A DNA stretch of 64,000 bases from the NCBI RefSeq assembly GCF_007744675.1, contig NZ_CP036269.1:6623046-6687045 (forward strand). The letters run 5' to 3'. Source of the stretch: Gimesia alba. Its GTDB lineage: Bacteria; Planctomycetota; Planctomycetia; Planctomycetales; Planctomycetaceae. This document shows, one piece after another, positions 1-64,000 of the stretch. The position numbers and the translations under genes are program-made. The notes under the pieces were generated by a model. That model saw nothing but the letters and a program-made list of their open reading frames with translations. It was not told the DNA's origin and searched no databases. Position 1 is the stretch's first letter, and every line of letters starts with the position of its first letter.

Positions 1-234
1 AACCGAACCGCTGTCGCCTCCGTTCAGCATGAGCTCGCGCGTTTCCAGGCGTAACTCAGCTTCCTGCTTGAGCGAACTATGGCAGGCATAGCACTTCTCC
101 GCGAAGATCGGTTTGATCTCTTTTAAGTAATCCACCTTCTCAGCGGCAGGCAATGACGGAGAAATCAACAGCGCCAGAAAACCAAGCCCGAAAACTGAGG
201 TGGAACGAATTGTTCTCATTAGTCGTAGTCTCAT
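1..234 (-). CDS. Planctomycete-type cytochrome c protein, N-terminal part (cut by window edge)
   Basis: This is the first 78 codons of a leftward gene that runs off the left edge. The protein starts with a signal peptide (hydrophobic stretch about residues 12-30, then an Ala-Ala-Glu junction). A single-heme motif C-Y-A-C-H follows at residues 48-52 in the setting 'DYLKEIKPIFAEKCYACHS', which is the hallmark of the planctomycete cytochrome c domain. In this phylum the domain usually heads large secreted proteins that continue with DUF1549 and DUF1553, but that part lies outside the window, so the full architecture is inferred. An in-frame ATG five codons downstream (219) is an alternative start. 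The protein is probably periplasmic and involved in an electron-transfer or oxidative degradation step of unknown substrate. Confidence 0.8.
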   Translation of the reverse strand, partial: MRLRLMRTIRSTSVFGLGFLALLISPSLPAAEKVDYLKEIKPIFAEKCYACHSSLKQEAELRLETRELMLNGGDSGSV

Positions 235-711
235 ACCTTAATATTTACCACGGAACCGAAAGCCTGATAAGTCCTTACTTTTGATTTTGATATATTATAT
301 ATATTTTTCTTTATATATTTTATACAAAAATAGACTTCTTTTCACGTATCTGGGCTCTTTCAGAACAAAATAACACTGAATCAGACAAAAGAGTGGGCTG
401 GCTTTTAGCACCTCTTGAATTGCAGCGATTCCGGACTCTGCCTGACGTTTCAGACTGGTATCAGGCTTGAAGTCCTGTTTGATCACGTCTACTATTGCCG
501 TTCAGGCCGCTGGGACTGACAAAGAGTTAATATGAATTCCAGAAACGATTTGTGTCTTTCGATGCTATCGTGGAAATCACTTCTAATTCTGAAAAGTGTC
601 ACTGGTTTCGTGATCCATTTCCGTTAGGAGTCCGTTTCATAAGATTCAGAGTCCGGATTGTGCCTGGAACGCAATTTCGTCAACACGCGATTACAGATAA
701 GGGATTCGATA
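235..711. other. Intergenic region, AT-rich
   Basis: No gene is supported between the edge gene and the membrane protein at 712. Positions about 285-330 are strikingly AT-rich (runs of TATA and T), which would suit a promoter for the leftward cytochrome gene, but no clean -35/-10 pair can be assigned. A leftward 63-codon open frame at 295-486 has no ribosome binding site and no recognisable features, so it is not called. Confidence 0.5.
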
Positions 712-1461
712 ATGGCTGATGATTCCAATATGAGCAACGAGCAGGAACCTAATCAAGCTTCTCACAAAGATGATACGCCATCTAGTATCTATTTGATTTC
801 GTATCCCAAAATTGTCTTTCTCTATCCGACCTTGATCGTGTCGATTGTGGCTGCAATTTTCATGTCGATTGCAGGGGAGTCTGCCCACATTGGCGGCAAT
901 CGCGAACACATGGCGGAAGTCATGGCGTTAATATTTCTCGTCGTGTTTGGTTTAAACATTACGGTGCTGGCGTTTGACTTCCCGCGCACCACATCACTGA
1001 CACTGTTCTTTCTGGGGGTGGCGATCTTTATGGGGATCTGGATGCTACTGCGATTCAATCCTGACATTGTGCCTGCCCTGACCAATTTTTTGAAAAGTCT
1101 ACGTCCCTGGGCGAATTCCCAAATGTATTGGATGTTCTCCGGCATCCTGGGCCTGATTTTTGTCGGGGTGGGAATCAGTGTGCGTTTTGACTACTGGGAA
1201 GTGAAAGGCAACGAGTTGCTGCATCACCACGGTTTTTTAAGCGATCTGGAACGATTTTCGGCACCGAATTTGAAAATTGACAAAGAGATCAGCGATATTT
1301 TTGAGTACATCCTGTTACGATCAGGACGACTGGTGCTGCATCCCCGTAACGAGCCCCGGGCGATCGTGCTGGACAATGTGCCTTTCATTTCCAAAAAGGA
1401 AAAACAGATTACCCGGATGCTGGGAGCACTTCAGGTACAGGTAAGACCAGAGAGCCATTAA
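712..1461 (+). CDS. Four-TM membrane protein with a PH-like C-terminal domain
   Basis: The protein has 249 residues and no confident family assignment. After a polar, acidic N-terminus of about 30 residues come four hydrophobic helices (about residues 35-55, 70-90, 95-115 and 140-160). The soluble C-terminal part begins 'YWEVKGNELLHHHGFLSDLERF' style, resembling the bacterial PH-like (DUF304-type) fold in which a Trp/Val-rich strand is followed by a His-rich turn. The start is ATG 712, because an AAGGGA ribosome binding site lies 7 bases upstream; the longer frame from a TTG at 658 has none. It stands alone, 143 bases before smpB on the same strand. An inner-membrane location is likely, and the function is unknown. 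Confidence 0.75.
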   Translation: MADDSNMSNEQEPNQASHKDDTPSSIYLISYPKIVFLYPTLIVSIVAAIFMSIAGESAHIGGNREHMAEVMALIFLVVFGLNITVLAFDFPRTTSLTLFFLGVAIFMGIWMLLRFNPDIVPALTNFLKSLRPWANSQMYWMFSGILGLIFVGVGISVRFDYWEVKGNELLHHHGFLSDLERFSAPNLKIDKEISDIFEYILLRSGRLVLHPRNEPRAIVLDNVPFISKKEKQITRMLGALQVQVRPESH

Positions 1462-1604
1462 GGTCGCTTTTCAACTGAACCTTCCCGCCGGAAGATGTGT
1501 CGGTCCTGAACGGGGAACAGCGTTGGTCCCTGTTTCGTTCAACAAGTTATTAGATAAAAACATGAGCTGTGGTTCCGGCGTGTCGTCGGTGGGAGATTTT
1601 GGCA

Positions 1605-2099
1605 ATGGGGAAAAAAGGGAAAAAGAAGGCTGCGAAAGAAGACCCGAATTCGCGCACCGTCTGCCAGAATCGAAAAGCGCGGCATAACTATGAAATCCTG
1701 GATACACTGGACTGCGGGATTGTATTAGCGGGCAGCGAAGTCAAAAGTGTGCGCGCCAACAAGATTTCGATCGAAGAGGCCTTCGCCCGTATTCATAATG
1801 GGGAAGTCTGGCTCTATAACTGTGATATTGCCCTGTATCCCCAGGCCAACACAATGAATCACCAGACACGGCGTCCACGTAAACTGCTGATGAAAAAATC
1901 AGAAATCAGGAAGTTTGCTGAGCGCGCTGAAAATTCCAGCCTGACGCTGATTCCGTTAACTGTCTATTTCACGCGCGGGTTAGTAAAAGTGAAACTGGGC
2001 ATCGCCAAAGGCCGCAAGCTGCACGACAAACGCGAGAAGCTCAAAAAAGATTCCGCACGTATGGACATTCAGCGTGCGATGCGTGCACGCAATAATTAA
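1605..2099 (+). CDS. smpB: SsrA-binding protein SmpB
   Basis: SmpB binds tmRNA and delivers it to ribosomes stalled on broken mRNA (trans-translation). The 164 residues match the family length. They show the expected core: N-terminal basic stretch, 'NRKARHNYEILDTLDCGIVLAGSEVKS' region, the 'N..I...EAFARI..GE.WL.N..I..Y' strand region, and the 'KRGLVKVKLGIAKGRKLHDKR' type tmRNA-binding segment ending in a basic C-terminal tail. The start is ATG 1605, because a GGGAG ribosome binding site lies just upstream and the longer frame only adds an unrelated 12-residue stretch. A strong hairpin overlaps the stop codon, so the gene is probably monocistronic. No tmRNA gene was seen in the window. Confidence 0.96.
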   Translation: MGKKGKKKAAKEDPNSRTVCQNRKARHNYEILDTLDCGIVLAGSEVKSVRANKISIEEAFARIHNGEVWLYNCDIALYPQANTMNHQTRRPRKLLMKKSEIRKFAERAENSSLTLIPLTVYFTRGLVKVKLGIAKGRKLHDKREKLKKDSARMDIQRAMRARNN

Positions 2100-2129
2100 G
2101 GCCTTTGGAACAAATTCCAAAGGCCTTAA
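2096..2129. terminator. Hairpin terminator between convergent genes
   Basis: A perfect 15-bp inverted repeat (2096-2110 with 2115-2129, loop CAAA) overlaps the smpB stop codon and lies before the stop of the convergent gene at 2161. No T-tract follows, so the hairpin may act as a mRNA 3'-end stabiliser or a two-way terminator rather than a canonical intrinsic terminator. Confidence 0.75.
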
Positions 2130-2160
2130 AGGTCCCGCGTCTCTGTAATTTCAGCTACGC

Positions 2161-3276
2161 TTAATTTTGAGTGGTTTTAGGGTTGTCATACAGCCGAAGA
2201 TGAACCGTCTCCCCTTTTTTGGCCGTTGTTCCGGGCTTGGGCAACTGTTGATAAACATGGTAGATAACTTTCGGTTCCGGGGCTGCTGCACCACGGTGGA
2301 TTTCTGGTACGAATCCCATCTTGACTAGCATTTGTTGTGCTGCCTTGTAATCTCTGCCGATCATGGAAGGCACTTTGAACGCCACCTGCTTAACCGGATT
2401 CGGGGTATTCGGCCCTTCGGCAACCGCAGCAACCTTTCCCTGTAATTGATAGTCATCCAGATCCGGGATAAACGGATCTCCTTTCCACCAATCGATGATC
2501 CCTTTCCTCTTATTTGCCACTACATTTTTGAAGACATAAACCGTCGACTGATTACCCCCGGGATGAATCAACTGTACTGCATCCGGTAGATAAGTCTTGG
2601 GGTTTAATTTGACTTTTGCTTCACTGTAGTTGGCAGCATCGGCTCGACGCCTGGGTTTGACGGCAATCACAATTTGTTCCGGTGTATTGACCAGCAATTT
2701 CAGGAAGTAGCGTTTTTTGGCAGTCTCTGCTGGCATCCCAAACAAAAAGGGGAGTGGGCCTTCCATAATATTCGCTCCGCGGCGATCCACCGGAATCGGG
2801 TAAACTTCATAGGATTTTTCGTCTTCGTTAATCGAAAAGATGCGTTTTCCGTCACAGATCCAACATTCATTTTCTCCCGGTTTTAATTGATAGGGTTTTC
2901 CTTCAGCATTGCGTTTGTCGCTGACCGCTCCTTTGGGAATTTCCATCCCGGTAATATCAATCCGCCCCTTATCAGGATGTTCATAATAGAATTTCCCATC
3001 CGAACGTTTTTCCATCTGAAATACATCGTCATACCAGAGGCGAATGTGGTTACCTTGCAGTTTTTCAATTTTTTCCGAATGGTTTTCCCAGTTCTCCAAA
3101 ATCTTTTCCAGCGCGGGAGGTAACTGTTGCACCTTGAGGACAGCACCAGCCGGGTTGGGGCGTGGTTTCCGTTGGTCCAGCTGTGCCTGTACTTCGTTGT
3201 TGATCAGCAGTAACGTGAATGCAGTACAGCAGGTAAAAACGAGTGCTCTTTGCTGTAAAACCAGTTTCGATTTCAT
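2161..3276 (-). CDS. Exported LolA-like planctomycete family protein with C-terminal PASTA domain
   Basis: The protein has 371 residues with a signal peptide (hydrophobic residues about 10-30, ending 'EVQAQ'). The middle section (about 55-280) resembles a planctomycete-restricted paralogous family related to lipoprotein-sorting (LolA-like) folds, with the pattern 'W....I..L.G...R..YD.VF...K...GKFYYE.PDKGR' and a 'ENECWICDGKRIFSI' strand. Residues about 298-366 form a PASTA domain ('VPSMIGRDYKAAQQML...GF.P'), a module that in other bacteria binds peptidoglycan or beta-lactams. The start ATG has AAGGAT upstream. The gene is separated by 239 bases from lptE upstream, so it probably has its own promoter. 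The PASTA call is firm; the family call rests on pattern memory. Confidence 0.8.
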   Translation of the reverse strand: MKSKLVLQQRALVFTCCTAFTLLLINNEVQAQLDQRKPRPNPAGAVLKVQQLPPALEKILENWENHSEKIEKLQGNHIRLWYDDVFQMEKRSDGKFYYEHPDKGRIDITGMEIPKGAVSDKRNAEGKPYQLKPGENECWICDGKRIFSINEDEKSYEVYPIPVDRRGANIMEGPLPFLFGMPAETAKKRYFLKLLVNTPEQIVIAVKPRRRADAANYSEAKVKLNPKTYLPDAVQLIHPGGNQSTVYVFKNVVANKRKGIIDWWKGDPFIPDLDDYQLQGKVAAVAEGPNTPNPVKQVAFKVPSMIGRDYKAAQQMLVKMGFVPEIHRGAAAPEPKVIYHVYQQLPKPGTTAKKGETVHLRLYDNPKTTQN

Positions 3277-3515
3277 GAGTTGTCCAAATCCTTCCCTGAA
3301 TTGCCGGTCTGGCTGATCGACGAACCAGATTTACTGGCTTGAGGCCCGATATGTGATAGCAATCCGTGCTATTGAAGAAGATAGGTTGATCTAGTGAGGT
3401 GGGGGGTTGATTTTCGTTGTTGTGAGTTCTGAAATGTCTTGCGACCACATGTGGCCGCAGTGTAGCAGGAACGCAAATTCCTGACTATCCATGTTTGTCT
3501 CTATGTCATGTCAGT

Positions 3516-4037
3516 TTACCAGGGTGCTTCCATTAATTGGACGATCTGATTTGCTAAACTGTCAGTCGCAGTTTTGGTCGCTGTTGCCAGAGATTGCCCG
3601 ACTTCCGGTGCAAACGAAGCCTGCGAGACCAAATTTACCACATCCGGAGTGATGGGAACTTCCTGTTGAGACAGAATTCTCCCGCTGCGCATGTCTTCCC
3701 AGGTCACCTCAACTACAAACTGCAGATTCAGGTTTCGTGGGTCATTATTTTGAGTCGTTCCTAAGACGCTTTTGTTGATTTGTTTAATTGTGCCACTGAG
3801 CCGGGTATCCGCTTCGATGCCTTTGGCCAGACGAAAGGGAGTCCGTGACTGAATTTTCTGCTGGACGGCTTCAGTCAGTTGATATTCGAATCCACGACGA
3901 AAGGTATTGTTTTCAAAAATGGGGACGTAAACGGTCTGCACGTCCTGTTGATAGGAATTTCCGACCGTGTAACCACAGCCTGTCAGATCTATCGACAGTA
4001 GTGACAGCAGTAACAATTTTGCCACAATACGTACCAT
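3516..4037 (-). CDS. lptE: LPS-assembly lipoprotein LptE family
   Basis: LptE plugs the LptD barrel that inserts lipopolysaccharide into the outer membrane. The 173-residue protein has a lipoprotein signal with lipobox L-T-G-C (Cys21). The diagnostic LptE opening follows: C-G-Y, a short loop, then 'VYVPIFENNTFRRGFEYQLTEAV'. The later strand pattern ('L.G.I..I....L', 'V.V.W.D..SG..L') also fits. ATG 4037 gives a normal signal peptide; a TTG four codons upstream is possible. The gene is the last of a leftward cluster with recO and a BamD-like gene (47-base gap). Planctomycete LptE is divergent and LptD is not in the window. Confidence 0.85.
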   Translation of the reverse strand: MVRIVAKLLLLSLLSIDLTGCGYTVGNSYQQDVQTVYVPIFENNTFRRGFEYQLTEAVQQKIQSRTPFRLAKGIEADTRLSGTIKQINKSVLGTTQNNDPRNLNLQFVVEVTWEDMRSGRILSQQEVPITPDVVNLVSQASFAPEVGQSLATATKTATDSLANQIVQLMEAPW

Positions 4038-4084
4038 GAATTTATTCAACAGAACTCAGTGTTTCTGCCACGCGATAACGAAAT

Positions 4085-5533
4085 TTATAGTTTGATTCTT
4101 GCTGGTTCCGGTTCATCTTCCAGAGGAATTTTCCGAATCGGTTCTCCAAATCCTTCCAGTTTCAAACGAGCCGGTGGTTCCAACCCCTGCTGGGCCGGTG
4201 GTGCTTGTTTTGTTGTTGCTGGTACTGGATCTGTTTTTCCAAACCCAGGTAATCCCGGAACGAATGATCTTTTCGGTTCGGGTTGCTGTACCGTCTTTTT
4301 CGGTGTGGCATAGTTTGCCCAAAGATGGCTGGTATTCTCGTCTCCTAACTCTGCCAGTAATTCCCGCGCCTGATTCGCGAACGTGGATGTGGGGTGATTT
4401 TCGATCAGCAGATTACAATAAATGGCCGCTGATTTTGGTTTACCGCGCCGCATCCAGTATTGAACGGTTTCCCAGTCTCGCTTGGCTTTGGCCTTTTCAA
4501 TTTTTTTCAGTTCTTCCTTAAGGCGTGCCTGTTCCGCCTCTGGAAAGAGACGCATGGTGGTCGCTTTGAGATCTCCCGCATCTGTCAACACGGTCGCATC
4601 ATACTGAGGTCCCTGATAGGACATCAGTTTCACATGCGTACCCAGCATGAACGCATCTTTGAGGTGCGGACTTTTCGGGTATTCTTCACGCAACAGACTG
4701 AAAGTGCGGTCGGCATCCATATACCGCCCTTTTTTCAGATAATGGCTGGCAGTCAGCATCAAAGAATCATCGGCCAGTGGTCCGGTCGGGTCATGCAGCC
4801 AGATTGATTTGAGTGCTTCCAGTGCTCGGTTCTCGGTATCGAATACTGGACGCGTGCGATCAAAAAAGTTCGGTACCAGCGCCCATCGTGATTTGCGCGA
4901 CTTGCCGTCACTGGGAATTTCCGGAGTTTCTGAACCGGGTTCTTCCAGGTTCACCTGTTGAATTTCGCTCCCTTTCACAATCGATGGTTCCTGCAGCCAG
5001 TAACGAGCTATTGAGAACAATCGCTTGGTGGTCTGATCCAGATGTCGGGTCGAGGGAAAATCAATCAGCAACTGATCGTAGCTGTCCTGTGCCCAGGAAT
5101 ATTTTTTTTGAGCATACTGGCATTCTGCCACCATGAACTGAGCATCTTCTTTGATTGGGTCATTTTTATATTTTTTGACGATGGCTTTGAATTCCTTCTC
5201 AGCCCGTTTATATTCTTTCGCCACAAATTTTTCATTGGCCTGTTTGTATTCCGCCGCACCGACCGCAGGCTCAATGAACGTGGAATCTTTCTTTCTGTTC
5301 CAGAGTGCAGTCTGCATCACGCGCTGCATCGGTCCGCGTACGCCCTCGATCGATGGATCATCGGTTGCACTCTTTTTAGACCAGGGTGGCTTCAATGCTG
5401 CAAAATCAGAAGTCTGTTCGCCAAACATGGCGCAGCCCGGCAGTAATCCGCAGAGCGCCAGAGCCAGGCAAAGGCACATGCTGCGAGTCACAGAGGGAGA
5501 TTTATTTTGTAAGTCATAAGTGGACATGGTCAT
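4085..5533 (-). CDS. BamD-like outer-membrane assembly lipoprotein with TPR repeats
   Basis: The protein has 482 residues. It is a lipoprotein (signal peptide, lipobox L-P-G-C with Cys34) followed by tetratricopeptide-type repeats at about 95-190 ('EYKRAEKEFKAIVKKYKND', 'YSWAQDSYDQLLIDFPST') and again at about 230-400. BamD is a TPR lipoprotein of the barrel-assembly machine, but it is normally near 250 residues. This one has a second TPR block and a Pro-rich tail of about 80 residues, so the role is by analogy. It sits between recO (31-base gap) and lptE (47-base gap). ATG 5533 and the in-frame ATG two codons on are both usable; an AGGG precedes the second. Confidence 0.8.
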   Translation of the reverse strand: MTMSTYDLQNKSPSVTRSMCLCLALALCGLLPGCAMFGEQTSDFAALKPPWSKKSATDDPSIEGVRGPMQRVMQTALWNRKKDSTFIEPAVGAAEYKQANEKFVAKEYKRAEKEFKAIVKKYKNDPIKEDAQFMVAECQYAQKKYSWAQDSYDQLLIDFPSTRHLDQTTKRLFSIARYWLQEPSIVKGSEIQQVNLEEPGSETPEIPSDGKSRKSRWALVPNFFDRTRPVFDTENRALEALKSIWLHDPTGPLADDSLMLTASHYLKKGRYMDADRTFSLLREEYPKSPHLKDAFMLGTHVKLMSYQGPQYDATVLTDAGDLKATTMRLFPEAEQARLKEELKKIEKAKAKRDWETVQYWMRRGKPKSAAIYCNLLIENHPTSTFANQARELLAELGDENTSHLWANYATPKKTVQQPEPKRSFVPGLPGFGKTDPVPATTKQAPPAQQGLEPPARLKLEGFGEPIRKIPLEDEPEPARIKL

Positions 5534-5564
5534 CCCTGACTTCCACCTGAGGGAAATGAAGTGT

Positions 5565-6311
5565 TTATAGTTGCAGGTAGGGTGCCATTTTAGGACGGCG
5601 CCCCAAGATATGAGACATGGTTGTGGTCAGCAGTTGTCGAATCTCTCGTTGTTGTTGAAGGGATAAGTTCAATCGCTGGGATAGTTGTGTATTTTCGTCT
5701 AACAGCTTTTGCAGTACCGCCACTGTCCCTCGAGAGACACGCACATTTCCGTGTCGCTGTTGTTCACAATGCTGGCAATACAGTCCGCCGTTATTGGCGT
5801 CATAAAGATACGATTCCAACTGTCCTAAATCCTGACTGCATCCGGCACAGTATTCGAACTGAGGAAGTTGGCCGATCTCTTCTAACATGGTTAACTCAAA
5901 TTTTATTAACGCTTTCTGAAAATCATCATGTTCCTGCAATTCGAGTAATACTGCATACGCCGCGTCGAACAGTTCTGGATGAGGATCATATTCCTCAGTC
6001 AGAGCATCCAATAGTTCGGCAATGTAGTAGCCCACATACAGGTTAGAAAGACTTCCAGGATAAGGGCGAAAACGATTCACGAGCTGGGCTTCAGTTAAAA
6101 TATCAAGCCCGCCGGAAGATTTTCGGATGAAGACTATCCGACAAGTGGCCAGCAAGTCAATAGCAGCCTCGAAGGCACTTTTCAGCCGTTTCGCGCCCTT
6201 CGCCAGACTCGCAGTTTTACCAAAATCCCGCGTAAACCAGGTAATGACCTTGCTGGACTCGCTGAAATCAGCGAGCCGAATAATGATACCTTCCGTTTTC
6301 TCATTGGACAT
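5565..6311 (-). CDS. recO: DNA repair protein RecO
   Basis: RecO anneals complementary strands and loads RecA with RecR in RecF-pathway recombination repair. The 248-residue protein has the N-terminal OB fold ('EGIIIRLADFSESSKVITWFTRDFGK', 'LAKGAKR') and the helical C-terminal part. The zinc site is formed by two Cys pairs around residues 152-185 (C-A-G-C and C-Q-H-C). The length is normal. The gene leads the cluster recO / BamD-like / lptE. RecO followed by TPR lipoproteins is a planctomycete arrangement rather than the rnc-era-recO order of proteobacteria. Confidence 0.94.
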   Translation of the reverse strand: MSNEKTEGIIIRLADFSESSKVITWFTRDFGKTASLAKGAKRLKSAFEAAIDLLATCRIVFIRKSSGGLDILTEAQLVNRFRPYPGSLSNLYVGYYIAELLDALTEEYDPHPELFDAAYAVLLELQEHDDFQKALIKFELTMLEEIGQLPQFEYCAGCSQDLGQLESYLYDANNGGLYCQHCEQQRHGNVRVSRGTVAVLQKLLDENTQLSQRLNLSLQQQREIRQLLTTTMSHILGRRPKMAPYLQL

Positions 6312-6499
6312 AAGTCAGGTGCTGCCAGATAAAATTTGCGTTGTTCACTCGATCTGGAATGAGAAGTAAGAGACTCTACGACCGATCCGTCAAACAGGCA
6401 CTGTAGACGTTCTGTGAACTTAGATCGTTCGATTTTAGAGAATCAGCGGCCATTCTGAAAAGGCGAATGGGAATGAATCGTGATTGAGTCTGCGGAATT

Positions 6500-6533
6500 A
6501 AAAAAGCCTGCGAGTCAGCTCGCAGGCTTTTTT
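6500..6533. terminator. Bidirectional intrinsic terminator
   Basis: A 9-bp GC-rich stem (6506-6514 with 6519-6527, loop TCAG) is flanked by an A-run on the left and a six-base T-run on the right, so it can end transcription in both directions. It lies downstream of the leftward small gene at 6600-6908 and shields recO from read-through. Confidence 0.88.
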
Positions 6534-6599
6534 GTTGCTCAGGAGCAACTTGCGCTCAATTGGAGACACTCTGTTAGAAGCAAGAGTGTGTGAGTGATC

Positions 6600-6908
6600 T
6601 TAAAATACGTCAAGTTTAAAGTGATTCCCTTTGTGGTAGGGACGCTCACTGGGATAGAAGTTGTGCCAATCCTGATTGTAGACTGGAATTCTCATATTTT
6701 CCGGATACCGGTAATAGAGATTATCATAGCTCCCCTGTGGTCTCTGAAAGTTCTGGGGATAATACACATAGGGATAATAGTAAAATCGGTTCCAGTCAGT
6801 AGGTTGTCCTCGACCAGCCGCCATTGCATCGGAAGGCGAAAAAGTAGACGTGGCCAACCCAACCACAAACAGGAACAACCCTGCGAGCATGAGACGCCGC
6901 ACCATCAT
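6600..6908 (-). CDS. Small exported Tyr/Pro-rich protein
   Basis: The protein has 102 residues. It begins with a signal peptide (hydrophobic residues 8-24, probable cleavage after 'DAMAA'). The mature part is about 70 residues, very rich in Tyr, Pro, Asn and His ('NRFYYYPYVYYPQNF', 'YDNLYYRYPENMRIP', 'WHNFYPSERPYHKGNHFKLDVF'). The start is ATG 6908 with AAGGAGAG eight bases upstream; the longer frame was discarded for this reason. Small secreted proteins with this kind of C-terminus recur in planctomycetes, but I know no function. It is monocistronic, with its own terminator at 6500-6533. Confidence 0.8.
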   Translation of the reverse strand: MMVRRLMLAGLFLFVVGLATSTFSPSDAMAAGRGQPTDWNRFYYYPYVYYPQNFQRPQGSYDNLYYRYPENMRIPVYNQDWHNFYPSERPYHKGNHFKLDVF

Positions 6909-7109
6909 AGTTCTCTCCTTGCCAGTCGGTAGAATTAAGCGATCAGTCCAGCATGGACTGTCTGTAAGCGTATGCATTCTGAAAGATTCAGGATACCACT
7001 TAATTCATCGGCCTGATCAGGGGCGTCACAACAGGAAACTTCAGCATAAACGGATTAATCGTCGCAATTAGTACTGAACGCGTACAGTATTTTTTGCGAG
7101 AAAGAGTTC

Positions 7110-7886
7110 TCAAACGAGACGCGCTGTTGAGATCCCCTCCATAATCCAGCGATTCAGAGCCGCCAGTTGTTCAGATTCCTGACTCAGCTCGGCATTCAAT
7201 GAATTGACCGACTGAATCTGGCCGCCAGTGCTTTGCCACATTCGTGCAACCCAGGCAGCAGAGATGGGACCATCTGTCGCATTTTCCAGCGAATGGTCCA
7301 GCAGAATGCGTTTGTTTCTCAAATTGGCACTGGTCACGTTCTGGAAGTCGGTTTTACCGAAGCGTCCCTTGAACAGGGCGGCTCCCGCAAAAAAGTGAGG
7401 CATCTGCAGCAATAGTTTTGTGGCGACTGAGCAACCCGTGCCTGTTCCTGCCAGATAGATCCGTTGCTCATGAATATTGAGTACTTTGGACAACTCCTGT
7501 ACGGTCTGCTGGATCTGTTCGGCAAACTGTTTCACGAACAGGTGGCTGTCGGGCCAATAATAGCCTTTTTCCGGTGCTTTCGGGTTGATGGCAGGGGCAC
7601 GAAACGAAAGTCCCAGATAGTTTCGTGTGCTGATCTGCGGCATGATCTCATGTAAAGCCTGCTCAGAACCACTATCAGGATGCAGCCAGATAACAAGAGG
7701 ATATGCATACCCGGGTTCATAATGTTCCGGACGAAACAGGGCGATGTGCTTCAGCGGTAATTTGACCAAAGACTCAGACGAATCTGTATTCCCTGCCATT
7801 CTGTCTTTGAGCAAGGAAGAAGGCAATCCGGGACTTTCGGCTTTGAATCCATTTTCAATCCATTTAAGACGCTGCGTATAATCCAT
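7110..7886 (-). CDS. Alpha/beta-hydrolase-like protein (carboxylesterase/PHB-depolymerase type), probable pseudoenzyme
   Basis: The protein has 258 residues and no signal peptide. The fold is suggested by 'YPLVIWLHPDSGSEQALHEIMPQIS' (oxyanion strand-loop, about 62-86), 'GYYWPDSHLFVKQFAEQI', and the 'IYLAGTGTGCSVATKLLLQMPHFFAGAALFKG' elbow region (143-174). In active members the elbow is G-x-S-x-G; here residues 147-151 read G-T-G-T-G, so the nucleophile Ser is replaced by Gly149. Cys152 or Ser153 sit nearby and could be used, or the protein may have lost catalysis. A late Asp/His pair is not obvious. It lies 62 bases from the amidase gene on the same strand. Confidence 0.75.
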   Translation of the reverse strand: MDYTQRLKWIENGFKAESPGLPSSLLKDRMAGNTDSSESLVKLPLKHIALFRPEHYEPGYAYPLVIWLHPDSGSEQALHEIMPQISTRNYLGLSFRAPAINPKAPEKGYYWPDSHLFVKQFAEQIQQTVQELSKVLNIHEQRIYLAGTGTGCSVATKLLLQMPHFFAGAALFKGRFGKTDFQNVTSANLRNKRILLDHSLENATDGPISAAWVARMWQSTGGQIQSVNSLNAELSQESEQLAALNRWIMEGISTARLV

Positions 7887-7948
7887 TGTCGTTTTACTTT
7901 CAGTGATTGAATCTGAGGTAAGTCTTAAATGTGGGGAGTAACAGTCGT

Positions 7949-8683
7949 TTATTCCTGAGCCAATTCGATCTTGGCGGGCCGTGCTGTCGTTTGTGGGGAG
8001 GTGGCCCCGAATACAGGCAGGTCTACAGCGGCAGCCACTTCGCTCATAGGAAAGTATTTTCCAGGACAGGCAGTTGCTTTGACATCGCGATGCCCTTGTA
8101 CGTTTTCACCGGCAATTTTGTATTCTGCTTTCAGCACGCCGACCAGCTTTTTGACGGCCGCCAGTTGCGCTTCCGTAGGGGGAGCTTCTTCAAAATTACC
8201 CACCAGACAAACACCAATCCCTTTCTGGTTGTATTTATTATTTCCAGCGTGTGCCCCGTGCATCTGTTCGCGCCAACGGAATGTGGACTCGATCGCCCCA
8301 TCAGGCATCCCATTACCGTTTCCGATGACAAAGTGATAACCAATGCCAAGCCACGAGTTACCGGATTTATCTTTTTTCTTGCTATGTAGTTCGTGAATAC
8401 TCTCCACACTCCCTTTTGAAGAAGCGGTATGATGAATCACGATATATTCCCAGTCACGTACTTCTGCTTCAGGTTTCCAAGGGTTTTGCGGTTCAATGGC
8501 AATGGTTGGCGGAGTCGTAAACAGGGGAGCCCCCGGAGGAACAGGCTTCGCAGCCACAGGCGGATATTCAGGCATCGGACTGGGAGAATTAATCGTAACG
8601 GGAGGCAAAGATGTCTGCTGGGTACATCCTGAAATCTCAATCGCCGGCAGCATCGCGACACAACACATTATGATGCCCTTCAT
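7949..8683 (-). CDS. Lipoprotein N-acetylmuramoyl-L-alanine amidase (Amidase_2/PGRP fold)
   Basis: This enzyme would cut the amide between MurNAc and L-Ala in peptidoglycan. The protein has 244 residues. Lipobox I-S-G-C gives Cys20, then comes a Pro-rich linker to about residue 75, and the zinc-amidase domain follows. Zinc ligands are visible in 'YIVIHHTAS' (His) and '[14 protein letters not shown]' (His and Cys), with '[17 protein letters not shown]' and '[10 protein letters not shown]' between them. The start is ATG 8683, chosen for the GGGAGGGC ribosome binding site. The gene may be cotranscribed with the hydrolase-like gene downstream. Genuine cell-wall amidases in planctomycetes fit with their having a thin peptidoglycan layer. 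Confidence 0.92.
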
Positions 8684-9075
8684 ATCGCTGCCCTCCCTGA
8701 CAGCCAACCAACTGATCAACTCATTTGAAAAAGTAAAAAACCGAAACCCATTCCGTGAACCATAATTTCTAAGTCGGGACTGTAATTCCGAGTCGATTTT
8801 GTGTCAATGCGGGGAGAGTCGGCTGTTTAAGCGATGCCGTCACCAATACGGAAAAGTCCCCATAATTCTAATTGCAATCGCCCGCAAAAGTAGAAATCGG
8901 AGTCAAATACAGCACGTATTTTTTGCCCCCACGCCCCGTTTACCCCAGTTTACGCAACAGGCACGATTTTGAGCGAAAAAAGGAGAACTTTCAAATCCGA
9001 CTGATCTGGAAGTCGCTTTGAGCCGAGGAGTGAAAGCACGCAAGAGAGGAGCTTTTGAGTCAGCAGGTACTCAAA
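8684..9075. other. Intergenic region, no gene seen
   Basis: The region holds the upstream sequence of the amidase and the 3' end of the bufC-like transcript. A 7-bp hairpin (9054-9060 with 9069-9075) sits directly after the bufC-like stop but is not followed by a T-tract on the minus strand. Nothing else was recognised. Confidence 0.4.
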
Positions 9076-9966
9076 TCAAGAACCTTCCTGGCAAATATCA
9101 ATAAAAAAGGCGGATGCGGTCCAGTGCTTGAACCACTGATGGAGCTGGTGGCCTAACTCGTCCGGTTCGATCAGGCCTGATTCGGAAACTTCCATGATTG
9201 CTTCTCCAACCTGCAATCCCTCCTGCAGCCGGGATAGCAGGAAATATTCTGCGGGGGTCACCGCTTCTCGGCGCACGATAAAGTTGCGGCGTGTAATTGC
9301 CAGACAGGTTGTCTGCTGCGCGAGAATTGCTGGCGTATCCCCGTTTCTGACTTTGGTAATGAATTCGTGGACGGGAAATTGAAACTGCAGCAATCGGAAA
9401 CAGGGCGCCATCTTGAGCGTCAGCCCAGGCCAGTCTTCCGGCGCGATGGAATTTAAGGTCTCTGGTGTCAGTAGTGTTTCCTGTTCGATGCCGGGACCAT
9501 CGAAGACTTCGCTGTAAACGCGCTCCAGCGTGGCGAGATCAATCAAAAAATCAGTCCAGTTGGCTCCATCCTCTCCTGCTTCCACGGCAGGCTTGTGCTC
9601 TCTTAAAAACTTTGGAAACCGGGCTCCCAACTCTCCGAGTGTATAACTGGTAGAAGGAGATTCCTGCAGATACTCCATGCAAAATACACCGAAGGCCTGT
9701 GCCCCCATCGCTGTCACCAAAGCGGGATACTCCTCGCTCAAACATTCAAGAAGACGGGCATAGTAAGCGTTGGCATAGATTCCGACTCGTTCCAGACTTG
9801 TCAGTTGACTGGAACGAGTAATCACAGTTTCCAACGCATCGATGTCCAGCGGAATCCTGCTTTGTGCTGCCTCCGAAGCAATGCCGGCTTCGACGCCGCC
9901 AGGCCAGCTGATCACGGTTTGCATCCAATGCTGAATCTGTTCCAGATCTCGTGATTGATGGTTCAT
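9076..9966 (-). CDS. BufC/HvfC-like partner protein (DUF2063 family)
   Basis: The protein has 296 residues. The N-terminal domain has the DUF2063 signature: 'LTSLERVGIYANAYYARLLECLSEEYPALVTAMGAQAFGVFCMEYL' (about 54-102), a P-S-x-S-Y-T-L-x-x-x-G motif and 'FPKFLREH'. Proteins of this family are encoded beside DUF692 (MNIO) enzymes and are thought to help recognise the precursor peptide. Its start overlaps the MNIO gene's stop by 4 bases (ATGA), showing translational coupling. The C-terminal half (about 200-296), with a winged-helix-like ending, is less conserved. The symbol bufC is not assigned because function in this phylum is untested. Confidence 0.88.
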   Translation of the reverse strand: MNHQSRDLEQIQHWMQTVISWPGGVEAGIASEAAQSRIPLDIDALETVITRSSQLTSLERVGIYANAYYARLLECLSEEYPALVTAMGAQAFGVFCMEYLQESPSTSYTLGELGARFPKFLREHKPAVEAGEDGANWTDFLIDLATLERVYSEVFDGPGIEQETLLTPETLNSIAPEDWPGLTLKMAPCFRLLQFQFPVHEFITKVRNGDTPAILAQQTTCLAITRRNFIVRREAVTPAEYFLLSRLQEGLQVGEAIMEVSESGLIEPDELGHQLHQWFKHWTASAFFIDICQEGS

Positions 9967-10892
9967 TCGAATTCAGCCGTTATAAATGAAGCAGGGTGAG
10001 GAATCGCTGTTGTAGAAGTATCAGCGACTACGTCTTCTGAAATGACCGGTTCCCCAGCCGGCAAATGCTCATCCATATATTTTTGTGCTTTCAGAACTTC
10101 CTGGTGTACGACAGGAAACGGCGGGATATCTGCGTCCCACTCCAGCAGAGTTGAGACACCGCCGGTTCGCTGGTGCATTAACTGAAACAGGTTCCAGACG
10201 GGATCGATTACCCGTCCGTTATGTGTATCAATTAAGTGTGTCCCACAGTTCGTGTGCCCCGCCAGATGACACTGCACAACACGTTCAGCGGGAATGGCTT
10301 CGATGTATTCTACAGGATCAAATTCGTGATTCACGCTGGAGACATACACGTTATTCACATCCAGCAGCAACCCGCAATCCGCTTTTTCCGCCATGCGGCA
10401 GACGAATTCAGACTCGCTCATCGTAGAATCCTGGAATTCGAGATAACTGCTCGGATTTTCCAGAACGAGGGGTCGCTCAAGTATTTCCTGCACAGTCTGA
10501 ATGCGTTTGACGATATGCGCCAGTGTATCTTCGTTGTAGGGGATGGGTAACAGATCGTGTGTATTGCGTCCCGCCACTCCAGTCCAGCAGACATGGTCGG
10601 AAACCCAGCGCGCGTTGACCGACTCGGCCAGTGTTTTCAGCTTCTGCAGGTAGTCGCGGTTCAGCGGGTCGGTGCTGCCAATCGACAGAGAAACGCCGTG
10701 CATCACGATCGGATAGCGTTCGGCAATCTGCTCCAGCACATTCCGGGGCCGGCCGGCGGAGTCCATGAAGTTCTCTGAAATAATTTCAAACCAGTCCACT
10801 TCAGGCTCGTGTTCCAGAATGTGAGAGAAGTGTACGGTTCGCAGACCCACTCCCAAACCCAGATTTTCATGTCCGAGACGTGGTTTCAACAT
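9963..10892 (-). CDS. MNIO-family peptide-modifying enzyme (DUF692, BufB/HvfB-like)
   Basis: DUF692 enzymes are multinuclear non-heme iron oxidases (MbnB, TglH, ChrH, BufB) that modify Cys residues of ribosomal peptides. The 309-residue protein has the TIM-barrel ligand set: 'MHGVSLSIGS' (His), 'SDHVCW' (Asp, His), 'LENPSSY' (Glu), 'LLLDVNNVYV' (Asp, Asn), 'QCHLAGH' (His), 'DTHNGRV' (Asp, His) and 'LLEWDADIP' (Glu). The C-terminal 35 residues, ending 'FITAEFE', are an unconserved tail. It is coupled to the DUF2063 gene by a 4-base overlap and follows a Cys-rich precursor gene across a hairpin. Substrate assignment to that precursor is an inference from gene order. Confidence 0.93.
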   Translation of the reverse strand: MLKPRLGHENLGLGVGLRTVHFSHILEHEPEVDWFEIISENFMDSAGRPRNVLEQIAERYPIVMHGVSLSIGSTDPLNRDYLQKLKTLAESVNARWVSDHVCWTGVAGRNTHDLLPIPYNEDTLAHIVKRIQTVQEILERPLVLENPSSYLEFQDSTMSESEFVCRMAEKADCGLLLDVNNVYVSSVNHEFDPVEYIEAIPAERVVQCHLAGHTNCGTHLIDTHNGRVIDPVWNLFQLMHQRTGGVSTLLEWDADIPPFPVVHQEVLKAQKYMDEHLPAGEPVISEDVVADTSTTAIPHPASFITAEFE

Positions 10893-10964
10893 TAGTGATA
10901 ACTCCTACCCTGAGAACCAACTGGTTACCGGAAGATCACAGGGATATTGCATTCTGGCTGACAT

Positions 10965-11008
10965 GAAAAAGCAGGCTCCTTATCAAACGGGTTGATAGAG
11001 GAGCCTGT
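10965..11008 (-). terminator. Intrinsic terminator / attenuator inside the RiPP operon
   Basis: Read on the minus strand, a GC-rich hairpin (arms about 10972-10986 and 10993-11008, 15 paired bases with a single bulge, 5-7-base loop) is followed by five T residues (plus-strand A-run 10966-10970). It lies between the Cys-rich precursor gene and the MNIO gene. It would let most transcripts stop after the precursor and only a fraction read through to the two modification genes. Confidence 0.82.
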
Positions 11009-11030
11009 CTTGGTTGTCTTGGATCAAAGG

Positions 11031-11546
11031 TTATTCCTTTTTGGCAGCGGGAGCAGGACCTACTTTTTTGCCTGCTTTCTCCATTGCTTTTTCGAACTCG
11101 GCGCGGGCCAGTTTCCAGGCGTCTTCCATCAATGGAATGTGGCAAGACCCTTTTCCTTTGCAGGAGTTCATGCCAGGGTTTGTACCACAGCCACCTTGCC
11201 CTTTGCATTCATTCGAGCCGGCACAGGCATGTTCTGCCACCGTAGCACAAGCCCCCAGACCGGCACAATCATTTTCCACACCGGCGTAGGTTCCTTTGCA
11301 GGTATTGAGACCACGACAGACATGAGGCTCTTTCATCAGCAGGCTGACATCCTTATCGGTCGTCTCATCTGCAGCATGATCATGCTCGTCCTTGGTCGAG
11401 CTGCCAGCTTCTGCATCGGTAGCAGGAGTCTTGGGTGCCGGAGGGGCCGGTTTTTGACAACCGGTCATCGAACCAGCCACCATTCCGCCAAATGCTGCAA
11501 TGGTCAGTCGGTTAAAATCGCGTCGATTGATATCGGGACGTTTCAT
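11031..11546 (-). CDS. Cys-rich Tat lipoprotein, candidate bufferin-like RiPP precursor
   Basis: The protein has 171 residues. It carries a twin-arginine signal (R8-R9 in 'NRRDFNRLTIAAFGG') ending in a lipobox-like M-T-G-C (Cys30), then an Ala/Pro and acidic linker. The core holds nine Cys at 77, 83, 94, 100, 108, 114, 120, 129 and 135. All but one neighbouring spacing inside the groups is Cys-x5-Cys, and most match C-x-G-x-x-x-C ('CRGLNTC', 'CAGLGAC', 'CAGSNEC', 'CKGQGGC', 'CKGKGSC'). A Lys/Ala-rich tail follows. Such Cys arrays next to MNIO and DUF2063 genes mark bufferin-type copper-buffering peptides. A GAGGT ribosome binding site precedes the ATG. Modification and metal binding are predictions. 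Confidence 0.82.
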   Translation of the reverse strand: MKRPDINRRDFNRLTIAAFGGMVAGSMTGCQKPAPPAPKTPATDAEAGSSTKDEHDHAADETTDKDVSLLMKEPHVCRGLNTCKGTYAGVENDCAGLGACATVAEHACAGSNECKGQGGCGTNPGMNSCKGKGSCHIPLMEDAWKLARAEFEKAMEKAGKKVGPAPAAKKE

Positions 11547-11878
11547 GGATTACCTCAGAGTTTCGATTAGGGGATTGATGAAAGTGAAATTTAAGCATGA
11601 GACTAAACAGAGATTCCCTTATGTTCTGTGAGTTATCTCACATTTCCAGCAGAATTTAAACTGCGGATTCTCAATTTCAGCCAAAATTCCCATAGCTTTT
11701 TGCAGCAATTTGCGGTTGTTAACTCACTTGATTTTACCGGGTTTACGAAACAGGGGCTCCTGAAACACAACGGTCTCAAGAAGAGTTGTACGTTAACTCA
11801 CAGATTCAAATTTCAAGAAGCTCGATAATTGATCCAGACGCAAACAACATTCTTTATTCATGGAGGATCACAGGAATC
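11547..11878. promoter_or_regulatory. Divergent regulatory region with repeated GTTAWCTCAC motif
   Basis: This stretch separates the leftward RiPP operon from the rightward DUF547 gene. The sequence TGTGA-N6-TCACA at 11627-11642 is a perfect 16-base palindrome of the CRP/FNR-superfamily type. Part of it (GTTATCTCACA, 11632-11642) recurs as GTTAACTCAC at 11718-11727 and GTTAACTCACA at 11792-11802. The three occurrences suggest a shared regulator site, but no regulator gene is adjacent. Confidence 0.5.
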
Positions 11879-12724
11879 ATGTCAGGATTGAAATCGCTCT
11901 CAATGTCAGTCGTGCGGGCACTTGGAATCATGTTGCTCAGTATGCCTCAAAGTCATCGTGGGGAAGCTGCAGAAGCGATCGGGCAACGCTGGCCTGCCAG
12001 TCAACAGATCTCGATGTCACAGGTTGATCACAGCACCTTTGATCGACTGTTAAAAAAGTACGTCGATACGAAAGGCATGGTTAATTATGAAGCGTGGAAA
12101 GCATCTCAAACAGATCGGCGTGCTCTACAGAATTATCTAAAGCTGCTCAGTCGGGCCAACCCACGTGCGACAGCACCGAAACAGGCTCGGCTCGCTTTCT
12201 GGATCAATGCCTACAACGCAGTCACACTAGAGGGAATCATGCAGGTTTATCCCACTACCAGCATTCGAAATCATACAGCGAAAGTATTCGGATATAACAT
12301 CTGGGACGATCTCCCCCTGAATGTCGGCGGAAAAAATTACTCTTTAAACCAAATAGAACACGAAATTTTACGTAAGATGAATGAGCCCCGTATTCATTTT
12401 GCAATTGTCTGTGCTTCCATCGGCTGTCCAAAGCTGAGAAACGAAGCCTATACAACGGAAAAAGTTGATGCACAATTGACTGCTAACGCGATTGATTTCT
12501 TTCAGCAAAAGAAACATTTTCAGATCAAACCAACTCAAAGAACTGTACACCTCAGCTCAATTCTGGACTGGTTCGCGACTGATTTCGGATCAACGCAATC
12601 GGAACAGCTTCACTATATTGCTAAATTTGCCCCAGAGGCATCACGGTCTTTTTTGATAACTCCGAATGTGACCGTGAAGTATCTGGACTACAACTGGGGG
12701 TTGAATCACCAACCATCACGTTGA
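11879..12724 (+). CDS. DUF547 family exported protein
   Basis: The protein has 281 residues with an N-terminal hydrophobic segment (about 8-25) that should export it. The DUF547 domain covers about 95-240: 'RLAFWINAYNAVTLEGIMQVYPTTSI', 'WDDLPLNVGGKNYSLNQIEHEILR', 'RIHFAIVCASIGCPKLRNEAYTTEKV'. The family is found with thiol or metal-related genes, and its conserved Cys-Ala-Ser-x-Gly-Cys and His-Phe-Ala motifs look like an active site, but no reaction is established. The start is ATG 11879, with AGGA upstream, rather than the earlier frame that lacks a signal peptide. It is divergent from the RiPP operon and on the same strand as the thioredoxin-YHS gene (230 bases). Confidence 0.85.
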   Translation: MSGLKSLSMSVVRALGIMLLSMPQSHRGEAAEAIGQRWPASQQISMSQVDHSTFDRLLKKYVDTKGMVNYEAWKASQTDRRALQNYLKLLSRANPRATAPKQARLAFWINAYNAVTLEGIMQVYPTTSIRNHTAKVFGYNIWDDLPLNVGGKNYSLNQIEHEILRKMNEPRIHFAIVCASIGCPKLRNEAYTTEKVDAQLTANAIDFFQQKKHFQIKPTQRTVHLSSILDWFATDFGSTQSEQLHYIAKFAPEASRSFLITPNVTVKYLDYNWGLNHQPSR

Positions 12725-12954
12725 ATCAGCAGAGTGATATACCTCCCACCTATTTTCATTGCCTCTTCGTCAACGCGGGGGACTTAGGAGATCTATGTCG
12801 GTGTAATTCATCGGCTGTTTTTCCTAACCGTTCCAAACCTCAAATCAATTACAAAAATATGAACCAGAATATTCCTGCAAACTGAACATAGCATCAAAAC
12901 TAACCGATATGTAAAGCGTGTAAGACTTTTGGGTCAATTTCATAAGGGACTATT

Positions 12955-13767
12955 ATGCGTGCCAAACAGTTTATTGTTTTTTCAATCAGTTTGATTTTCA
13001 TTCAAACAATCTCCTCACATGTTCAGGGAGAAGAAATCCATTGGCAGACCAATTTAAAACAGGCCGCCCAACAGGCTCGGGCTGAAAATAAGGCTATGCT
13101 GATTCAAATTGGGGCGACTTGGTGTGGGTTTTGCCATAAGATGGAAAAAGAGACTTACAAAGATCCAAAAGTTATCAAACACGTCAATTCCTGCTTCATT
13201 CCAATTCGTGTCGACGCCGATCAGAATGCTGAGCTCGTCGAAGCCATCGGCGTTGCCGGGTTACCCACCACTGCGATTATCACTCCGCAACTGAAGATCG
13301 TAAAAAAGATTTCAGGCTATGTCGCTGCTCCGGAAATGGAAGGGCATCTCAATAAAATCTGCCTGGCAACTCACGAACAGGAAGCATCACCTCGTTCTAA
13401 GCAACCCATCAAAAAGATGAGCGAAAAAAAGGTGACGACGGAATTTGCCTTCAAAGGGATTTGTCTGGTCAGCATGCTGGACGAGCAAGAGCTGGTCGAA
13501 GGACAGCCAAAAATTTCATCTGAATACAAAGGGCGTAAAATCTGCTTTGCCTCTATGGAACACAAACAGCAATTCGACTCCAACCCGGATCGCTATTGGC
13601 CTGCCTTTGAAGGGCAGTGTCGTGTTTCCAAGCTGGATCAAAATCAATCTGTGGAAGGCGATCCACATGCAGGCGGCGTCTATCGGGAAAAACTGGTCTT
13701 CTTCTCTTCTGCCGCAGAGCGGGATCGGTTCTCGTCTAACCCATCCTACTATCTACTGCAAAAATAA
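12955..13767 (+). CDS. Exported thioredoxin fused to two YHS/TRASH-like repeats
   Basis: The protein has 270 residues with a signal peptide (residues 1-25). A thioredoxin fold of the DsbD-gamma/thioredoxin_7 type spans about 28-135, with redox motif W-C-G-F-C (Cys57, Cys60) and the cis-Pro region 'GVAGLPTTAII'. Two copies of a repeat of about 50 residues follow (about 163-215 and 216-270), each with 'F.G.C.VS.LD....VEG.P', a 'Y.....F.S' strand and 'F.SNP..Y'. This is the same repeat found three times in the convergent protein at 13897-14793. The second copy keeps its Cys but lacks the paired Cys. It is probably periplasmic; a thiol reductase for Cys-rich or metal-binding partners is an inference. 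Confidence 0.87.
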   Translation: MRAKQFIVFSISLIFIQTISSHVQGEEIHWQTNLKQAAQQARAENKAMLIQIGATWCGFCHKMEKETYKDPKVIKHVNSCFIPIRVDADQNAELVEAIGVAGLPTTAIITPQLKIVKKISGYVAAPEMEGHLNKICLATHEQEASPRSKQPIKKMSEKKVTTEFAFKGICLVSMLDEQELVEGQPKISSEYKGRKICFASMEHKQQFDSNPDRYWPAFEGQCRVSKLDQNQSVEGDPHAGGVYREKLVFFSSAAERDRFSSNPSYYLLQK

Positions 13768-13849
13768 CAAACACCTGACAGCATTCCTCAACTTAGGTTG
13801 GAAGGGAGAGGAACAAAACTGCTGCCAGGTGCAATCTGAGGAATCGATC

Positions 13850-13889
13850 AATCAGCCTGATGCGTTCAACGTATCAGGCTGATTTTTTT
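13850..13889 (+). terminator. Intrinsic terminator after the thioredoxin-YHS gene
   Basis: A perfect 11-bp stem (13851-13861 with 13873-13883, extendable inward) is followed by seven T residues (13883-13889). It separates the two convergent YHS-repeat genes; on the other strand there is no T-tract, so it acts mainly on the rightward transcript. Confidence 0.9.
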
Positions 13890-13896
13890 GCAGGCC

Positions 13897-14793
13897 CTAT
13901 TGAACCTTTTCAATCGACTGCGGTTCAAGCCAGACAAATTTGCCTTTTTGTGCAATTTGCTTCCCTTTCACGCTGATTTTCAGACTCTCGAAACGCTGCT
14001 TGTAAAGATCGGGGTGTGAATCATGGGCGCCTTCGATGACATAGATCTTGCCGTCATCACTTTTCACAGCCAGCCCTAACGTGTTCGGATCTTTTTTGGG
14101 ATGCACTCCATACTCACAAGCAGCGCAACCCGTTGTTCCTTTGATAGAAACCAGTTGAGAGGCAGGAGCAGTCGTACTGCTTGTGCTTTGAGCTCCCGCT
14201 TTTTTGCCGACGTATTTAGCAGGATTGGACTGAAATTTCTGCATCACAGCTGCACTGGGAAACTGGTAACGCATACCTTTGTAAATCGCTGTGAATTCCG
14301 GCTTACCAGGAACGTCTTTTCCACCATCGACTTTGCACACAATACATTTCCCGTCGCACGCCAGATCGACGTCGGCATATTTCTGTGGCGATCGATCAAA
14401 AATAGATTTGATCTGGGGATTCGGGAAGAGGAATACCCGTCCCTGATAAAAACTCACGTGATCAATCTTGCCGGGATTCCGGACGCCGTCATGATGAGCA
14501 AAACAGACAGAGCAATCACCGTTCAACGCGGGAGCATACTTTGCCGGGTTGGCAGTAAACACATCTTTGATTTCCTCTGAAGGGAACAGATAGGTCTGAC
14601 CGTCATAAACAACGGAATGTTCTGCAGTCCCTTTGACGACTTTCTGACCTTTCACCAGACAGACGGCACAATGACCATTGAGCGCAACAGGGGCCTCTTT
14701 CGACTTCTGATTTTCTTTGGCTTCAAGACCCTGACTGAATAAAGCAAGGGATGCCAGCAAGGCGGCGGTCTTTACGAATCGGGTTAACTTCAT
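13897..14793 (-). CDS. Exported protein with three CxxC YHS/TRASH-like repeats
   Basis: The protein has 298 residues with a signal peptide (about 1-25). Three tandem repeats span about 38-195, each starting with a Cys-x-x-Cys ('GHCAVCLV', 'GDCSVCFA', 'GKCIVCKV') and ending with an aromatic strand ('YLFPS', 'FLFPN', 'YQFPS') and 'F...P.KY'. This is a metal-binding zinc-ribbon-like layout of the YHS/TRASH class. After a Ser/Thr/Ala linker, a C-terminal domain (about 222-298) carries another C-A-A-C and a beta-rich 'KIYVIEGAHDS' segment. The start is ATG 14793 because AGGAGAAG lies upstream. Metal storage, delivery or sensing in the periplasm is plausible; the ligand is unknown. Confidence 0.85.
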   Translation of the reverse strand: MKLTRFVKTAALLASLALFSQGLEAKENQKSKEAPVALNGHCAVCLVKGQKVVKGTAEHSVVYDGQTYLFPSEEIKDVFTANPAKYAPALNGDCSVCFAHHDGVRNPGKIDHVSFYQGRVFLFPNPQIKSIFDRSPQKYADVDLACDGKCIVCKVDGGKDVPGKPEFTAIYKGMRYQFPSAAVMQKFQSNPAKYVGKKAGAQSTSSTTAPASQLVSIKGTTGCAACEYGVHPKKDPNTLGLAVKSDDGKIYVIEGAHDSHPDLYKQRFESLKISVKGKQIAQKGKFVWLEPQSIEKVQ

Positions 14794-15160
14794 CGACTTC
14801 TCCTGAAAAACTTGGGTTCTACGGTTTGGGGTTGGGGCCGTTTTGTTTGCATGACTAAAAAAAATCGAACTGATAGCGGGTTGCTCAATTCCAGTTCGTT
14901 TCTCATTTGTCACAGACCAAGTATGACTGGAGTACTGGGTTCAATCTGTGGTGTATTTCACAGTCGTACTCTTTTTTCGATTTCTTCTCTCAATCAGAGT
15001 TCAGACTTCGGTTGCTCCTGGGCGTGAGACAACCTCCGATAAACCGGTATTGCATCAATTGGCCAAGTATTGATAATCAGAGCTCTCTCCAAAACAAAAA
15101 GACTTACAGACATTTCTCAAGTCCTCTCTTACTCTCCAGTTATAAAAAATCAGGTGCCTT
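14794..15160. other. Divergent intergenic region, nothing recognised
   Basis: The region lies between the leftward triple-YHS gene and the rightward zinc-ribbon gene and must hold both promoters. No clear -35/-10 pair, operator or RNA structure could be picked out. Confidence 0.3.
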
Positions 15161-16024
15161 ATGTGGTGCACAAGTTGCCAGTCCGAAGTGGCTGCAGAAG
15201 TTTCTACAGACTCAAAACGGATTCATTGCGCAATCTGTGGTAATGATCTGGGAACCACGTCTGCTGCGCGAATGAGTGACAAGACCAAAGAAGCCCGCGA
15301 ATTGCTGGCCCGCTGGTCGAATCACGATGTTTTGGACCCGTATGGACCGCTCTCGAAATCTGAAACCCGGCCCCAGGTAGCGACATCTCTATTTGATCAA
15401 CCGGAAAAACAGTATCCGAAGCCAGCTCCACAACCGTCTGTGGAACCACAGGTTGAACAGCACATTGAGCCTCCTCTACCAACTCCCGAGTCCATACCCG
15501 TTGATAGTTACGAGCAATCCTCTGATCCAGCTGAGGAAACAATGCATCACGATTCTCTGGAAAATGAAGAGTCGGTTGCTTATCAACCGCCACGCGTTCC
15601 TCAACTTCATTCAGAGTATCGAGATATTCAGGATCTGATTGAAGAAGATGATCAGAGTCCGAACTGGCTGGGACTGGTTGGTCAGCTAATGGCCTATGGT
15701 GGTGTCGCCGTTCTGACCATTGGAACGACACTCGTTCTGTGGGGATATTATGGTGGGCCTGCAAACTATGCATCCACAGGCTGGCTGATCAGTACCGCCG
15801 GCCAGATGCTGCTGTTTCTGGGAGTCATTACTCTCGTCTCCGCCGGCATGGAACATACTTCGACTTCGGTGAGCCGCCGCATTGATCGACTGGGCCAGCG
15901 AATATTCCTATTTGAACAAGCCATGCTGGAACAACAGGAATCGCAGAAAAAACGACAAACCACTTCACGTCCGCCACAAACCAGCGCTTCAGTTCCTGAA
16001 GCGGCATCGCGCAAATCTGCCTGA
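15161..16024 (+). CDS. Zinc-ribbon membrane protein, unknown function
   Basis: The protein has 287 residues. The extreme N-terminus is a zinc ribbon with C-T-S-C (residues 3-6) and C-A-I-C (23-26). A long Pro/Glu-rich disordered stretch follows (about 70-155), then two transmembrane helices (about 170-192 and 206-230). A Gln/Arg-rich coiled tail lies on the cytoplasmic side ('SRRIDRLGQRIFLFEQAMLEQQESQKK'). Similar architectures are frequent and unexplained in planctomycetes. The ribbon probably faces the cytoplasm. The gene stands alone between divergent and convergent neighbours. Confidence 0.8.
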   Translation: MWCTSCQSEVAAEVSTDSKRIHCAICGNDLGTTSAARMSDKTKEARELLARWSNHDVLDPYGPLSKSETRPQVATSLFDQPEKQYPKPAPQPSVEPQVEQHIEPPLPTPESIPVDSYEQSSDPAEETMHHDSLENEESVAYQPPRVPQLHSEYRDIQDLIEEDDQSPNWLGLVGQLMAYGGVAVLTIGTTLVLWGYYGGPANYASTGWLISTAGQMLLFLGVITLVSAGMEHTSTSVSRRIDRLGQRIFLFEQAMLEQQESQKKRQTTSRPPQTSASVPEAASRKSA

Positions 16025-16077
16025 TGAACGAATCAATTAGCAGTCGTGATGACGCTGAACGCATTCTACTCCATTTG

Positions 16078-16683
16078 TTACAGCTGCGTCTGGGATTCCA
16101 TTGTCAATAGATGCTGCTTGAGTGAAGTCCCTTGTGGTGCTGAGAATCCACCTAGCTTGCCTCCAGAGGCTATCACACGATGACAGGGAATCAACACGGG
16201 AATACGATTCGACGACATCACTGTCCCCACAGCACGCGCAGCGCGTGGCGCGCCCGCCTTGGCGGCCAGTTCGCCATAGGTAATCAGCTCTCCGTATCCG
16301 ATCTGTTTCAGAGCACCGATCACTCGACTCTGAAATGCAGTCAATCGCGGGAGATTCAACTCCACGTCCCGGAAGTCGACAATAGCTCCTTGAAAATAGT
16401 TCTGCAGCCGCGCGCGTAACTCCGGATACCAGTTCGCTTCTTCGATTTCATCCGCGACTTCGGCATGGTCTTCTAAATAGAGTCGCTGGACCGTTTGCAG
16501 CACATCGCCCTGAGACGGGTGCCCCATGCTGAGCCGTTCGACCCTGTTGTCAGTGCCCAATAATCCACACCAGCCGATCTCTGTGGAAAAAACAGACAAT
16601 TTTGCCGTGGGAATGTCACCCGAAGTGGCTTTATGTTCCGTACCCATAATCGTTTTGGGAACAGTGACAGTTCTTTGACCCAT
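16078..16683 (-). CDS. ogt: Methylated-DNA--protein-cysteine methyltransferase
   Basis: This suicide enzyme takes the alkyl group from O6-alkylguanine onto its own cysteine. The 201-residue protein has the C-terminal catalytic domain with I-P-C-H-R-V (acceptor Cys167), preceded by the helix-turn-helix 'IGYGELITYGELAAKAGAPRAARAVGTVMSSN' and followed by 'GGKLGGFSAPQGTSLKQHLL'. The N-terminal domain is present but divergent. The start is ATG 16683, with a GGAG ribosome binding site; a later ATG at 16647 is possible. The gene is divergent from the gene at 16783. The symbol ogt is used for the family; ada-type fusion domains are absent. Confidence 0.93.
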   Translation of the reverse strand: MGQRTVTVPKTIMGTEHKATSGDIPTAKLSVFSTEIGWCGLLGTDNRVERLSMGHPSQGDVLQTVQRLYLEDHAEVADEIEEANWYPELRARLQNYFQGAIVDFRDVELNLPRLTAFQSRVIGALKQIGYGELITYGELAAKAGAPRAARAVGTVMSSNRIPVLIPCHRVIASGGKLGGFSAPQGTSLKQHLLTMESQTQL

Positions 16684-16782
16684 CTGAAACTCTCCGATAG
16701 AATGGACTCGACTCAAAACGAAAATATACGGCAATCCATTTTAGGATTTGTTGAGACCAGGTTACAAGATAATAGAGCGAAT

Positions 16783-17529
16783 ATGCACGAATACAGTATG
16801 TTGTCTGACGATTATTTTATTAATCTCAATTTATGTACAGAAATGACACTGCCATCCTCACGGGATACGGTTCTGAATTTTTTTGAACGGGTACAAAAAT
16901 CGTTTCCCAGCATGCGGAACTTTTATAACCGTGGAGAAAGTGGTTTCATTCTGGAAGAAGACAAAGAAGAGGTCGGACAACAGCGCTGGATGTCACTCGA
17001 ATCACAGCGCGTCTGCAGTGGGTATTTAAATCCCAAGGATCCGGACGACTGTCTGTCCCAACATCAACTAATGCTGGAACTGGTGCCCTACATGCTCTCC
17101 GTCAGTCCGCTGGACTGTGAGGCTTTGGATTATATTGTCGGCTTCGATTTTTCCTATCGCGGCAATCACGATGCGCTGGTCGCCGAAGCACTGGGAGCGA
17201 ATCAGGCCATCGACAGTCTGCTGCAGATTCCCGGCTCCCAGGCGTTGAATTATGAACCATCGATTACACTCAGTCTGGACGATTCCTGTCGTTGCCAGGC
17301 GCGATTGCAAATTGAAACGCGCACCAACGCCTATCAGGTCCGACGCGACGATTATCCGGATGAGCAAATTTCTGTGTTCTTCACATTGAGACAGTATGGC
17401 AGTCTTTCCGCCGACACCAAACTCGAAGATACCATGCTGGATCTGAAGGCAAAATCAAATCAGCTGATGAAAGATTATGTCATTGATCAAGTCCTGCGGC
17501 CGCTGGCACAGGCTATTTCAACGAAATAA
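16783..17529 (+). CDS. Conserved protein of unknown function
   Basis: The protein has about 248 residues and belongs to no family I can name. It is soluble, acidic, has no signal peptide and has predicted alpha/beta content. Noticeable segments are 'YSMLSDDYFINLNLCTEM' at the start, 'LDYIVGFDFSYRGNHDALVAEAL' (about 118-140) and a C-terminal strand-helix 'ISVFFTLRQYGS'. ATG 16783 is preferred because the conserved-looking part begins there. An ATG at 16702 would add 27 residues and place the start very near the divergent ogt start. Downstream, 113 bases separate it from the aminotransferase start. Confidence 0.7.
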   Translation: MHEYSMLSDDYFINLNLCTEMTLPSSRDTVLNFFERVQKSFPSMRNFYNRGESGFILEEDKEEVGQQRWMSLESQRVCSGYLNPKDPDDCLSQHQLMLELVPYMLSVSPLDCEALDYIVGFDFSYRGNHDALVAEALGANQAIDSLLQIPGSQALNYEPSITLSLDDSCRCQARLQIETRTNAYQVRRDDYPDEQISVFFTLRQYGSLSADTKLEDTMLDLKAKSNQLMKDYVIDQVLRPLAQAISTK

Positions 17530-17642
17530 AGAGTGTTTTAGAGAAAGAGGGCTGGTCCAGTTTCCAAAACCAGAACGCCCTTATAAAGTAGTTTACATCG
17601 AGTGTGCATCCAGAAAACTTCAATCTCAAAGGGGATTCCTTC

Positions 17643-18905
17643 GTGGCTTTACCATTAAGCGATTTCGCTCAGTCTCTTACCGTCGAAACAGCATTCAGCG
17701 TCCTGGCCGTAGCCAAACAACTCAAAGCGGAAGGCAAAGATGTTGTTGAGCTCGAAGTGGGAGACAGTCCGTTTGACAGTACTGCTTCCGCAAAATCTAC
17801 TGGTATTGAAGCCATTCAGAATAATCAGTCGCACTACTGTGCATCCCCGGGAATTCCCGAGTTCCGTAAAGCGGCTGCCGACTTTGTCTCGCGTGAATTT
17901 CAGGTCGACGCAAAACCCGAAAACATTGTCGTCGGTCCGGGCGCCAAAGTATTCGAGCAGTTCTTCTGCGAAGCCTTTTTGAACCCCGGTGATGGCGTAC
18001 TGGTTTTCAGTCCCTATTTCCCGACCTATCTACCCAACATCGAACGCCGCGGCGCACGCATGGTGCTTTCCGATCTCAAACAGGAAAACAATTTCAGCCC
18101 GAACCTGGCTGACATCGAAAAATTCCTGGCAGAAGATCCCTCTCCGAAAGCAATCTTTCTGAACTCGCCCCACAATCCTACGGGAGGGGTCATTGCCGAG
18201 TCCGAGCTGAAAGCCATCGCCGACTTGATTCGCGGGAAAAATATTGCTGTCTTCAGCGATGAACCCTACTGCCATATGGTCTGGCAGGGAAAACACCATT
18301 CGATTCTTGCACAACCGGGAATGATAGATCAATGTGTGTCCGCTTACACCTTCAGTAAATCCTACAGCATGAGTGGCTGGCGTCTGGGCTTCTGTGTGGC
18401 ATCAGAAGAAGTCGCAACTTCGATTGGGAAAATGGTAAACACCACGCTTTCCTGTACGCCTCCTCTGGTTCAGTTAGCTGGTGCGGCTGCGCTCAATAAC
18501 GATTCGAAAGAACGCGATGAAGTCATGCTGAAGTTCCGCGAAAAAGTGGTTCTGCTAACGAACAAATTGAATCAGATCGAGAACTTCCATGCCCTTGATC
18601 CCCACGCCACGTTTTACGTGTTTGTCAACGTAGCGCCCGTCTGCAACGAACTCGGCATCACCAGTCATGGCTTGGCCCTGTATCTGTTGGAAGGGGCCGA
18701 CGATAAGTTTGGCATCGCCTGCCTGGGTGGTGAGTGTTTTGGTGACGCAGGCCACGGATTCTTACGCTTCAGTTGTGCAGAACCCAATGACCGCCTGGAA
18801 CAGGCGATCGACTTTATTCCGGAAGCAATTTCGCGTAAAGACCGCATTGCCAGTTATCTGGAGTCACACCCGGCGACCCGACTGGAAGCACCTTACCCGG
18901 TTTAA
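17643..18905 (+). CDS. PLP-dependent aminotransferase, class I/II
   Basis: This fold-type I aminotransferase of the aspartate/aromatic family has 420 residues. PLP contacts are visible: 'PHNPTGG' (Asn178), 'SDEPY' (Asp206, Tyr209), 'TFSKSYSMSGWRLGF' with Schiff-base Lys239, and Arg in 'FLRFSCA' near the C-terminus for the carboxylate. The substrate cannot be told from sequence. The start is taken as GTG 17643 because an AAAGGGG ribosome binding site lies 9 bases upstream; an earlier GTG at 17604 has none. The gene is followed after 68 bases by the VanZ-like gene on the same strand. Confidence 0.9.
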   Translation: MALPLSDFAQSLTVETAFSVLAVAKQLKAEGKDVVELEVGDSPFDSTASAKSTGIEAIQNNQSHYCASPGIPEFRKAAADFVSREFQVDAKPENIVVGPGAKVFEQFFCEAFLNPGDGVLVFSPYFPTYLPNIERRGARMVLSDLKQENNFSPNLADIEKFLAEDPSPKAIFLNSPHNPTGGVIAESELKAIADLIRGKNIAVFSDEPYCHMVWQGKHHSILAQPGMIDQCVSAYTFSKSYSMSGWRLGFCVASEEVATSIGKMVNTTLSCTPPLVQLAGAAALNNDSKERDEVMLKFREKVVLLTNKLNQIENFHALDPHATFYVFVNVAPVCNELGITSHGLALYLLEGADDKFGIACLGGECFGDAGHGFLRFSCAEPNDRLEQAIDFIPEAISRKDRIASYLESHPATRLEAPYPV

Positions 18906-18973
18906 GCCAATACGTAATCCGTTCGCTTTTCAGACGAGTCAGGAATAGAGGGAAACGGAATTTCAGGGATGTT

Positions 18974-19381
18974 ATGAATCGTTATCAGACACTGATCCGC
19001 ACGGGACTCATTCTATATTGGGTTCTACTGTTTACTGCGACTCACATCCCACTGAAAAAGGGAACGCTCCCGCAGGGCACTGATGTGCCTCTGCATTTTA
19101 TTGCTTACGCGGGGCTTTCCTTTCTGCTGACCTGGTGGCTCTCTCTCCGATGGGACAAGCTGACTCTCAAACGGCTGCTCGCCGTCTTTGTTGGGGTCAG
19201 CCTGTTTGGTATATTGGATGAGCTACTGCAGGGAATCCCCGTGTTACAACGTGAACCCAGTCTCGATGACTGGGTGGCCGACACGCTGGGTGGTCTGCTG
19301 GGGATTACACTCTACCTGCTGGTTCACAAGCCACTTCAGCATCTTGTGCGGAAGTTTAAGAAGCATGATGAGAAGCCATAA
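18974..19381 (+). CDS. VanZ-like membrane protein
   Basis: The protein has 135 residues. Four hydrophobic helices and the VanZ-family motifs are present: 'HIPLKKGTLP', 'DVPLHFIAYAGLSFLLTW', and the conserved 'GILDELLQGIPVLQREPSLDDWVADTLGGLLG' (about 79-110), where the Asp-Glu and Asp-x-x-x-Asp pairs are typical. Members are common small inner-membrane proteins of unclear function; resistance to teicoplanin holds only for the namesake. It may be cotranscribed with the aminotransferase gene. The next gene (zwf) is convergent with a 28-base gap. Confidence 0.88.
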   Translation: MNRYQTLIRTGLILYWVLLFTATHIPLKKGTLPQGTDVPLHFIAYAGLSFLLTWWLSLRWDKLTLKRLLAVFVGVSLFGILDELLQGIPVLQREPSLDDWVADTLGGLLGITLYLLVHKPLQHLVRKFKKHDEKP

Positions 19382-19409
19382 AGTCGACAAAGCTTCGTGC
19401 CGCTCTCCA

Positions 19410-20969
19410 TTACTCTTTTTTACTGGTCGCAGGTGTACGCCAGCGTCGATTTGACTTATTCAGTAATGCCGCGGCTCCCGCGGGTCCCCAGGTTCCCGCA
19501 TAATACGGCTCGGGTGTATGATCTGCTTTTTCCCATGCATCCAATACTGGTGTGACAAACTTCCAGGCTGCTTCCAGTTCATCGCTTCGAGTAAATAGAG
19601 TCGAATCGCCACGCAAAACATCCATCAGCAACCGCTCGTACGCTTCAGGCAGACTTTTATGGTAGGCATCCTCAAACGCAAAATCCATCGTCACCGGCTG
19701 GATCTGATATTGCATACCGGGCCGTTTCGTTGAGAACTTCATGGAAATCGACTCTTTGGGCTGGATCCGGAAAATCAATTCGTTCGGTTTACGTTCCACC
19801 AGCGAACAGATATCGCCATCGCATTCGACGGTCGTAAACAGATTCATTGGTGGATGCTTAAACTGAATGGCGATCTCGCTCACGCGCTCGGGCATGCGTT
19901 TACCTGTCCGCAGATAAAACGGCACACCTTCCCAACGCCAGTTCTCTACCATGACTTCCATCGCCACAAAAGTTTCCCGTGTGGAGTCGGGGGGCACTCT
20001 CTCTTCTTCTCTGTAGCCGGGAACCGCCTGCCCAAATGATTGCCCGGCGGTATACTGGCCAGCAACCGCCCATTCAGACACAGGGCCTTTCGTCCCGGGT
20101 GCCAGTGTTTTCAATACTTTCAATTTCTCGTCGCGGATTTCCTCTCCGCTGAACAAGGCGGGAGGTTCCATCGCGATCAGACACAACAATTGCAGTACGT
20201 GATTTTGTAACACATCCCGCAGGGCGCCAGAACGATCATAATAGCCACCTCGCCCGTGTTCGATTCCCTGCGATTCAGCTACTGTAATCTGAACGTGATC
20301 AACATGATTCCGATTCAGCAACGGCTCAAAGATCGAATTGCTCAATCGGAATAACAGAATATTCTGAACCGTTTCTTTCCCCAGATAATGATCAATGCGA
20401 TAAATCTGGTCTTCGGTTAACAGCTCACTCAACTGCTGGCTCAGCTGCTGCGCCGATTCCAGGTCGTGCCCAAACGGTTTTTCAATGACAACCCGCAACC
20501 ACTCATCATCTGAATTACGCGGCACCATCTGTGCCCGAGACAATGCCTGTACCGCGGGATAAAATAAAGAGGGCGCTGTCGCCAGATAGGCAACCCGTTT
20601 GGTGATGATATCGCCAATGGTTTCGCGTTCTACTGCTTCAATTGAATCTTTGAGTTTCGCATGATCGCTTTCGTCTGTGATGTCGACTTCACGATAAAAC
20701 AGCCGTTTGGAAAACGTAGCCCATTTTTCATCGGTCACCGTTCCGGTACGGGTAAATTGCGCAACCGTATCGCGCTGTTCGTTACGAAATTGTTCGTCCG
20801 TTTTTGAACGCCGTGCGAGACCAATGATCGGAAGGTCGGCAGACAGAAACCCTTCACTCCATAAATCATACAACGCAGGAATTAATTTGCGGGCCGTTAA
20901 GTCGCCTGAGGCTCCAAAAATCAGGATGGTTGCCGTAGTCAGATCGATTGAAGAATTTGCGTTGGCCAT
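19410..20969 (-). CDS. zwf: Glucose-6-phosphate 1-dehydrogenase
   Basis: This enzyme oxidises glucose-6-phosphate to 6-phosphogluconolactone, the entry to the oxidative pentose phosphate or Entner-Doudoroff routes. The protein has 519 residues. The Rossmann dinucleotide site 'FGASGDLTARKLIPALYDL' is at about 18-36, 'VVIEKPFGHD' at about 160-170, and the active-site signature 'RIDHYLGKETVQN' at about 192-205. C-terminal substrate contacts ('YYDRSGALRDVLQNH', 'RTGKRM') are intact. ispG lies 71 bases upstream on the same strand, so the two may share a transcript. The C-terminus has a short basic extension. Confidence 0.97.
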   Translation of the reverse strand: MANANSSIDLTTATILIFGASGDLTARKLIPALYDLWSEGFLSADLPIIGLARRSKTDEQFRNEQRDTVAQFTRTGTVTDEKWATFSKRLFYREVDITDESDHAKLKDSIEAVERETIGDIITKRVAYLATAPSLFYPAVQALSRAQMVPRNSDDEWLRVVIEKPFGHDLESAQQLSQQLSELLTEDQIYRIDHYLGKETVQNILLFRLSNSIFEPLLNRNHVDHVQITVAESQGIEHGRGGYYDRSGALRDVLQNHVLQLLCLIAMEPPALFSGEEIRDEKLKVLKTLAPGTKGPVSEWAVAGQYTAGQSFGQAVPGYREEERVPPDSTRETFVAMEVMVENWRWEGVPFYLRTGKRMPERVSEIAIQFKHPPMNLFTTVECDGDICSLVERKPNELIFRIQPKESISMKFSTKRPGMQYQIQPVTMDFAFEDAYHKSLPEAYERLLMDVLRGDSTLFTRSDELEAAWKFVTPVLDAWEKADHTPEPYYAGTWGPAGAAALLNKSNRRWRTPATSKKE

Positions 20970-21040
20970 GTCTTAACATCCATGCCTTAAAAAAGTGACA
21001 CTCTAAAACTGTAAATAAGTGGCTCTAAAATAGCCTGAGA

Positions 21041-22219
21041 TTAGACGTTTGTCGGCAGCTGTTCGATCAGAGAATCCAGTTCGCCTTTCAGCCGCGGCAA
21101 TATTTCATCATAGGAGTAACGGCCCAGCGATTCGCTCCCTTTTTTCAGATTGACATAATTGGGACCACACCAGAGACCAAGATCGGCATCATCGGTCTCC
21201 CCCGGGCCATTCACCCGACAACCCATGACCGCAATCGTAATTTTATGGTCTTTGGCATATTCAGTCATTTTCTTGACATCAGCTGCCAGATCAACAAAGA
21301 CTTCGTTTTCGACGCGCGAACAACTGGGACAGCTGATGATGTTCAACCCTTTCTGGTCAAAATCAACAACCGTCCGTACGCGACCGGCGGCAATATCATT
21401 CAGAATCGTGTGTCCGGCTTCAATCTCCTCTCCCTTGCGATCATTGGGAACTGTCAGAGAAACGCGAATCGTATCCCCAATACCTTTACTGATCAATTGC
21501 TCGAACGCCATTCTGGTTTTGATCACACCATCAGGAGGCATGCCTGCTTCGGTGACACCCAGATGAAGTGGAATATCAGGACGCTGCGCAGCAAAGCGGG
21601 TATTGACTTCAATCACTTTCGCCGGATCGGAATCCTTAAGAGAAACACAAAAACGGGTGAAGTCAATTGATTCCAGAAATTCACAGTGATCCAGGGCGCT
21701 TTCCAGCATGGGGGAAATCGAATCATTGGGATCATACTTTTCCAGTTTCGCCGGATCGACCGACCCGCAGTTGACACCGACCCGGAGCGCACAATCATTG
21801 GCTTTAGCGACTTCGGCAATGAAGCGAACTTTCTCCTGCCAGGGTTTTTCCGGTTCGTGATGGTACAGGTGCCCGGGGTTATATCTCAGCTTATTTACAT
21901 AAGGCGCGATGACTTCTGCCAGCCGATAATTCTCCTGCAAGTCGACAGTCAAAGGAACGCTCGTCTGTTTACGGATTTCTATCAGTGCCGCTGCTTCCCT
22001 TTTATTATCGACGGCAATTCGCACGATATCGGCGCCAGCCCGCTCCAGCGAGTGAATCTGGGCCACAGTCGCATCAATGTTACTGGTTTTGGTCGCTGTC
22101 ATACTCTGGACTGCGATCGGGTGGGCGTTCCCAATGACAACTGCACCAATCTTCACTTCTCTGGTTGGATTTCGTGGTAACTGCAAGTTGTTTGTTCCTC
22201 TAGAATAAATTGAGTTCAT
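21041..22219 (-). CDS. ispG: 4-hydroxy-3-methylbut-2-enyl diphosphate synthase IspG
   Basis: This iron-sulfur enzyme of the MEP isoprenoid pathway converts MEcPP to HMBPP. The protein has 392 residues and is the short bacterial form without the central insert. It has '[12 protein letters not shown]', the TIM-barrel motifs 'LRYNPGH' and 'RVGVNCGS', and cluster ligands in C-P-S-C (Cys297, Cys300), Cys334 in '[11 protein letters not shown]' and Glu341. ATG 22219 is preferred; a GTG six codons upstream is possible. The electron donor is not indicated. Divergent from the TPR lipoprotein gene at 22391. Confidence 0.96.
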
Positions 22220-22390
22220 CTCTGCGTTCAAGCTCACGAATTGTATGAGATACCGGGCTTAACGTCCATTCATGAAAAATGGTCAAAAGTCAATTGGGAT
22301 TGACAGAATTTTGATGTCGATTTACAAGCCCTCGAGCAATTAATGCATTTTATGCAAAATTAGCGAGTACATACAGTAGGTGGAAGAAAA

Positions 22391-23839
22391 ATGAATCGTC
22401 AGATTGCAGGGATGCTTCTCGGTTTCTGTGTATTAAACGGATGTGGAAACGAAGCGCAAACAACTTCGCAGAAAGAAGTTAAACCAAATCAAACAGCAGC
22501 CGCTGTCCAACAAGATCAGGCAAAAGCGTCTAAGACGATAGAAAAAAAGAACGCGCAATCTGAAGTGAACGCACAGGTCGCGTTGAATCAGGCTCCCATA
22601 CCAGAAGCGACTCTGAAAAAAGCAGAGGAATTCTTCGATCAGGGAATGAAACTCCTCAAGCAAGGTAACCTGCCTGATTCGACAAAGGCTTTTTCTGCTG
22701 CCATTAAACTGAATCCCAAGGAAGCCAAATACTACTTTCACCGCGGCAGTGTCTGGGCTGATCTGAAGCAAGACGCGAATGCCATCGTGGATTTAACCAA
22801 AGCCATCGAAATGAGCCCGAAGAATGCGCAATATTTTTATACGAGAGCGCTATTTTTCATGACACGGGGCGGCGCTCAATTGGCGGTTCAGGACTTTTCA
22901 CGAGCCATCGAACTCAATCCCCAAGACCATCAGGCATACAATAACCGGGGATTACTCTTCGCGACATCGGGAAAACTGAAGGAGGCCCGTGCCGACTTTG
23001 AGCAGGTTTTGAGAATCAAACCCGAAAGCATTGATGCAATGAACAATCTGGGATTTGCATTGATGAATCTTAACGAAATCGACAAAGCGTTTGAGGTCTT
23101 GAATCAGGTCATCAAACTGGATCCGAAATACCTGAATGCTTATGACAACCGAGGCCTGGCCTGGTTGAAACAAGAGGAGTACGCCAAAGCAGCAGAGGAC
23201 TTTTCCAAAGCCATTGAACTGAGTCCGCAGAAATTGAAATTCTATCGCCAGCGGATGATCGCCTACGAAAAAATGAAAGAACCGAAAAAAGCCAAAGCGG
23301 ATGCCGAAAAAATTGTCTGGCTGCAAAAACTGGCGTCGATTAACGAGCGGATTGCCAAAGCGCCGAAAGACACAGAATTGATTCTTGAACGGGCTCAGTT
23401 TTATCTGGAGTCTGAGATGCGTGAAACTGCCATGAAGGATTACGCAAAGATCGTCGAACTGACTCAGGATACCGGACGCGGCTATTATATCCGTGGTGCG
23501 CTGTATCTGGACGAAAATAAACTTGATCGCTGCATCCAGGAATGCTCCCGGGCGATTAATATTGAGCCGAACCCTGAAGCCTACTCGGTTCGTGGGGATG
23601 CATTCATGAAGCGTGGCGATGTGGAACACGCACTGCGTGATTTTGAGCGAGCTAAACGCATTGATGCGATTGTGGCAAAAGCCTATCTGATGCGGTCGAA
23701 ATCGTTCAAAGAAAAAGGTGAACTGAAAAAGGCAGCGGAAGATTTTGAACGCGCTGTTGCCATTGATCCTTCTCTGGGCCCCGCGAAACTGAAGAAAGAA
23801 AATACAGCCGCAAAACCAGTGATTCGCCCCATTGATTAG
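22391..23839 (+). CDS. TPR-repeat lipoprotein
   Basis: The protein has 482 residues. A lipoprotein signal with L-N-G-C (Cys18) is followed by a charged Gln/Lys linker to about residue 70. At least nine tetratricopeptide repeats follow to the end, for example 'GNLPDSTKAFSAAIKLNPKEAKYYFHRGSVW' and 'EYAKAAEDFSKAIELSPQKLKFYRQR'. One stretch (about 300-335, 'KIVWLQKLASINERIAKAPKDTEL') breaks the repeat. A protein-protein scaffold at the outer or inner membrane is likely. An AGGTGG ribosome binding site precedes the ATG. The next gene starts 22 bases after the stop with its own AAGGAG, so they form an operon. Confidence 0.88.
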   Translation: MNRQIAGMLLGFCVLNGCGNEAQTTSQKEVKPNQTAAAVQQDQAKASKTIEKKNAQSEVNAQVALNQAPIPEATLKKAEEFFDQGMKLLKQGNLPDSTKAFSAAIKLNPKEAKYYFHRGSVWADLKQDANAIVDLTKAIEMSPKNAQYFYTRALFFMTRGGAQLAVQDFSRAIELNPQDHQAYNNRGLLFATSGKLKEARADFEQVLRIKPESIDAMNNLGFALMNLNEIDKAFEVLNQVIKLDPKYLNAYDNRGLAWLKQEEYAKAAEDFSKAIELSPQKLKFYRQRMIAYEKMKEPKKAKADAEKIVWLQKLASINERIAKAPKDTELILERAQFYLESEMRETAMKDYAKIVELTQDTGRGYYIRGALYLDENKLDRCIQECSRAINIEPNPEAYSVRGDAFMKRGDVEHALRDFERAKRIDAIVAKAYLMRSKSFKEKGELKKAAEDFERAVAIDPSLGPAKLKKENTAAKPVIRPID

Positions 23840-23861
23840 TCAGAGATTCAAGGAGCTTTGA

Positions 23862-24257
23862 ATGAGCGGCGGGTTTCTGGACGATACAAATTTCACAGAC
23901 AGTCGGCCTCAGGAATCGGATCAACTCTTGATTACCGACTTCCTGTTCGTCAGTTTTAATTCCCGTGTGCTTGCTCTGGATCGGGATACGGGAAAGCTGC
24001 TCTGGAGTTGGAAAGCCCCCAAAGGCCGTTCGAATTATGTCTCGATCCTGGTCGACGACGAACAGTTATTTGCGTCCATCGATGGTTATACTTATTGCCT
24101 GGATCCTTATACGGGCCGTCAAATCTGGTTCAATGCACTCAAAGGATTTGGCTATGGCATCCCCACGCTGGCAACCGCGGACTTGCATACCAACAATGCT
24201 TCGGCAGCGGAGATCATCTCACGCGAGCAGCGGAGACAGGACAACGGAGCGCAATAG
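23862..24257 (+). CDS. Short PQQ-like beta-propeller fragment protein
   Basis: The protein has 131 residues and holds two PQQ-type propeller repeats ('RVLALDRDTGKLLWSWKAP', 'YTYCLDPYTGRQIWFNALKGFG'). A complete propeller needs six to eight blades, so it must oligomerise, be a remnant, or act as a small adaptor. It has no signal peptide. A good AAGGAG ribosome binding site and a 22-base gap after the TPR lipoprotein argue that it is expressed. It ends with a polar 'ISREQRRQDNGAQ' tail. Confidence 0.78.
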   Translation: MSGGFLDDTNFTDSRPQESDQLLITDFLFVSFNSRVLALDRDTGKLLWSWKAPKGRSNYVSILVDDEQLFASIDGYTYCLDPYTGRQIWFNALKGFGYGIPTLATADLHTNNASAAEIISREQRRQDNGAQ

Positions 24258-24288
24258 AAGCATCCGACAGGTAAGCAGTTAAGTTGCT

Positions 24289-25350
24289 TCAGGAGAGGAG
24301 TTCGGCGTTTGTCAGGTGCCAGCGATTCGGATCCATAATCGAATCCAGTTTGAAATCCGGGTATTTCGGATTGGCGTACACAAAGACTTTTGTCTCTGAG
24401 TGCCGTTGAAAGAACCCAAACCGTGACAGGAGACGGGAGACCTCTTCCCGCCCGAAATAGTTGATCACAATCGACTCCAAGCCGATCTGTCGACTGTGGT
24501 GGCAAAACGCCGCCAGCATTTGTTTCAGTGATTTCAGATCTCGATAAAAAAAGTCCTGAATACCAGCCGCATAGTCACCGCTACGACCTGTCTCCCCCAG
24601 TACATAAATCATGTATCCCAATAGTTCGTGATCTCGATTTTCCAAGGTCATTATATGAAAGCGTGTGCTGGGCTCACGACGAAAACGCCATTCCAGAAAA
24701 TCACGCGTCCGCTCGACCATCACGGTGCCTTTGGAATTATCATTGAACAGAGTTTCAAAGCGATCGTCGATGGGTGCGTCAAAATTCACGATATTCCGGT
24801 GAGACAAAAAAGTGCGCGACTCAAGTGAATAAGCACGTAAAGCCAGGTCAAGGACAGAGGAGGCACTTTTTCGTAACACGGTAGAACGGATTCGCTCTTT
24901 GAGTTTGTACTCACAACGAATGGGCTTGACCCAATGCTGGAATGTGCCCACTTCCTTATAGCGACAACGCTTGAAGATCGCTGAAGCCGTATCGGTCATG
25001 CCATATACAAAATTGAAATCAGTTTCTGGTAAATGTGAAATCAGAGCGCGTTGCAACTTTAACGCGGCCTGAGCAGACCGATGCTCTTTGTCGATATTAA
25101 TTGATTCGGCTTGCCCCACAGCGAAAGGGTGCCCGTCATAATTCATGCGGCGTGTTAACAGGCCGGTAGACCCGATCAGTTGCCCGGCTTCATCCTCTCT
25201 TGCCAGCCAGCAATAGTTCTCCCCAAACGGATTTTGCTGATGAGACCAGTTGAACCAATGAGAATCGGTTTTCTTGAAATTCCGATTAATCAAAGATAGT
25301 AGTTCATCCTGATTGTCACTCGGGGTCGCCTGAGTGATTGAATAACCCAT
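24289..25350 (-). CDS. GNAT-family N-acetyltransferase
   Basis: The protein has 353 residues. The N-terminal part (about 1-150) is a GNAT domain: 'ITQATPSDNQDELLSLINRNF', 'GSTGLLTRRM', and the acetyl-CoA region 'ESINIDKEHRSAQAALKLQRALI'. A second, degenerate GNAT-like half follows ('FLEWRFRREPSTRFHIMTLENR..LLGYMIY', 'VINYFGREEVSRLLSRFGF'). Two-lobed GNAT proteins of this size are often involved in cell-surface or polysaccharide metabolism. The substrate is unknown. It is convergent with the propeller gene (31-base gap) and stands alone on its strand. Confidence 0.82.
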   Translation of the reverse strand: MGYSITQATPSDNQDELLSLINRNFKKTDSHWFNWSHQQNPFGENYCWLAREDEAGQLIGSTGLLTRRMNYDGHPFAVGQAESINIDKEHRSAQAALKLQRALISHLPETDFNFVYGMTDTASAIFKRCRYKEVGTFQHWVKPIRCEYKLKERIRSTVLRKSASSVLDLALRAYSLESRTFLSHRNIVNFDAPIDDRFETLFNDNSKGTVMVERTRDFLEWRFRREPSTRFHIMTLENRDHELLGYMIYVLGETGRSGDYAAGIQDFFYRDLKSLKQMLAAFCHHSRQIGLESIVINYFGREEVSRLLSRFGFFQRHSETKVFVYANPKYPDFKLDSIMDPNRWHLTNAELLS

Positions 25351-25518
25351 GTTGAAAGAACCTGTTCATACATTCTGACGGGAGTGAAAAAAAGCCGAAT
25401 TTAACATTCATGAAGTCTAGGCCACGACTAACGGAAGTCAAATTAAATCAAAGTCGGCTGATATTAGTGATCGAGCACATGCACAACCAGAGGCAATGGG
25501 ATGCAATGGCAGTCGTAA

Positions 25519-25932
25519 TTAAGAGACTGAGAAAGCACTTACGAGCAAATCAATGAGTCTCGCGTTGGCTTCCGGAAACTGTAGTTCCGGTAGAGATTCG
25601 ACAGGAAACCAGTGAAAACCCTGCAGATTGCAGGTCGTGAGATCTGACGGGAGCTGAGCTGGTCGGCATAACCAGAAATGTAGTTTCACGTCAGCATGAT
25701 CATATGAATGCTCTTCATAGAGTAATTCGTTGATCGCAATGACCTCCAGGCCGGTCTCTTCCTTGCACTCTCTGACAGCACAAGCTTCCGTCGACTCCTC
25801 TGGCTGACATTTCCCTCCAGGAAATTCATGGAAGCCTGCCAGAGCGACACCTGCAGGGCGAACACCTATCAGGAATTGCCGTTGATGTTCGACAACGGCA
25901 ATTCCGATTCGGTTTGTTTTCCGGGAATTCAT
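25519..25932 (-). CDS. Nudix hydrolase (MutT-like)
   Basis: The protein has 137 residues. It carries an intact Nudix box G-x5-E-x7-R-E-x-x-E-E-x-G-L ('GKCQPEE' to 'RECKEETGL', about 40-62) that binds Mg2+ for diphosphate hydrolysis. The surroundings 'GFHEFPGGKC' and 'HWFPVESLPEL' resemble MutT/8-oxo-dGTPase types that clean the nucleotide pool, but substrate prediction within Nudix is unreliable. ATG 25932 is used; a GTG directly before it is possible. The next gene upstream (PIN-TRAM) ends 39 bases away on the same strand, so they may be cotranscribed. Confidence 0.92.
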   Translation of the reverse strand: MNSRKTNRIGIAVVEHQRQFLIGVRPAGVALAGFHEFPGGKCQPEESTEACAVRECKEETGLEVIAINELLYEEHSYDHADVKLHFWLCRPAQLPSDLTTCNLQGFHWFPVESLPELQFPEANARLIDLLVSAFSVS

Positions 25933-25971
25933 CACAGCAATCCGTTTTATTCCGAGAACGTTCTGATCTGA

Positions 25972-26991
25972 TCAAAGTTGTCGGCTATCTGTGACTCGAC
26001 CAAAAATCATCCGCCCCGCGCTACTCTGGAGCACACTGGTTACAACCGCGTCAACATCACGGCCTACAAGGTGATTGGCCTGTTCACAAACTACCATCGT
26101 GCCATCATCCAGATAGCCCACACCTTGCGCCTGCGATTCTCCCTCTTTGATGATTTTCAACTGGATATGTTCGCCAGGCAGATAACGTGGTTTGAGCGAG
26201 TTCGCCACATCGTTCAGATTGATCACATCCACTCCCTGAACGCTGGCGACCTTATTCAGATTGAAGTCGTTGGTTACCACTTTACCGCCGAGCTTCTTCG
26301 CGGCCACCACCAGACGCTGGTCAACCGTCAGACCTTTTTCTTTTTCCGACTCTTTCGCATCGTACATCGAAATGTCAACATTCGGATTATTCTGTAACGT
26401 GGACAGAATATCCAGACCACGACGGCCGCGGACACGCCGGACTTTATCACTACTGTCAGCGATATCCTGGACTTCTTTCAGGATGAAGTCGGGAACGACC
26501 ATCTCGGAATCCAGAATTTTGGTTTCCACAACGTCGGCAATTCGACCATCGATGAGGGCACTACTATCAAGCACCAGAGGACGGCCCCCTTTCAACTCAC
26601 GCGAAAACTCAACGTAAGGCACAATAAACCGAAAATCATCTTTGGTTTGCAGCAGAAAAGAAATACACAGGTAGGGCAGGGTGAGTGTGGTAATCATCAC
26701 AACTCCCTCTCCCCAAGGCGTTTTCGAAATCACAGGCGTTAACGCCTGGATCAACAGATAACTGAGGAGCACGCCAACTAACAGCCCGAAATAAATGGCG
26801 GACATGACTTCGATGCGCTTGCGACTGATGAGGAGATCCAGGCAGGTCACACCCTGAGTAAAAATCATCAACAGGACAAATGCAATCAGAGGGTACTGAT
26901 CAACGGGGCTGGGCGGGTTGGAACTAACATAGGTGGCGATGGCTCCTGCGCATACAAAAGCGTAGAGCACTCGGATACTGATTAACAACAT
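25972..26991 (-). CDS. PIN-TRAM domain membrane protein (YacL-like)
   Basis: The protein has 339 residues. Four N-terminal transmembrane helices (about 3-22, 32-52, 62-82 and 95-115) precede a PIN ribonuclease domain (about 135-260) with acidic residues in '[16 protein letters not shown]' and '[29 protein letters not shown]'. A TRAM RNA-binding domain closes the protein (about 272-335). The layout matches Bacillus YacL and relatives. A membrane-tethered RNA or DNA processing role is inferred. An 858-base stretch without genes lies upstream. Confidence 0.92.
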
Positions 26992-27849
26992 TGTAAATGA
27001 GTCACTTTAAGTCTAAGAAAAACTTCTAGTTATTTGTTCCCAAAGACTCTACTGTGCTAACACTCACCTTAAAAACAGATTTTCACATTCGGCGGTTTGG
27101 CTCGAACGTGATCCAGAAACATTCCTGTTCTCCGGAAAGGGGTGTCAGACATCCAGAGAGTTTGGGAATGATTTTGATATCGGCGCCTCAGGTTAATCCG
27201 AATTGATCTCAACGATGGAATTCAGCTTACCTGATGAACAGCTCTAAGAATGAGACTCTGCTCATTCCAGAACCAACTTTGTTCAACCCGTTTACAATTC
27301 AACCCGATAGAGAAATTTCGATTCAGATCAGGACCTCGTCTATTCCTTCACTAAAACTTCATTTTTGAAACAAACTTCTCAACGGCAGTCTCGTTCACAG
27401 GTACCGATGCAACAAAATCATTGTGTGATCTCCCAAACACACAACACATTGCAGCATTCATTTCTCGGTTACATTAACTTTGAAATTTTCAGCTTTTATT
27501 ACAAACCTTTTCTCTAAGTGAGCAAAAGGATCATCGTTCACTATACCCAAACCAAATTACTCACGCTACTCAAAAGGAATCTGTAAGAACCGATTCTGGA
27601 ACTTAATCGGGAATGAGTGTCATGTCATAAGTGCTTATACTGAGTCCAGATCCAGACTTGCTTCACTACAATCCAACCTGAACTTGAGAGTCAAGCACTT
27701 CTGTCCCAGAGGAACTAGACATAGGACTACTTTGATAGCCGTTGTACTTGATGTCACATTCAGCGAACCAGTTTTTCTAAGTCAAATTCAATAAAAAAAG
27801 CTCACAGTTCTTCATAACTGTGAGCTTTTTGGGGGAATTGGAACGTGCT
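26992..27849. other. Long gene-free region (858 bases)
   Basis: No plausible coding frame is present. The right end holds the terminator at 27793-27830. A perfect 7-bp hairpin with a 6-base loop (27248-27267) lies in the middle. The sequence otherwise looks unstructured and slightly AT-rich. It may contain the promoter of the PIN-TRAM gene and an unannotated small RNA, but nothing decisive is seen. Confidence 0.4.
27793..27832. terminator. Bidirectional intrinsic terminator after exbD
   Basis: A perfect 15-bp stem including its A/T flanks (27795-27809 with 27816-27830, loop CTTCAT) has an A-run on the left and a T-run on the right. It lies 18 bases from the stop of the last gene of the leftward TolQ/ExbD cluster and closes that operon. 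Confidence 0.93.
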
Positions 27850-28362
27850 CTAACTGCCAGCGGCTGGCCCCCCCACGGGAGGCGCGAATTTGATCTTTTC
27901 GATGTAACGGATAATGTGCTTACCCGAGGAATCGAGCCGGCCGGTACAGGCACTGACGGCCTTCAACGTATACTCATAATGCAGGTTATAATCAGCTTCG
28001 ATTTCAACCTCCATATCTTTCGTGATCGGATTACCGGGTTTTCCGATGATCTTCAATATCTCATTGTTCAGGCCGGCAAACACATTCGGCCCGTTTCCGA
28101 GATTTACCTGTCCCAGACGAATCGTATTCAGTGAACCATCTTCATTGGCAACCAGACGGACTTTAATATCTGGAAAAATATCAGGGTCTTGAGAAGCATC
28201 CGAATTGTCTGTGATCGGCATGTTGACATTGAAATCCCCTTCCGGTTCCACAATATTCAGCGTCAACATAAAGAAGATCAAAAGCTGAAAAACCACATCG
28301 ATCATCGGCGCCATCTGAGGCTCGATCTTTTCTGCTTCTCGACCGGAACTACGTAACTTCAT
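27850..28362 (-). CDS. ExbD/TolR-family protein, second copy
   Basis: The protein has 170 residues with a single N-terminal transmembrane helix containing the proton-channel motif 'MAPMIDVVFQLLIFFML' (Asp in the membrane, about residues 22-38). A periplasmic domain follows. The motif matches ExbD/TolR, which couple the ion flow of the ExbB/TolQ ring to force on envelope proteins. ATG 28362 is preferred over a TTG six codons upstream. It is the last gene of the cluster and differs clearly from the copy at 28424, suggesting a hetero-oligomeric stator. Confidence 0.92.
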   Translation of the reverse strand: MKLRSSGREAEKIEPQMAPMIDVVFQLLIFFMLTLNIVEPEGDFNVNMPITDNSDASQDPDIFPDIKVRLVANEDGSLNTIRLGQVNLGNGPNVFAGLNNEILKIIGKPGNPITKDMEVEIEADYNLHYEYTLKAVSACTGRLDSSGKHIIRYIEKIKFAPPVGGPAAGS

Positions 28363-28423
28363 AGGAATTCTATCCTGCAATAATGAAATCTGTCACGTTG
28401 ACAGAAAGTTTCAAAAATCGTCG

Positions 28424-28894
28424 CTATTGCGTCTTTTGTGTCGCCTTGAAGGCAAACTTTGTAAAACCACTTTCCTGAGCGATCTTAATCAGATCTTGTA
28501 TTTGTCCTGTTTTCACGAGCGCATCAGCTCTTAAGATCACAGGAACATCTTTCGGATCCTGATTTTTCTGCTTGTAAATACGTGCTTCCTGCTCAAACTT
28601 GGGCCCGAACTTTAATACCGGAATTCTTTCACCGGTATAAAAAATATATGCCTGGGGATCGGTTATTTCTCCCGCCTTGTTGCGTTCAAAACCGATATTC
28701 AAAACCAGTTCGTCGGCTGCCTTGACTTCCGGTGGTTTTGCCAGAGAGTCGGAAGGCAGCTTGACACGTTCGTCTGCCTGGATCTGCTCAAAGTTGGTAA
28801 TCACCATGAAAAACGCAATTAGCTGAAAAACGATGTCAATCATCGGCGTCATATCAACGTCAGCAACTGCCGGCTTTTGAGATTTGATTTTCAT
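28424..28894 (-). CDS. ExbD/TolR-family protein, first copy
   Basis: The protein has 156 residues. Its membrane helix is 'MTPMIDIVFQLIAFFMVI' (about 19-36) with the conserved Asp. The periplasmic part contains 'VPVILRADALVKTGQIQDLIKIAQESGFTKFAFKA', the usual ExbD C-terminal fold. A GGGGAGAG ribosome binding site precedes the ATG. It sits between the channel gene (72 bases) and the second copy (61 bases). Expected function: peptidoglycan-facing stator subunit of a proton-driven envelope machine. Confidence 0.94.
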   Translation of the reverse strand: MKIKSQKPAVADVDMTPMIDIVFQLIAFFMVITNFEQIQADERVKLPSDSLAKPPEVKAADELVLNIGFERNKAGEITDPQAYIFYTGERIPVLKFGPKFEQEARIYKQKNQDPKDVPVILRADALVKTGQIQDLIKIAQESGFTKFAFKATQKTQ

Positions 28895-28966
28895 TGAAAT
28901 ACTCTCCCCTCAAACAGTTTCGCTCCAACCAACAGAAGGAATAAAACAGTTTGATCGTTCCTTGTG

Positions 28967-29869
28967 CTATTTGCCGCTCGAAGAGAATCGGTTCATCAGA
29001 CTTTCGCTGATCATGCCAACTTCCAGTGAAAAACGAGCAACACGATTTCTTAGCAGACTGTAGAAAATCATTGCAGGAATCGCGACTGTCAAACCTTCCA
29101 GCGTTGTAAACAACGCGGTGGAAATCCCATCCGCCAGTTCTGAAGGCTTAGGAGATGTTGCGGAACTCGCAATGGTCTGGAAGCTCAAAATCATACCATA
29201 CACAGTACCCATCAGCCCGATCATCGGAGCGATGGCGCCAATCAATGCCAGATAGCTCAGCTTGTGTTCCATGGCCATGTTTTCATCTTCGCCGACTTCC
29301 TGCATACCTTCGACGGCTTCTGCGTAACCTTGATTCAGTTTACTCAGACCTGCTGCCAGAACTCGCGCGACAAAGGAATCATCGCTTTTTGCCAACTCGA
29401 AAGCCCCTTGATAATCTTTGTTATTGATCTTTTCTTCAAAGGCACCAATCAGATCGGGTGGCATCAGATTATCTCGACGAATTGAGAGCACGTTGGCCAT
29501 GATCAGAGCAACCATCAAAAATGAAAGCAAAAGCAGAATCAGACCAAAGAAACCGGAAGCACGAATCATCCAGGACAGAAAGCTTTCCGACGCTGCAGCC
29601 GGAGCAGCACCATTACCTGCAGGCGCTGCTGCCGGAGCATCTCCCCCTGCGGGTGCTTCACCAGCTGGCGCTTCGCCTTCTCCCGCGGGAGGTGCCTCGC
29701 TCGCTGCCGGTGCTTCGCCTGTCGCAGGTGCAGCAGCTTCATCCTGATACGCCCAGCTGTTTGTATTCAAACCAAGTGGCGTAAACACGACTGCGCAAAG
29801 TAATAATATGCTCAGGCTACGATAAGCCAGTGAAGTCTGATTCCGTTCCAAGGAATTCCCCATCATCAT
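28967..29869 (-). CDS. MotA/TolQ/ExbB proton-channel protein with long exported N-terminus
   Basis: The protein has 300 residues. A signal peptide-like segment (about 18-40) is followed by a stretch of about 55 residues made almost only of Ala, Pro, Glu and Gly (about 44-97). The TolQ/ExbB core then begins: first helix at about 103-127, cytoplasmic 'YQGAFELAKSDDSFVARVLAAGL', and the paired helices with 'LSYLALIGAIAPMIGLMGTVYGMILSF' and 'GISTALFTTLEGLTVAIPAMIFY'. The Ala/Pro linker is not part of classical TolQ but occurs in planctomycete homologues. CGGAG lies upstream of the ATG. It is the channel partner of the two ExbD proteins. Confidence 0.92.
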   Translation of the reverse strand: MMMGNSLERNQTSLAYRSLSILLLCAVVFTPLGLNTNSWAYQDEAAAPATGEAPAASEAPPAGEGEAPAGEAPAGGDAPAAAPAGNGAAPAAASESFLSWMIRASGFFGLILLLLSFLMVALIMANVLSIRRDNLMPPDLIGAFEEKINNKDYQGAFELAKSDDSFVARVLAAGLSKLNQGYAEAVEGMQEVGEDENMAMEHKLSYLALIGAIAPMIGLMGTVYGMILSFQTIASSATSPKPSELADGISTALFTTLEGLTVAIPAMIFYSLLRNRVARFSLEVGMISESLMNRFSSSGK

Positions 29870-30033
29870 CGTTGTGGTCTCCGGTCTACTGAAAGGAGTG
29901 TTAATCGTGGATCTCTTGCTATCGGACTGGGAAGTCTTTTTTCAAGTGCCCGTTATTATTTATAGGTCAAAATTGCATTGTAAAGGGTAGACTTAACGAA
30001 TCTGCCCAGCAATCTGACATTCGTGTCAATTTC

Positions 30034-31080
30034 TCAGCTTCCTTCCGCTTTTTGGGTCCATTCACTGTTTGGATACTGTTGCTGCAGCACAGCACGGGCT
30101 TCGGCGCCACGTTCCGGTTTCTGAACTTTTCCCCATAATGTGGATAAGTGATACAATGCTTCAGCATGAATTGCAGGTTGCGACGGAAACAGAACATCAA
30201 TGTGCAGATAAGCGATTAAAGCTTCTTTCGCTTCTCCTATCTCACGGAAGCAGTCGCCCTTGCGCAGATAAGCTTCTGCCAGGAGTGCGGTTTGTTGAGG
30301 GTCGGCTGTTTTAATAATCTGATCAAGCACCGTAATCGCTTCTTTTTGTTTGCCTTCTTTTTCCAGGCAGACTGCACTACCTAATTGAGCAGCACGCTTA
30401 CTGGCCATTTCTGCTGGTGACTTGGCATCCATCTTGGCAACGGCATCAAAGGCTGCCAGAGCACCTTTCACATTTCCCTGTGCCAACAAAACACGCGCTT
30501 TCAGATTTTTGGCGTTCATCTGGGTGTCTTTCCAGGGAGAACGCTCTAAAGTTCCAAACTCTTTATTTGCAGCCGCGTAATCTTTCTTGGCGAGATAAGC
30601 TTCTCCCAGCAGTTTCGTTGCCGCGTAGTACTGATAGTGATCGCCATTGGCCTTGATAAAATCAGACAGGAATTTAATAGCATTGTCCAGATCAGCCGCA
30701 TTTGACTGGGCACTTTTGGCCGTAGCGCGGGCAATCATAAACTGCAGGTCTGTTTTGAGATTGGCACTGGCGCCAGCCTGCGCTTTTTTATACTCATCCA
30801 AGGCGGCAGCATAGTTCCCGTTTTGTTCCTGATTTCGGGCAATATTCAATTGGGGGGGTTCGCCATTCCAACGCACACGCTGAATTTCATTTGCAGGAAT
30901 TTTGACACTCTTTGTGCCCCGTTGCAAAGTCAGTTCCGTTTTTGTGTAGCCTTTGATATCGCCTAACTGCGGGCTGTTGCTGTTATATTGATAAATCGTG
31001 TCGGCAGCTTCCAGATGGGTAATGGTCAGAACTTGCAAACCTGCCAACAGAATCAAACTTAACCAGATCGGGCGTTTCAT
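30034..31080 (-). CDS. Exported TPR protein of the Tol/Exb-like cluster
   Basis: The protein has 348 residues with a signal peptide (about 4-26, ending 'HLEA'). A small N-terminal beta segment ('GDIKGYTKTELTLQRGTKSVKIPANEIQRVRWNGEPP') resembles SH3-like or Sm-like strands. TPR-type helices follow from about 75 to 345 ('GNYAAALDEYKKA', 'KDYAAANKEFGTL', 'AKEALIAYLHIDVLFP'). The start is ATG 31080, downstream of GAGGAG; an in-frame TTG seven codons earlier overlaps that site. It is 66 bases downstream of the giant TPR gene and 164 upstream of the channel gene. Confidence 0.88.
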   Translation of the reverse strand: MKRPIWLSLILLAGLQVLTITHLEAADTIYQYNSNSPQLGDIKGYTKTELTLQRGTKSVKIPANEIQRVRWNGEPPQLNIARNQEQNGNYAAALDEYKKAQAGASANLKTDLQFMIARATAKSAQSNAADLDNAIKFLSDFIKANGDHYQYYAATKLLGEAYLAKKDYAAANKEFGTLERSPWKDTQMNAKNLKARVLLAQGNVKGALAAFDAVAKMDAKSPAEMASKRAAQLGSAVCLEKEGKQKEAITVLDQIIKTADPQQTALLAEAYLRKGDCFREIGEAKEALIAYLHIDVLFPSQPAIHAEALYHLSTLWGKVQKPERGAEARAVLQQQYPNSEWTQKAEGS

Positions 31081-31146
31081 CAGTTTATTGCTCCTCAACA
31101 ATAATTGGTCTCATCACAGATAGATGTTGTTGTCAGCCTGAGAAAC

Positions 31147-34100
31147 TCAGGCGTCTTTGGATTCACCTTCCGGACGAGGTCTTGACTGTTTTTGCTGTTT
31201 CGCCTGTGCGGCTTTTTTCTTGGCAATCGCCGCTTTACGGGCTGCGATTTCTTCCGGTGACATCTGCGCCAGTTTGGCCTTACGGGCGGCAATCTGCTCC
31301 GGTGTTAATTTTCGTTTCTCTTTACCAGTTCCACTTTGTTCTGGTGCTTTTTTCCGTTTTTCTTTTTCAGGTTCTGCTTTCGTGCGTGGTTTCTCAGTGC
31401 CCACATTCGGCATGGCAGACTTCGGAGACGCCGACCGACTCGTTTTGGGAGCTGGCGCTGGTGGTGCCGGAATCTCCGAAGGCATTGTCACATTTGAAGC
31501 AAGTTGATACGACGGACGTGCTTTTTTCCCAGGCTTCAATCCGAAGAAATAAAACGCAACAGCACCACCGATCCCCAAGACAATCACGGCCAGGAATAAC
31601 ATCGTATTCGAACCACCTGGTGCCTCTGCTGCAGCCGCTGACTGTTGTGCGACTTTCTGCTGAGTATTTGCTGGTGATTCTGTTTTTAACTGTTTTGCAT
31701 CATTCGCAGCCACTGTCTCAGTCGCAGTCTGACGCCGTTCCAGATCGACAGGATCTTCACCCATGTCAGTCTGAATTTGTCGATACAGTTGGTTAAACCG
31801 TTCCCAGACATCATCTGGCAAATCGACACTTATCTGACCGAAGACGTTGGTCTCTAATTTTGCTTTTTCCAGTTCTTTGGTATCGTTGATGGCAATTCCG
31901 TATTTTCGGCGAGACTCGATTTTATTGTACTGGGCGTCATAGTACATTTTCTTCAAATCATCACGTCCCGTGGAAGCAATGGAAGTCTGTAAGATACGAG
32001 TGAGATAAGCCCAGCCTCGAAGCAGGGCTCCCCCCTCAAGCTCCATTCCATTGATCGCTTCCAGATATTTTTTGTTGGAGTCCCCCTGACCACTGCCGGC
32101 CCAGTCCTGCAGAATGGAAGCTGCTTCAAACTGCACTTCGGGAGAATTATCTTTTTCTTTGAGCACAGGTGTAATCAGTTTCAACGCTTCTTCAAATTCG
32201 CCTTGCTGCCGCTTACAGTTCACTAATCGCAGTGTAATTCCGACCTGGAAGTTCCCCGGAATAAAATCTCCGGAGGCGTCTTGTCGTTTCTGAATTTCTT
32301 CAAAGGCGGCGGCGGCTTTGTCAAAGTAGCCCCGGGCGATTGCCGGATTCTCGCTGGCACCCTGTCCCATTCCATAATAGGTTTCACCAATCCAGACCAG
32401 CGATCCGTACGTCTGATCTTTCCGTTTGAAGATATCCGTCAGGAATGTTTCCAGTGACTTACGGACATCGTCGATTCGCTTAGTATCCCCGGCGGCTTTG
32501 AGACGTTCGATCTCTTCTGTGATCTTTTCACCGAGCTGGCGATACATGTCGGTAATCGATTCGCCTCCCGTGCCCGATGCAGATTCCTCTAACTGGTTCA
32601 TCGCTTTCCGGGCCAGGTCAATCTGCTGTAAGCCAATGTAAGCGCGTAGTTGAAGCTGGTACACCAGATTTGCGAAATCACTGCTTTGCACCCCTTTTGC
32701 AGGCCGTTTTTTGCCTTTCGCAAGATGAATGGCTTTTAGTACGGAATGCGGGTCTTTCGACAGGATATCGATGGCTTCCTGATAGTTGCCATTATTGAGC
32801 GCGATCTGTGCCAGTGATGTTTTCGCCGCGGTCAGATTTTCCGGCGTCGCCGCGGTGGGTGGAACCGATTTCTCTGTCGCGGCAATCCCTGTCCGTAAAT
32901 GCTTCTCAGCAAGTTTCGCCCATTCATTCACTTCTCCAGGCTTTGTTTCAGAGCGACGCGACATCGCTGTCAGATAACTGTTCCAATATGCCTGACCTGC
33001 TCTGATTTGTGCGTCCACATACTGAGGTGCCGTCTTTGGCACTTGAGAATACCATTTTGCCGCTTCTGCTGGTCGGTCGGTCTGGCTGTAGATATTCCCC
33101 AGCTGAATCCGAGCATCATTCGCACGGTCGCTATCCGGCCATTTGGTGGCGATCAGATTACAGATGCTTTCCATGTGCTGGTTATCCACATACCGCTGCT
33201 CTTTCGGCGCATCGTTATAGGCTTGCAGGAAACCCGCCAGCGCCAGATAGGCAGCATCCAAAGCAATCTGGGCGCTGTCTTTGTGATGATTGTTGGCGAT
33301 GTATTCACCGAGAATTGCACACTCGTAACTGCGTCGCAGATTATAATAGGTGTAACACAGTAAAAACCGGGCGTGATCCAGTTCCTTCGGATCGGTTTTT
33401 CCGTCTGCCAGTCTCAGAGCAATTTTCAGTAGACGTGCCGTCTCTTCCATGTACTGATTTAGTTCGACCTGTGCTTTCTTTTTATCAGCAGGCGATTTTG
33501 CTGCGGCGACTTTATCTTTTAAGGACTTGGTCTGTTTGATACGATCCTGCCCTAAACCGTAGGCGGTCTCAAAGTCTTGGGGATCTCCGCCAGAATTGCC
33601 CTGTAGTTTCGCATTCAGGCGGCCCACCATCAGACGAGAAACATCACGGTACTTTCCTCGGAAGGCATTCACAAAACGAGCGTTCGTCAACGCCTGTCGT
33701 AGAATACGTTCCTGGTCACTCTTTTTCGTTCCCTCGACATTCGCCAGCGCTTCCTGCGCACGTGCCAGCTCCCAGGTAATTCCCTGGCCGATCGCAGTTC
33801 GACTTCGAGACCGGTTTTCTTTTAACCACTGCTCGGCTTCGTTAATCACCAATTGATAGTCTTTTTTCTTTTCATCATTCAAACAGATGAGTCGAAACTG
33901 CAAGATGTTATCTTTTAACTGTTTGATGGGCTGTGATTTTCCAGGGTGGCCCAGCAGTTCATTATAAATCCCCAGGGCGCGTCCCAGTTCTCCCTGCTCT
34001 TCAAAGCATTTTCCCTGCCACATTCGGGCATAGAGCCCACCCACCTGACTGCGATAACGCTCGTGAATTTTGGCATATTCTTCAGACGCTTTTTTCAACA

Positions 34101-34770
34101 GACGATTAAAATCGGCACTGCCGCGATCATAGGTTTGCGCTTCTTCGTAAGTACACTGTGCCAGGTCGAGCTGGGCACTCATGAACTGAATTTCTGCTCT
34201 GGCACGGGCTGCGTACTTTTCCGGCTCTTTCTGCTTATCAATGAATGTGGCCGGAAATGATTTCCAGGTTTTTTCGTGCAGGTTATACGCTTTTTGAAAG
34301 ATCGCCCGCGCTTGGGCAACGAGTTTGCGGGCGGCTGTTTGAGCCTCTTTTTTCTTGACTTGATCAGAAGTCTGCGCTTTGCGAACCTCAACTTCCGCTT
34401 TCTCAAGAATAATCTTTCCACGTTCGGTATTGGCCGTCCCTGCTTTGGGGTGATTCGGGCTCTGCTTTGTGAACAACTCAAGTTGTGCCAGCGCCTGATT
34501 CAGCGTTTCCTCCTGATCTTGGGGAAGTTTCTGAGTTCGCGAGAACATCATCAGCGTCATCGCGCGTTCAAAGGGAATCAGCTCTCGAATTTCTTTGGGT
34601 GTTTCTTTGTCTGCCTCAATTTGATTCAGATAATCCAGAGCGGTATCGTGATAGTTTTTGTCCCGTAGTCCCTCGATAAACTCAAGATACTGCTCTTCGG
34701 CAAATGAGGGGGTCACGAAAGTCAGAATCGTAAACAGACTCAGGATCGAAACAAAATGGAATAGACGCAT
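31147..34770 (-). CDS. Giant TPR protein with C-terminal membrane anchor
   Basis: The protein has 1207 residues. A signal peptide (about 1-23) is followed by roughly 1000 residues of helical TPR-like repeats, including 'FLLCYTYYNLRRSYECAILGEYI' and 'EFEEALKLITPVLKEKDNSPEVQFEAASIL'. A Gln/Ala/Thr-rich segment leads to one transmembrane helix (about 1070-1092, 'TMLFLAVIVLGIGGAVAFYFFGL'). The cytoplasmic tail is very basic, with near-repeats 'LTPEQIAARKAKLAQ' and 'MSPEEIAARKAAIAK'. ATG 34770 gives a clean signal peptide; an ATG five codons earlier is possible. It is the first gene of the cluster, and a long periplasmic scaffold linked to the TolQ/ExbD motor is a reasonable inference. Confidence 0.86.
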   Translation of the reverse strand: MRLFHFVSILSLFTILTFVTPSFAEEQYLEFIEGLRDKNYHDTALDYLNQIEADKETPKEIRELIPFERAMTLMMFSRTQKLPQDQEETLNQALAQLELFTKQSPNHPKAGTANTERGKIILEKAEVEVRKAQTSDQVKKKEAQTAARKLVAQARAIFQKAYNLHEKTWKSFPATFIDKQKEPEKYAARARAEIQFMSAQLDLAQCTYEEAQTYDRGSADFNRLLKKASEEYAKIHERYRSQVGGLYARMWQGKCFEEQGELGRALGIYNELLGHPGKSQPIKQLKDNILQFRLICLNDEKKKDYQLVINEAEQWLKENRSRSRTAIGQGITWELARAQEALANVEGTKKSDQERILRQALTNARFVNAFRGKYRDVSRLMVGRLNAKLQGNSGGDPQDFETAYGLGQDRIKQTKSLKDKVAAAKSPADKKKAQVELNQYMEETARLLKIALRLADGKTDPKELDHARFLLCYTYYNLRRSYECAILGEYIANNHHKDSAQIALDAAYLALAGFLQAYNDAPKEQRYVDNQHMESICNLIATKWPDSDRANDARIQLGNIYSQTDRPAEAAKWYSQVPKTAPQYVDAQIRAGQAYWNSYLTAMSRRSETKPGEVNEWAKLAEKHLRTGIAATEKSVPPTAATPENLTAAKTSLAQIALNNGNYQEAIDILSKDPHSVLKAIHLAKGKKRPAKGVQSSDFANLVYQLQLRAYIGLQQIDLARKAMNQLEESASGTGGESITDMYRQLGEKITEEIERLKAAGDTKRIDDVRKSLETFLTDIFKRKDQTYGSLVWIGETYYGMGQGASENPAIARGYFDKAAAAFEEIQKRQDASGDFIPGNFQVGITLRLVNCKRQQGEFEEALKLITPVLKEKDNSPEVQFEAASILQDWAGSGQGDSNKKYLEAINGMELEGGALLRGWAYLTRILQTSIASTGRDDLKKMYYDAQYNKIESRRKYGIAINDTKELEKAKLETNVFGQISVDLPDDVWERFNQLYRQIQTDMGEDPVDLERRQTATETVAANDAKQLKTESPANTQQKVAQQSAAAAEAPGGSNTMLFLAVIVLGIGGAVAFYFFGLKPGKKARPSYQLASNVTMPSEIPAPPAPAPKTSRSASPKSAMPNVGTEKPRTKAEPEKEKRKKAPEQSGTGKEKRKLTPEQIAARKAKLAQMSPEEIAARKAAIAKKKAAQAKQQKQSRPRPEGESKDA

Positions 34771-34785
34771 ACTTATAAATTCCAT

Positions 34786-35223
34786 CGCTAATGAACGAAT
34801 GAACCAAGATCGTGAAAGAAAGGAGTTATACCCACGAAATCACGTAATCGAAAGTAGCCACACAGAATGGACACACCTTGGCATACATTATACCTACTTC
34901 GTTTACTAAATGTTCGCTGACAGATTAGTTTTTTCTGCGAGAGGTGATTTTCCAAAGATGAGAGAGAACCATTCTTTACAGAAAATGTCTATAAATACCA
35001 GCATATCCCGGCGGGATGGTCTCTGCAAGAAAGATGCCCGGAATCATTGATAATTCCAACTGTTCAGCCCATGAAACCATAGAATCCCAGTTTGAATAAC
35101 GCAGACCCGCTGAGTTTACTACGCCCCTCATTGGCAGATAGTTGGCAGTGACTTACTTACTGCTTCAGAAAGAGATACCGAGGAATTAAGAATCACAAAC
35201 CAAAATTCGCATCACCTTCGAAT
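34786..35223. other. Intergenic region between divergent giant TPR gene and tRNA-Ser
   Basis: No gene is seen. The region should contain the promoter of the leftward TPR/TolQ cluster. It is AT-rich around 34880-34990 but no clear promoter pair was assigned. Confidence 0.4.
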
Positions 35224-35252
35224 TTGACGCTGGACTCTGATGTCTATATAAA
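35224..35252 (+). promoter_or_regulatory. Sigma70-type promoter of tRNA-Ser
   Basis: TTGACG (35224-35229) and TATAAA (35247-35252) are separated by 17 bases, the optimal spacing. Transcription would start near 35259, leaving a short leader before the tRNA at 35283. Confidence 0.78.
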
Positions 35253-35282
35253 GAGGATCAATTACAGTCAATCTATTCAACC

Positions 35283-35679
<397 letters not shown>

Positions 35680-38600
35680 ATGCCGCTCGCATTATCATTC
35701 TACATCCGAAATACCATTCGTCTCTTTGCCTGCCTCGTTGCTTTCATTCTGCTGGGGATTTCGTCAACAACCGCCTCAGCTGAGAAACTCGATCTGTTGT
35801 TTATCGGCGACAACGGGCATCATCAGCCCTCACGTCGATTCGAGGAACTTGCTCCCGCACTCTTAGAGCGCGGGATTACCTTGCGATACACCGATCGCAT
35901 GGAGAACATCGATCCAGAAACACTCTCCCAATTCGACGGGCTGGTTCTGTATGCGAACATTGATCGCATTGAAGATGCGCAGGCGAAAGCGTTGCTCAAT
36001 TATATAGCGGAGGGACACGGCTTCATTCCGCTGCATTGTGCGAGTTATTGCTGGCGGAACAATAAAGAAATCGTGGCCTTGATGGGCGCTCAGTTTCAAC
36101 AGCATGGCGGACAGGTCTTTACCACAGAGATCGCACGCCCGAATCACCCGATTATGCAGGGCTACAACAGCTTCACCAGTTGGGATGAGACTTATATTCA
36201 TCACCTGCACAATGAAAAAAATCGAACCGTGCTCGAATACCGAGTCCAGGGCGATCAGGCAGCAGGCAAGAAACGCGAACCCTGGACGTGGATTAAAACA
36301 CATGGTAAAGGTCGTGTCTTTTACACCGCATGGGGGCATGACCAGCGCACGTTTAAGAATCCCGGTTTCCAAAATCTGGTAGAACGTGGCATTCGCTGGG
36401 CGTGTGGCGATGACCCCACCAAAGTCCCCGCGTTCAGCGATCCCAACAGCTTTACCGCTCCCCCAATGACAGAACTCCGCCGTGATCTGAAGAAATTCGA
36501 GTACGTCGATGTCGGTCCAAAAATCCCCAACTACACCCCGGGTAAAAAATGGGGCACTCAGAGCGCACCACGCAACTTAATGCAGAAGCCACTGTCTGTT
36601 GCAGAATCAATCAAGCACTTTGTCACACCCCAGGGCATAGCAGTTCGGCGTTATGCAGACGAGCGTGATTTTCATTCCAAACCGATCGCAATGACCTGGG
36701 ATGAGCGAGGTCGTCTGTGGGTTTGCGAGACCGTCGACTACCCCAATGAGTTAGGAAAAGATCGCGACCGCATCCGAATTTGTGAGGATACTGATGCTGA
36801 CCACGTGGCTGACAAATTCACGGTATTCGCAGAAGGCTTGAGTATTCCCACCGCCATCGTCATTGTTCGCGGTGGCGCGGTCGTACAGAATGGCACGGAG
36901 ACAATCTATTTAAAAGACACCGATGGCGATGATGTTGCCGATCAACAGACAACACTCATTTCAAACTGGACACTGGGAGACACGCACGGCGGCGTCAGCA
37001 ATTTCCGCTACGGGCTGGATAACTGGATCTGGGCGATGCAGGGCTACAACAAAAGCACCCCCAAATTCAACGGCCAGGCCACACAATCGTTCGGACAGGG
37101 ATTCTGGCGTTTCAAACTCTCACAGACGGATCCGCCACAAGTCACCGATCTGGAGTTTATTCGTTCGAGTGATAATAACACCTGGGGGTTGGGGATCAGC
37201 GAAGAAGGTCTGATCTTTGGTTCCACTGCGAATGGAAACCCCAGCATGTTTATGCCGGTTCCCAATCGGTACTATGAACGGGTTCGCGGCTGGGCGCCTT
37301 CGACCCTGCATTCGATTGCAGACTCTCATCTCTTCAAACCGATCACAGACAAAATTCGCCAGGTGGATCACCACGGCGGATACACGGCTGCAGCAGGCCA
37401 CGCACTTTACACAGCCCGCACATTTCCTCAGCAATGGTGGAACAAGACCGCCTTCGTCTGCGGTCCGACTGGTCATCTCGTCGGCACATATGTGCTTCGC
37501 CGCGATGGTGCGAATTATGAATCGACCAGTCCCGTCAATTTGCTTGCCAGTGATGATGAGTGGAGTGCGCCCGTCCTGGCAGAAGTCGGCCCGGACGGCG
37601 CGGTCTGGGTGATCGACTGGTACAACTACATTGTCCAACACAACCCGACGCCTCATGGCTTCAAAACAGGCAAGGGCAGGGCCTACGAAAGTGATTTGAG
37701 AGACAAAAAACATGGGCGAATTTATCGCGTCGTGCCTGTTTCAAAAAAAGGCGACAATCTTCACGACGCTGACAGCCTTGCAAATAAATCGAACAAAGAA
37801 CTGATTGAAGTACTCAAGCACCCCTCCTTCGTCTGGCGTCTGCAGGCACAACGTCTGCTCATTGAACGTAAGGCAGACGATGTCCTGCAACCGTTAGTTG
37901 CTCTGGCCGCTGATCAGGCCGTTGATCAAGTGGACCTCAACGTGGGAGCCATCCACGCACTCCACACTTTGAAAGGCCTGGGATACGTTCAACTTGATAC
38001 GCGGTTCAAGGCTGCCGGCTTTGTGACTCGTTGTCTCAAAAACGGTCTGACTCATCCGTCAGCGGGAGTCCGGCGAAATGCGATCGCCGTTTTACCGACA
38101 GACGAAAATGGCTTAGATCTCTTGCTGGCGCATCGCCGTTTGTTTGATGACCGCGATGTCCAGATACGCTTGCAGGCGATTCTGACACTTGCTGATATGC
38201 CTGCTTCAGACCAGGCAGGTAAACTGATCGCCGAGCTTGCTGCAAAAGAAACCGATGGCATTTTGATTGATGGCTTGACGTCTGCCGCAGCGACGCATGC
38301 CATTCCCTTTTTGCAATCGGTCACTTCACAGAAGGCACGTCCTGCTGCGAATGCTAATATTCAGATCGCACGTACCATCGCCGAGCATATTGGCCGCGGA
38401 AAACCCGATGCGCAAACTCTGCAATCCATTATCTCAGGGATGCAAGAGGCCAATCCTGCTATCGTCAGTGCCGTTCTGAACGGCTTGACCGAGGGTCTGC
38501 CAGCAAAGTTTACGCTTGCCAAGTCTGACTCACTGGATGCGACTCTGATTTCTGCCTTTGAACGGATCGATCCTGCCAGCAGGTTCAAGCTGCTCCAACT

Positions 38601-40110
38601 TGCCAATCAGTGTCATACCGACGCCTTGGCTCACTATGCTGAAGAAATGATAGAATCGCTCGTCGATCAGCTCAGCAGCGAAAACACAAAACCAGAAATG
38701 CGTGTGGCCGCCGCCCGCGACCTGGTCAGCTTTCGCGTCAATGATGACGACGTCGTGAGCCAGATTATCGAACAGATTCATGCACAGACGCCCCCCGAGG
38801 TGGCGGACCAGCTCTTTGAAGTAATCGGACGGAGTCAATCGCCGCTGGCGGGAGAAGTAATCGTGGAAACGTTATCAACGCTGACCCCCAGAGTGAAATC
38901 GACGGCGATCAATATCATCCTCAGTAAACCTGCCTGGACCAAATCGTTGTTGAACGCCGCTGCAAAGCGCCAATTCGATCTGAACGATTTATCGCTTGAA
39001 CAGAAGCAGGCACTGCGATCTTTTCCAGACGAAACACTTCGTCTTCAAGCAGAGAAACTTCTTGCAATGGGGGGAGGACTTCCGGATGCCAATCGTGAGA
39101 AAGTACTGCAGTCGTTAATGCACGTAACCAAGGTCACAGGTGACTCTGATGCCGGCCGAGAAATTTTTAAAAAGGTCTGTGCGGCCTGCCATCAGCATGG
39201 TGAGCTGGGCCATTCGATTGGACCAAACTTAACCGGCATGGCCGTTCACCCTAAAGCCGAACTGTTGACACACATTCTCGATCCGTCACGAAATGTGGAA
39301 GGCAATTTTCGGCTCTACAAAGTTTTGACGCTGGATGGCAAGATCATCAATGGGATGCTGGCGGGTGAAAGCCGGACCAGCATCACGATCGTAGATTCCC
39401 AGGCAAAGAAATTCGATGTCCCCCGCGAAGACATCGACGAACTGATCGCGTCACGCAAATCGGTGATGCCCGAAGGATTTGAAAAGCAGATTACCGAACA
39501 GCAACTGACCGACCTGCTGGAATTCCTCACCAGCAAGGGGCGTTTTCTACCCATTCCACTGGGCCGCTACGCCACCGCTGTCAGCACCAAACCGTTATTT
39601 CACGACGGCGAAAACGGACCGGATCAGATGATCTTCCCCGACTGGAAACCCAAAACCTTCAAAGAGATTCCCTTTGTCCTGACTGATCCCCGCGGCCAGT
39701 CGACCCCCAATATAATTTTACTCAACGGACCTTTCGGCCCCCTGCCACCCAAGATGCCGAAGGCCGTTTCCCTGCCGTGCAATTCCAGAGCCAAAACGAT
39801 TCACCTGTTGAGCGGCGTCGGCGGCTGGAGCTTCCCGGCCAGCAGAGAGAAGTCGGTTTCAATGATCGTACGTCTGCACTACGCCGACGGCCAGACGGAA
39901 GATCACCGGCTCCTCAACGGAGCCCACTTCGCCGACTACATCCGCCGCGTCGACGTACCGGAAAGCGAATTCGCCTGGATGCTGAGAGGCCAGCAAATAC
40001 GTTACCTCGGCGTCAAACCAAAGCGTCAGGACAAGATCACAAACATCGAACTCATCAAAGGCACCGACAACACCGCCCCCATCGTCATGGCCGTGACCAT
40101 CGAACGCTAG
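35680..40110 (+). CDS. ThuA / membrane-bound dehydrogenase / HEAT / cytochrome c multidomain protein
   Basis: The protein has 1476 residues with a signal peptide (about 1-36, ending 'TTASA'). Domains in order: ThuA-like (about 38-250, 'HQPSRRFEELAPALLERG', 'GHGFIPLHCASYCW'), a planctomycete membrane-bound dehydrogenase beta-propeller (about 310-700, 'MTWDERGRLWVCETVDYPNELG', 'GPDGAVWVIDWYNYIVQHNP'), HEAT-type helices (about 735-1130), and a heme domain with C-A-A-C-H at 1167-1171 plus a far Met. A C-terminal beta domain (about 1290-1476) closes it. ATG 35680 is chosen for the signal peptide. It probably oxidises a carbohydrate-derived substrate in the periplasm and passes electrons to the heme; the substrate is unknown. 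Confidence 0.92.
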   Translation: MPLALSFYIRNTIRLFACLVAFILLGISSTTASAEKLDLLFIGDNGHHQPSRRFEELAPALLERGITLRYTDRMENIDPETLSQFDGLVLYANIDRIEDAQAKALLNYIAEGHGFIPLHCASYCWRNNKEIVALMGAQFQQHGGQVFTTEIARPNHPIMQGYNSFTSWDETYIHHLHNEKNRTVLEYRVQGDQAAGKKREPWTWIKTHGKGRVFYTAWGHDQRTFKNPGFQNLVERGIRWACGDDPTKVPAFSDPNSFTAPPMTELRRDLKKFEYVDVGPKIPNYTPGKKWGTQSAPRNLMQKPLSVAESIKHFVTPQGIAVRRYADERDFHSKPIAMTWDERGRLWVCETVDYPNELGKDRDRIRICEDTDADHVADKFTVFAEGLSIPTAIVIVRGGAVVQNGTETIYLKDTDGDDVADQQTTLISNWTLGDTHGGVSNFRYGLDNWIWAMQGYNKSTPKFNGQATQSFGQGFWRFKLSQTDPPQVTDLEFIRSSDNNTWGLGISEEGLIFGSTANGNPSMFMPVPNRYYERVRGWAPSTLHSIADSHLFKPITDKIRQVDHHGGYTAAAGHALYTARTFPQQWWNKTAFVCGPTGHLVGTYVLRRDGANYESTSPVNLLASDDEWSAPVLAEVGPDGAVWVIDWYNYIVQHNPTPHGFKTGKGRAYESDLRDKKHGRIYRVVPVSKKGDNLHDADSLANKSNKELIEVLKHPSFVWRLQAQRLLIERKADDVLQPLVALAADQAVDQVDLNVGAIHALHTLKGLGYVQLDTRFKAAGFVTRCLKNGLTHPSAGVRRNAIAVLPTDENGLDLLLAHRRLFDDRDVQIRLQAILTLADMPASDQAGKLIAELAAKETDGILIDGLTSAAATHAIPFLQSVTSQKARPAANANIQIARTIAEHIGRGKPDAQTLQSIISGMQEANPAIVSAVLNGLTEGLPAKFTLAKSDSLDATLISAFERIDPASRFKLLQLANQCHTDALAHYAEEMIESLVDQLSSENTKPEMRVAAARDLVSFRVNDDDVVSQIIEQIHAQTPPEVADQLFEVIGRSQSPLAGEVIVETLSTLTPRVKSTAINIILSKPAWTKSLLNAAAKRQFDLNDLSLEQKQALRSFPDETLRLQAEKLLAMGGGLPDANREKVLQSLMHVTKVTGDSDAGREIFKKVCAACHQHGELGHSIGPNLTGMAVHPKAELLTHILDPSRNVEGNFRLYKVLTLDGKIINGMLAGESRTSITIVDSQAKKFDVPREDIDELIASRKSVMPEGFEKQITEQQLTDLLEFLTSKGRFLPIPLGRYATAVSTKPLFHDGENGPDQMIFPDWKPKTFKEIPFVLTDPRGQSTPNIILLNGPFGPLPPKMPKAVSLPCNSRAKTIHLLSGVGGWSFPASREKSVSMIVRLHYADGQTEDHRLLNGAHFADYIRRVDVPESEFAWMLRGQQIRYLGVKPKRQDKITNIELIKGTDNTAPIVMAVTIER

Positions 40111-40217
40111 AAGCAAATCTGACAGTACACAAAATCAGGGAAAACAACGAGGGCAGAGATTCCCTTTCCAAGTGCTTTTTGATACTCAATAAGTTAATTG
40201 AAACGTCTACCTGTTTC

Positions 40218-43200
40218 TTATCCTATAGCTTGCCGAGCCATTTGCCTGTAAATCTTTGCTGGTACAGAATTAGTAAGTCTCCAAATTATATTCAAGGGAC
40301 GGTTACCAGAATGCGAAACGTATTCACAAGGACCAAGGTAATAGTATGGCGTGGTAAGTCCCGAAGCTCGCTTTTTGGTCTCACGTACAAATAAAAGTGG
40401 TGTATACCCCATAGATCGATGATTGATATATCTCTGTCCGGTGGGTGAGGATACTGAAGTATTACTTTGCGACTGCCAATGAAACAAATTGTGTGATATC
40501 AAATAATCTTCATACATGGTGGTCGGTGAGTAATCTGCTTCTGTTTTTTGCAATGTAACAAAAAACGCATCGACTTTTGCATCCTTGAGATGCAATACAC
40601 CTTCACGTTGGTCGGGCCGATCTTTGAGAGACCAATGCCCCAAACCAATTAAAATTTCATCACGAGTGTACTGGGCATGGATCGTCAAAGGACCTGAGAC
40701 TGAAGGTAATCTACCCGCTTCATGTGTAAGAGCTCGTTGCCGCTGATGATTTAAAATCGCTTTCAAATCTTGGCAAGCACCCGTATTTTCCAGCAACCGT
40801 TTTCGAGATTCTGAAATCGACCAACCTATACTTTGTTTTCCCCATAGACTCACATGCAACATTTCAAATATCCGAGAATCTTCACCTTTAGAAATCTCGA
40901 CTTGATCAATATGCTGAAGCCATTGTTCAATTTGATATACACAATCTACATGACTGATTCGACGAAGTCCTTTTGCTAACTGCTTTTGGTCAGGATCGTC
41001 CATGGGTTCAATTAACCCTGCCTCAGCTAACAGACTTGACCATAGGCCTCGTTTCAACAATTCATCCAGATTGGTACTAAAATAGTCCAAAGCATCCGCT
41101 AAAGTTGGTACGTACCCAAAACCAATCCCCATTTCACGCAGACTGGAAATTATTCTAGACTTGTGTAGTCGTATTGTATTTTTAACATTTTCGAGTACTC
41201 GCTGCTGTGCTACGCGTTCTAACTGGATAACACAACCACTGGGCAAATGGGGAAATCCGTGTTCTATTTCTTGATCAAGCTGTTGCGCAGGCTTGGTACT
41301 TAGCGCTCGAAAACGGGACGCAAATTGAAATTCACGCCGCTGTGCACCAATAAAATCGAGAATTGTCAAGCATTCTTTCTCTTCATGCAGTCTCATGCCA
41401 CGCCCCAACTGTTGCAGAAAGATCATCATACTTTCTGTAGGTCGGAGTAAAAGCAGCGTATCGACCTCAGGAATATCGACTCCTTCATTATAAAGGTCGA
41501 CGACAAAAATGAAGTTGATTTCACGCGTGCGTAACTGATTTTGAACCGCTCGCCGCAATTCATTAGACGAGTCTGCCGTCAATGCGGCGGCGGAAATTCC
41601 ACTTTCATTAAAGTAACGCGCCATAAATTCAGCATGAGCTTTGCTCACACAAAACCCGAGACCGCGTGCTTGATAAGGATGTAATAATATCTGATGTGTT
41701 TTGTCGAGAATTAGCCGAGCCCGCACGTCATTTCCAGTATAGATTTGATCGAGTTCCTCAATGCTATAACCGCCACGTTGCCATGTGAGACCATCTAGAT
41801 CTACCGAATCTGCTACACCAAAGTATTGAAACGGACAAAGCAATTTCCGGTTGATAGCATCCGGCAAACGGATTTCTGCACTCGTTCGTCCACCGAACCT
41901 TTGTAGGACATCGAGTTGGTCTGATCGTTCTGGTGTCGCAGTGAGCCCGAGTAAAATGTCTGGGCGAATATGGTCTAGCAAGCGTCGGTAACTAGGTGCT
42001 GCAGCGTGATGAAATTCGTCAACAACAACATATTCATATGCATCTGCCGCACTTTTACCTAACTCGCGAGAGTTATAACTTTGAATGGAACAAAATAGAT
42101 GGGTATTCTGTGCAGGTTCTCTCCCCCCTACTAGCAAATCTCCAAAATTCTGGTCTCTTAAGACGGCACGAAATGATGCGAGTGCCTGTTTCAATATTTC
42201 TTCGCGATGTACAATGAATAAAAACGAAGGCTGGCGATTCTTTTCGCGACAGACGCGGGCATAATCGAACGCAGCAATCATAGTTTTTCCAGTCCCCGTC
42301 GCAGCAACGACCAGATGCTGTCTTTTACCTTGTAGTTCCCGTTCTGCTTTAAGAATGTCCAATATTTCTTCCTGAAATGGATAAGGACGTAGGTCAAACT
42401 TCACGTTTATTTCAGGATCAGAAGCTGACGAACGCTCTCTGTGTATCGCTTGGCGTAATCGTTCCGGGTCTGCTCCCGTAAATCGTTGAAACTCTTCATC
42501 TTGCCAATACGTTTCAAATGTCCCTGTAATTTTTCCCCATAAATACGAAAGTTCGTACTGACTAATTTTCGTCGTCCACTCTAATCCTTCTGACAACGCG
42601 GCATTGGAAAGATTCGCAGAACCAACATAAGCGTTACCAAAATCCGTCAAGCGATGAAAAAGATAAGCCTTAGCATGCAGTCGTGTTCGTTTCGTGTCAT
42701 AGCTAACTCGAATTTCGGTATTAGGAAGTTTGCTTAATTCTTCAATTGCTTTGGGATCAGTGGCTCCCATATAACTGGTTGTGATCACACGAATCCTTGG
42801 ACCATTGTCAGCTGGTTGTTCGGCCAATGCTCGTAATTCATCCAGAATCACGCGCAGCCCACTCCACTTGATAAACGAACAAAGTATGTCAACAGAATCT
42901 GCTGTTGCGATCTCCTTTTTCAACTGGCTTCCCAAACTGGGATCGAGTCGTGTTCCCGTTAACAGAGCCGAACGCGATAGTGGTGTATCAGGGCGCTGAT
43001 CGAATGGTTGCTCCGATGTACGGTGAATTGCAAGCAGCCTACGCAATGGCGTCGTAATATCAAATTGGTGTTCCCAATCCTGCCCCAGCTCATCAACGAG
43101 AATTGATAGAATTCGATCTACAACTCTCTTCTGTCGTTCAACTGCCTCAACACCACGAAAACTCGCCAGCCCAGAAGCGAGTGCGTGCTCTAGGAATTGC

Positions 43201-43337
43201 GAGATTGCAGTATGCGCATCATCGGCATCCACTCTCGCTGTGGAATAAAGCCTGGGATCACTCAACTGTTCTAATTGACGCTGCAGGGTATTCGTCAGCA
43301 ATTGTTCATACAACCCCGGCTGGTTGTTTTCAGTCAT
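40218..43337 (-). CDS. PLD-nuclease / superfamily 2 helicase / DUF3427 protein
   Basis: The protein has 1039 residues. The phospholipase D-like domain (about 125-285) has one HKD-type motif: His221-x-Lys223 and G-S-A-N at 239-242. The helicase core follows: Q-like 'LRPYPFQEEIL', Walker A 'AATGTGKT' (345-352), D-E-F-H (440-443), T-A-T-P (466-469), and motif VI 'QLGRGMRLHEEKECL'. The remaining 380 residues match the DUF3427 type, with a C-terminal 'YLGPCEYVSHSGNRPLNIIWRL' beta region. Such proteins occur singly in defence-rich or accessory regions, and roles in DNA restriction have been proposed. The gene looks more AT-rich than its neighbours. AGGACC precedes the ATG. Confidence 0.92.
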   Translation of the reverse strand: MTENNQPGLYEQLLTNTLQRQLEQLSDPRLYSTARVDADDAHTAISQFLEHALASGLASFRGVEAVERQKRVVDRILSILVDELGQDWEHQFDITTPLRRLLAIHRTSEQPFDQRPDTPLSRSALLTGTRLDPSLGSQLKKEIATADSVDILCSFIKWSGLRVILDELRALAEQPADNGPRIRVITTSYMGATDPKAIEELSKLPNTEIRVSYDTKRTRLHAKAYLFHRLTDFGNAYVGSANLSNAALSEGLEWTTKISQYELSYLWGKITGTFETYWQDEEFQRFTGADPERLRQAIHRERSSASDPEINVKFDLRPYPFQEEILDILKAERELQGKRQHLVVAATGTGKTMIAAFDYARVCREKNRQPSFLFIVHREEILKQALASFRAVLRDQNFGDLLVGGREPAQNTHLFCSIQSYNSRELGKSAADAYEYVVVDEFHHAAAPSYRRLLDHIRPDILLGLTATPERSDQLDVLQRFGGRTSAEIRLPDAINRKLLCPFQYFGVADSVDLDGLTWQRGGYSIEELDQIYTGNDVRARLILDKTHQILLHPYQARGLGFCVSKAHAEFMARYFNESGISAAALTADSSNELRRAVQNQLRTREINFIFVVDLYNEGVDIPEVDTLLLLRPTESMMIFLQQLGRGMRLHEEKECLTILDFIGAQRREFQFASRFRALSTKPAQQLDQEIEHGFPHLPSGCVIQLERVAQQRVLENVKNTIRLHKSRIISSLREMGIGFGYVPTLADALDYFSTNLDELLKRGLWSSLLAEAGLIEPMDDPDQKQLAKGLRRISHVDCVYQIEQWLQHIDQVEISKGEDSRIFEMLHVSLWGKQSIGWSISESRKRLLENTGACQDLKAILNHQRQRALTHEAGRLPSVSGPLTIHAQYTRDEILIGLGHWSLKDRPDQREGVLHLKDAKVDAFFVTLQKTEADYSPTTMYEDYLISHNLFHWQSQSNTSVSSPTGQRYINHRSMGYTPLLFVRETKKRASGLTTPYYYLGPCEYVSHSGNRPLNIIWRLTNSVPAKIYRQMARQAIG

Positions 43338-43574
43338 TTTAGGTCCTGATTTTATTTCACTTCGGTGCCTGCTCTCAATTGTTCTTGCATCACTGTAAAC
43401 AGAATTTGACCAAAAGACTACTAGGGTGATGTCATCATAAGGACAAATTGATAATGTCTTGTTTGAGAAACGAAGTAAATGGCTTCGCAGAGAATCAATT
43501 CTGGAATTTGATGATGAATTTTTATATCATTAGTAGTAACTTTTTCCTTTGTCATAAAATAGAAAGTTGATTCG

Positions 43575-44846
43575 GTGTCACATCAACATCCCCTCACCCG
43601 GCGTGATTTCCTCCACTCATCCCTCTGTTCCCTTGCGGCGGTTTCTGGTGTTTCAACTGCACGGGCTGAGGCGGCTCAACGGCCGCTGATCAAGTCGATT
43701 TCTAAAGAGACGCTGTTTCGGAATCGGGATGGTTCCGGGGTGACCTGGTTTCATCCGCGGGGATGCCTGGTTCCCGGCGTGGGTGGTAAGTCGACCTTTC
43801 TCATGAACCTGCAGGAGATTGGGGGCTCTGATTATTTTGGTCAGGTCCATTGGACCGAATCGACGGATCAAGGCAAAACCTGGAGTCCACCGAAGCCGAT
43901 CGCTGCACTGGGCCGCGATGCAGTCAAAGAACATCCGGGATTGAAAGCGGGCGTGTGTGATGTGACGCCGCAATACCATCCACAGACCGGGACGGTGCTC
44001 GCACTGGGGCATGTGGTCTTTTATCGTGGTCCCCGGTTTGCGAAAGGAGATCAACTGGCCCGTTATCCGGTCTATGTCACACGGCAGAAAGATGGCCGGT
44101 GGTCGAAACGGAAGATTCTGCAATGGGACGATCCCCGCGGTGGGGAGATCTATACCAATAACTGCGGTCAACGGCTCGTGATGCCCGACGGCGATATTCT
44201 GATGTCGTTCACGTTCGGCCCCGGCAAACAGCCGCGAATGGTGGCCGGCGTCCGCTGTTCGTTTGATGGGTCGGAACTGAAAATCCGCGAGGTCGGGCCG
44301 CCTTTGAAGAATAAAGTCGGCCGGGGTTTGCTGGAACCTTCGATCACCCGTTTCCAGAATCAGTTCTTCATGACGATCCGTGCCGAAGATGGGCACGGCT
44401 ATGTCGCCGCCAGCCTCGATGGTTTGAATTACAATCGAAAAACGGCGTGGGCGTTTGACGATGGTACGCCGATCGGCATGTCGACCACTCAACAGCACTG
44501 GCTCACCCATTCCGACGGTCTATTTCTGGTTTATACACGCAAAGATGCGACGAACAAAAACGTGATCCGCTGGCGTTCGCCGTTGTGGGTCGCGCAAGTC
44601 GATCCAGAGAAATTGTGTCTGATTCGCGAAACAGAACGCGTGGTCTTGCCGCTGGTGGGTGACGGCGTGAATGATCCCAACAAGGTCGCGCTGATGGGCA
44701 ACTTCGATGTCACGAACCTCAGTCCGGCGGAGTCCTGCGTCACCGTCGGCGAATGGCTGCCTCGCGATGGAGCAAAAGGAAACCTGCTGCTCGGTCGGAT
44801 CAAATGGAACCAACCGAATCGCAATCTGCCTCCCTTTGTGAGTTGA
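43575..44846 (+). CDS. Tat-exported sialidase-like (BNR) protein
   Basis: The protein has 423 residues. It begins with a twin-arginine signal ('TRRDFLHSSLCSLAAVSG', residues 8-25). The rest is a six-bladed sialidase-type propeller with one perfect Asp-box (S-T-D-Q-G-K-T-W) and 'SLDGLNYNRKTAWAFDDGTPIGMSTTQQHW'. The catalytic Arg triad and Tyr/Glu of true sialidases cannot be confirmed, so it may hydrolyse or only bind a glycan. The start is GTG 43575; no ATG precedes the Tat motif and the ribosome binding site is weak. Its 3' end overlaps that of the convergent gene by 47 bases. Confidence 0.82.
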   Translation: MSHQHPLTRRDFLHSSLCSLAAVSGVSTARAEAAQRPLIKSISKETLFRNRDGSGVTWFHPRGCLVPGVGGKSTFLMNLQEIGGSDYFGQVHWTESTDQGKTWSPPKPIAALGRDAVKEHPGLKAGVCDVTPQYHPQTGTVLALGHVVFYRGPRFAKGDQLARYPVYVTRQKDGRWSKRKILQWDDPRGGEIYTNNCGQRLVMPDGDILMSFTFGPGKQPRMVAGVRCSFDGSELKIREVGPPLKNKVGRGLLEPSITRFQNQFFMTIRAEDGHGYVAASLDGLNYNRKTAWAFDDGTPIGMSTTQQHWLTHSDGLFLVYTRKDATNKNVIRWRSPLWVAQVDPEKLCLIRETERVVLPLVGDGVNDPNKVALMGNFDVTNLSPAESCVTVGEWLPRDGAKGNLLLGRIKWNQPNRNLPPFVS

Positions 44847-45465
44847 GGCTGCTTAGCTGAGGAAGCCACCGCAGATAGAGCGCATCACGTTTTTCCAGTG
44901 CCTGATAGAGCAGAGCCTCCAGCTCATCCGAAATCCCAGTTTCTTTAGCCAGTTCGACCATTTCATAGAAAACAAAAATATCATTAGGCCCCTGTTCTCC
45001 ATCAAGTTCAAAACGACTGATGAGAATCTGCAAGTCACCCCGGCTGATCGTTCCCAGGTAAGTCGCGATCCCGGCATCATATAGATCGAAAATCTCATCA
45101 TCAAAGTCGTCGAGATTCTCCGGTGGCAGACTGTCGAAAATGCCGGGATGCTCTTTTTTGTTTGCCTCATACAATTCTGATTCTTTGAGCTGGAATCGTT
45201 TCCGAGCTCGTTCCTGCGACATAAATCCGATCAGCCAGGCAGGAACCGCAAAAGTAAAACAAATTGGCAAAAGTTCAGAATTCAAGGCCATCCCCAGAAG
45301 ACAACTGGAGAAAAACACAAGCATTGCAAGTTCTGAGACAAAATTTGATTTCCCACCAGACGACCACTCAAACGGTTCATAAAATCCCCAGATCCGCCCC
45401 AGTATCATATTCACCAGCCACAAAGCCACAAAGGTGATCAGAAGAATGATTAACAGGAGTTTCAT
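44800..45465 (-). CDS. Membrane protein of unknown function
   Basis: The protein has 221 residues and no recognised family. Three hydrophobic helices (about 3-23, 43-63 and 66-84) are followed by a soluble acidic C-terminal domain ('ENLDDFDDEIFDLYDAGIATYLGTISRGDLQILISRFELD'). ATG 45465 is preferred because the preceding frame adds only a polar leader. The last 15 codons lie antisense inside the 3' end of the sialidase-like gene. Confidence 0.72.
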   Translation of the reverse strand: MKLLLIILLITFVALWLVNMILGRIWGFYEPFEWSSGGKSNFVSELAMLVFFSSCLLGMALNSELLPICFTFAVPAWLIGFMSQERARKRFQLKESELYEANKKEHPGIFDSLPPENLDDFDDEIFDLYDAGIATYLGTISRGDLQILISRFELDGEQGPNDIFVFYEMVELAKETGISDELEALLYQALEKRDALYLRWLPQLSSLNSQREADCDSVGSI

Positions 45466-45617
45466 CGGAATTGTCTCTTCAGAAAAGATCAATCAGGTAA
45501 TCCATGGATTGAACCATTTGAATGCCGTCTTCTCTGTGAGAACGTAACAAAGCGTGCATCGGATTGAAATTTTCACCCCGATTTTGCAAGTTGTTAGTAA
45601 ATGGATCCGTACAAACC

Positions 45618-48600
45618 TCAATCGGATTTGAGTTCCACCCGCCAGACGAGCCGCTGTTTGCTCTGAACCGTTTCGCGGTGGAGCAAATCCAAAGTCGTTT
45701 TCGATGTGCGAACCACTGGTTTATTTTTGACGGAGGGAACGCTGTCCGTTTGAACGTAGGGAATGGTAACCTCTTTTGGCTTCAACTCATCAACGCGCAT
45801 ATCAATCTCAGTGACTTGTTCATTCTGTTTGTTGAATCTGAACTGGCCACTGTATCTAAACCTGATCCGTAGACTATGCACGCCTGCAGACAAGTCTTGA
45901 GTCTGAAGTTCTGTTTCAACCGATTCCTTCCCTGTTTCATCGACAGAAAACAATCGCAGTTGAGCGGTTTTCCCGGCAGGTATCACAACGTCCCAAGAAT
46001 GCCAATTCCGAGAAATAGTTCGACCGCCGGCCACGATGAGGTCGTCCGATTGGACATCAAGTGGTTTGAACTCGGCTGACTCTTCCGGCACAACCTGGTA
46101 CAGCGGCTGACCGTCATAACTCTGCGTCACGGGGCTCATAAACTGATTACGAGTTCCATCCCAGTACATTTTGCGAGGAACCTGTGTCCCATCGGGCAAT
46201 GTGCCACCACGTGTTCGGTCAAATGGTTTGCCCTTCAACAGAGCACTACTCAATCGATAATCGACTTCTCCATATTCAGCCAGCGGTGAAGAGGGGCTGA
46301 ATGTTCCAGACCAACCTATCGCGTGTTTGTGATTGTACACGGTCAACGCCGGTTCGTTTTCCAACCCAATCCGATACCAGCGCAGGGTCTGGTCAAAAGG
46401 ACCGTAATTTTCCTTTTCCGTAGTGAGAAGGAAAAAGTCGTCCGTGCCTCCCATGCAAATCAGTATCGGGCCGTTCTCACTCTCAGTTGAAGATCCCTTC
46501 CCTCCCAGCATTCGGATCAGCGAACCATCTAACACATTAAAGATGAACGCCGCAACCGGTGCTGAAAAATCGCTCGGTTTCTCTTTCCTGATCGCATGCC
46601 TGGAACGTACATCACAGAGAACAACCACGCGTTCTCCCTGGTCAGTGTGAATCAAACGATAGGATGGCATCTCCTTTTCTGTTTGCCGGGCAGTCTTCGG
46701 CTGATTCTCAAATCTCGGCATGGGGAGAAAGGAAACCTGTCCTAATTTTTTTCGATTATTCAATTCGTCCCAATTCATATGATTCAGTGAGAAAAACAAT
46801 GCATCCCGCTCCGCTGCGTTCCGTGTGGCTCTCGCCTGCCAATTCATTTGTCTTCGAATCCGGAGCGGCGTCGCTGCATCAAACTTTGCCAGTTCCAAAA
46901 GCTTGTTGAGTATCACTAGCGACGGCGATTTGAGAAAATGTTGCATCACTTTTTGAGAAGAGTTACCGCCAAATTTGTCATAGGGCACAACTTCTACTTC
47001 CACATCGTGTAGGTTCTGGATTTCTCTAAACAGCGGTTTGGAAACGATCAACAGGTAAATTCGCTTGTCAGAATCGAGGGGAACCGTCAAGTGCTTGTAA
47101 ATCGGGACGTCCTGGCTGATGTCGCCTTTCAATATCACGCGCATCCGGGTCACCGTTTGATTATACACTCTCAGAGGCAGGCGGAGACTGACCTGCCCGT
47201 TGACATCAGTCTTTCCAGAAGGGACCGATCCAAATCGTTGTTTCGACCAGACATGCCAGTTGTCAGGTGCGTTCTGAAACGTGATTTCACTTACTGTCAC
47301 CTTCATCTCAGGAAGTGGTTTTCCCTGATCATCAACCACAAGCACTTTGTGAAAGACGGTCGGCAACGACTTCTCCATCGTAATCGTGCGCTGTAGTGTT
47401 GTATCCGCCGACAAATCAATCTCGGCATAGCGACTGGTAAACGGGATGTCTATCACGGGATACGCAGGCGTGTCGATCGTAGGATATGCAGGCATGTTTA
47501 CCCCAGGGGCCCAGACACGAAATTTGTGGCGCCCCTGGGTCGGCAGATTTCGAACCTGAGCGACGCCATTGAAGTCGGTTTTCGCCTCTAAGAAGGTGGA
47601 ATTGGCCCAGTCATGTAGTCGCTGCACCTGCGTCGGATCTGGATGTCTGACGAGCGATGCCTTGGCCATGACTTCGTGGGTCGGAAAAAATTCTTTCCCG
47701 CCGAGAAACAGACCACTCGGATTAAATTTCACATCCGCTCCACGTATTGGGGAACCCGTCGGATAAAACACCGTCACATCCAGAGCAGCAGAACGCGTGC
47801 ACGGCAATACGATTTCTGTTTTTGCCTGTCTTTTGGGTAGCGGAAACAATTGAGGCCGGAACGCATTCGGAGCTTTGCTGAGCGCTTCCAGTAATGAAAC
47901 ATCGCCGGCGTTTTGCAGTCTCAGATACTCAGCCAGAGTTTCTTCAGACCGCCTGATGGACTGGTACCCGTCGACCAGAGCAAACAGCTGCACATGCCCG
48001 CCCGCGGGAAGTGATTCGAATACAAAGGTCCCGTCTTCCTGCACGAACGCCGTATCCTGCCAGCTCCACCCGCCAATACGATGTGTTTCACCCTCGTTGA
48101 TGTATAATTCAACGCATCCATTTTTGATCGGTCGCGGGACGCTCTCATCAAGGCGTCCTTCCAGTCGAATTCCGGGACGCAAAGTGGCGACAATCGCCCC
48201 TTCCTGCGTGACCTGTTCCGGCTTCGTCACATCGATCAGGTCACTAAACAGAATCGGTCCATCACCACTGCCATCAACGACCCGCATCCAGCGGCGGTCT
48301 CGGCTCACCATCGGCGAAGTAAAATAACCGACGCGATCTTTGTCGCGTTTAAATTCGCGACCAAAGAGATCCGATTGTTCCAGCAGGGGATAGGCATCCT
48401 TCAGTGGTTTACCTTCGCTATCGACGGCTTTGACGTGGATGATTCGTCCCGGTTGCCCTGATTTGATTTTCTCTGTGTTCTCTTTTTTTACGTCCTCTTG
48501 TTTCGTTGAAATCGGTTTCGAGTCTTCCGGTTTCTGTGTTTGTTCGACGTCCTCAGGTTTTTGTGCAACGGCTTGAGGAATGAATTTGATGGAAGCCACA

Positions 48601-49805
48601 CTGAAGGAAATCAACACCGCAATGAAAAGAAAAGCAGTACGGCGGACACGTCCCAGAGTTTCAAACGACCGCGGTGCTTCGAGCCACTTTAGTCTTCGCA
48701 GCATGAACGATCGATCTGCCATGGCCAGGACGGCCGAATTCGATTCTGCGCCCTGCCGACGTAAAGTCCATTGCGCCAACATTTGCCGATAGGCTTTAAA
48801 GCCGGCAATCGAATCGGCGGCACGTGCATCAGACATATGTTCACACGCCAGTCGATGTTGTGAGGTCAGTCGCCAGACCAGCGGATGAAACCACCAGAGG
48901 GCGGCAACAATGCGAGACACTAAATCCCACAGCGAATCCTGGCCCGCGATGTGGGAAAGTTCATGCATCAAGACTGCACGGCGTTCTTCATCCGAGAGCG
49001 ACTCACTCCACGAATCCGGCAGGAAGATACTGGGGCGCAGCAGTCCAGCCGTGCAAGGACCATTAATGGCGGTGGAAACACAGACGCGGGGAATAGATCG
49101 CAGAGACAGATTCCTCGCCAGCATTTCACATTCGCCTTGAATCGATTCCGAGGCTGCGACTGAAGTCCTTAGTAACTGTTTTGCCTGCCTGATCTGGAAC
49201 CCGATTTTCAATAGCAGCAGGATACATCCCGCAAGCCAACAGAACCCAAGCCATTGAAAACCAGACACGGTCGAGTGGGTCGCAGGAGTTTTCTGAGGAA
49301 TGACTGTTGCCGTTGTATCTTTCACAAGTGTCTCATCGGGCGACGCTTCACTGATATTGCTGACGGGGTCGCTGTCAACAACAGGCAGGTCGGCGACTTC
49401 AATTTGTGGAACCATCACCGCCGTCTCAGATTCACGCAAGGCAGGCACTGGCAAGCGCGATTCTGTTTCGACGATGACTGGTTCACTGATAACGTTTGTT
49501 GTTGGAGCAAGAGGTTGACGTCCCGGTTCCTCTTGGACTTCATGATTTACTTTGACAGGTGATGGCAACGTTGTCTGTGCGTCTTCCGAGATCACAGTCG
49601 ACGGTGCTGGTAAGACAGCGAGCGTTGTTGAAGGCAGACAGACATAAACCACGGGAAACCCAAGTCCGGCGATAATCATGCAGCGGGTAATCAACACCGA
49701 CCAGCGCGGATTTTGTTTCGCTGAAATCCGCAGTGCCAGCCAGCCGATCGCCAGGACTATGCTCAGACGGATCATGATGTCGATAGCTAGAATTGAATTC
49801 AGCAT
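45618..49805 (-). CDS. BlaR1-like M56 peptidase with very large C-terminal extension
   Basis: The protein has 1395 residues, over twice the usual BlaR1 length. N-terminal helices (about 4-30 and 38-60) flank a long Pro/Glu-rich loop (about 70-180). A third helix (about 185-201) leads to the M56 zinc-peptidase domain: H-E-L-S-H at 281-285 and a downstream Glu322 in 'CEHMSDARA'. After a final helix (390-410) and a Lys/Glu-rich linker come about 960 residues of periplasmic beta domains. Several of these look like carboxypeptidase-regulatory (CarboxypepD_reg) folds ('IHVKAVDSEGKPLKDAYPL', 'FHKVLVVDDQGKPLPEMKVTVSE'). The penicillin-sensor domain of classical BlaR1 is not apparent. It follows blaI by 62 bases and is its probable inactivating partner. 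Confidence 0.9.
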   Translation of the reverse strand: MLNSILAIDIMIRLSIVLAIGWLALRISAKQNPRWSVLITRCMIIAGLGFPVVYVCLPSTTLAVLPAPSTVISEDAQTTLPSPVKVNHEVQEEPGRQPLAPTTNVISEPVIVETESRLPVPALRESETAVMVPQIEVADLPVVDSDPVSNISEASPDETLVKDTTATVIPQKTPATHSTVSGFQWLGFCWLAGCILLLLKIGFQIRQAKQLLRTSVAASESIQGECEMLARNLSLRSIPRVCVSTAINGPCTAGLLRPSIFLPDSWSESLSDEERRAVLMHELSHIAGQDSLWDLVSRIVAALWWFHPLVWRLTSQHRLACEHMSDARAADSIAGFKAYRQMLAQWTLRRQGAESNSAVLAMADRSFMLRRLKWLEAPRSFETLGRVRRTAFLFIAVLISFSVASIKFIPQAVAQKPEDVEQTQKPEDSKPISTKQEDVKKENTEKIKSGQPGRIIHVKAVDSEGKPLKDAYPLLEQSDLFGREFKRDKDRVGYFTSPMVSRDRRWMRVVDGSGDGPILFSDLIDVTKPEQVTQEGAIVATLRPGIRLEGRLDESVPRPIKNGCVELYINEGETHRIGGWSWQDTAFVQEDGTFVFESLPAGGHVQLFALVDGYQSIRRSEETLAEYLRLQNAGDVSLLEALSKAPNAFRPQLFPLPKRQAKTEIVLPCTRSAALDVTVFYPTGSPIRGADVKFNPSGLFLGGKEFFPTHEVMAKASLVRHPDPTQVQRLHDWANSTFLEAKTDFNGVAQVRNLPTQGRHKFRVWAPGVNMPAYPTIDTPAYPVIDIPFTSRYAEIDLSADTTLQRTITMEKSLPTVFHKVLVVDDQGKPLPEMKVTVSEITFQNAPDNWHVWSKQRFGSVPSGKTDVNGQVSLRLPLRVYNQTVTRMRVILKGDISQDVPIYKHLTVPLDSDKRIYLLIVSKPLFREIQNLHDVEVEVVPYDKFGGNSSQKVMQHFLKSPSLVILNKLLELAKFDAATPLRIRRQMNWQARATRNAAERDALFFSLNHMNWDELNNRKKLGQVSFLPMPRFENQPKTARQTEKEMPSYRLIHTDQGERVVVLCDVRSRHAIRKEKPSDFSAPVAAFIFNVLDGSLIRMLGGKGSSTESENGPILICMGGTDDFFLLTTEKENYGPFDQTLRWYRIGLENEPALTVYNHKHAIGWSGTFSPSSPLAEYGEVDYRLSSALLKGKPFDRTRGGTLPDGTQVPRKMYWDGTRNQFMSPVTQSYDGQPLYQVVPEESAEFKPLDVQSDDLIVAGGRTISRNWHSWDVVIPAGKTAQLRLFSVDETGKESVETELQTQDLSAGVHSLRIRFRYSGQFRFNKQNEQVTEIDMRVDELKPKEVTIPYVQTDSVPSVKNKPVVRTSKTTLDLLHRETVQSKQRLVWRVELKSD

Positions 49806-49867
49806 CTGCGTGTCCTTTTCAAAGCCAGAACGCAATGCGACCGGCAGGAACGTGATTCATTTCTCGT

Positions 49868-50227
49868 TTACTTCTCGCTTTTAGCAATTTTCTTCAGTTG
49901 TTTGAGTTCTTCGGGAGTGAGCCGTTCTTTCTCAGCCAGTTCCATCAGCAATTGCCCAGTGGACCCGCCGGTAAAGACTTCTGCCAATCGCCGCACCATC
50001 TGACGGAAATGGGTCTCGCGTCGCAACTTAGGCGAATAAACATACGCACGACCGACGCGTTTTCGCGTCAGCAGCCCGCGCTCAACCATGCCCACGAGCA
50101 CACTTCGCAACGTGCCGTTATCAATGTCCCAGCCGAACGCGGCCTGAATTTCAGCCGGTTTTTGCGGCGCGTCTTCCCATAACAGACGCAGTACTTCCAG
50201 TTCATTTTGATTTGGTTGATCCATCAT
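49868..50227 (-). CDS. BlaI/MecI-family transcriptional repressor
   Basis: The protein has 119 residues with a winged-helix DNA-binding N-terminus: 'NELEVLRLLWEDAPQKPAEIQAAFGWDIDNGTLRSVLVGMVERGLLTRKRVGRAYVYSP' (about 7-65). A dimerisation helix region follows, with 'LMELAEKERLTPEELKQLKKI'. In this family the partner M56 peptidase cleaves or triggers cleavage of the repressor. ATG 50227 is preferred because AGAGG lies seven bases upstream; the longer frame has no support. It is first in the operon with the giant BlaR1-like gene, and the targets are not evident. Confidence 0.92.
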   Translation of the reverse strand: MMDQPNQNELEVLRLLWEDAPQKPAEIQAAFGWDIDNGTLRSVLVGMVERGLLTRKRVGRAYVYSPKLRRETHFRQMVRRLAEVFTGGSTGQLLMELAEKERLTPEELKQLKKIAKSEK

Positions 50228-50856
50228 AGTGCCTCTGATCAAAATAGAATGCGGTTCGACAACCCTGAACTGTGATTCTTTCACACTTTCCACAAGTACA
50301 CAAGATCAATATGTGACTTTCCCACACATTGATTCAAATCAGTTCACCCGGAATCACCAAACAGAAAATTCACAAGGCGAAATTTTCTTTCCGGAACAAT
50401 TTCCCGCTGATCAAAGCTCCCTTGACGCGACCGCGGCATTCCAGATGATCTCCGATCTGCGTCGCGCGCGAGAACAGTACAGATTCAGTTGAATCAATCT
50501 GCATCGGTTCAAAAGGAGCACTATCAAAGTGACTGGTTTCAGAGCGATTTTTCAAAACGCTGCTCATCTGCACCCGACGCATCAACGCACTTCGGCCCGC
50601 ATTCAACCGCTCTCGACTCTGATTCAAACACGTTCGCACCCGTTTCCTCGCGTTCTGACGCATGATAAAATTATCCTTCCTCTTGACCTCACTACGCCGA
50701 TTAAGAAAATTCCATCGTGACGAAAATGAGAGATCACATGAACCAACACAGAAGAGGGCTGCGAATTCACTAAGCATCCTCTACCGACCAAGGTTATATC
50801 GAATAGACACGCAGACCAAGAGATGAACAATGCGCACTGGTTGTGTCCCTCAATGT

Positions 50857-51083
50857 GAGCGGGTCGGCGCTAGCCGCCGTTTTTGTGTTAGGCTTCCTGG
50901 TTCAAAAACGGTGGCTAGCGCCATGCCGCTCATCTCTTTGTATCACCTTGTCTGGGTGAACGAAACCAGCACTGTCGAACACGCCGACAATGGCACACGC
51001 AAGCATAATACAATAGGGACATTCAATAATTTCGCACACTCATTCCCTGATCTTTTCGTGAGGTTTCGTGTTTTTCGTGGTAG
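50857..51083. repeat. Mosaic palindromic repeat, copy 1
   Basis: The unit starts with a large stem-loop: arms 50857-50885 and 50903-50931 (25 of 29 pairs) around a 17-base asymmetric loop. After it comes about 150 bases of non-palindromic tail (to about 51083) with a decayed small hairpin at about 50969-50992. The tail aligns in direct orientation with copy 2 at 53683-53827, but the stem-loop aligns with copy 2 only as its reverse complement (71 of 75 bases). Confidence 0.85.
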
Positions 51084-51125
51084 CAAAAAGGAACAAGAGA
51101 GAACACTCTTCATAGAATACTCACC

Positions 51126-51155
51126 GTGTGCCACGGCCCGGCTTGTCCGGCCGTG
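51126..51155. repeat. Small hairpin, inverted relative of the repeat's second hairpin
   Basis: A 9-10-bp stem (51132-51141 with 51147-51155, one bulged base, loop CTTGT) is preceded by GTGTGCC. The reverse complement of the hairpin at 53721-53743 has the same lead-in and the loop CTTGA, with stem bases changed in pairs. It is therefore an oppositely oriented family member. Confidence 0.7.
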
Positions 51156-51247
51156 AAAAGTAGTTCACGGATACCCAGCGATAGAATCGCAAAAAATGAT
51201 TTAAGGTTTCAGGAACCCTCATATTTGACTCTGTAAAACGCTTTACC

Positions 51248-51796
51248 TTACTTTGCACCATAAAATTCATCCCAGGTCATAAACCCAATTTTGATCTCAC
51301 TGATGTGACTACTCGTAAGTAGCTCAGGCAATTGCCCTGAAAAAAACGCGACTAAAAACTCAGTCATAGATAACTGGTAACAAATTGGTTCACTACGAGT
51401 ATCCACAATGATCTCCCATGTGTTCGGATCCCCATTAACCCACCAGTAAAATGTTAAACCCTGGTCGTAAGATCCCCATGGCAACGCACCAGGAAGTGTC
51501 GGGTAGACAGCAGATATAATTTCAGGAGCGTATAAGCAGGTTTCATTGGCCACATACAAGAAATCGTTTGAGAAAGAAATGCCCTGATCCGTAACCAGAT
51601 CCAAGATTTTCCAGGCAGGATAGCCTTCTTCTGTAAAAGCACCGCTGGAATAATGGTTCAAGAAATCAATATAATCATCCGGTAGCTTGAGTGGTCCCCC
51701 CAATTGCTGATTCAGAAAGTGTCCATATTCCCCCTTCGATTGATGATTTGAAGGGGGAATAAGTTGAATCAAATCCCGTATGGCATTTTTGAACAT
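51248..51796 (-). CDS. SMI1/KNR4 (SUKH)-like protein
   Basis: The protein has 182 residues. The SUKH fold is suggested by 'LNQQLGGPLKLPDDYIDFLNHYSSGAFTEE' (helix-turn-helix into a Gly-rich strand, about 28-60), 'ALPWGSYDQGLTFYWWVNGDPNTWEIIVDTRS' and the terminal Trp-rich helix. SUKH proteins are often immunity partners of polymorphic toxins, but no toxin gene is adjacent. ATG 51796 is preferred over an upstream TTG. The gene is an orphan lying within the repeat-bracketed segment, divergent from the sulfatase. Confidence 0.82.
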   Translation of the reverse strand: MFKNAIRDLIQLIPPSNHQSKGEYGHFLNQQLGGPLKLPDDYIDFLNHYSSGAFTEEGYPAWKILDLVTDQGISFSNDFLYVANETCLYAPEIISAVYPTLPGALPWGSYDQGLTFYWWVNGDPNTWEIIVDTRSEPICYQLSMTEFLVAFFSGQLPELLTSSHISEIKIGFMTWDEFYGAK

Positions 51797-52085
51797 TTTT
51801 CTCAAATCTAGAAATTAAATGAATACTCGATTATTTTTTTAAGAAACCGGCTTGCTTTACATTTCTGCAATAGCAGCAAGTCTCAACATTCTCATTTCCC
51901 ATCTGTCTCAAGCGACAGATGGGCTCGGATATTATCCGGGCCGAGCGCAGCGAGCAGGAGATATTGGGGAAAGGCCAGAAGCGTATCTTCTGCGACATGG
52001 TCCTGCTATCATAGATGACTCGGCTTCCTGTTCAAGTCCTTCTGAAACTCAACGGGGATCATTTTACTCTCCCGAGGAAATAGCC
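51797..52085. other. Divergent intergenic region with hairpins
   Basis: The region holds a perfect 10-bp hairpin (51898-51907 with 51914-51923, loop TCAAGC), directly followed by a second one about 51923-51946, and a 6-bp hairpin near 51978-51994. These may be a leader structure of the sulfatase transcript. An open frame from 51852 joins the sulfatase but is not believed to be translated. Confidence 0.5.
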
Positions 52086-53507
52086 ATGATCGGTCTGCTG
52101 CAACGTGTTGTCTGTTCAACCGTAATCCTGCTGGTGTTAGGCGGCAGCTATAACACGCCGGCGAACGCAGCCGAGCGTCCGTGGAATGTGGTTTTCTTTC
52201 TCGTAGACGATCTGGGCTGGACGGATCTTGGTTGTTATGGCAGCGACTATTACCAGACGCCTAATATCAATCGACTCGCCTCTGAGGGAATGAAATTCAC
52301 GCAGAACTATGCGGCCTGCAATGCCTGCTCGCCCACACGCGGCGCCTTGATGTCCGGCATGTATCCCGCCCGCACGCATCTGACTGACTGGATTCCGGGC
52401 TGGGCGAAACAATACCGCGATTTTCCATTGAAACCACCGGAGTGGAAGCAGCACCTGGATCAAAAATATACGAGTCTTCCCGAAGCATTGCACGACGCTG
52501 GTTACAAAACACTGCACATCGGCAAATGGCACCTCGGCGGGGCAGGAAATCTTCCACAGGATCACGGTTTTGATGTTAATATTGCCGGCACCAAGCGGGG
52601 ACTGCCACGCAGTTATCACTTTCCCTATGGTGGCGATGCTCTGAAGTGGGACAGCAGACTGACGGTCGAACAGCGCGAAGGGCGTTATCTTACCGACCGG
52701 CTGACCGATGAAGCAGTGACGCTGATCAAGCAGCAACAGAACAACCCTTTCTTTCTCTACTTCTCGTTTTATTCGGTACACTCACCGATCCAGGGACGTC
52801 CCGATCTGGTACAGAAATATAAACAGCTGCCCCAAGGGGAACACCACAAAAACCCTGAATATGCGGCGATGGTTCAGTCTGTCGATACAGCAGTGGGCCG
52901 CGTTCGTAAACAGCTGAAACAGAGCGGCATCGCCGACCGGACGCTGATTGTCTTTACATCCGACAATGGCGGTGTCTGTCGCAAGACCAGCAGCAACGTT
53001 CCCCTGCGCGGGGAAAAAGGACAGCATTGGGAGGGGGGCACGCGAGTGCCTGCCATCGTGCTCTGGCCTGGCGTGACACAGTCCGGCTCTGTCTGTTCTG
53101 AGCCGATCATCACGATGGACTTTTATCCGACGCTGCTCAATATCACCGGGGCCGAAGGAAACGCAGCTCACAATAAAAATGTCGATGGCGTCTCACTTGT
53201 TCGGTTGTTGAAAGATCCCGCAGCCTCACTCGACCGTAAAGCGTTGTACTGGCATTATCCGCATTACAATGTTTTCATCGGCGTCCCCTATAGTGCTATC
53301 CGGGCGGGCGACTATAAGCTGATCCACTTTTACGAAGACAATCACAGCGAGTTATACGATCTGGCTCATGACCTGAGTGAAACGCATGATCTGTCAGCAG
53401 AGAAACCAGAGATCACCGCGCGGCTTCAGAAACAGTTGCAGGACCATCTGAAACAAGTCGGAGCGCAAATGCCGGTTCCCAATCCCGGTTATAAACCCGC
53501 GAACTAA
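52086..53507 (+). CDS. Secreted sulfatase (formylglycine-type)
   Basis: The protein has 473 residues with a signal peptide (about 1-28). It is an arylsulfatase-type fold: metal-binding D-D pair in 'FFLVDDLGWTDLGCYGSDYYQTPNI' (Asp41, Asp42), the modification motif C-S-P-T-R with Cys81 converted to formylglycine by a sulfatase-maturating enzyme (not in the window), 'HIGKWHLG', and the 'VFTSDNGG' metal site. Planctomycetes have many sulfatases for sulfated algal polysaccharides; the exact substrate is unknown. The start is ATG 52086 with GAGGAA upstream and a proper signal peptide. A longer frame from TTG 51852 is discarded. Confidence 0.94.
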   Translation: MIGLLQRVVCSTVILLVLGGSYNTPANAAERPWNVVFFLVDDLGWTDLGCYGSDYYQTPNINRLASEGMKFTQNYAACNACSPTRGALMSGMYPARTHLTDWIPGWAKQYRDFPLKPPEWKQHLDQKYTSLPEALHDAGYKTLHIGKWHLGGAGNLPQDHGFDVNIAGTKRGLPRSYHFPYGGDALKWDSRLTVEQREGRYLTDRLTDEAVTLIKQQQNNPFFLYFSFYSVHSPIQGRPDLVQKYKQLPQGEHHKNPEYAAMVQSVDTAVGRVRKQLKQSGIADRTLIVFTSDNGGVCRKTSSNVPLRGEKGQHWEGGTRVPAIVLWPGVTQSGSVCSEPIITMDFYPTLLNITGAEGNAAHNKNVDGVSLVRLLKDPAASLDRKALYWHYPHYNVFIGVPYSAIRAGDYKLIHFYEDNHSELYDLAHDLSETHDLSAEKPEITARLQKQLQDHLKQVGAQMPVPNPGYKPAN

Positions 53508-54084
53508 GCTGCGTCTCACGCTTTTCGCTTTAGTTGCAGCAGCTCAATCTATTCGCGTGCTTCATTCTTGTGACGTTGGACAACGGACTTGCGATCCTCG
53601 AACACATGAGCGGCATGGCGCTAGCCACCGTTTTTGAACCAGGAACCCTGACACAAAACCGGCGGCTAGCACCGACCCGCTCACTTCATTGTGTCACCTT
53701 GTCTGGGTGAACGAAACCGGCACCGTCGGTCAAGCCGACGGTGGCACACGCAAGCATAAATCAGTAGGAACATGCAATAACTTCACACACTCATTCTCTG
53801 ATATTTTCGTGTGGTTTCGTGGTAGTTAAAACAAAAGAAACTCTCTTCAAAAAACACGGATCAGCTTGCCTGGGCTTCTAATCTAATTCACTGTGACACA
53901 GTGATTGAAAGGTAGGGGTGGTGCCTGTGTGCCCACCCGCCTGGCGAAAATCGACAGACTCTTTATCGATCAATTGGGACTAGTTTCATCGTTCGAACAC
54001 GACAACGCAGATCAACGCGAACCCTGCGGGTAGACACATAGGTCTACCCCTACGACAATGCACATAGGAACGTCGAAGACATCG
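53508..54084. other. Intergenic region made largely of palindromes
   Basis: The region contains repeat copy 2 (from 53608), a perfect inverted repeat TCACTGTG-A-CACAGTGA at 53888-53904, and a hairpin GGGTAGAC/GTCTACCC at 54028-54049 (loop ACATAG) just after the DUF4838 gene. No gene is seen. The last hairpin could mark the 3' end of the leftward transcript. Confidence 0.6.
53608..53827. repeat. Mosaic palindromic repeat, copy 2
   Basis: The stem-loop has arms 53608-53636 and 53654-53682 around a 17-base loop (53637-53653). Its 5' arm is identical over 29 bases to the reverse complement of copy 1's 3' arm. The following tail (53683-53827), with an intact 9-bp hairpin (53721-53729 with 53735-53743, loop TCAAG), matches copy 1 in the direct orientation. 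The two copies bracket the SMI1-like gene and the sulfatase. Confidence 0.87.
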
Positions 54085-57000
54085 TTATTTCTCTGGCAAT
54101 CGTTCCAGCTGCTCGCGGGCTTCGGTTTTGAAACGTGGGGCGGCGGACTGGTCATCCAGAATCTGCTGGAACAGTTTCCTGGCGGCGGCTTTCTGATCGG
54201 CGGCTGCCAAGGTTCTGGCTTTGGATAATAGCATCGTATCGCGCCAGACTCCTTTGAGTTTTTCGATGTTGGCCCGCTCTAAAGCCGCCAGTGCCTCAGC
54301 ATATTTGCCCTGCCGCGTCAGAATGCGAGCCGCCCCCTCGATAGACTGGAACTGCTCAGAAGAACCAACGCGTCCCGCCGTTTCATAGTTCTTTCGATAC
54401 GCGTCGAGTGCAGCGTCGTCATCCTTCAGATTGCGTTCGCGGTTGATCGCCATAGTGAGCAGAATGCTCGTACGGCGCCGACTGTCAGACGTGAACTCGA
54501 GCGCAGTGGTTAAATCGGCTTCCGCTTTTTCACCGGCTTTCAAACCGACATAAGCCCGCCCCCGGGCAAAAGCGACGGCTCCCTTCTGCCAGAACGGCCA
54601 CTCCACAAAATTCTCTCCACCGAACTGATTGATGATCTCTTCGAATTCGCGTTGCGCCAGCAGGTTCTCCATCTGCACCGTTTTCCTGACGGCATCCAGG
54701 CGAATCTGATCAGCAATTTCAGCAGCCTGTTCATAGTCCTTCAAATTGCGCGCACACAAGGCGGCTTGCTGCAACGCGTTTGCCTTCTGCAAGTCTGTGA
54801 TTTTTTTCTGTTCTGCTAAGGCGAGGAATGCGGTCAGCGCGGCTTTCGTTTTGCGCTGTCGCAGTAATTTCTCCGCAGCCCGGTTGGCGATCAGATAATC
54901 GGTGACACTCGGATCCGCTTCAAACTGATGTGACAGCCCCCGATAAAAGTGTGCAAACTTGAGCGGCTTGTGAAAACCTGAGGCCCCCGTCGGCGCAAAG
55001 GCAGAATACTCTGTGCCGTTCTCGCGGATGCGCTGGCGACAGACATTGATAAACCAGGGCAGGCTGACGGTCGGCTTGTGCCCGATGACCTGATGCAGGG
55101 GGTCGTTTTCATCCTGCACGATGGGGATGCGAATCTCAACCGTCCAGTGATCGTCGGCGATCTGCGTGGCAACTTCGGCCTGCGAGTCCCAGCGGAACCA
55201 GTTGTTCTTGTCGGTTCCGCGATCCAGATCCTCCAGTGCGCCGGCAGGATTGACGGCGATCTGATAATAGTTGTGCGACTCGGTTGCAAGTAGAATTTCG
55301 ATCGCATCGCCGTACCAGAGGGCCTGGTCCCCATTTTTCGCAGTCGTAATATTGGGCTTTTCTCCCGGTGCTTCTTCACAGCGGATCGCGAAATAAAGGT
55401 TGCCACCAATCCACGTCGATTTAATCGAAGTCCCATAGATGGGCTGTTGACCGGTTTGCAGTTCGCGCAGTCGACCGGTCGAGGCGGTGGGACATTTCTG
55501 CCAGAGGGCATCGTCGAGCCTCCCGTCGATCACAATTTCACCCCGGGGATCACCGACCAGCCTGAGTGTGGGCACCGGTCCCCGTTTCTGTGCCAATTGC
55601 TGACTTTTGTTGCGCAGTCCGTTGAGGTAGTTATCAATCAACTGCACCCGTTGGGCATACACCGAGTTATCACCGACTTTCGCTTTCGCAACCGCAAACA
55701 GTTCCAGCGCGCGACTGGCTTTGTCGGCTTCTTTTTCCATTTCGCGCCAGTGCGCTTCACAGTAACTGAAAAATGCCTGCATTTCGTTCGCAGCGGGTCC
55801 GTAAAACAGGCGGCAGTATTCATCAAACATCGCGACCGCATTCTGATCCTTGCCGCCCCAGTACATCCGCGCGGTGAAGTAAATCAGAAAGTGATTAAAG
55901 CCAACGGCATCCTCGCGAAAGTTCATCGTGAGCCAGATATCTTCCCCTTTTGAAATGCCTTTGGTCTCATTGATGCTTTCGCCTAACGTGCGGGGAATAT
56001 AAGCGGGCAGATAAAATCCGCGACCGGTAAAAGGATAGTTCTCAAAAATCACGAGCGGGTTATCGGTCTTCTTGACCCAGTCCGCGCGCAGCTGGCGAAT
56101 CTCGTCGCGGTTGGCATTCGTAGGACGACGGCCGCCGACAATGATGACCTGCACGTTCGGCTCAAGCTTGTCGATGTGGAGCGGCGGCTGCGTGTACGTT
56201 CCGTACGCACAATTGGAAATCATCTTATCCGGGTGCGTTTTACGAACTTCTTTTGCCACGCGGTTGACAAACTCCCAGACATAATCTGAGAAGGCACCGC
56301 GATAACCGCGTTCGGGAGTGTCTTTCCCTTTGCATTTTTCGCACTGGCAGATGGCGGTGTAGCCATCGGGGGGCATGATCGAAACGGCGTCCATATCATA
56401 GTGATCGAATTGCGCTCGCGCATAACGGACCGCTTCCTGGAACAGTTCTTCATTCGAGTAACAGAGTTGATTGAGCCGTTTACCTGGCTGCGTATCTCGC
56501 TTGCCTCCGTACAAAGCAAACCATTCAGGATGATCTTTCAACGTCTGTGCGTTGTGTGTCATATGATCCAGACCATGCGCTGCCTGCCGTCCAAATGGTT
56601 GTCGCACTCCCAGATGCATGGCCCACATCGCCGCCTCCCGACCGTAAGTACCAAACCGATAATTGATGGCCCGCAAGGGAAAGTCGGGATGCACACTCTC
56701 GTCAATCACGGGCAGGGGGATGGTTTTCATTGTGGGAACGATCTCGCCCAACTCGCCCGGCAGATACCAACGCACCCCCAAGCCGCGCAGAAAACCGCAG
56801 ACAGCGTTGAAAGAACCACGCTCGTCAAATCCCCAGACATTCACGTTTCCGTTTTTGTCGAGCTGCTGCTCTTTCGGAGTGCCGAACAGTTGCGTAGGGC
56901 CGGTGTAATGCTTGTACATTTGAGAATGTGGGTATCCCCAGTGTTTCCCGGTGATCTTATCCCACGCCTGTTGTGCTTTCCCGTTGACAACATCTCTGTT

Positions 57001-57393
57001 ATTGCGTGGCCAGGGCTCGGTGGGAATAAAGTCGGTATCATCGCCGATTAACGCCAGCCAGTTCTCTCCGGAGACAATCCGATACGCGCCAAACTTCAGC
57101 CCCTCGTCCGAAATCCCCCGCTGATCCAAATGCGCACTGCGGCCGATGAAAATGTGAACTGGCTGCGTACCACTGGGCTCCGTCACAATCTGCAACTTCG
57201 CGCCCGATATTTTTTTGATATAAGTCTGCAGTTCCTGCGCCGCGAGTCGTGTGGTTCGCGGCGGTTTGCTGGAAATGATAATTTCCGCGCGCGGCTGCCC
57301 CTGTTCCACCAGAAAACGTTCTGCGGTAGACGAGGGTGCCGCGTGAAGACAAACCCAACAGAGAATACCAGCCAGCAGAGCATGTTTGATCAT
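54085..57393 (-). CDS. DUF4838 / CBM9-like / TPR exported protein
   Basis: The protein has 1102 residues with a signal peptide (about 1-24). The first 600 residues are the DUF4838 / alpha-glucuronidase-like type: 'RLAAQELQTYIKKISGAKLQIV' N-terminal domain, then a TIM-barrel part with 'YGREAAMWAMHLGVRQPF', 'VSIMPPDGYTAICQCEKC' and 'EDAVGFNHFLIYFTARMYWGGKD'. Residues about 630-810 look like a type 9 carbohydrate-binding module ('EIVIDGRLDDALW', 'WYGDAIEILL'). The rest is TPR-like helices (about 820-1100). ATG 57393 is preferred over GTG 57405. It is downstream of the other glycan genes (278-base gap), so it probably acts on the same polysaccharide. Confidence 0.86.
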   Translation of the reverse strand: MIKHALLAGILCWVCLHAAPSSTAERFLVEQGQPRAEIIISSKPPRTTRLAAQELQTYIKKISGAKLQIVTEPSGTQPVHIFIGRSAHLDQRGISDEGLKFGAYRIVSGENWLALIGDDTDFIPTEPWPRNNRDVVNGKAQQAWDKITGKHWGYPHSQMYKHYTGPTQLFGTPKEQQLDKNGNVNVWGFDERGSFNAVCGFLRGLGVRWYLPGELGEIVPTMKTIPLPVIDESVHPDFPLRAINYRFGTYGREAAMWAMHLGVRQPFGRQAAHGLDHMTHNAQTLKDHPEWFALYGGKRDTQPGKRLNQLCYSNEELFQEAVRYARAQFDHYDMDAVSIMPPDGYTAICQCEKCKGKDTPERGYRGAFSDYVWEFVNRVAKEVRKTHPDKMISNCAYGTYTQPPLHIDKLEPNVQVIIVGGRRPTNANRDEIRQLRADWVKKTDNPLVIFENYPFTGRGFYLPAYIPRTLGESINETKGISKGEDIWLTMNFREDAVGFNHFLIYFTARMYWGGKDQNAVAMFDEYCRLFYGPAANEMQAFFSYCEAHWREMEKEADKASRALELFAVAKAKVGDNSVYAQRVQLIDNYLNGLRNKSQQLAQKRGPVPTLRLVGDPRGEIVIDGRLDDALWQKCPTASTGRLRELQTGQQPIYGTSIKSTWIGGNLYFAIRCEEAPGEKPNITTAKNGDQALWYGDAIEILLATESHNYYQIAVNPAGALEDLDRGTDKNNWFRWDSQAEVATQIADDHWTVEIRIPIVQDENDPLHQVIGHKPTVSLPWFINVCRQRIRENGTEYSAFAPTGASGFHKPLKFAHFYRGLSHQFEADPSVTDYLIANRAAEKLLRQRKTKAALTAFLALAEQKKITDLQKANALQQAALCARNLKDYEQAAEIADQIRLDAVRKTVQMENLLAQREFEEIINQFGGENFVEWPFWQKGAVAFARGRAYVGLKAGEKAEADLTTALEFTSDSRRRTSILLTMAINRERNLKDDDAALDAYRKNYETAGRVGSSEQFQSIEGAARILTRQGKYAEALAALERANIEKLKGVWRDTMLLSKARTLAAADQKAAARKLFQQILDDQSAAPRFKTEAREQLERLPEK

Positions 57394-57671
57394 GGCGCGT
57401 CTCACTTTTCAAGGGAAGAGAAATTGGCGCCATTCATTTTGAAGCCCTACCAGCAAGAGTACAAGAACCGAGTTGAGAAAAGACGCTTTCAATCTTGTGA
57501 GGAACTCCTGTAGACGAAACCTAAATCGAAATCAGGCCGATTGCCTCCCCGCAGGAACAAACCATTTCATTCACCCTAAGATTAGTAATACTTGTCACTT
57601 ATGACTACCAGGACAGAAAAAAGCAGGGAATTTAAAAGTCAGACCAGAGCCTTCGATGCCTCCTGGTTGTT

Positions 57672-59363
57672 TTAGTTTCCCACGTAGACGGCAAAAACCT
57701 TTGGTTTGCCTTGGTCGGGATAATTGACTCGTACCGCGAGCTTTCGCTGATCAGGCATCGCACTGCGTTTCCGTGCAGGCCAGATGACCGGGCTGCGGGT
57801 GCTGGCTTTGGAGATCTGTGCTGCGTTGGTGCCTGAGAATTCGGGAAGCGGTTTGTCATTTTCGTCGAGTAATTCGATAGTGAGTGGCGCAGCGGGTGTG
57901 ACACCTTCCACGTTCACGAACAATTTCAGCTCACCCTGTGTTTCAAACGGTGCGGTCACAAAATGCGCGGCGGAACCGGGTACTTTGCGCGAGAGAAACC
58001 CGAAGCCGTCCCGCCGCATGGTCGCGAGACCAATTTCCATGTCCTTCAATTTCCCGCCAGTATCCCAGTGTGAATACCACATCATCGTTTGATCGCCCAC
58101 ATTGGCAAAGGCGTGTCCCTGCAGTAATGCGATGTCGTCCCATTCACCTTTGCTGCCACGCGCGATTACCTTGTGGTCGGGGACCGGTTCACGAAAATGA
58201 ATTCCGTCGTTACTGACGATTAAGCCCAGATCAATTGAAACACCTTCGTTCCAGTATTTCCCATCGGCAGGTTTTTTCTCTGCGTCCTGCCACATGCCGT
58301 AGAGACCCACCAATACATTACCACGATTCCAGAACCCCGCTCCCATGTGTGTTTGCTGACCGGTAACAGGTGTGGCCGTCAACTGACCTGGACGCGCAAA
58401 TGAAAGTGCTTTTGCGCGAGACCAGTGATCAAAGTCGGAGGAACGATAAGAGAGCATTACGCGACCGACGTCACTACCATCCATGCGCCAGGTCCAGGGA
58501 GAAATTAATTGGCCGTTCGCGTAGTAAAAATTTCCGAAGCGATATAAACCTGAGACTTCGAAACGTTCGCCGCCGGCATTCATCGGGCGGTCGCCGACCA
58601 CATTCCAGGTCAGACCATCGGCGCTGGTGGCACTGATAAAGGCACCCCATCTGCGTTCATTCGGTCCAATTTTACTTCGTCCGCCGCGCACATCATCGAA
58701 TGGAGGGTGCGCGATATAAACACATTTATAACGGCGTTGCGGGTCGGGGTCATGGGGCTCATAAAGGACTGTCAGAAAATCATTCACTTTTGCCAGGGCA
58801 GGAACCTGAGATTTGATCAGGCAAATGTTGTTCTTTGTATTGCCATTAAAGTCAACGAGATTCAACTGCGGTTTCGTCCAATGAATGCCATCCTCACTTT
58901 CGGCGTAGCACATCGGCCGCCACCAGCCAGGGGCCTGCCCGCTTTTGACTTCCGTTTCGAACATGCCAAGATACCACATGCGAAATTTCCCGTTGATGTG
59001 TATTACGCTGCCATACAGAATCGCATGCCCATGATCGGGAGCCCCGTTCGGACCGCGACGGAGCACCGGGTTCGCGGGATGTTTTGTCGCTTGCAGGGGC
59101 GTGAATTCCAGATTGTCTCGCCAGGGAATCGCGTAATCGTCGAAGGCAAAAAATACCGCTTCCTCTACTTCAGGGCCGCGGGATACAGAGACGCGTCCGG
59201 ACGACTCAGGCAAAGCAGGCGGCGTTGCCGACTTTGATCTCTGCCTGATGGGAACGGCGTCCTGAGCGATTAACGTGGAAACAAAAAGCGGGCAGTAAAT
59301 GACCAATGCCAAAGTTCCCACCAGAGAAGTCGATCGCAGGCGCCGTGATATTAATGAAAGCAT
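57672..59363 (-). CDS. Exported five-bladed-propeller glycan-acting protein (GH32/43/68-like fold)
   Basis: The protein has 563 residues with a signal peptide (about 12-34). The body shows repeated Asp-box-like strands ('SEDGIHWTKP', 'SADGLTWNVV', 'SNDGIHFREP') and 'INGKFRMWYLGMFE', consistent with a sialidase or GH43/GH32-type beta-propeller. Catalytic acids cannot be assigned with certainty. A C-terminal beta-sandwich (about 480-563) follows. It starts 20 bases after the beta-helix gene and is very probably cotranscribed. Confidence 0.78.
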   Translation of the reverse strand: MLSLISRRLRSTSLVGTLALVIYCPLFVSTLIAQDAVPIRQRSKSATPPALPESSGRVSVSRGPEVEEAVFFAFDDYAIPWRDNLEFTPLQATKHPANPVLRRGPNGAPDHGHAILYGSVIHINGKFRMWYLGMFETEVKSGQAPGWWRPMCYAESEDGIHWTKPQLNLVDFNGNTKNNICLIKSQVPALAKVNDFLTVLYEPHDPDPQRRYKCVYIAHPPFDDVRGGRSKIGPNERRWGAFISATSADGLTWNVVGDRPMNAGGERFEVSGLYRFGNFYYANGQLISPWTWRMDGSDVGRVMLSYRSSDFDHWSRAKALSFARPGQLTATPVTGQQTHMGAGFWNRGNVLVGLYGMWQDAEKKPADGKYWNEGVSIDLGLIVSNDGIHFREPVPDHKVIARGSKGEWDDIALLQGHAFANVGDQTMMWYSHWDTGGKLKDMEIGLATMRRDGFGFLSRKVPGSAAHFVTAPFETQGELKLFVNVEGVTPAAPLTIELLDENDKPLPEFSGTNAAQISKASTRSPVIWPARKRSAMPDQRKLAVRVNYPDQGKPKVFAVYVGN

Positions 59364-59383
59364 GATTTCTCTTTCGTTTCAGT

Positions 59384-60943
59384 TCACTCCCATTTCGGGA
59401 GGAGGGAATTCAATATGTTGTTTTTTGTTTTACTCTCGGGAATGATGAGGTCTTTTAACTGTTCCAGATCAGCACCAGATGTGTGACCATTCAATACTTG
59501 TGTGACCCAGCGCGAATGGGCGTCCTGACCTGTCTGTTTTTGAAACTGGCCGAAGTGGTCTGCGTTATAAAATGTTTTGTCGAGTCTCAGACTCTTTAAT
59601 TCGTACTGATTATGATCAGCGGTCCATTTTACATCGCGCCATAAGAGTATTTCAGGAACCAGCGTCTCATGCGGATACTTGATTGCTGCGAGATAATCAT
59701 AGACCGCGGGATAGTCGGGCAGAGCTGGCGCGCTGGCGATAATGGAATCATTCAACTGCACTGCGCCTCCGGTCGCCTGGAAGTTGAGCCCCATGAAAGT
59801 CACGCGCCGCGCTTCAAAGCGACAGTTTTTTGAAATACGGACTTCGTTTTTGCCGGTCATGCGCCGAATGAAAACATTATCCAGTTTCAGCGAACAGGGA
59901 CGTTCGGGAGGTGAGCGGCCTGTAAGATACAATGTCTTCGCTGCGGAAGAGAGGACTATCGAATTGCTGAGCGAATACCGGCCCGTATCAAGAAAATAAA
60001 GGTCGAAACCAAGACAGTCACGGATCAGAACCCGGTTGTAGCTGGTTTCACTGGCTCCCGTATCGCAGATCCCCGTCGAGTTGCCGATCGAAACAAAACC
60101 ATCGACGCGATACTGGGCTGTCTCATGCGCGCTGATGCCGTCGTCGCCACACTCAATCGCCCGGATATTCTCGAACAACACATCTTCACAATGTCCGTGA
60201 ATGTTAAATCCATCGTTATAAGCGTGTGTCGCAGTTAAATTGCGGATCACTAAATGGGCGTTGTGCCTGGTTCCCGAATTACTGAACTGCACACCGGCAG
60301 AGCGCGTCGGCACGCGAATATTTTGCTCGTCTAGTTTCTGGCCGGGGGGGAGTTTTAAATAAAACGTACCAGAAATCTGTGACGGTTTTGGCATTTTGAT
60401 GTCTGTGTTTTTGACGAACGTCCATTCGCCCGGTTGCAGCGCCTCGGGTTGTTTGAGTGGTTCACTCGGGCCTTTGGAAGTCCGCCCCATGTGAACCATC
60501 TTACCGTTCCAGAGAAAAAACCAGCGCTGAATGATGGCATCGTTCAACTGAGGCAGCAGTTGGTCGCACTCAAATAAACCTTCGCCTTTATCCACCCATT
60601 GACGGGGATCAAGCGGGTCGGAACCTTCCAGTGTTGCGCCGTGTCCATCCAGGGTGATCGGTTTTCCCGGTGCGCCACTTTTGCCATAAAAGCCGGCGTA
60701 TTCATGATAAATTATGGGCTGCAGATGAATCATATCGCCGGGTTCCGCGATGCGAATGGCCTGTTTGATCGTTTTGACGGGGCCCTCGGTGGAAGCGTCG
60801 TTTCCCTGCTGCGGGTCGACATGAATGTCGCGCGCGACGAGCAGCGGAACCCCGTAGAGCAAAACCAGAATCAATGATCCTACTCGACTGATTCGTTTCC
60901 ACCAGCGGTTTTCAGTTCTGCTGAAGAATATGATCTGAACCAT
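59384..60943 (-). CDS. Exported right-handed beta-helix protein (pectate-lyase-like)
   Basis: The protein has 519 residues with an N-terminal hydrophobic segment (about 20-38). The parallel beta-helix is seen in 'DIHVDPQQGNDAS..GPVKTIKQAIRIAEPGDMIHL' (start) and successive turns such as 'HLVIRNLTATHAYNDGFNIHGHCEDVLFENIRAIECGDDGISAHETAQYRVDGFVSIGNS'. Polysaccharide lyases and glycosidases of GH28/PL1/PL6 types share this fold; the residue class is undecided. The gene is 67 bases downstream of the GntR gene and 20 upstream of the propeller gene, fitting a regulator-led catabolic operon. Confidence 0.85.
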   Translation of the reverse strand: MVQIIFFSRTENRWWKRISRVGSLILVLLYGVPLLVARDIHVDPQQGNDASTEGPVKTIKQAIRIAEPGDMIHLQPIIYHEYAGFYGKSGAPGKPITLDGHGATLEGSDPLDPRQWVDKGEGLFECDQLLPQLNDAIIQRWFFLWNGKMVHMGRTSKGPSEPLKQPEALQPGEWTFVKNTDIKMPKPSQISGTFYLKLPPGQKLDEQNIRVPTRSAGVQFSNSGTRHNAHLVIRNLTATHAYNDGFNIHGHCEDVLFENIRAIECGDDGISAHETAQYRVDGFVSIGNSTGICDTGASETSYNRVLIRDCLGFDLYFLDTGRYSLSNSIVLSSAAKTLYLTGRSPPERPCSLKLDNVFIRRMTGKNEVRISKNCRFEARRVTFMGLNFQATGGAVQLNDSIIASAPALPDYPAVYDYLAAIKYPHETLVPEILLWRDVKWTADHNQYELKSLRLDKTFYNADHFGQFQKQTGQDAHSRWVTQVLNGHTSGADLEQLKDLIIPESKTKNNILNSLLPKWE

Positions 60944-61010
60944 ATTAAATATTATCTCTCATCGGTGACCGTGAATTGTTCTCTCAACGCTGACGATGAT
61001 GCAAGTGGAA

Positions 61011-61724
61011 TTAGCCCTGTTCATGCTTCTCTTTTGTTTCCGTTGAAATCAGCCAGTCCTGGGATTGCATTTGCATCATAGTACGGGCGCGGTTGGAGTC
61101 GCGATCGCGAATCGCGGCTGCCAGTTCTTGATGCTCCCAGATCATGCGTTCGCCACTGATTTCGTCGGACTGATAATCGTGATAGGCGGATTCAAAAAAA
61201 CTCACTAGGACGCGCTGCATGCCCGCGATCAGCTTTGATCCGGTCATTTGCAATAAGTGAGAGTGAAACGCGATATCCAACTCAGAGATGCGGGTGGTCT
61301 CTTTTTTTCGAATGACGGCTTCAAATTCATCCGCGAGTTCACACAGTTGCTGACATTGTTCGTCGGTCCCGTTACGGGTTGCCAGATCAATGGCTCCCAT
61401 TTCGATGACATAGCGCAGCATCGCCAGCTCAGAAACGTCCTGTTGCGAATCGACGAGCGACGGCAGTCCGAGTTTCAGCAGCCGTAGCGGGTCGGGACGG
61501 CGTACAATCAGACCGATGCGTTTTCGACCTTCAAGCAATCCGAGCGCCACTAATCGGCCAACCGCTTCGCGCGCTACCGTCCGCGAGACGTCATATTCCT
61601 CAGCCAGATCCGCTTCGGTCATAAAAAACGCGCCGTCGGCCAGTCTTTCGGACTGAATTCGCGCACGTAACCGCTCGGCAAGATCATCAGGCTGGGTACT
61701 TTGATTATGAATATCTGTTGCCAT
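61011..61724 (-). CDS. GntR-family regulator, FadR/FCD type
   Basis: The protein has 237 residues. A winged helix-turn-helix lies at about 20-80 ('MTEADLAEEYDVSRTVAREAVGRLVALGLLEGRKRIGLIV'). The FCD ligand-binding domain follows (about 95-225) with metal-site residues in 'ELDIAFHSHLLQMTGS' and 'WEHQELAAAI'. FCD regulators usually sense organic acids or sugar acids. The gene heads the leftward glycan cluster and is divergent from an RraA-type aldolase, both candidate targets. ATG 61724 is used; an ATG three codons upstream is also possible. Confidence 0.92.
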   Translation of the reverse strand: MATDIHNQSTQPDDLAERLRARIQSERLADGAFFMTEADLAEEYDVSRTVAREAVGRLVALGLLEGRKRIGLIVRRPDPLRLLKLGLPSLVDSQQDVSELAMLRYVIEMGAIDLATRNGTDEQCQQLCELADEFEAVIRKKETTRISELDIAFHSHLLQMTGSKLIAGMQRVLVSFFESAYHDYQSDEISGERMIWEHQELAAAIRDRDSNRARTMMQMQSQDWLISTETKEKHEQG

Positions 61725-61836
61725 AAATACCATTTATTTGTAAAAATAAGCTATTTACATCTAAAATATACAATATTTCTATCAATAAATAGTATCTATT
61801 GCATTTTCTGCTGTCAATCAATTTTTGAGAACCATC
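61725..61836. promoter_or_regulatory. Divergent AT-rich promoter/operator region
   Basis: The 112 bases between the GntR and RraA-type genes are very AT-rich. They hold two perfect inverted repeats, TTATTT-GTAA-AAATAA (61734-61749) and AATAG-TAT-CTATT (61788-61800). These are candidate operators of the adjacent GntR regulator controlling both directions. Confidence 0.5.
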
Positions 61837-62568
61837 ATGAATTCGATGCCCGATCTTTCTGAATTGCAACGTTTTGACACACCAACAATCTGTAATGCCA
61901 TTGAGTTATTCGAGGTTCGTTCGCCCGCCGCGGGTTATATGAGCCGGGAGATAACCGCCTGCTTTCCCGCGCTGGCGCCGATGGTGGGTTACGCTGTTAC
62001 AACAACCTTTCGTTCGTCTGCCCCGGCTTCCAAAAGTGACGTCGATCCGAATCTGTCTTTCAGACAACTGGAGTCTTTTGCTGATTTACCAGGACCTGCA
62101 GTTGTTGTCTTTGAGGATCTGGATCATCCGCCTGCAGGGGCCACTTTTGGCGATGGGATGTGTTTGACTTACAAGACGTTCGGGGCTGCGGGCTTGATTA
62201 CTTCAGGCGCAGCCCGTGATCTGGATAATGTGCGGAAACTTGACTTTCCCTGCTTCAGTCACGGCACCATGAGCGGCCACGGATTCTGTCATTTTGAATC
62301 CCTCAATATTCCCGTACAAGTAGGCGGCTTAATGATCAACCCCGGCGACTTACTGCACGGTGATTGTAATGGCGTCGTCACGATTCCGATTGAGATTGCA
62401 GCCGATGTTCCTTATGCGTGCGAACAGTTTCTCAAGCACGAAGCCACTGTTCTCGATCGTCTACATGCGGGTAAGACCGACCTTTCAGGGCATCAACGGG
62501 CATTGCAGGAAATGAGTCGGCGGCTCAACGATCTCAAAGTGGAATTACAAAACCGTTTGAATTCCTGA
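61837..62568 (+). CDS. RraA / HMG-CHA aldolase family protein
   Basis: The protein has 243 residues. It belongs to the family of RraA and 4-hydroxy-4-methyl-2-oxoglutarate/4-carboxy-4-hydroxy-2-oxoadipate aldolases, whose members also act on other hydroxy-oxo acids. Markers are 'RFDTPTICNAIELF' at the start, 'GATFGDGMCLTYKTFGAAGLITSGAARDLDNVRKLDFPCFS' (Asp/Arg-Asp metal and pyruvate site) and 'PGDLLHGDCNGVVTIP'. A role in sugar-acid breakdown fits the GntR-FCD neighbour. ATG 61837 is preferred over the TTG at 61825. The RNase E inhibitor role of E. coli RraA is not implied. Confidence 0.9.
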   Translation: MNSMPDLSELQRFDTPTICNAIELFEVRSPAAGYMSREITACFPALAPMVGYAVTTTFRSSAPASKSDVDPNLSFRQLESFADLPGPAVVVFEDLDHPPAGATFGDGMCLTYKTFGAAGLITSGAARDLDNVRKLDFPCFSHGTMSGHGFCHFESLNIPVQVGGLMINPGDLLHGDCNGVVTIPIEIAADVPYACEQFLKHEATVLDRLHAGKTDLSGHQRALQEMSRRLNDLKVELQNRLNS

Positions 62569-62705
62569 AAAATCGATCACATCACAGCGGGTACACAAAT
62601 GAAAGTCTGTTCTGCACAGAGAGCCTCTACCAAGAGTTGTGATACCTGAAAATACTCGCAACTCTCGCAATGAACCTTACGAAGTGGTCGTGTATCAATG
62701 GTGAA

Positions 62706-63476
62706 CTACTTCCCGTTCTTTTGTTTTATCATTTGCCGCAGTTCATAATAGACCTCAGCATCTGACACGCTGGTCGTTCTAATTTGATCATACGACATAC
62801 CTTTGACGTCCATTAGATATTCGACCAACAGACGCCAGCGGACATAGAGCGGCGGAACAAGGACTCCGTCAGAAATTTTCATCCATTCCGAACTGCTGCC
62901 TGAGTCAGCAATATGTGATTCGTACTGCTCCAGGAGTGTGGAAAGACGGTAATCAGGTGCGGTCCGATCTCGAAGGTGCGAGATGTACTCGGCATATCCT
63001 TCTCTTTTCCAGTCCAGAGCTGTACTACTCATTCCATAACGCGCATTCTCCAGGCAATGTGTCATCTCATGAGCTAGCGTACGAATCAGGTGCATTTCCA
63101 GAACAGGCCCCCTGATTCGTATCCGATTCAAGTAGATGTCTCCATTCAGAAAGACATTATTCTGTGAAGCCTTTGCCAAGACCGGTCTGGCCAGCAGACT
63201 TTCCAAACGACGGTATTTTGAATTGGCAACCAAAAATACATTGATCTTGGGCTGAGTTTCTATCAACTCAGAATCTTGAATAAGCGAGAGACTTTGATCG
63301 ATTACATTTTTCCACCGAGAATCAATTTTTGTTTCTGAATAAACTGTGATGTTTCGATGGGTGAGCGAATGTTGAAACAGGGCTTGCGGGTAATAGAGTA
63401 CCCATACATACGCCATCATCGCTAAGAGCATTAGCGTGCCTGAAATAGACACAATTTTTTTAGTACGCGATTTCAT
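62706..63476 (-). CDS. Membrane-anchored zinc metallopeptidase-like protein
   Basis: The protein has 256 residues. One N-terminal transmembrane helix (about 8-28) is followed by an extracytoplasmic domain with H-E-M-T-H (136-140) and downstream 'KREGYAEYIS' (Glu159 or Glu163 as third ligand), the gluzincin arrangement of the peptidase-MA/DUF1570 style. 'VFLNGDIYLNRIRIRGP' precedes the zinc helix. The substrate is unknown. It stands 55 bases from the next gene on the same strand, which is cut by the edge. Confidence 0.82.
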   Translation of the reverse strand: MKSRTKKIVSISGTLMLLAMMAYVWVLYYPQALFQHSLTHRNITVYSETKIDSRWKNVIDQSLSLIQDSELIETQPKINVFLVANSKYRRLESLLARPVLAKASQNNVFLNGDIYLNRIRIRGPVLEMHLIRTLAHEMTHCLENARYGMSSTALDWKREGYAEYISHLRDRTAPDYRLSTLLEQYESHIADSGSSSEWMKISDGVLVPPLYVRWRLLVEYLMDVKGMSYDQIRTTSVSDAEVYYELRQMIKQKNGK

Positions 63477-63531
63477 GATTTGTTCTGTGCCGTTGTTTTC
63501 GTTGTTATGCAGCCAGTCAGTACTTGCGAAG

Positions 63532-64000
63532 TCAATGGTAGTTTACTAGCTCATCTACATAATTCTGGAGCTCTTTCCACTTTTGTTCTCGTGACCAGCA
63601 ATAGGGGTAGGTGCTCATCATGTAATAAAATTCTGGCATTACATCGATGAGTCTCTGGCACGACTTGGTCAGAGAAGGGGGACAGCCTGATTTCTCGGGA
63701 CACTCCACAGCATCAAAAACCGGATGCCAGCCATCTGGGACATTTGAAGAAACATCAAAATATCGAATCGTATCGAACCAGAGAGATTCGGCAGGGGAGT
63801 CATTACGGCCCGACGACAGAACGATCTCAAGCAGCCGGTAGAATGGAAAAATCAATACAGCAGGGTTTTCGTGTCGAACTGCGAAATATCGAGGGTCAAC
63901 ACATTCCATATCAGTCACCCACGAGAAACCAAATGAAGTCGTTAACACGTTCCCCCAAGCAACGCTAAACGGAACCGAGCCATCAGCGTATTCCCCCGAC
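63532..64000 (-). CDS. Unknown protein, C-terminal part (cut by window edge)
   Basis: The frame stays open from its stop at 63532 to the right edge (156 codons), so the start lies outside. The visible text ('SVAWGNVLTTSFGFSWVTD', 'HENPAVLIFPFYRLLEIVL') recalls the DUF3806-like pattern in which a Gly and a Trp-Val precede an acidic turn and a Phe-Pro helix. The C-terminus contains several Cys and Trp ('YPYCWSREQKWKELQNYV'). No function is proposed. Although a GTG at 63948 could start a shorter protein, the upstream residues look equally protein-like. Confidence 0.6.
   Translation of the reverse strand, partial: SGEYADGSVPFSVAWGNVLTTSFGFSWVTDMECVDPRYFAVRHENPAVLIFPFYRLLEIVLSSGRNDSPAESLWFDTIRYFDVSSNVPDGWHPVFDAVECPEKSGCPPSLTKSCQRLIDVMPEFYYMMSTYPYCWSREQKWKELQNYVDELVNYH

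Follow-up and report, generated by a model that had tools for sequence, protein, structure and literature searches.

The 64,000-nucleotide stretch of Gimesia alba DNA analyzed here (the window) is part of a 7.77 Mb genome that consists of one contig. The minus strand of the window carries three genes in tandem: a Cys-rich precursor, an MNIO (DUF692) enzyme and a DUF2063 partner, in that order, with the MNIO and partner genes sharing 4 nt (9963–9966). A previous sequence-only reading had given this order, the coordinates and the overlap correctly, leaving the strand unstated. The features are as follows (L and G numbers below denote loci and genomes).

9076–9966, minus strand: DUF2063 + NGO1945_C partner, PME type 1, BufC/HvfC-like (PF09836, PF22106)
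9963–10892, minus strand: MNIO (DUF692) enzyme, BufB type (PF05114, 371 bits; NF050167 MNIO_BufB, 366 bits)
11031–11546, minus strand: precursor of 171 amino acids with Tat-type signal and lipobox-like motif, linker, nine-Cys core and conserved C-terminal segment (65 of the 120 family genomes have a homologue)
11049–11135, minus strand: conserved C-terminal segment with P138, W144, R148, E152, M155 and G163 (alignment of homologues)
11142–11318, minus strand: nine-Cys core, residues 77–135 (of 72 homologues, 71 or 72 retain each Cys)
11457–11546, minus strand: leader with RRDF (residues 8–11), AxxGxxxG stretch (18–25) and lipobox-like MTGC with Cys30 (homologue conservation)
11627–11642, no strand assigned: TGTGAGATAACTCACA, candidate operator of the Crp type, a perfect inverted repeat with 6-base arms, lying 80 nt upstream of the start of the precursor gene
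11787–11802, no strand assigned: TGTGAGTTAACGTACA, weaker copy near the divergent DUF547 gene (two mismatches to the operator pattern)
11879–12724, plus strand: divergent DUF547 gene, a possible associate (PF04784)

The bufferin layout of MNIO, DUF2063 protein and Cys-rich exported substrate, already recognized in that reading, is borne out by the gene order and by families scoring above their model cut-offs. The MNIO exceeds the NF050167 cut-off of 310 bits, which assigns it to the BufB type. The partner scores 59 bits with PF09836 and 32.8 bits with PF22106, both above cut-off and indicative of PME type 1, and falls below the narrower HvfC model NF050145 (53.6 bits; cut-off 142). No partner is found near 15 of the 93 MNIOs of Tat-type loci, some of which lie at contig ends. 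A DoxX-type fourth gene had been reported as absent and, consistent with this, an HMM built from three DoxX proteins detected no DoxX-like ORF at window positions 3001–19000; weak DoxX-like matches occur near the operons of a few relatives, including L084, L102, L244 and L260.

The best match of the MNIO among solved structures is 3BWW. Residues D242 and H244 of HvfB, which are required for activity (PMC13419390), align to D222 and H224 of the MNIO, and HvfB N175 probably aligns to N180. These three residues, together with E145, N181, H209, E251 and D253, are kept in all 145 aligned MNIOs, from which eight distant ones were left out. The full ligand set formerly credited to the enzyme is therefore upheld as far as the conservation of the usual His, Glu, Asp and Asn positions is concerned, although the ligands themselves are mapped in part. 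At the site of FonB F250, the MNIO carries Ala254, directly after Asp253 (LLEWDA), instead of the Asp of the Cys-Lys captophorins. Ala occupies this site in 86 of the 93 MNIOs of Tat-type loci and in all 19 MNIOs without a local precursor; because it is also present in six of 19 Sec-labelled MNIOs, it appears from the alignment to mark the clade more than Tat itself.

The precursor contains ten Cys residues, namely Cys30 of the lipobox and nine in the core (positions 77, 83, 94, 100, 108, 114, 120, 129 and 135). Five of the eight core intervals are five residues long, and all five have the form C-x-G-x-x-x-C, so the array had been fairly described as mostly five-spaced. The structure model is poor (mean pLDDT 57.8), with a helix at residues 141–157 in the conserved C-terminal segment. 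A search against bufferin families, which had been proposed as a check, gave a weak likeness to BufA2 (27.5 bits with the equivalog model NF050166), but the cut-off of 60 bits was missed; two plasmid comparators scored 92.5 and 83.1 bits, and 42 of 46 precursor homologues match the model at E <= 0.01. PF10048 (DUF2282, BufA1) matched neither the precursor nor anything else in its genome. Membership in BufA2 or Buf1 was ruled out by the model cut-offs, and DUF7640 (PF24646) scored below its cut-off. On these model scores, short of the BufA2 cut-off and without DUF2282, the precursor is a family separate from BufA1 and BufA2. Plasmid and phage searches with the precursor yielded zero matches.

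The N-terminus of the precursor, MKRPDINRRDFNRLTIAAFGGMVAGSMTGC, contains both RRxF and a lipobox-like MTGC, in agreement with the twin-arginine signal and lipobox ascribed to it from the start. Met is less usual at position −3 of a lipobox. Among 128 distinct full-length nine-Cys precursor homologues (L103, L139, L202 and L269 were left out by score, length or name), RRx[FLIMVW] is found in all 128 and RRxF in 124, while 91 carry a lipobox-like motif as judged by a loose pattern and no trained predictor, and 115 have nine Cys residues after residue 45. Since these homologues were picked using an HMM that took in the leader, which could make the RR count circular, the selection was repeated using an HMM restricted to the Cys core and the C-terminal portion. 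Of 131 sequences scoring at least 90 bits, 129 have RR within the 130 residues before the core; in the two others, L139 and L269, just ten residues precede the core. Weaker core matches (30–60 bits), mostly of the 12-Cys type, carry RR in 12 of 29 cases. In an alignment of 72 family precursors, from which L103 (truncated by the end of its contig) and L139 (whose signal and core fall in different pieces) were left out, both Arg residues are kept in all 72 and the lipobox Cys in 58. The RR motif is present in all ten loci from Verrucomicrobia, Verrucomicrobiales and Limisphaerales, none of which has a lipobox by the pattern of the script. Across these sequences, RR thus behaves as the constant trait of the family and the lipobox as a variable one.

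The two elements expected of a Tat substrate, a twin-arginine n-region and a TatC encoded in the genome, are both present in Gimesia alba, and by motif the precursor has RRxF in place of the Sec signal described for bufferins. However, the window precursor gives no match at E <= 1 to the general Tat model TIGR01409 and is missing from the 97 matches of a genome scan using this model (150 of 221 candidates scored), and the model matches four of 46 relatives at E <= 0.01. The first of these results would suit an alternative in which RR is read by the MNIO–partner complex and export proceeds by Sec, the product being an ordinary Buf2-like bufferin of the often lipidated kind. The same alternative could draw on the use of signal peptides as leaders by HvfBC (PMC13419390) and on leader conservation that reaches well past RRxF. 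We nevertheless regard it as unlikely, given that RRxF fits the Tat motif, that RR is retained even in precursors without a lipobox and that Sec-type relatives retain AxxGxxxG without RRxF.

The hydrophobic part of the leader was compared with other Tat signals of the genome, 25 of which were readable among 30 fetched loci. Counting from the first Arg as 0, the combination A10, G13 and G17 is found in 119 of 131 precursors and in none of the 25 other signals; the looser AxxGxxxG occurs in 122 of 131 precursors versus two of 25. Fisher p-values for the first of these contrasts take no account of kinship and are given no weight. Of 13 Sec-type precursors from other Planctomycetota, 11 also have AxxGxxxG (mean for shuffled leaders 0.77 of 13, maximum 4); the 13 were hand-picked, with some uncertain start codons and with loci of unclear leaders left out. 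Furthermore, HvfA stripped of its signal is poorly modified (PMC13419390). Because AxxGxxxG is common to the Sec-type relatives and rare in other Tat signals, the export signal probably doubles as an enzyme-recognition leader. The retention of AxxGxxxG without RRxF in the Sec-type relatives indicates that the shared motif can do without RR, and we infer that the hydrophobic motif serves as the leader for recognition and that RR directs export.

The distribution of the two signal types was examined on MNIO trees. A quick tree of 151 MNIOs contains a clade of 134 rows (support 98) that unites the Tat nine-Cys group, the MNIOs lacking a local precursor and a group of the 12-Cys type in which Sec and Tat are mixed. 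L132, L173 and L115 were left out of this tree, long branches were flagged and some outgroup Sec labels were assumed. Among the Sec labels used in the trees, those of L317–L320 rest on DUF2282 annotation and the literature, the leader having been seen for L317 alone; no precursor was seen for L321, and the leaders of L277 and L285 are unclear. A careful tree of 35 rows splits the nine-Cys rows from the 12-Cys-type rows (support 94/93) and places the seven 12-Cys-type Tat rows in a nine-row clade (98/97) nested among Sec rows. The quick tree requires five Tat/Sec changes overall and the careful tree three, two of them inside the 12-Cys group. Several independent switches within the 12-Cys group were considered and not retained, as a single 12-Cys Tat clade was not rejected (p-AU 0.459). 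From the placement of the nine-Cys and 12-Cys Tat rows in the careful tree, Tat-type signals appear to sit in two separate places, by gain or loss.

Because the Cys array, the RR motif and the gene order come back in relatives, they are not chance. Co-occurrence of precursor and MNIO, another proposed check, was assessed in a family sample of 120 genomes and in 343 genomes sampled from the phylum. The precursor was found in 65 family genomes and an MNIO in 76, with an MNIO in all 65 precursor-bearing genomes and no precursor in the 44 without one. In the 11 MNIO-only genomes the top MNIO score is at most 296.8 bits; the precursor-bearing genomes have an MNIO of at least 344 bits, except for G019 and G041, in which it is cut by contig ends. 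In genera g5, g34 and g47, the listed genomes carry both genes or neither. In the phylum sample, where the tables were counted by eye, 57 genomes have a precursor match and 52 of these have an MNIO, a proportion that rises to 44 of 44 for matches at E <= 1e-8; the exceptions (G264, G279, G327, G330 and G359) have matches no better than E 2e-7, of which three cover the N-terminus alone. Precursor homologues mostly lacking an MNIO, which would have told against the sequence-only reading, were thus not encountered. Co-occurrence is complete among the precursor-bearing genomes of the family sample, but linkage is not: the precursor is linked to an MNIO in 47 of the 65 genomes and only unlinked in 18, across seven genera. 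Contig breaks are unlikely to be the sole cause for G096 and G094, which carry both genes inside long contigs. Among the named loci (80 kept as the best among 392 confirmed relatives), 55 have an MNIO in the fetched stretch. The sampled genomes are kin, so these counts are not independent events.

The 18 unlinked cases and the five phylum-sample genomes with weak precursor matches and no MNIO would be expected if the MNIO did not act on the precursor, leaving an unmodified Cys-rich exported protein. We consider this very improbable, since co-occurrence extends to the unlinked cases and other substrates are scarce. DUF2282 was found in one of the 120 family genomes. The possibility that MNIOs without a local precursor act on some other local Cys-rich precursor was also pursued by eye among ORFs of at least 40 amino acids in 15 of the 19 such rows, and none was recognized.

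The motif upstream of the operon, TGTGAGATAACTCACA, resembles the E. coli CRP site and has no second exact copy in the 7.77 Mb genome. It lies inside a 21-base block that is identical in 11 upstream stretches (the window, five same-genus genomes and five named close relatives). Exact TGTGA-N6-TCACA occurs within 300 nt of ten of 71 family precursors, versus 0.1 expected from local shuffles, and with at most one mismatch in 19 of 71 versus 0.8; six of the ten exact sites are same-genus and the others belong to L074, L077, L092 and L096. MNIOs without a local precursor show no enrichment of this site upstream (one of 19 with at most one mismatch, versus 0.2 expected). The Crp-type site suggests control of the operon by a Crp/Fnr-family regulator; a Crp-type gene is present in fetched stretches of three genera, that of L079 being confirmed by Pfam. 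DUF547 homologues were found in fetched stretches of six genera, including that of the window. Other neighbours in the window are thioredoxin-like and YHS proteins.

Among the recurrent operon neighbours, which are mostly unannotated, no copper gene was recognized by eye. It is conceivable, if somewhat doubtful, that the product is modified and exported by Tat for another metal or for redox stress rather than copper, an alternative otherwise compatible with the main explanation. The thioredoxin-like and YHS neighbours and a substrate-site residue unlike that of the described Cys-Lys class lean the same way, whereas the characterized products of the MNIO–PME1 group bind copper (PMC12452194, PMC13097082).

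The relationship to known systems can now be stated. The Buf2/BufA2 bufferins (Cys-Lys captophorins) share the precursor–MNIO–partner order, the BufB-type MNIO, the DUF2063 partner and CKG motifs with the window operon; they differ in reaching the BufA2 cut-off, in lacking its nine core Cys residues and C-terminal segment, in having Sec-type rather than Tat-type signals, and in the Asp of their MNIO at the FonB F250 site. Oxazolin (HvfABC) and fontiphorin (Lys-Cys captophorins) have in common with it an MNIO, a PME1 partner and the catalytic residues, as well as, for HvfA, an export signal that serves as leader, but have EGKCG repeats, a Sec signal (HvfA) and Phe at the F250 site, and the hvf operon includes the DoxX-like HvfX. 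The 12-Cys-type precursors of other Planctomycetota (e.g. L281 and L301) belong to the same MNIO clade and have the same AxxGxxxG stretch, but most have a duplicated six-Cys array, part are Sec and part Tat, and the C-terminal segment was not seen in them by eye. Lipidated MNIO products (DAG-RiPPs, e.g. DybA and NedA) likewise have a lipobox on the precursor, with which MTGC agrees, but are presented as SPII lipoproteins (PMC12636315).

Bufferin precursors are described as Sec-exported, with approximately 16% of Buf2 predicted to be lipoproteins (PMC12452194), and a lipidated oxazolin has been made alongside the prediction of lipidated bufferins (PMC12636315). Tat, not lipidation, is therefore the new element. 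The predicted Tat-exported, membrane-anchored product earlier singled out as unusual is so in its RR motif rather than in its anchor, which varies within the family and has precedents elsewhere. The terms 'twin-arginine', 'tat' and 'planctomyc' are absent from the main text of PMC12452194, 'tat' and 'twin' do not occur in PMC12636315 and 'tat' is absent from PMC13097082. No Tat-routed MNIO product was found in the searched literature, which covers few subscription papers; among the papers listed, the single one naming both bufferins and twin-arginine mentions them apart in the passages covered.

Taken together, the explanation that we consider probable is an operon of the bufferin (captophorin) type with a precursor exported from the cytoplasm through Tat. 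The operon would work like a bufferin operon, with a precursor that appears to be neither BufA1 nor BufA2 and to lack the described Sec signal. The DUF2063/RRE partner would bind the precursor leader, mainly at the AxxGxxxG stretch, as the precedent of Sec leaders suggests, and the MNIO would oxidize some of the nine core Cys residues, probably to 5-thiooxazoles. The modified domain, possibly folded or disulfide-bonded, would be passed to the Tat translocase via RRxF, and lipidation at Cys30 would anchor the product on the periplasmic face of a membrane, where it may buffer copper or another soft metal. A Crp/Fnr-family regulator may control the operon through the Crp-type site. Because Tat carries folded cargo, the peptide might even be modified, folded and copper-loaded in the cytoplasm and exported as a metal complex, which would make it a copper exporter and not a periplasmic buffer filled after export; this variant we regard as rather unlikely.

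According to PMC12452194, bufferin precursors must by some mechanism be kept from Sec export until they are modified. If the proposed route is true, Tat routing would answer how a signal-bearing RiPP escapes export before it is modified, and the presence of a Tat-type family beside Sec-type sister lineages with the same leader motif would make premature export a question testable by leader swaps. Planctomycetota and Verrucomicrobiota would also gain a distinct precursor family, whose member in the window falls short of the BufA2 cut-off and lacks a match to DUF2282.

Two further genes lie near the operon, one of them encoding a thioredoxin-like protein and the other a protein with repeated YHS stretches:

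window 12955-13767, plus strand, thioredoxin-like protein that also matches YHS weakly
window 13897-14913, minus strand, protein with three YHS stretches

Close to the precursors of two genera, including that at locus L081 (genome G012), an RND-transporter-like ORF was recognized, as judged by eye only. At three loci (L084, L244 and L260) the MNIO is flanked on both sides by precursor genes, two at each locus, and weak DoxX-like matches occur within the same stretch.

At L139 (G031) and in the named copy L202, a stop separates the signal piece from the Cys-core piece; these two-piece precursors were kept as found and were excluded from the counts. At L289 (G242) the MNIO is preceded by two short Tat-type ORFs that are poor in Cys, one with 5 and the other with 8 in the displayed frames; this may represent a minimal form.

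The genome that carries the window operon encodes a second MNIO, at locus L157 (G000:C1:245500-257000):

L157 5292-6248, minus strand, second MNIO

It is flanked upstream by an ORF (6112-6867, minus strand) with a C-terminal tail of the CGSSCGSSC type and downstream by a 204-residue ORF, neither of which gave a match in Pfam or NCBIfam. The cluster is reminiscent of the TIGR04222/PME-type-2 clusters of the literature, a likeness that none of the models confirmed.

Elsewhere, an MNIO is immediately preceded by the gene for a large protein without an evident signal, in which a ferritin-like domain (PF12902) is followed by a bufferin-like Cys region:

L314 603-2927, protein with ferritin-like domain and Cys region, Pseudoalteromonas sp. 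NC201
L279 80-1981, protein with ferritin-like domain and Cys region, genome G163

The L279 protein has an additional weak VioB match and contains the C-terminal FARIRFEERM segment. Both proteins may be MNIO substrates of the cytoplasm.
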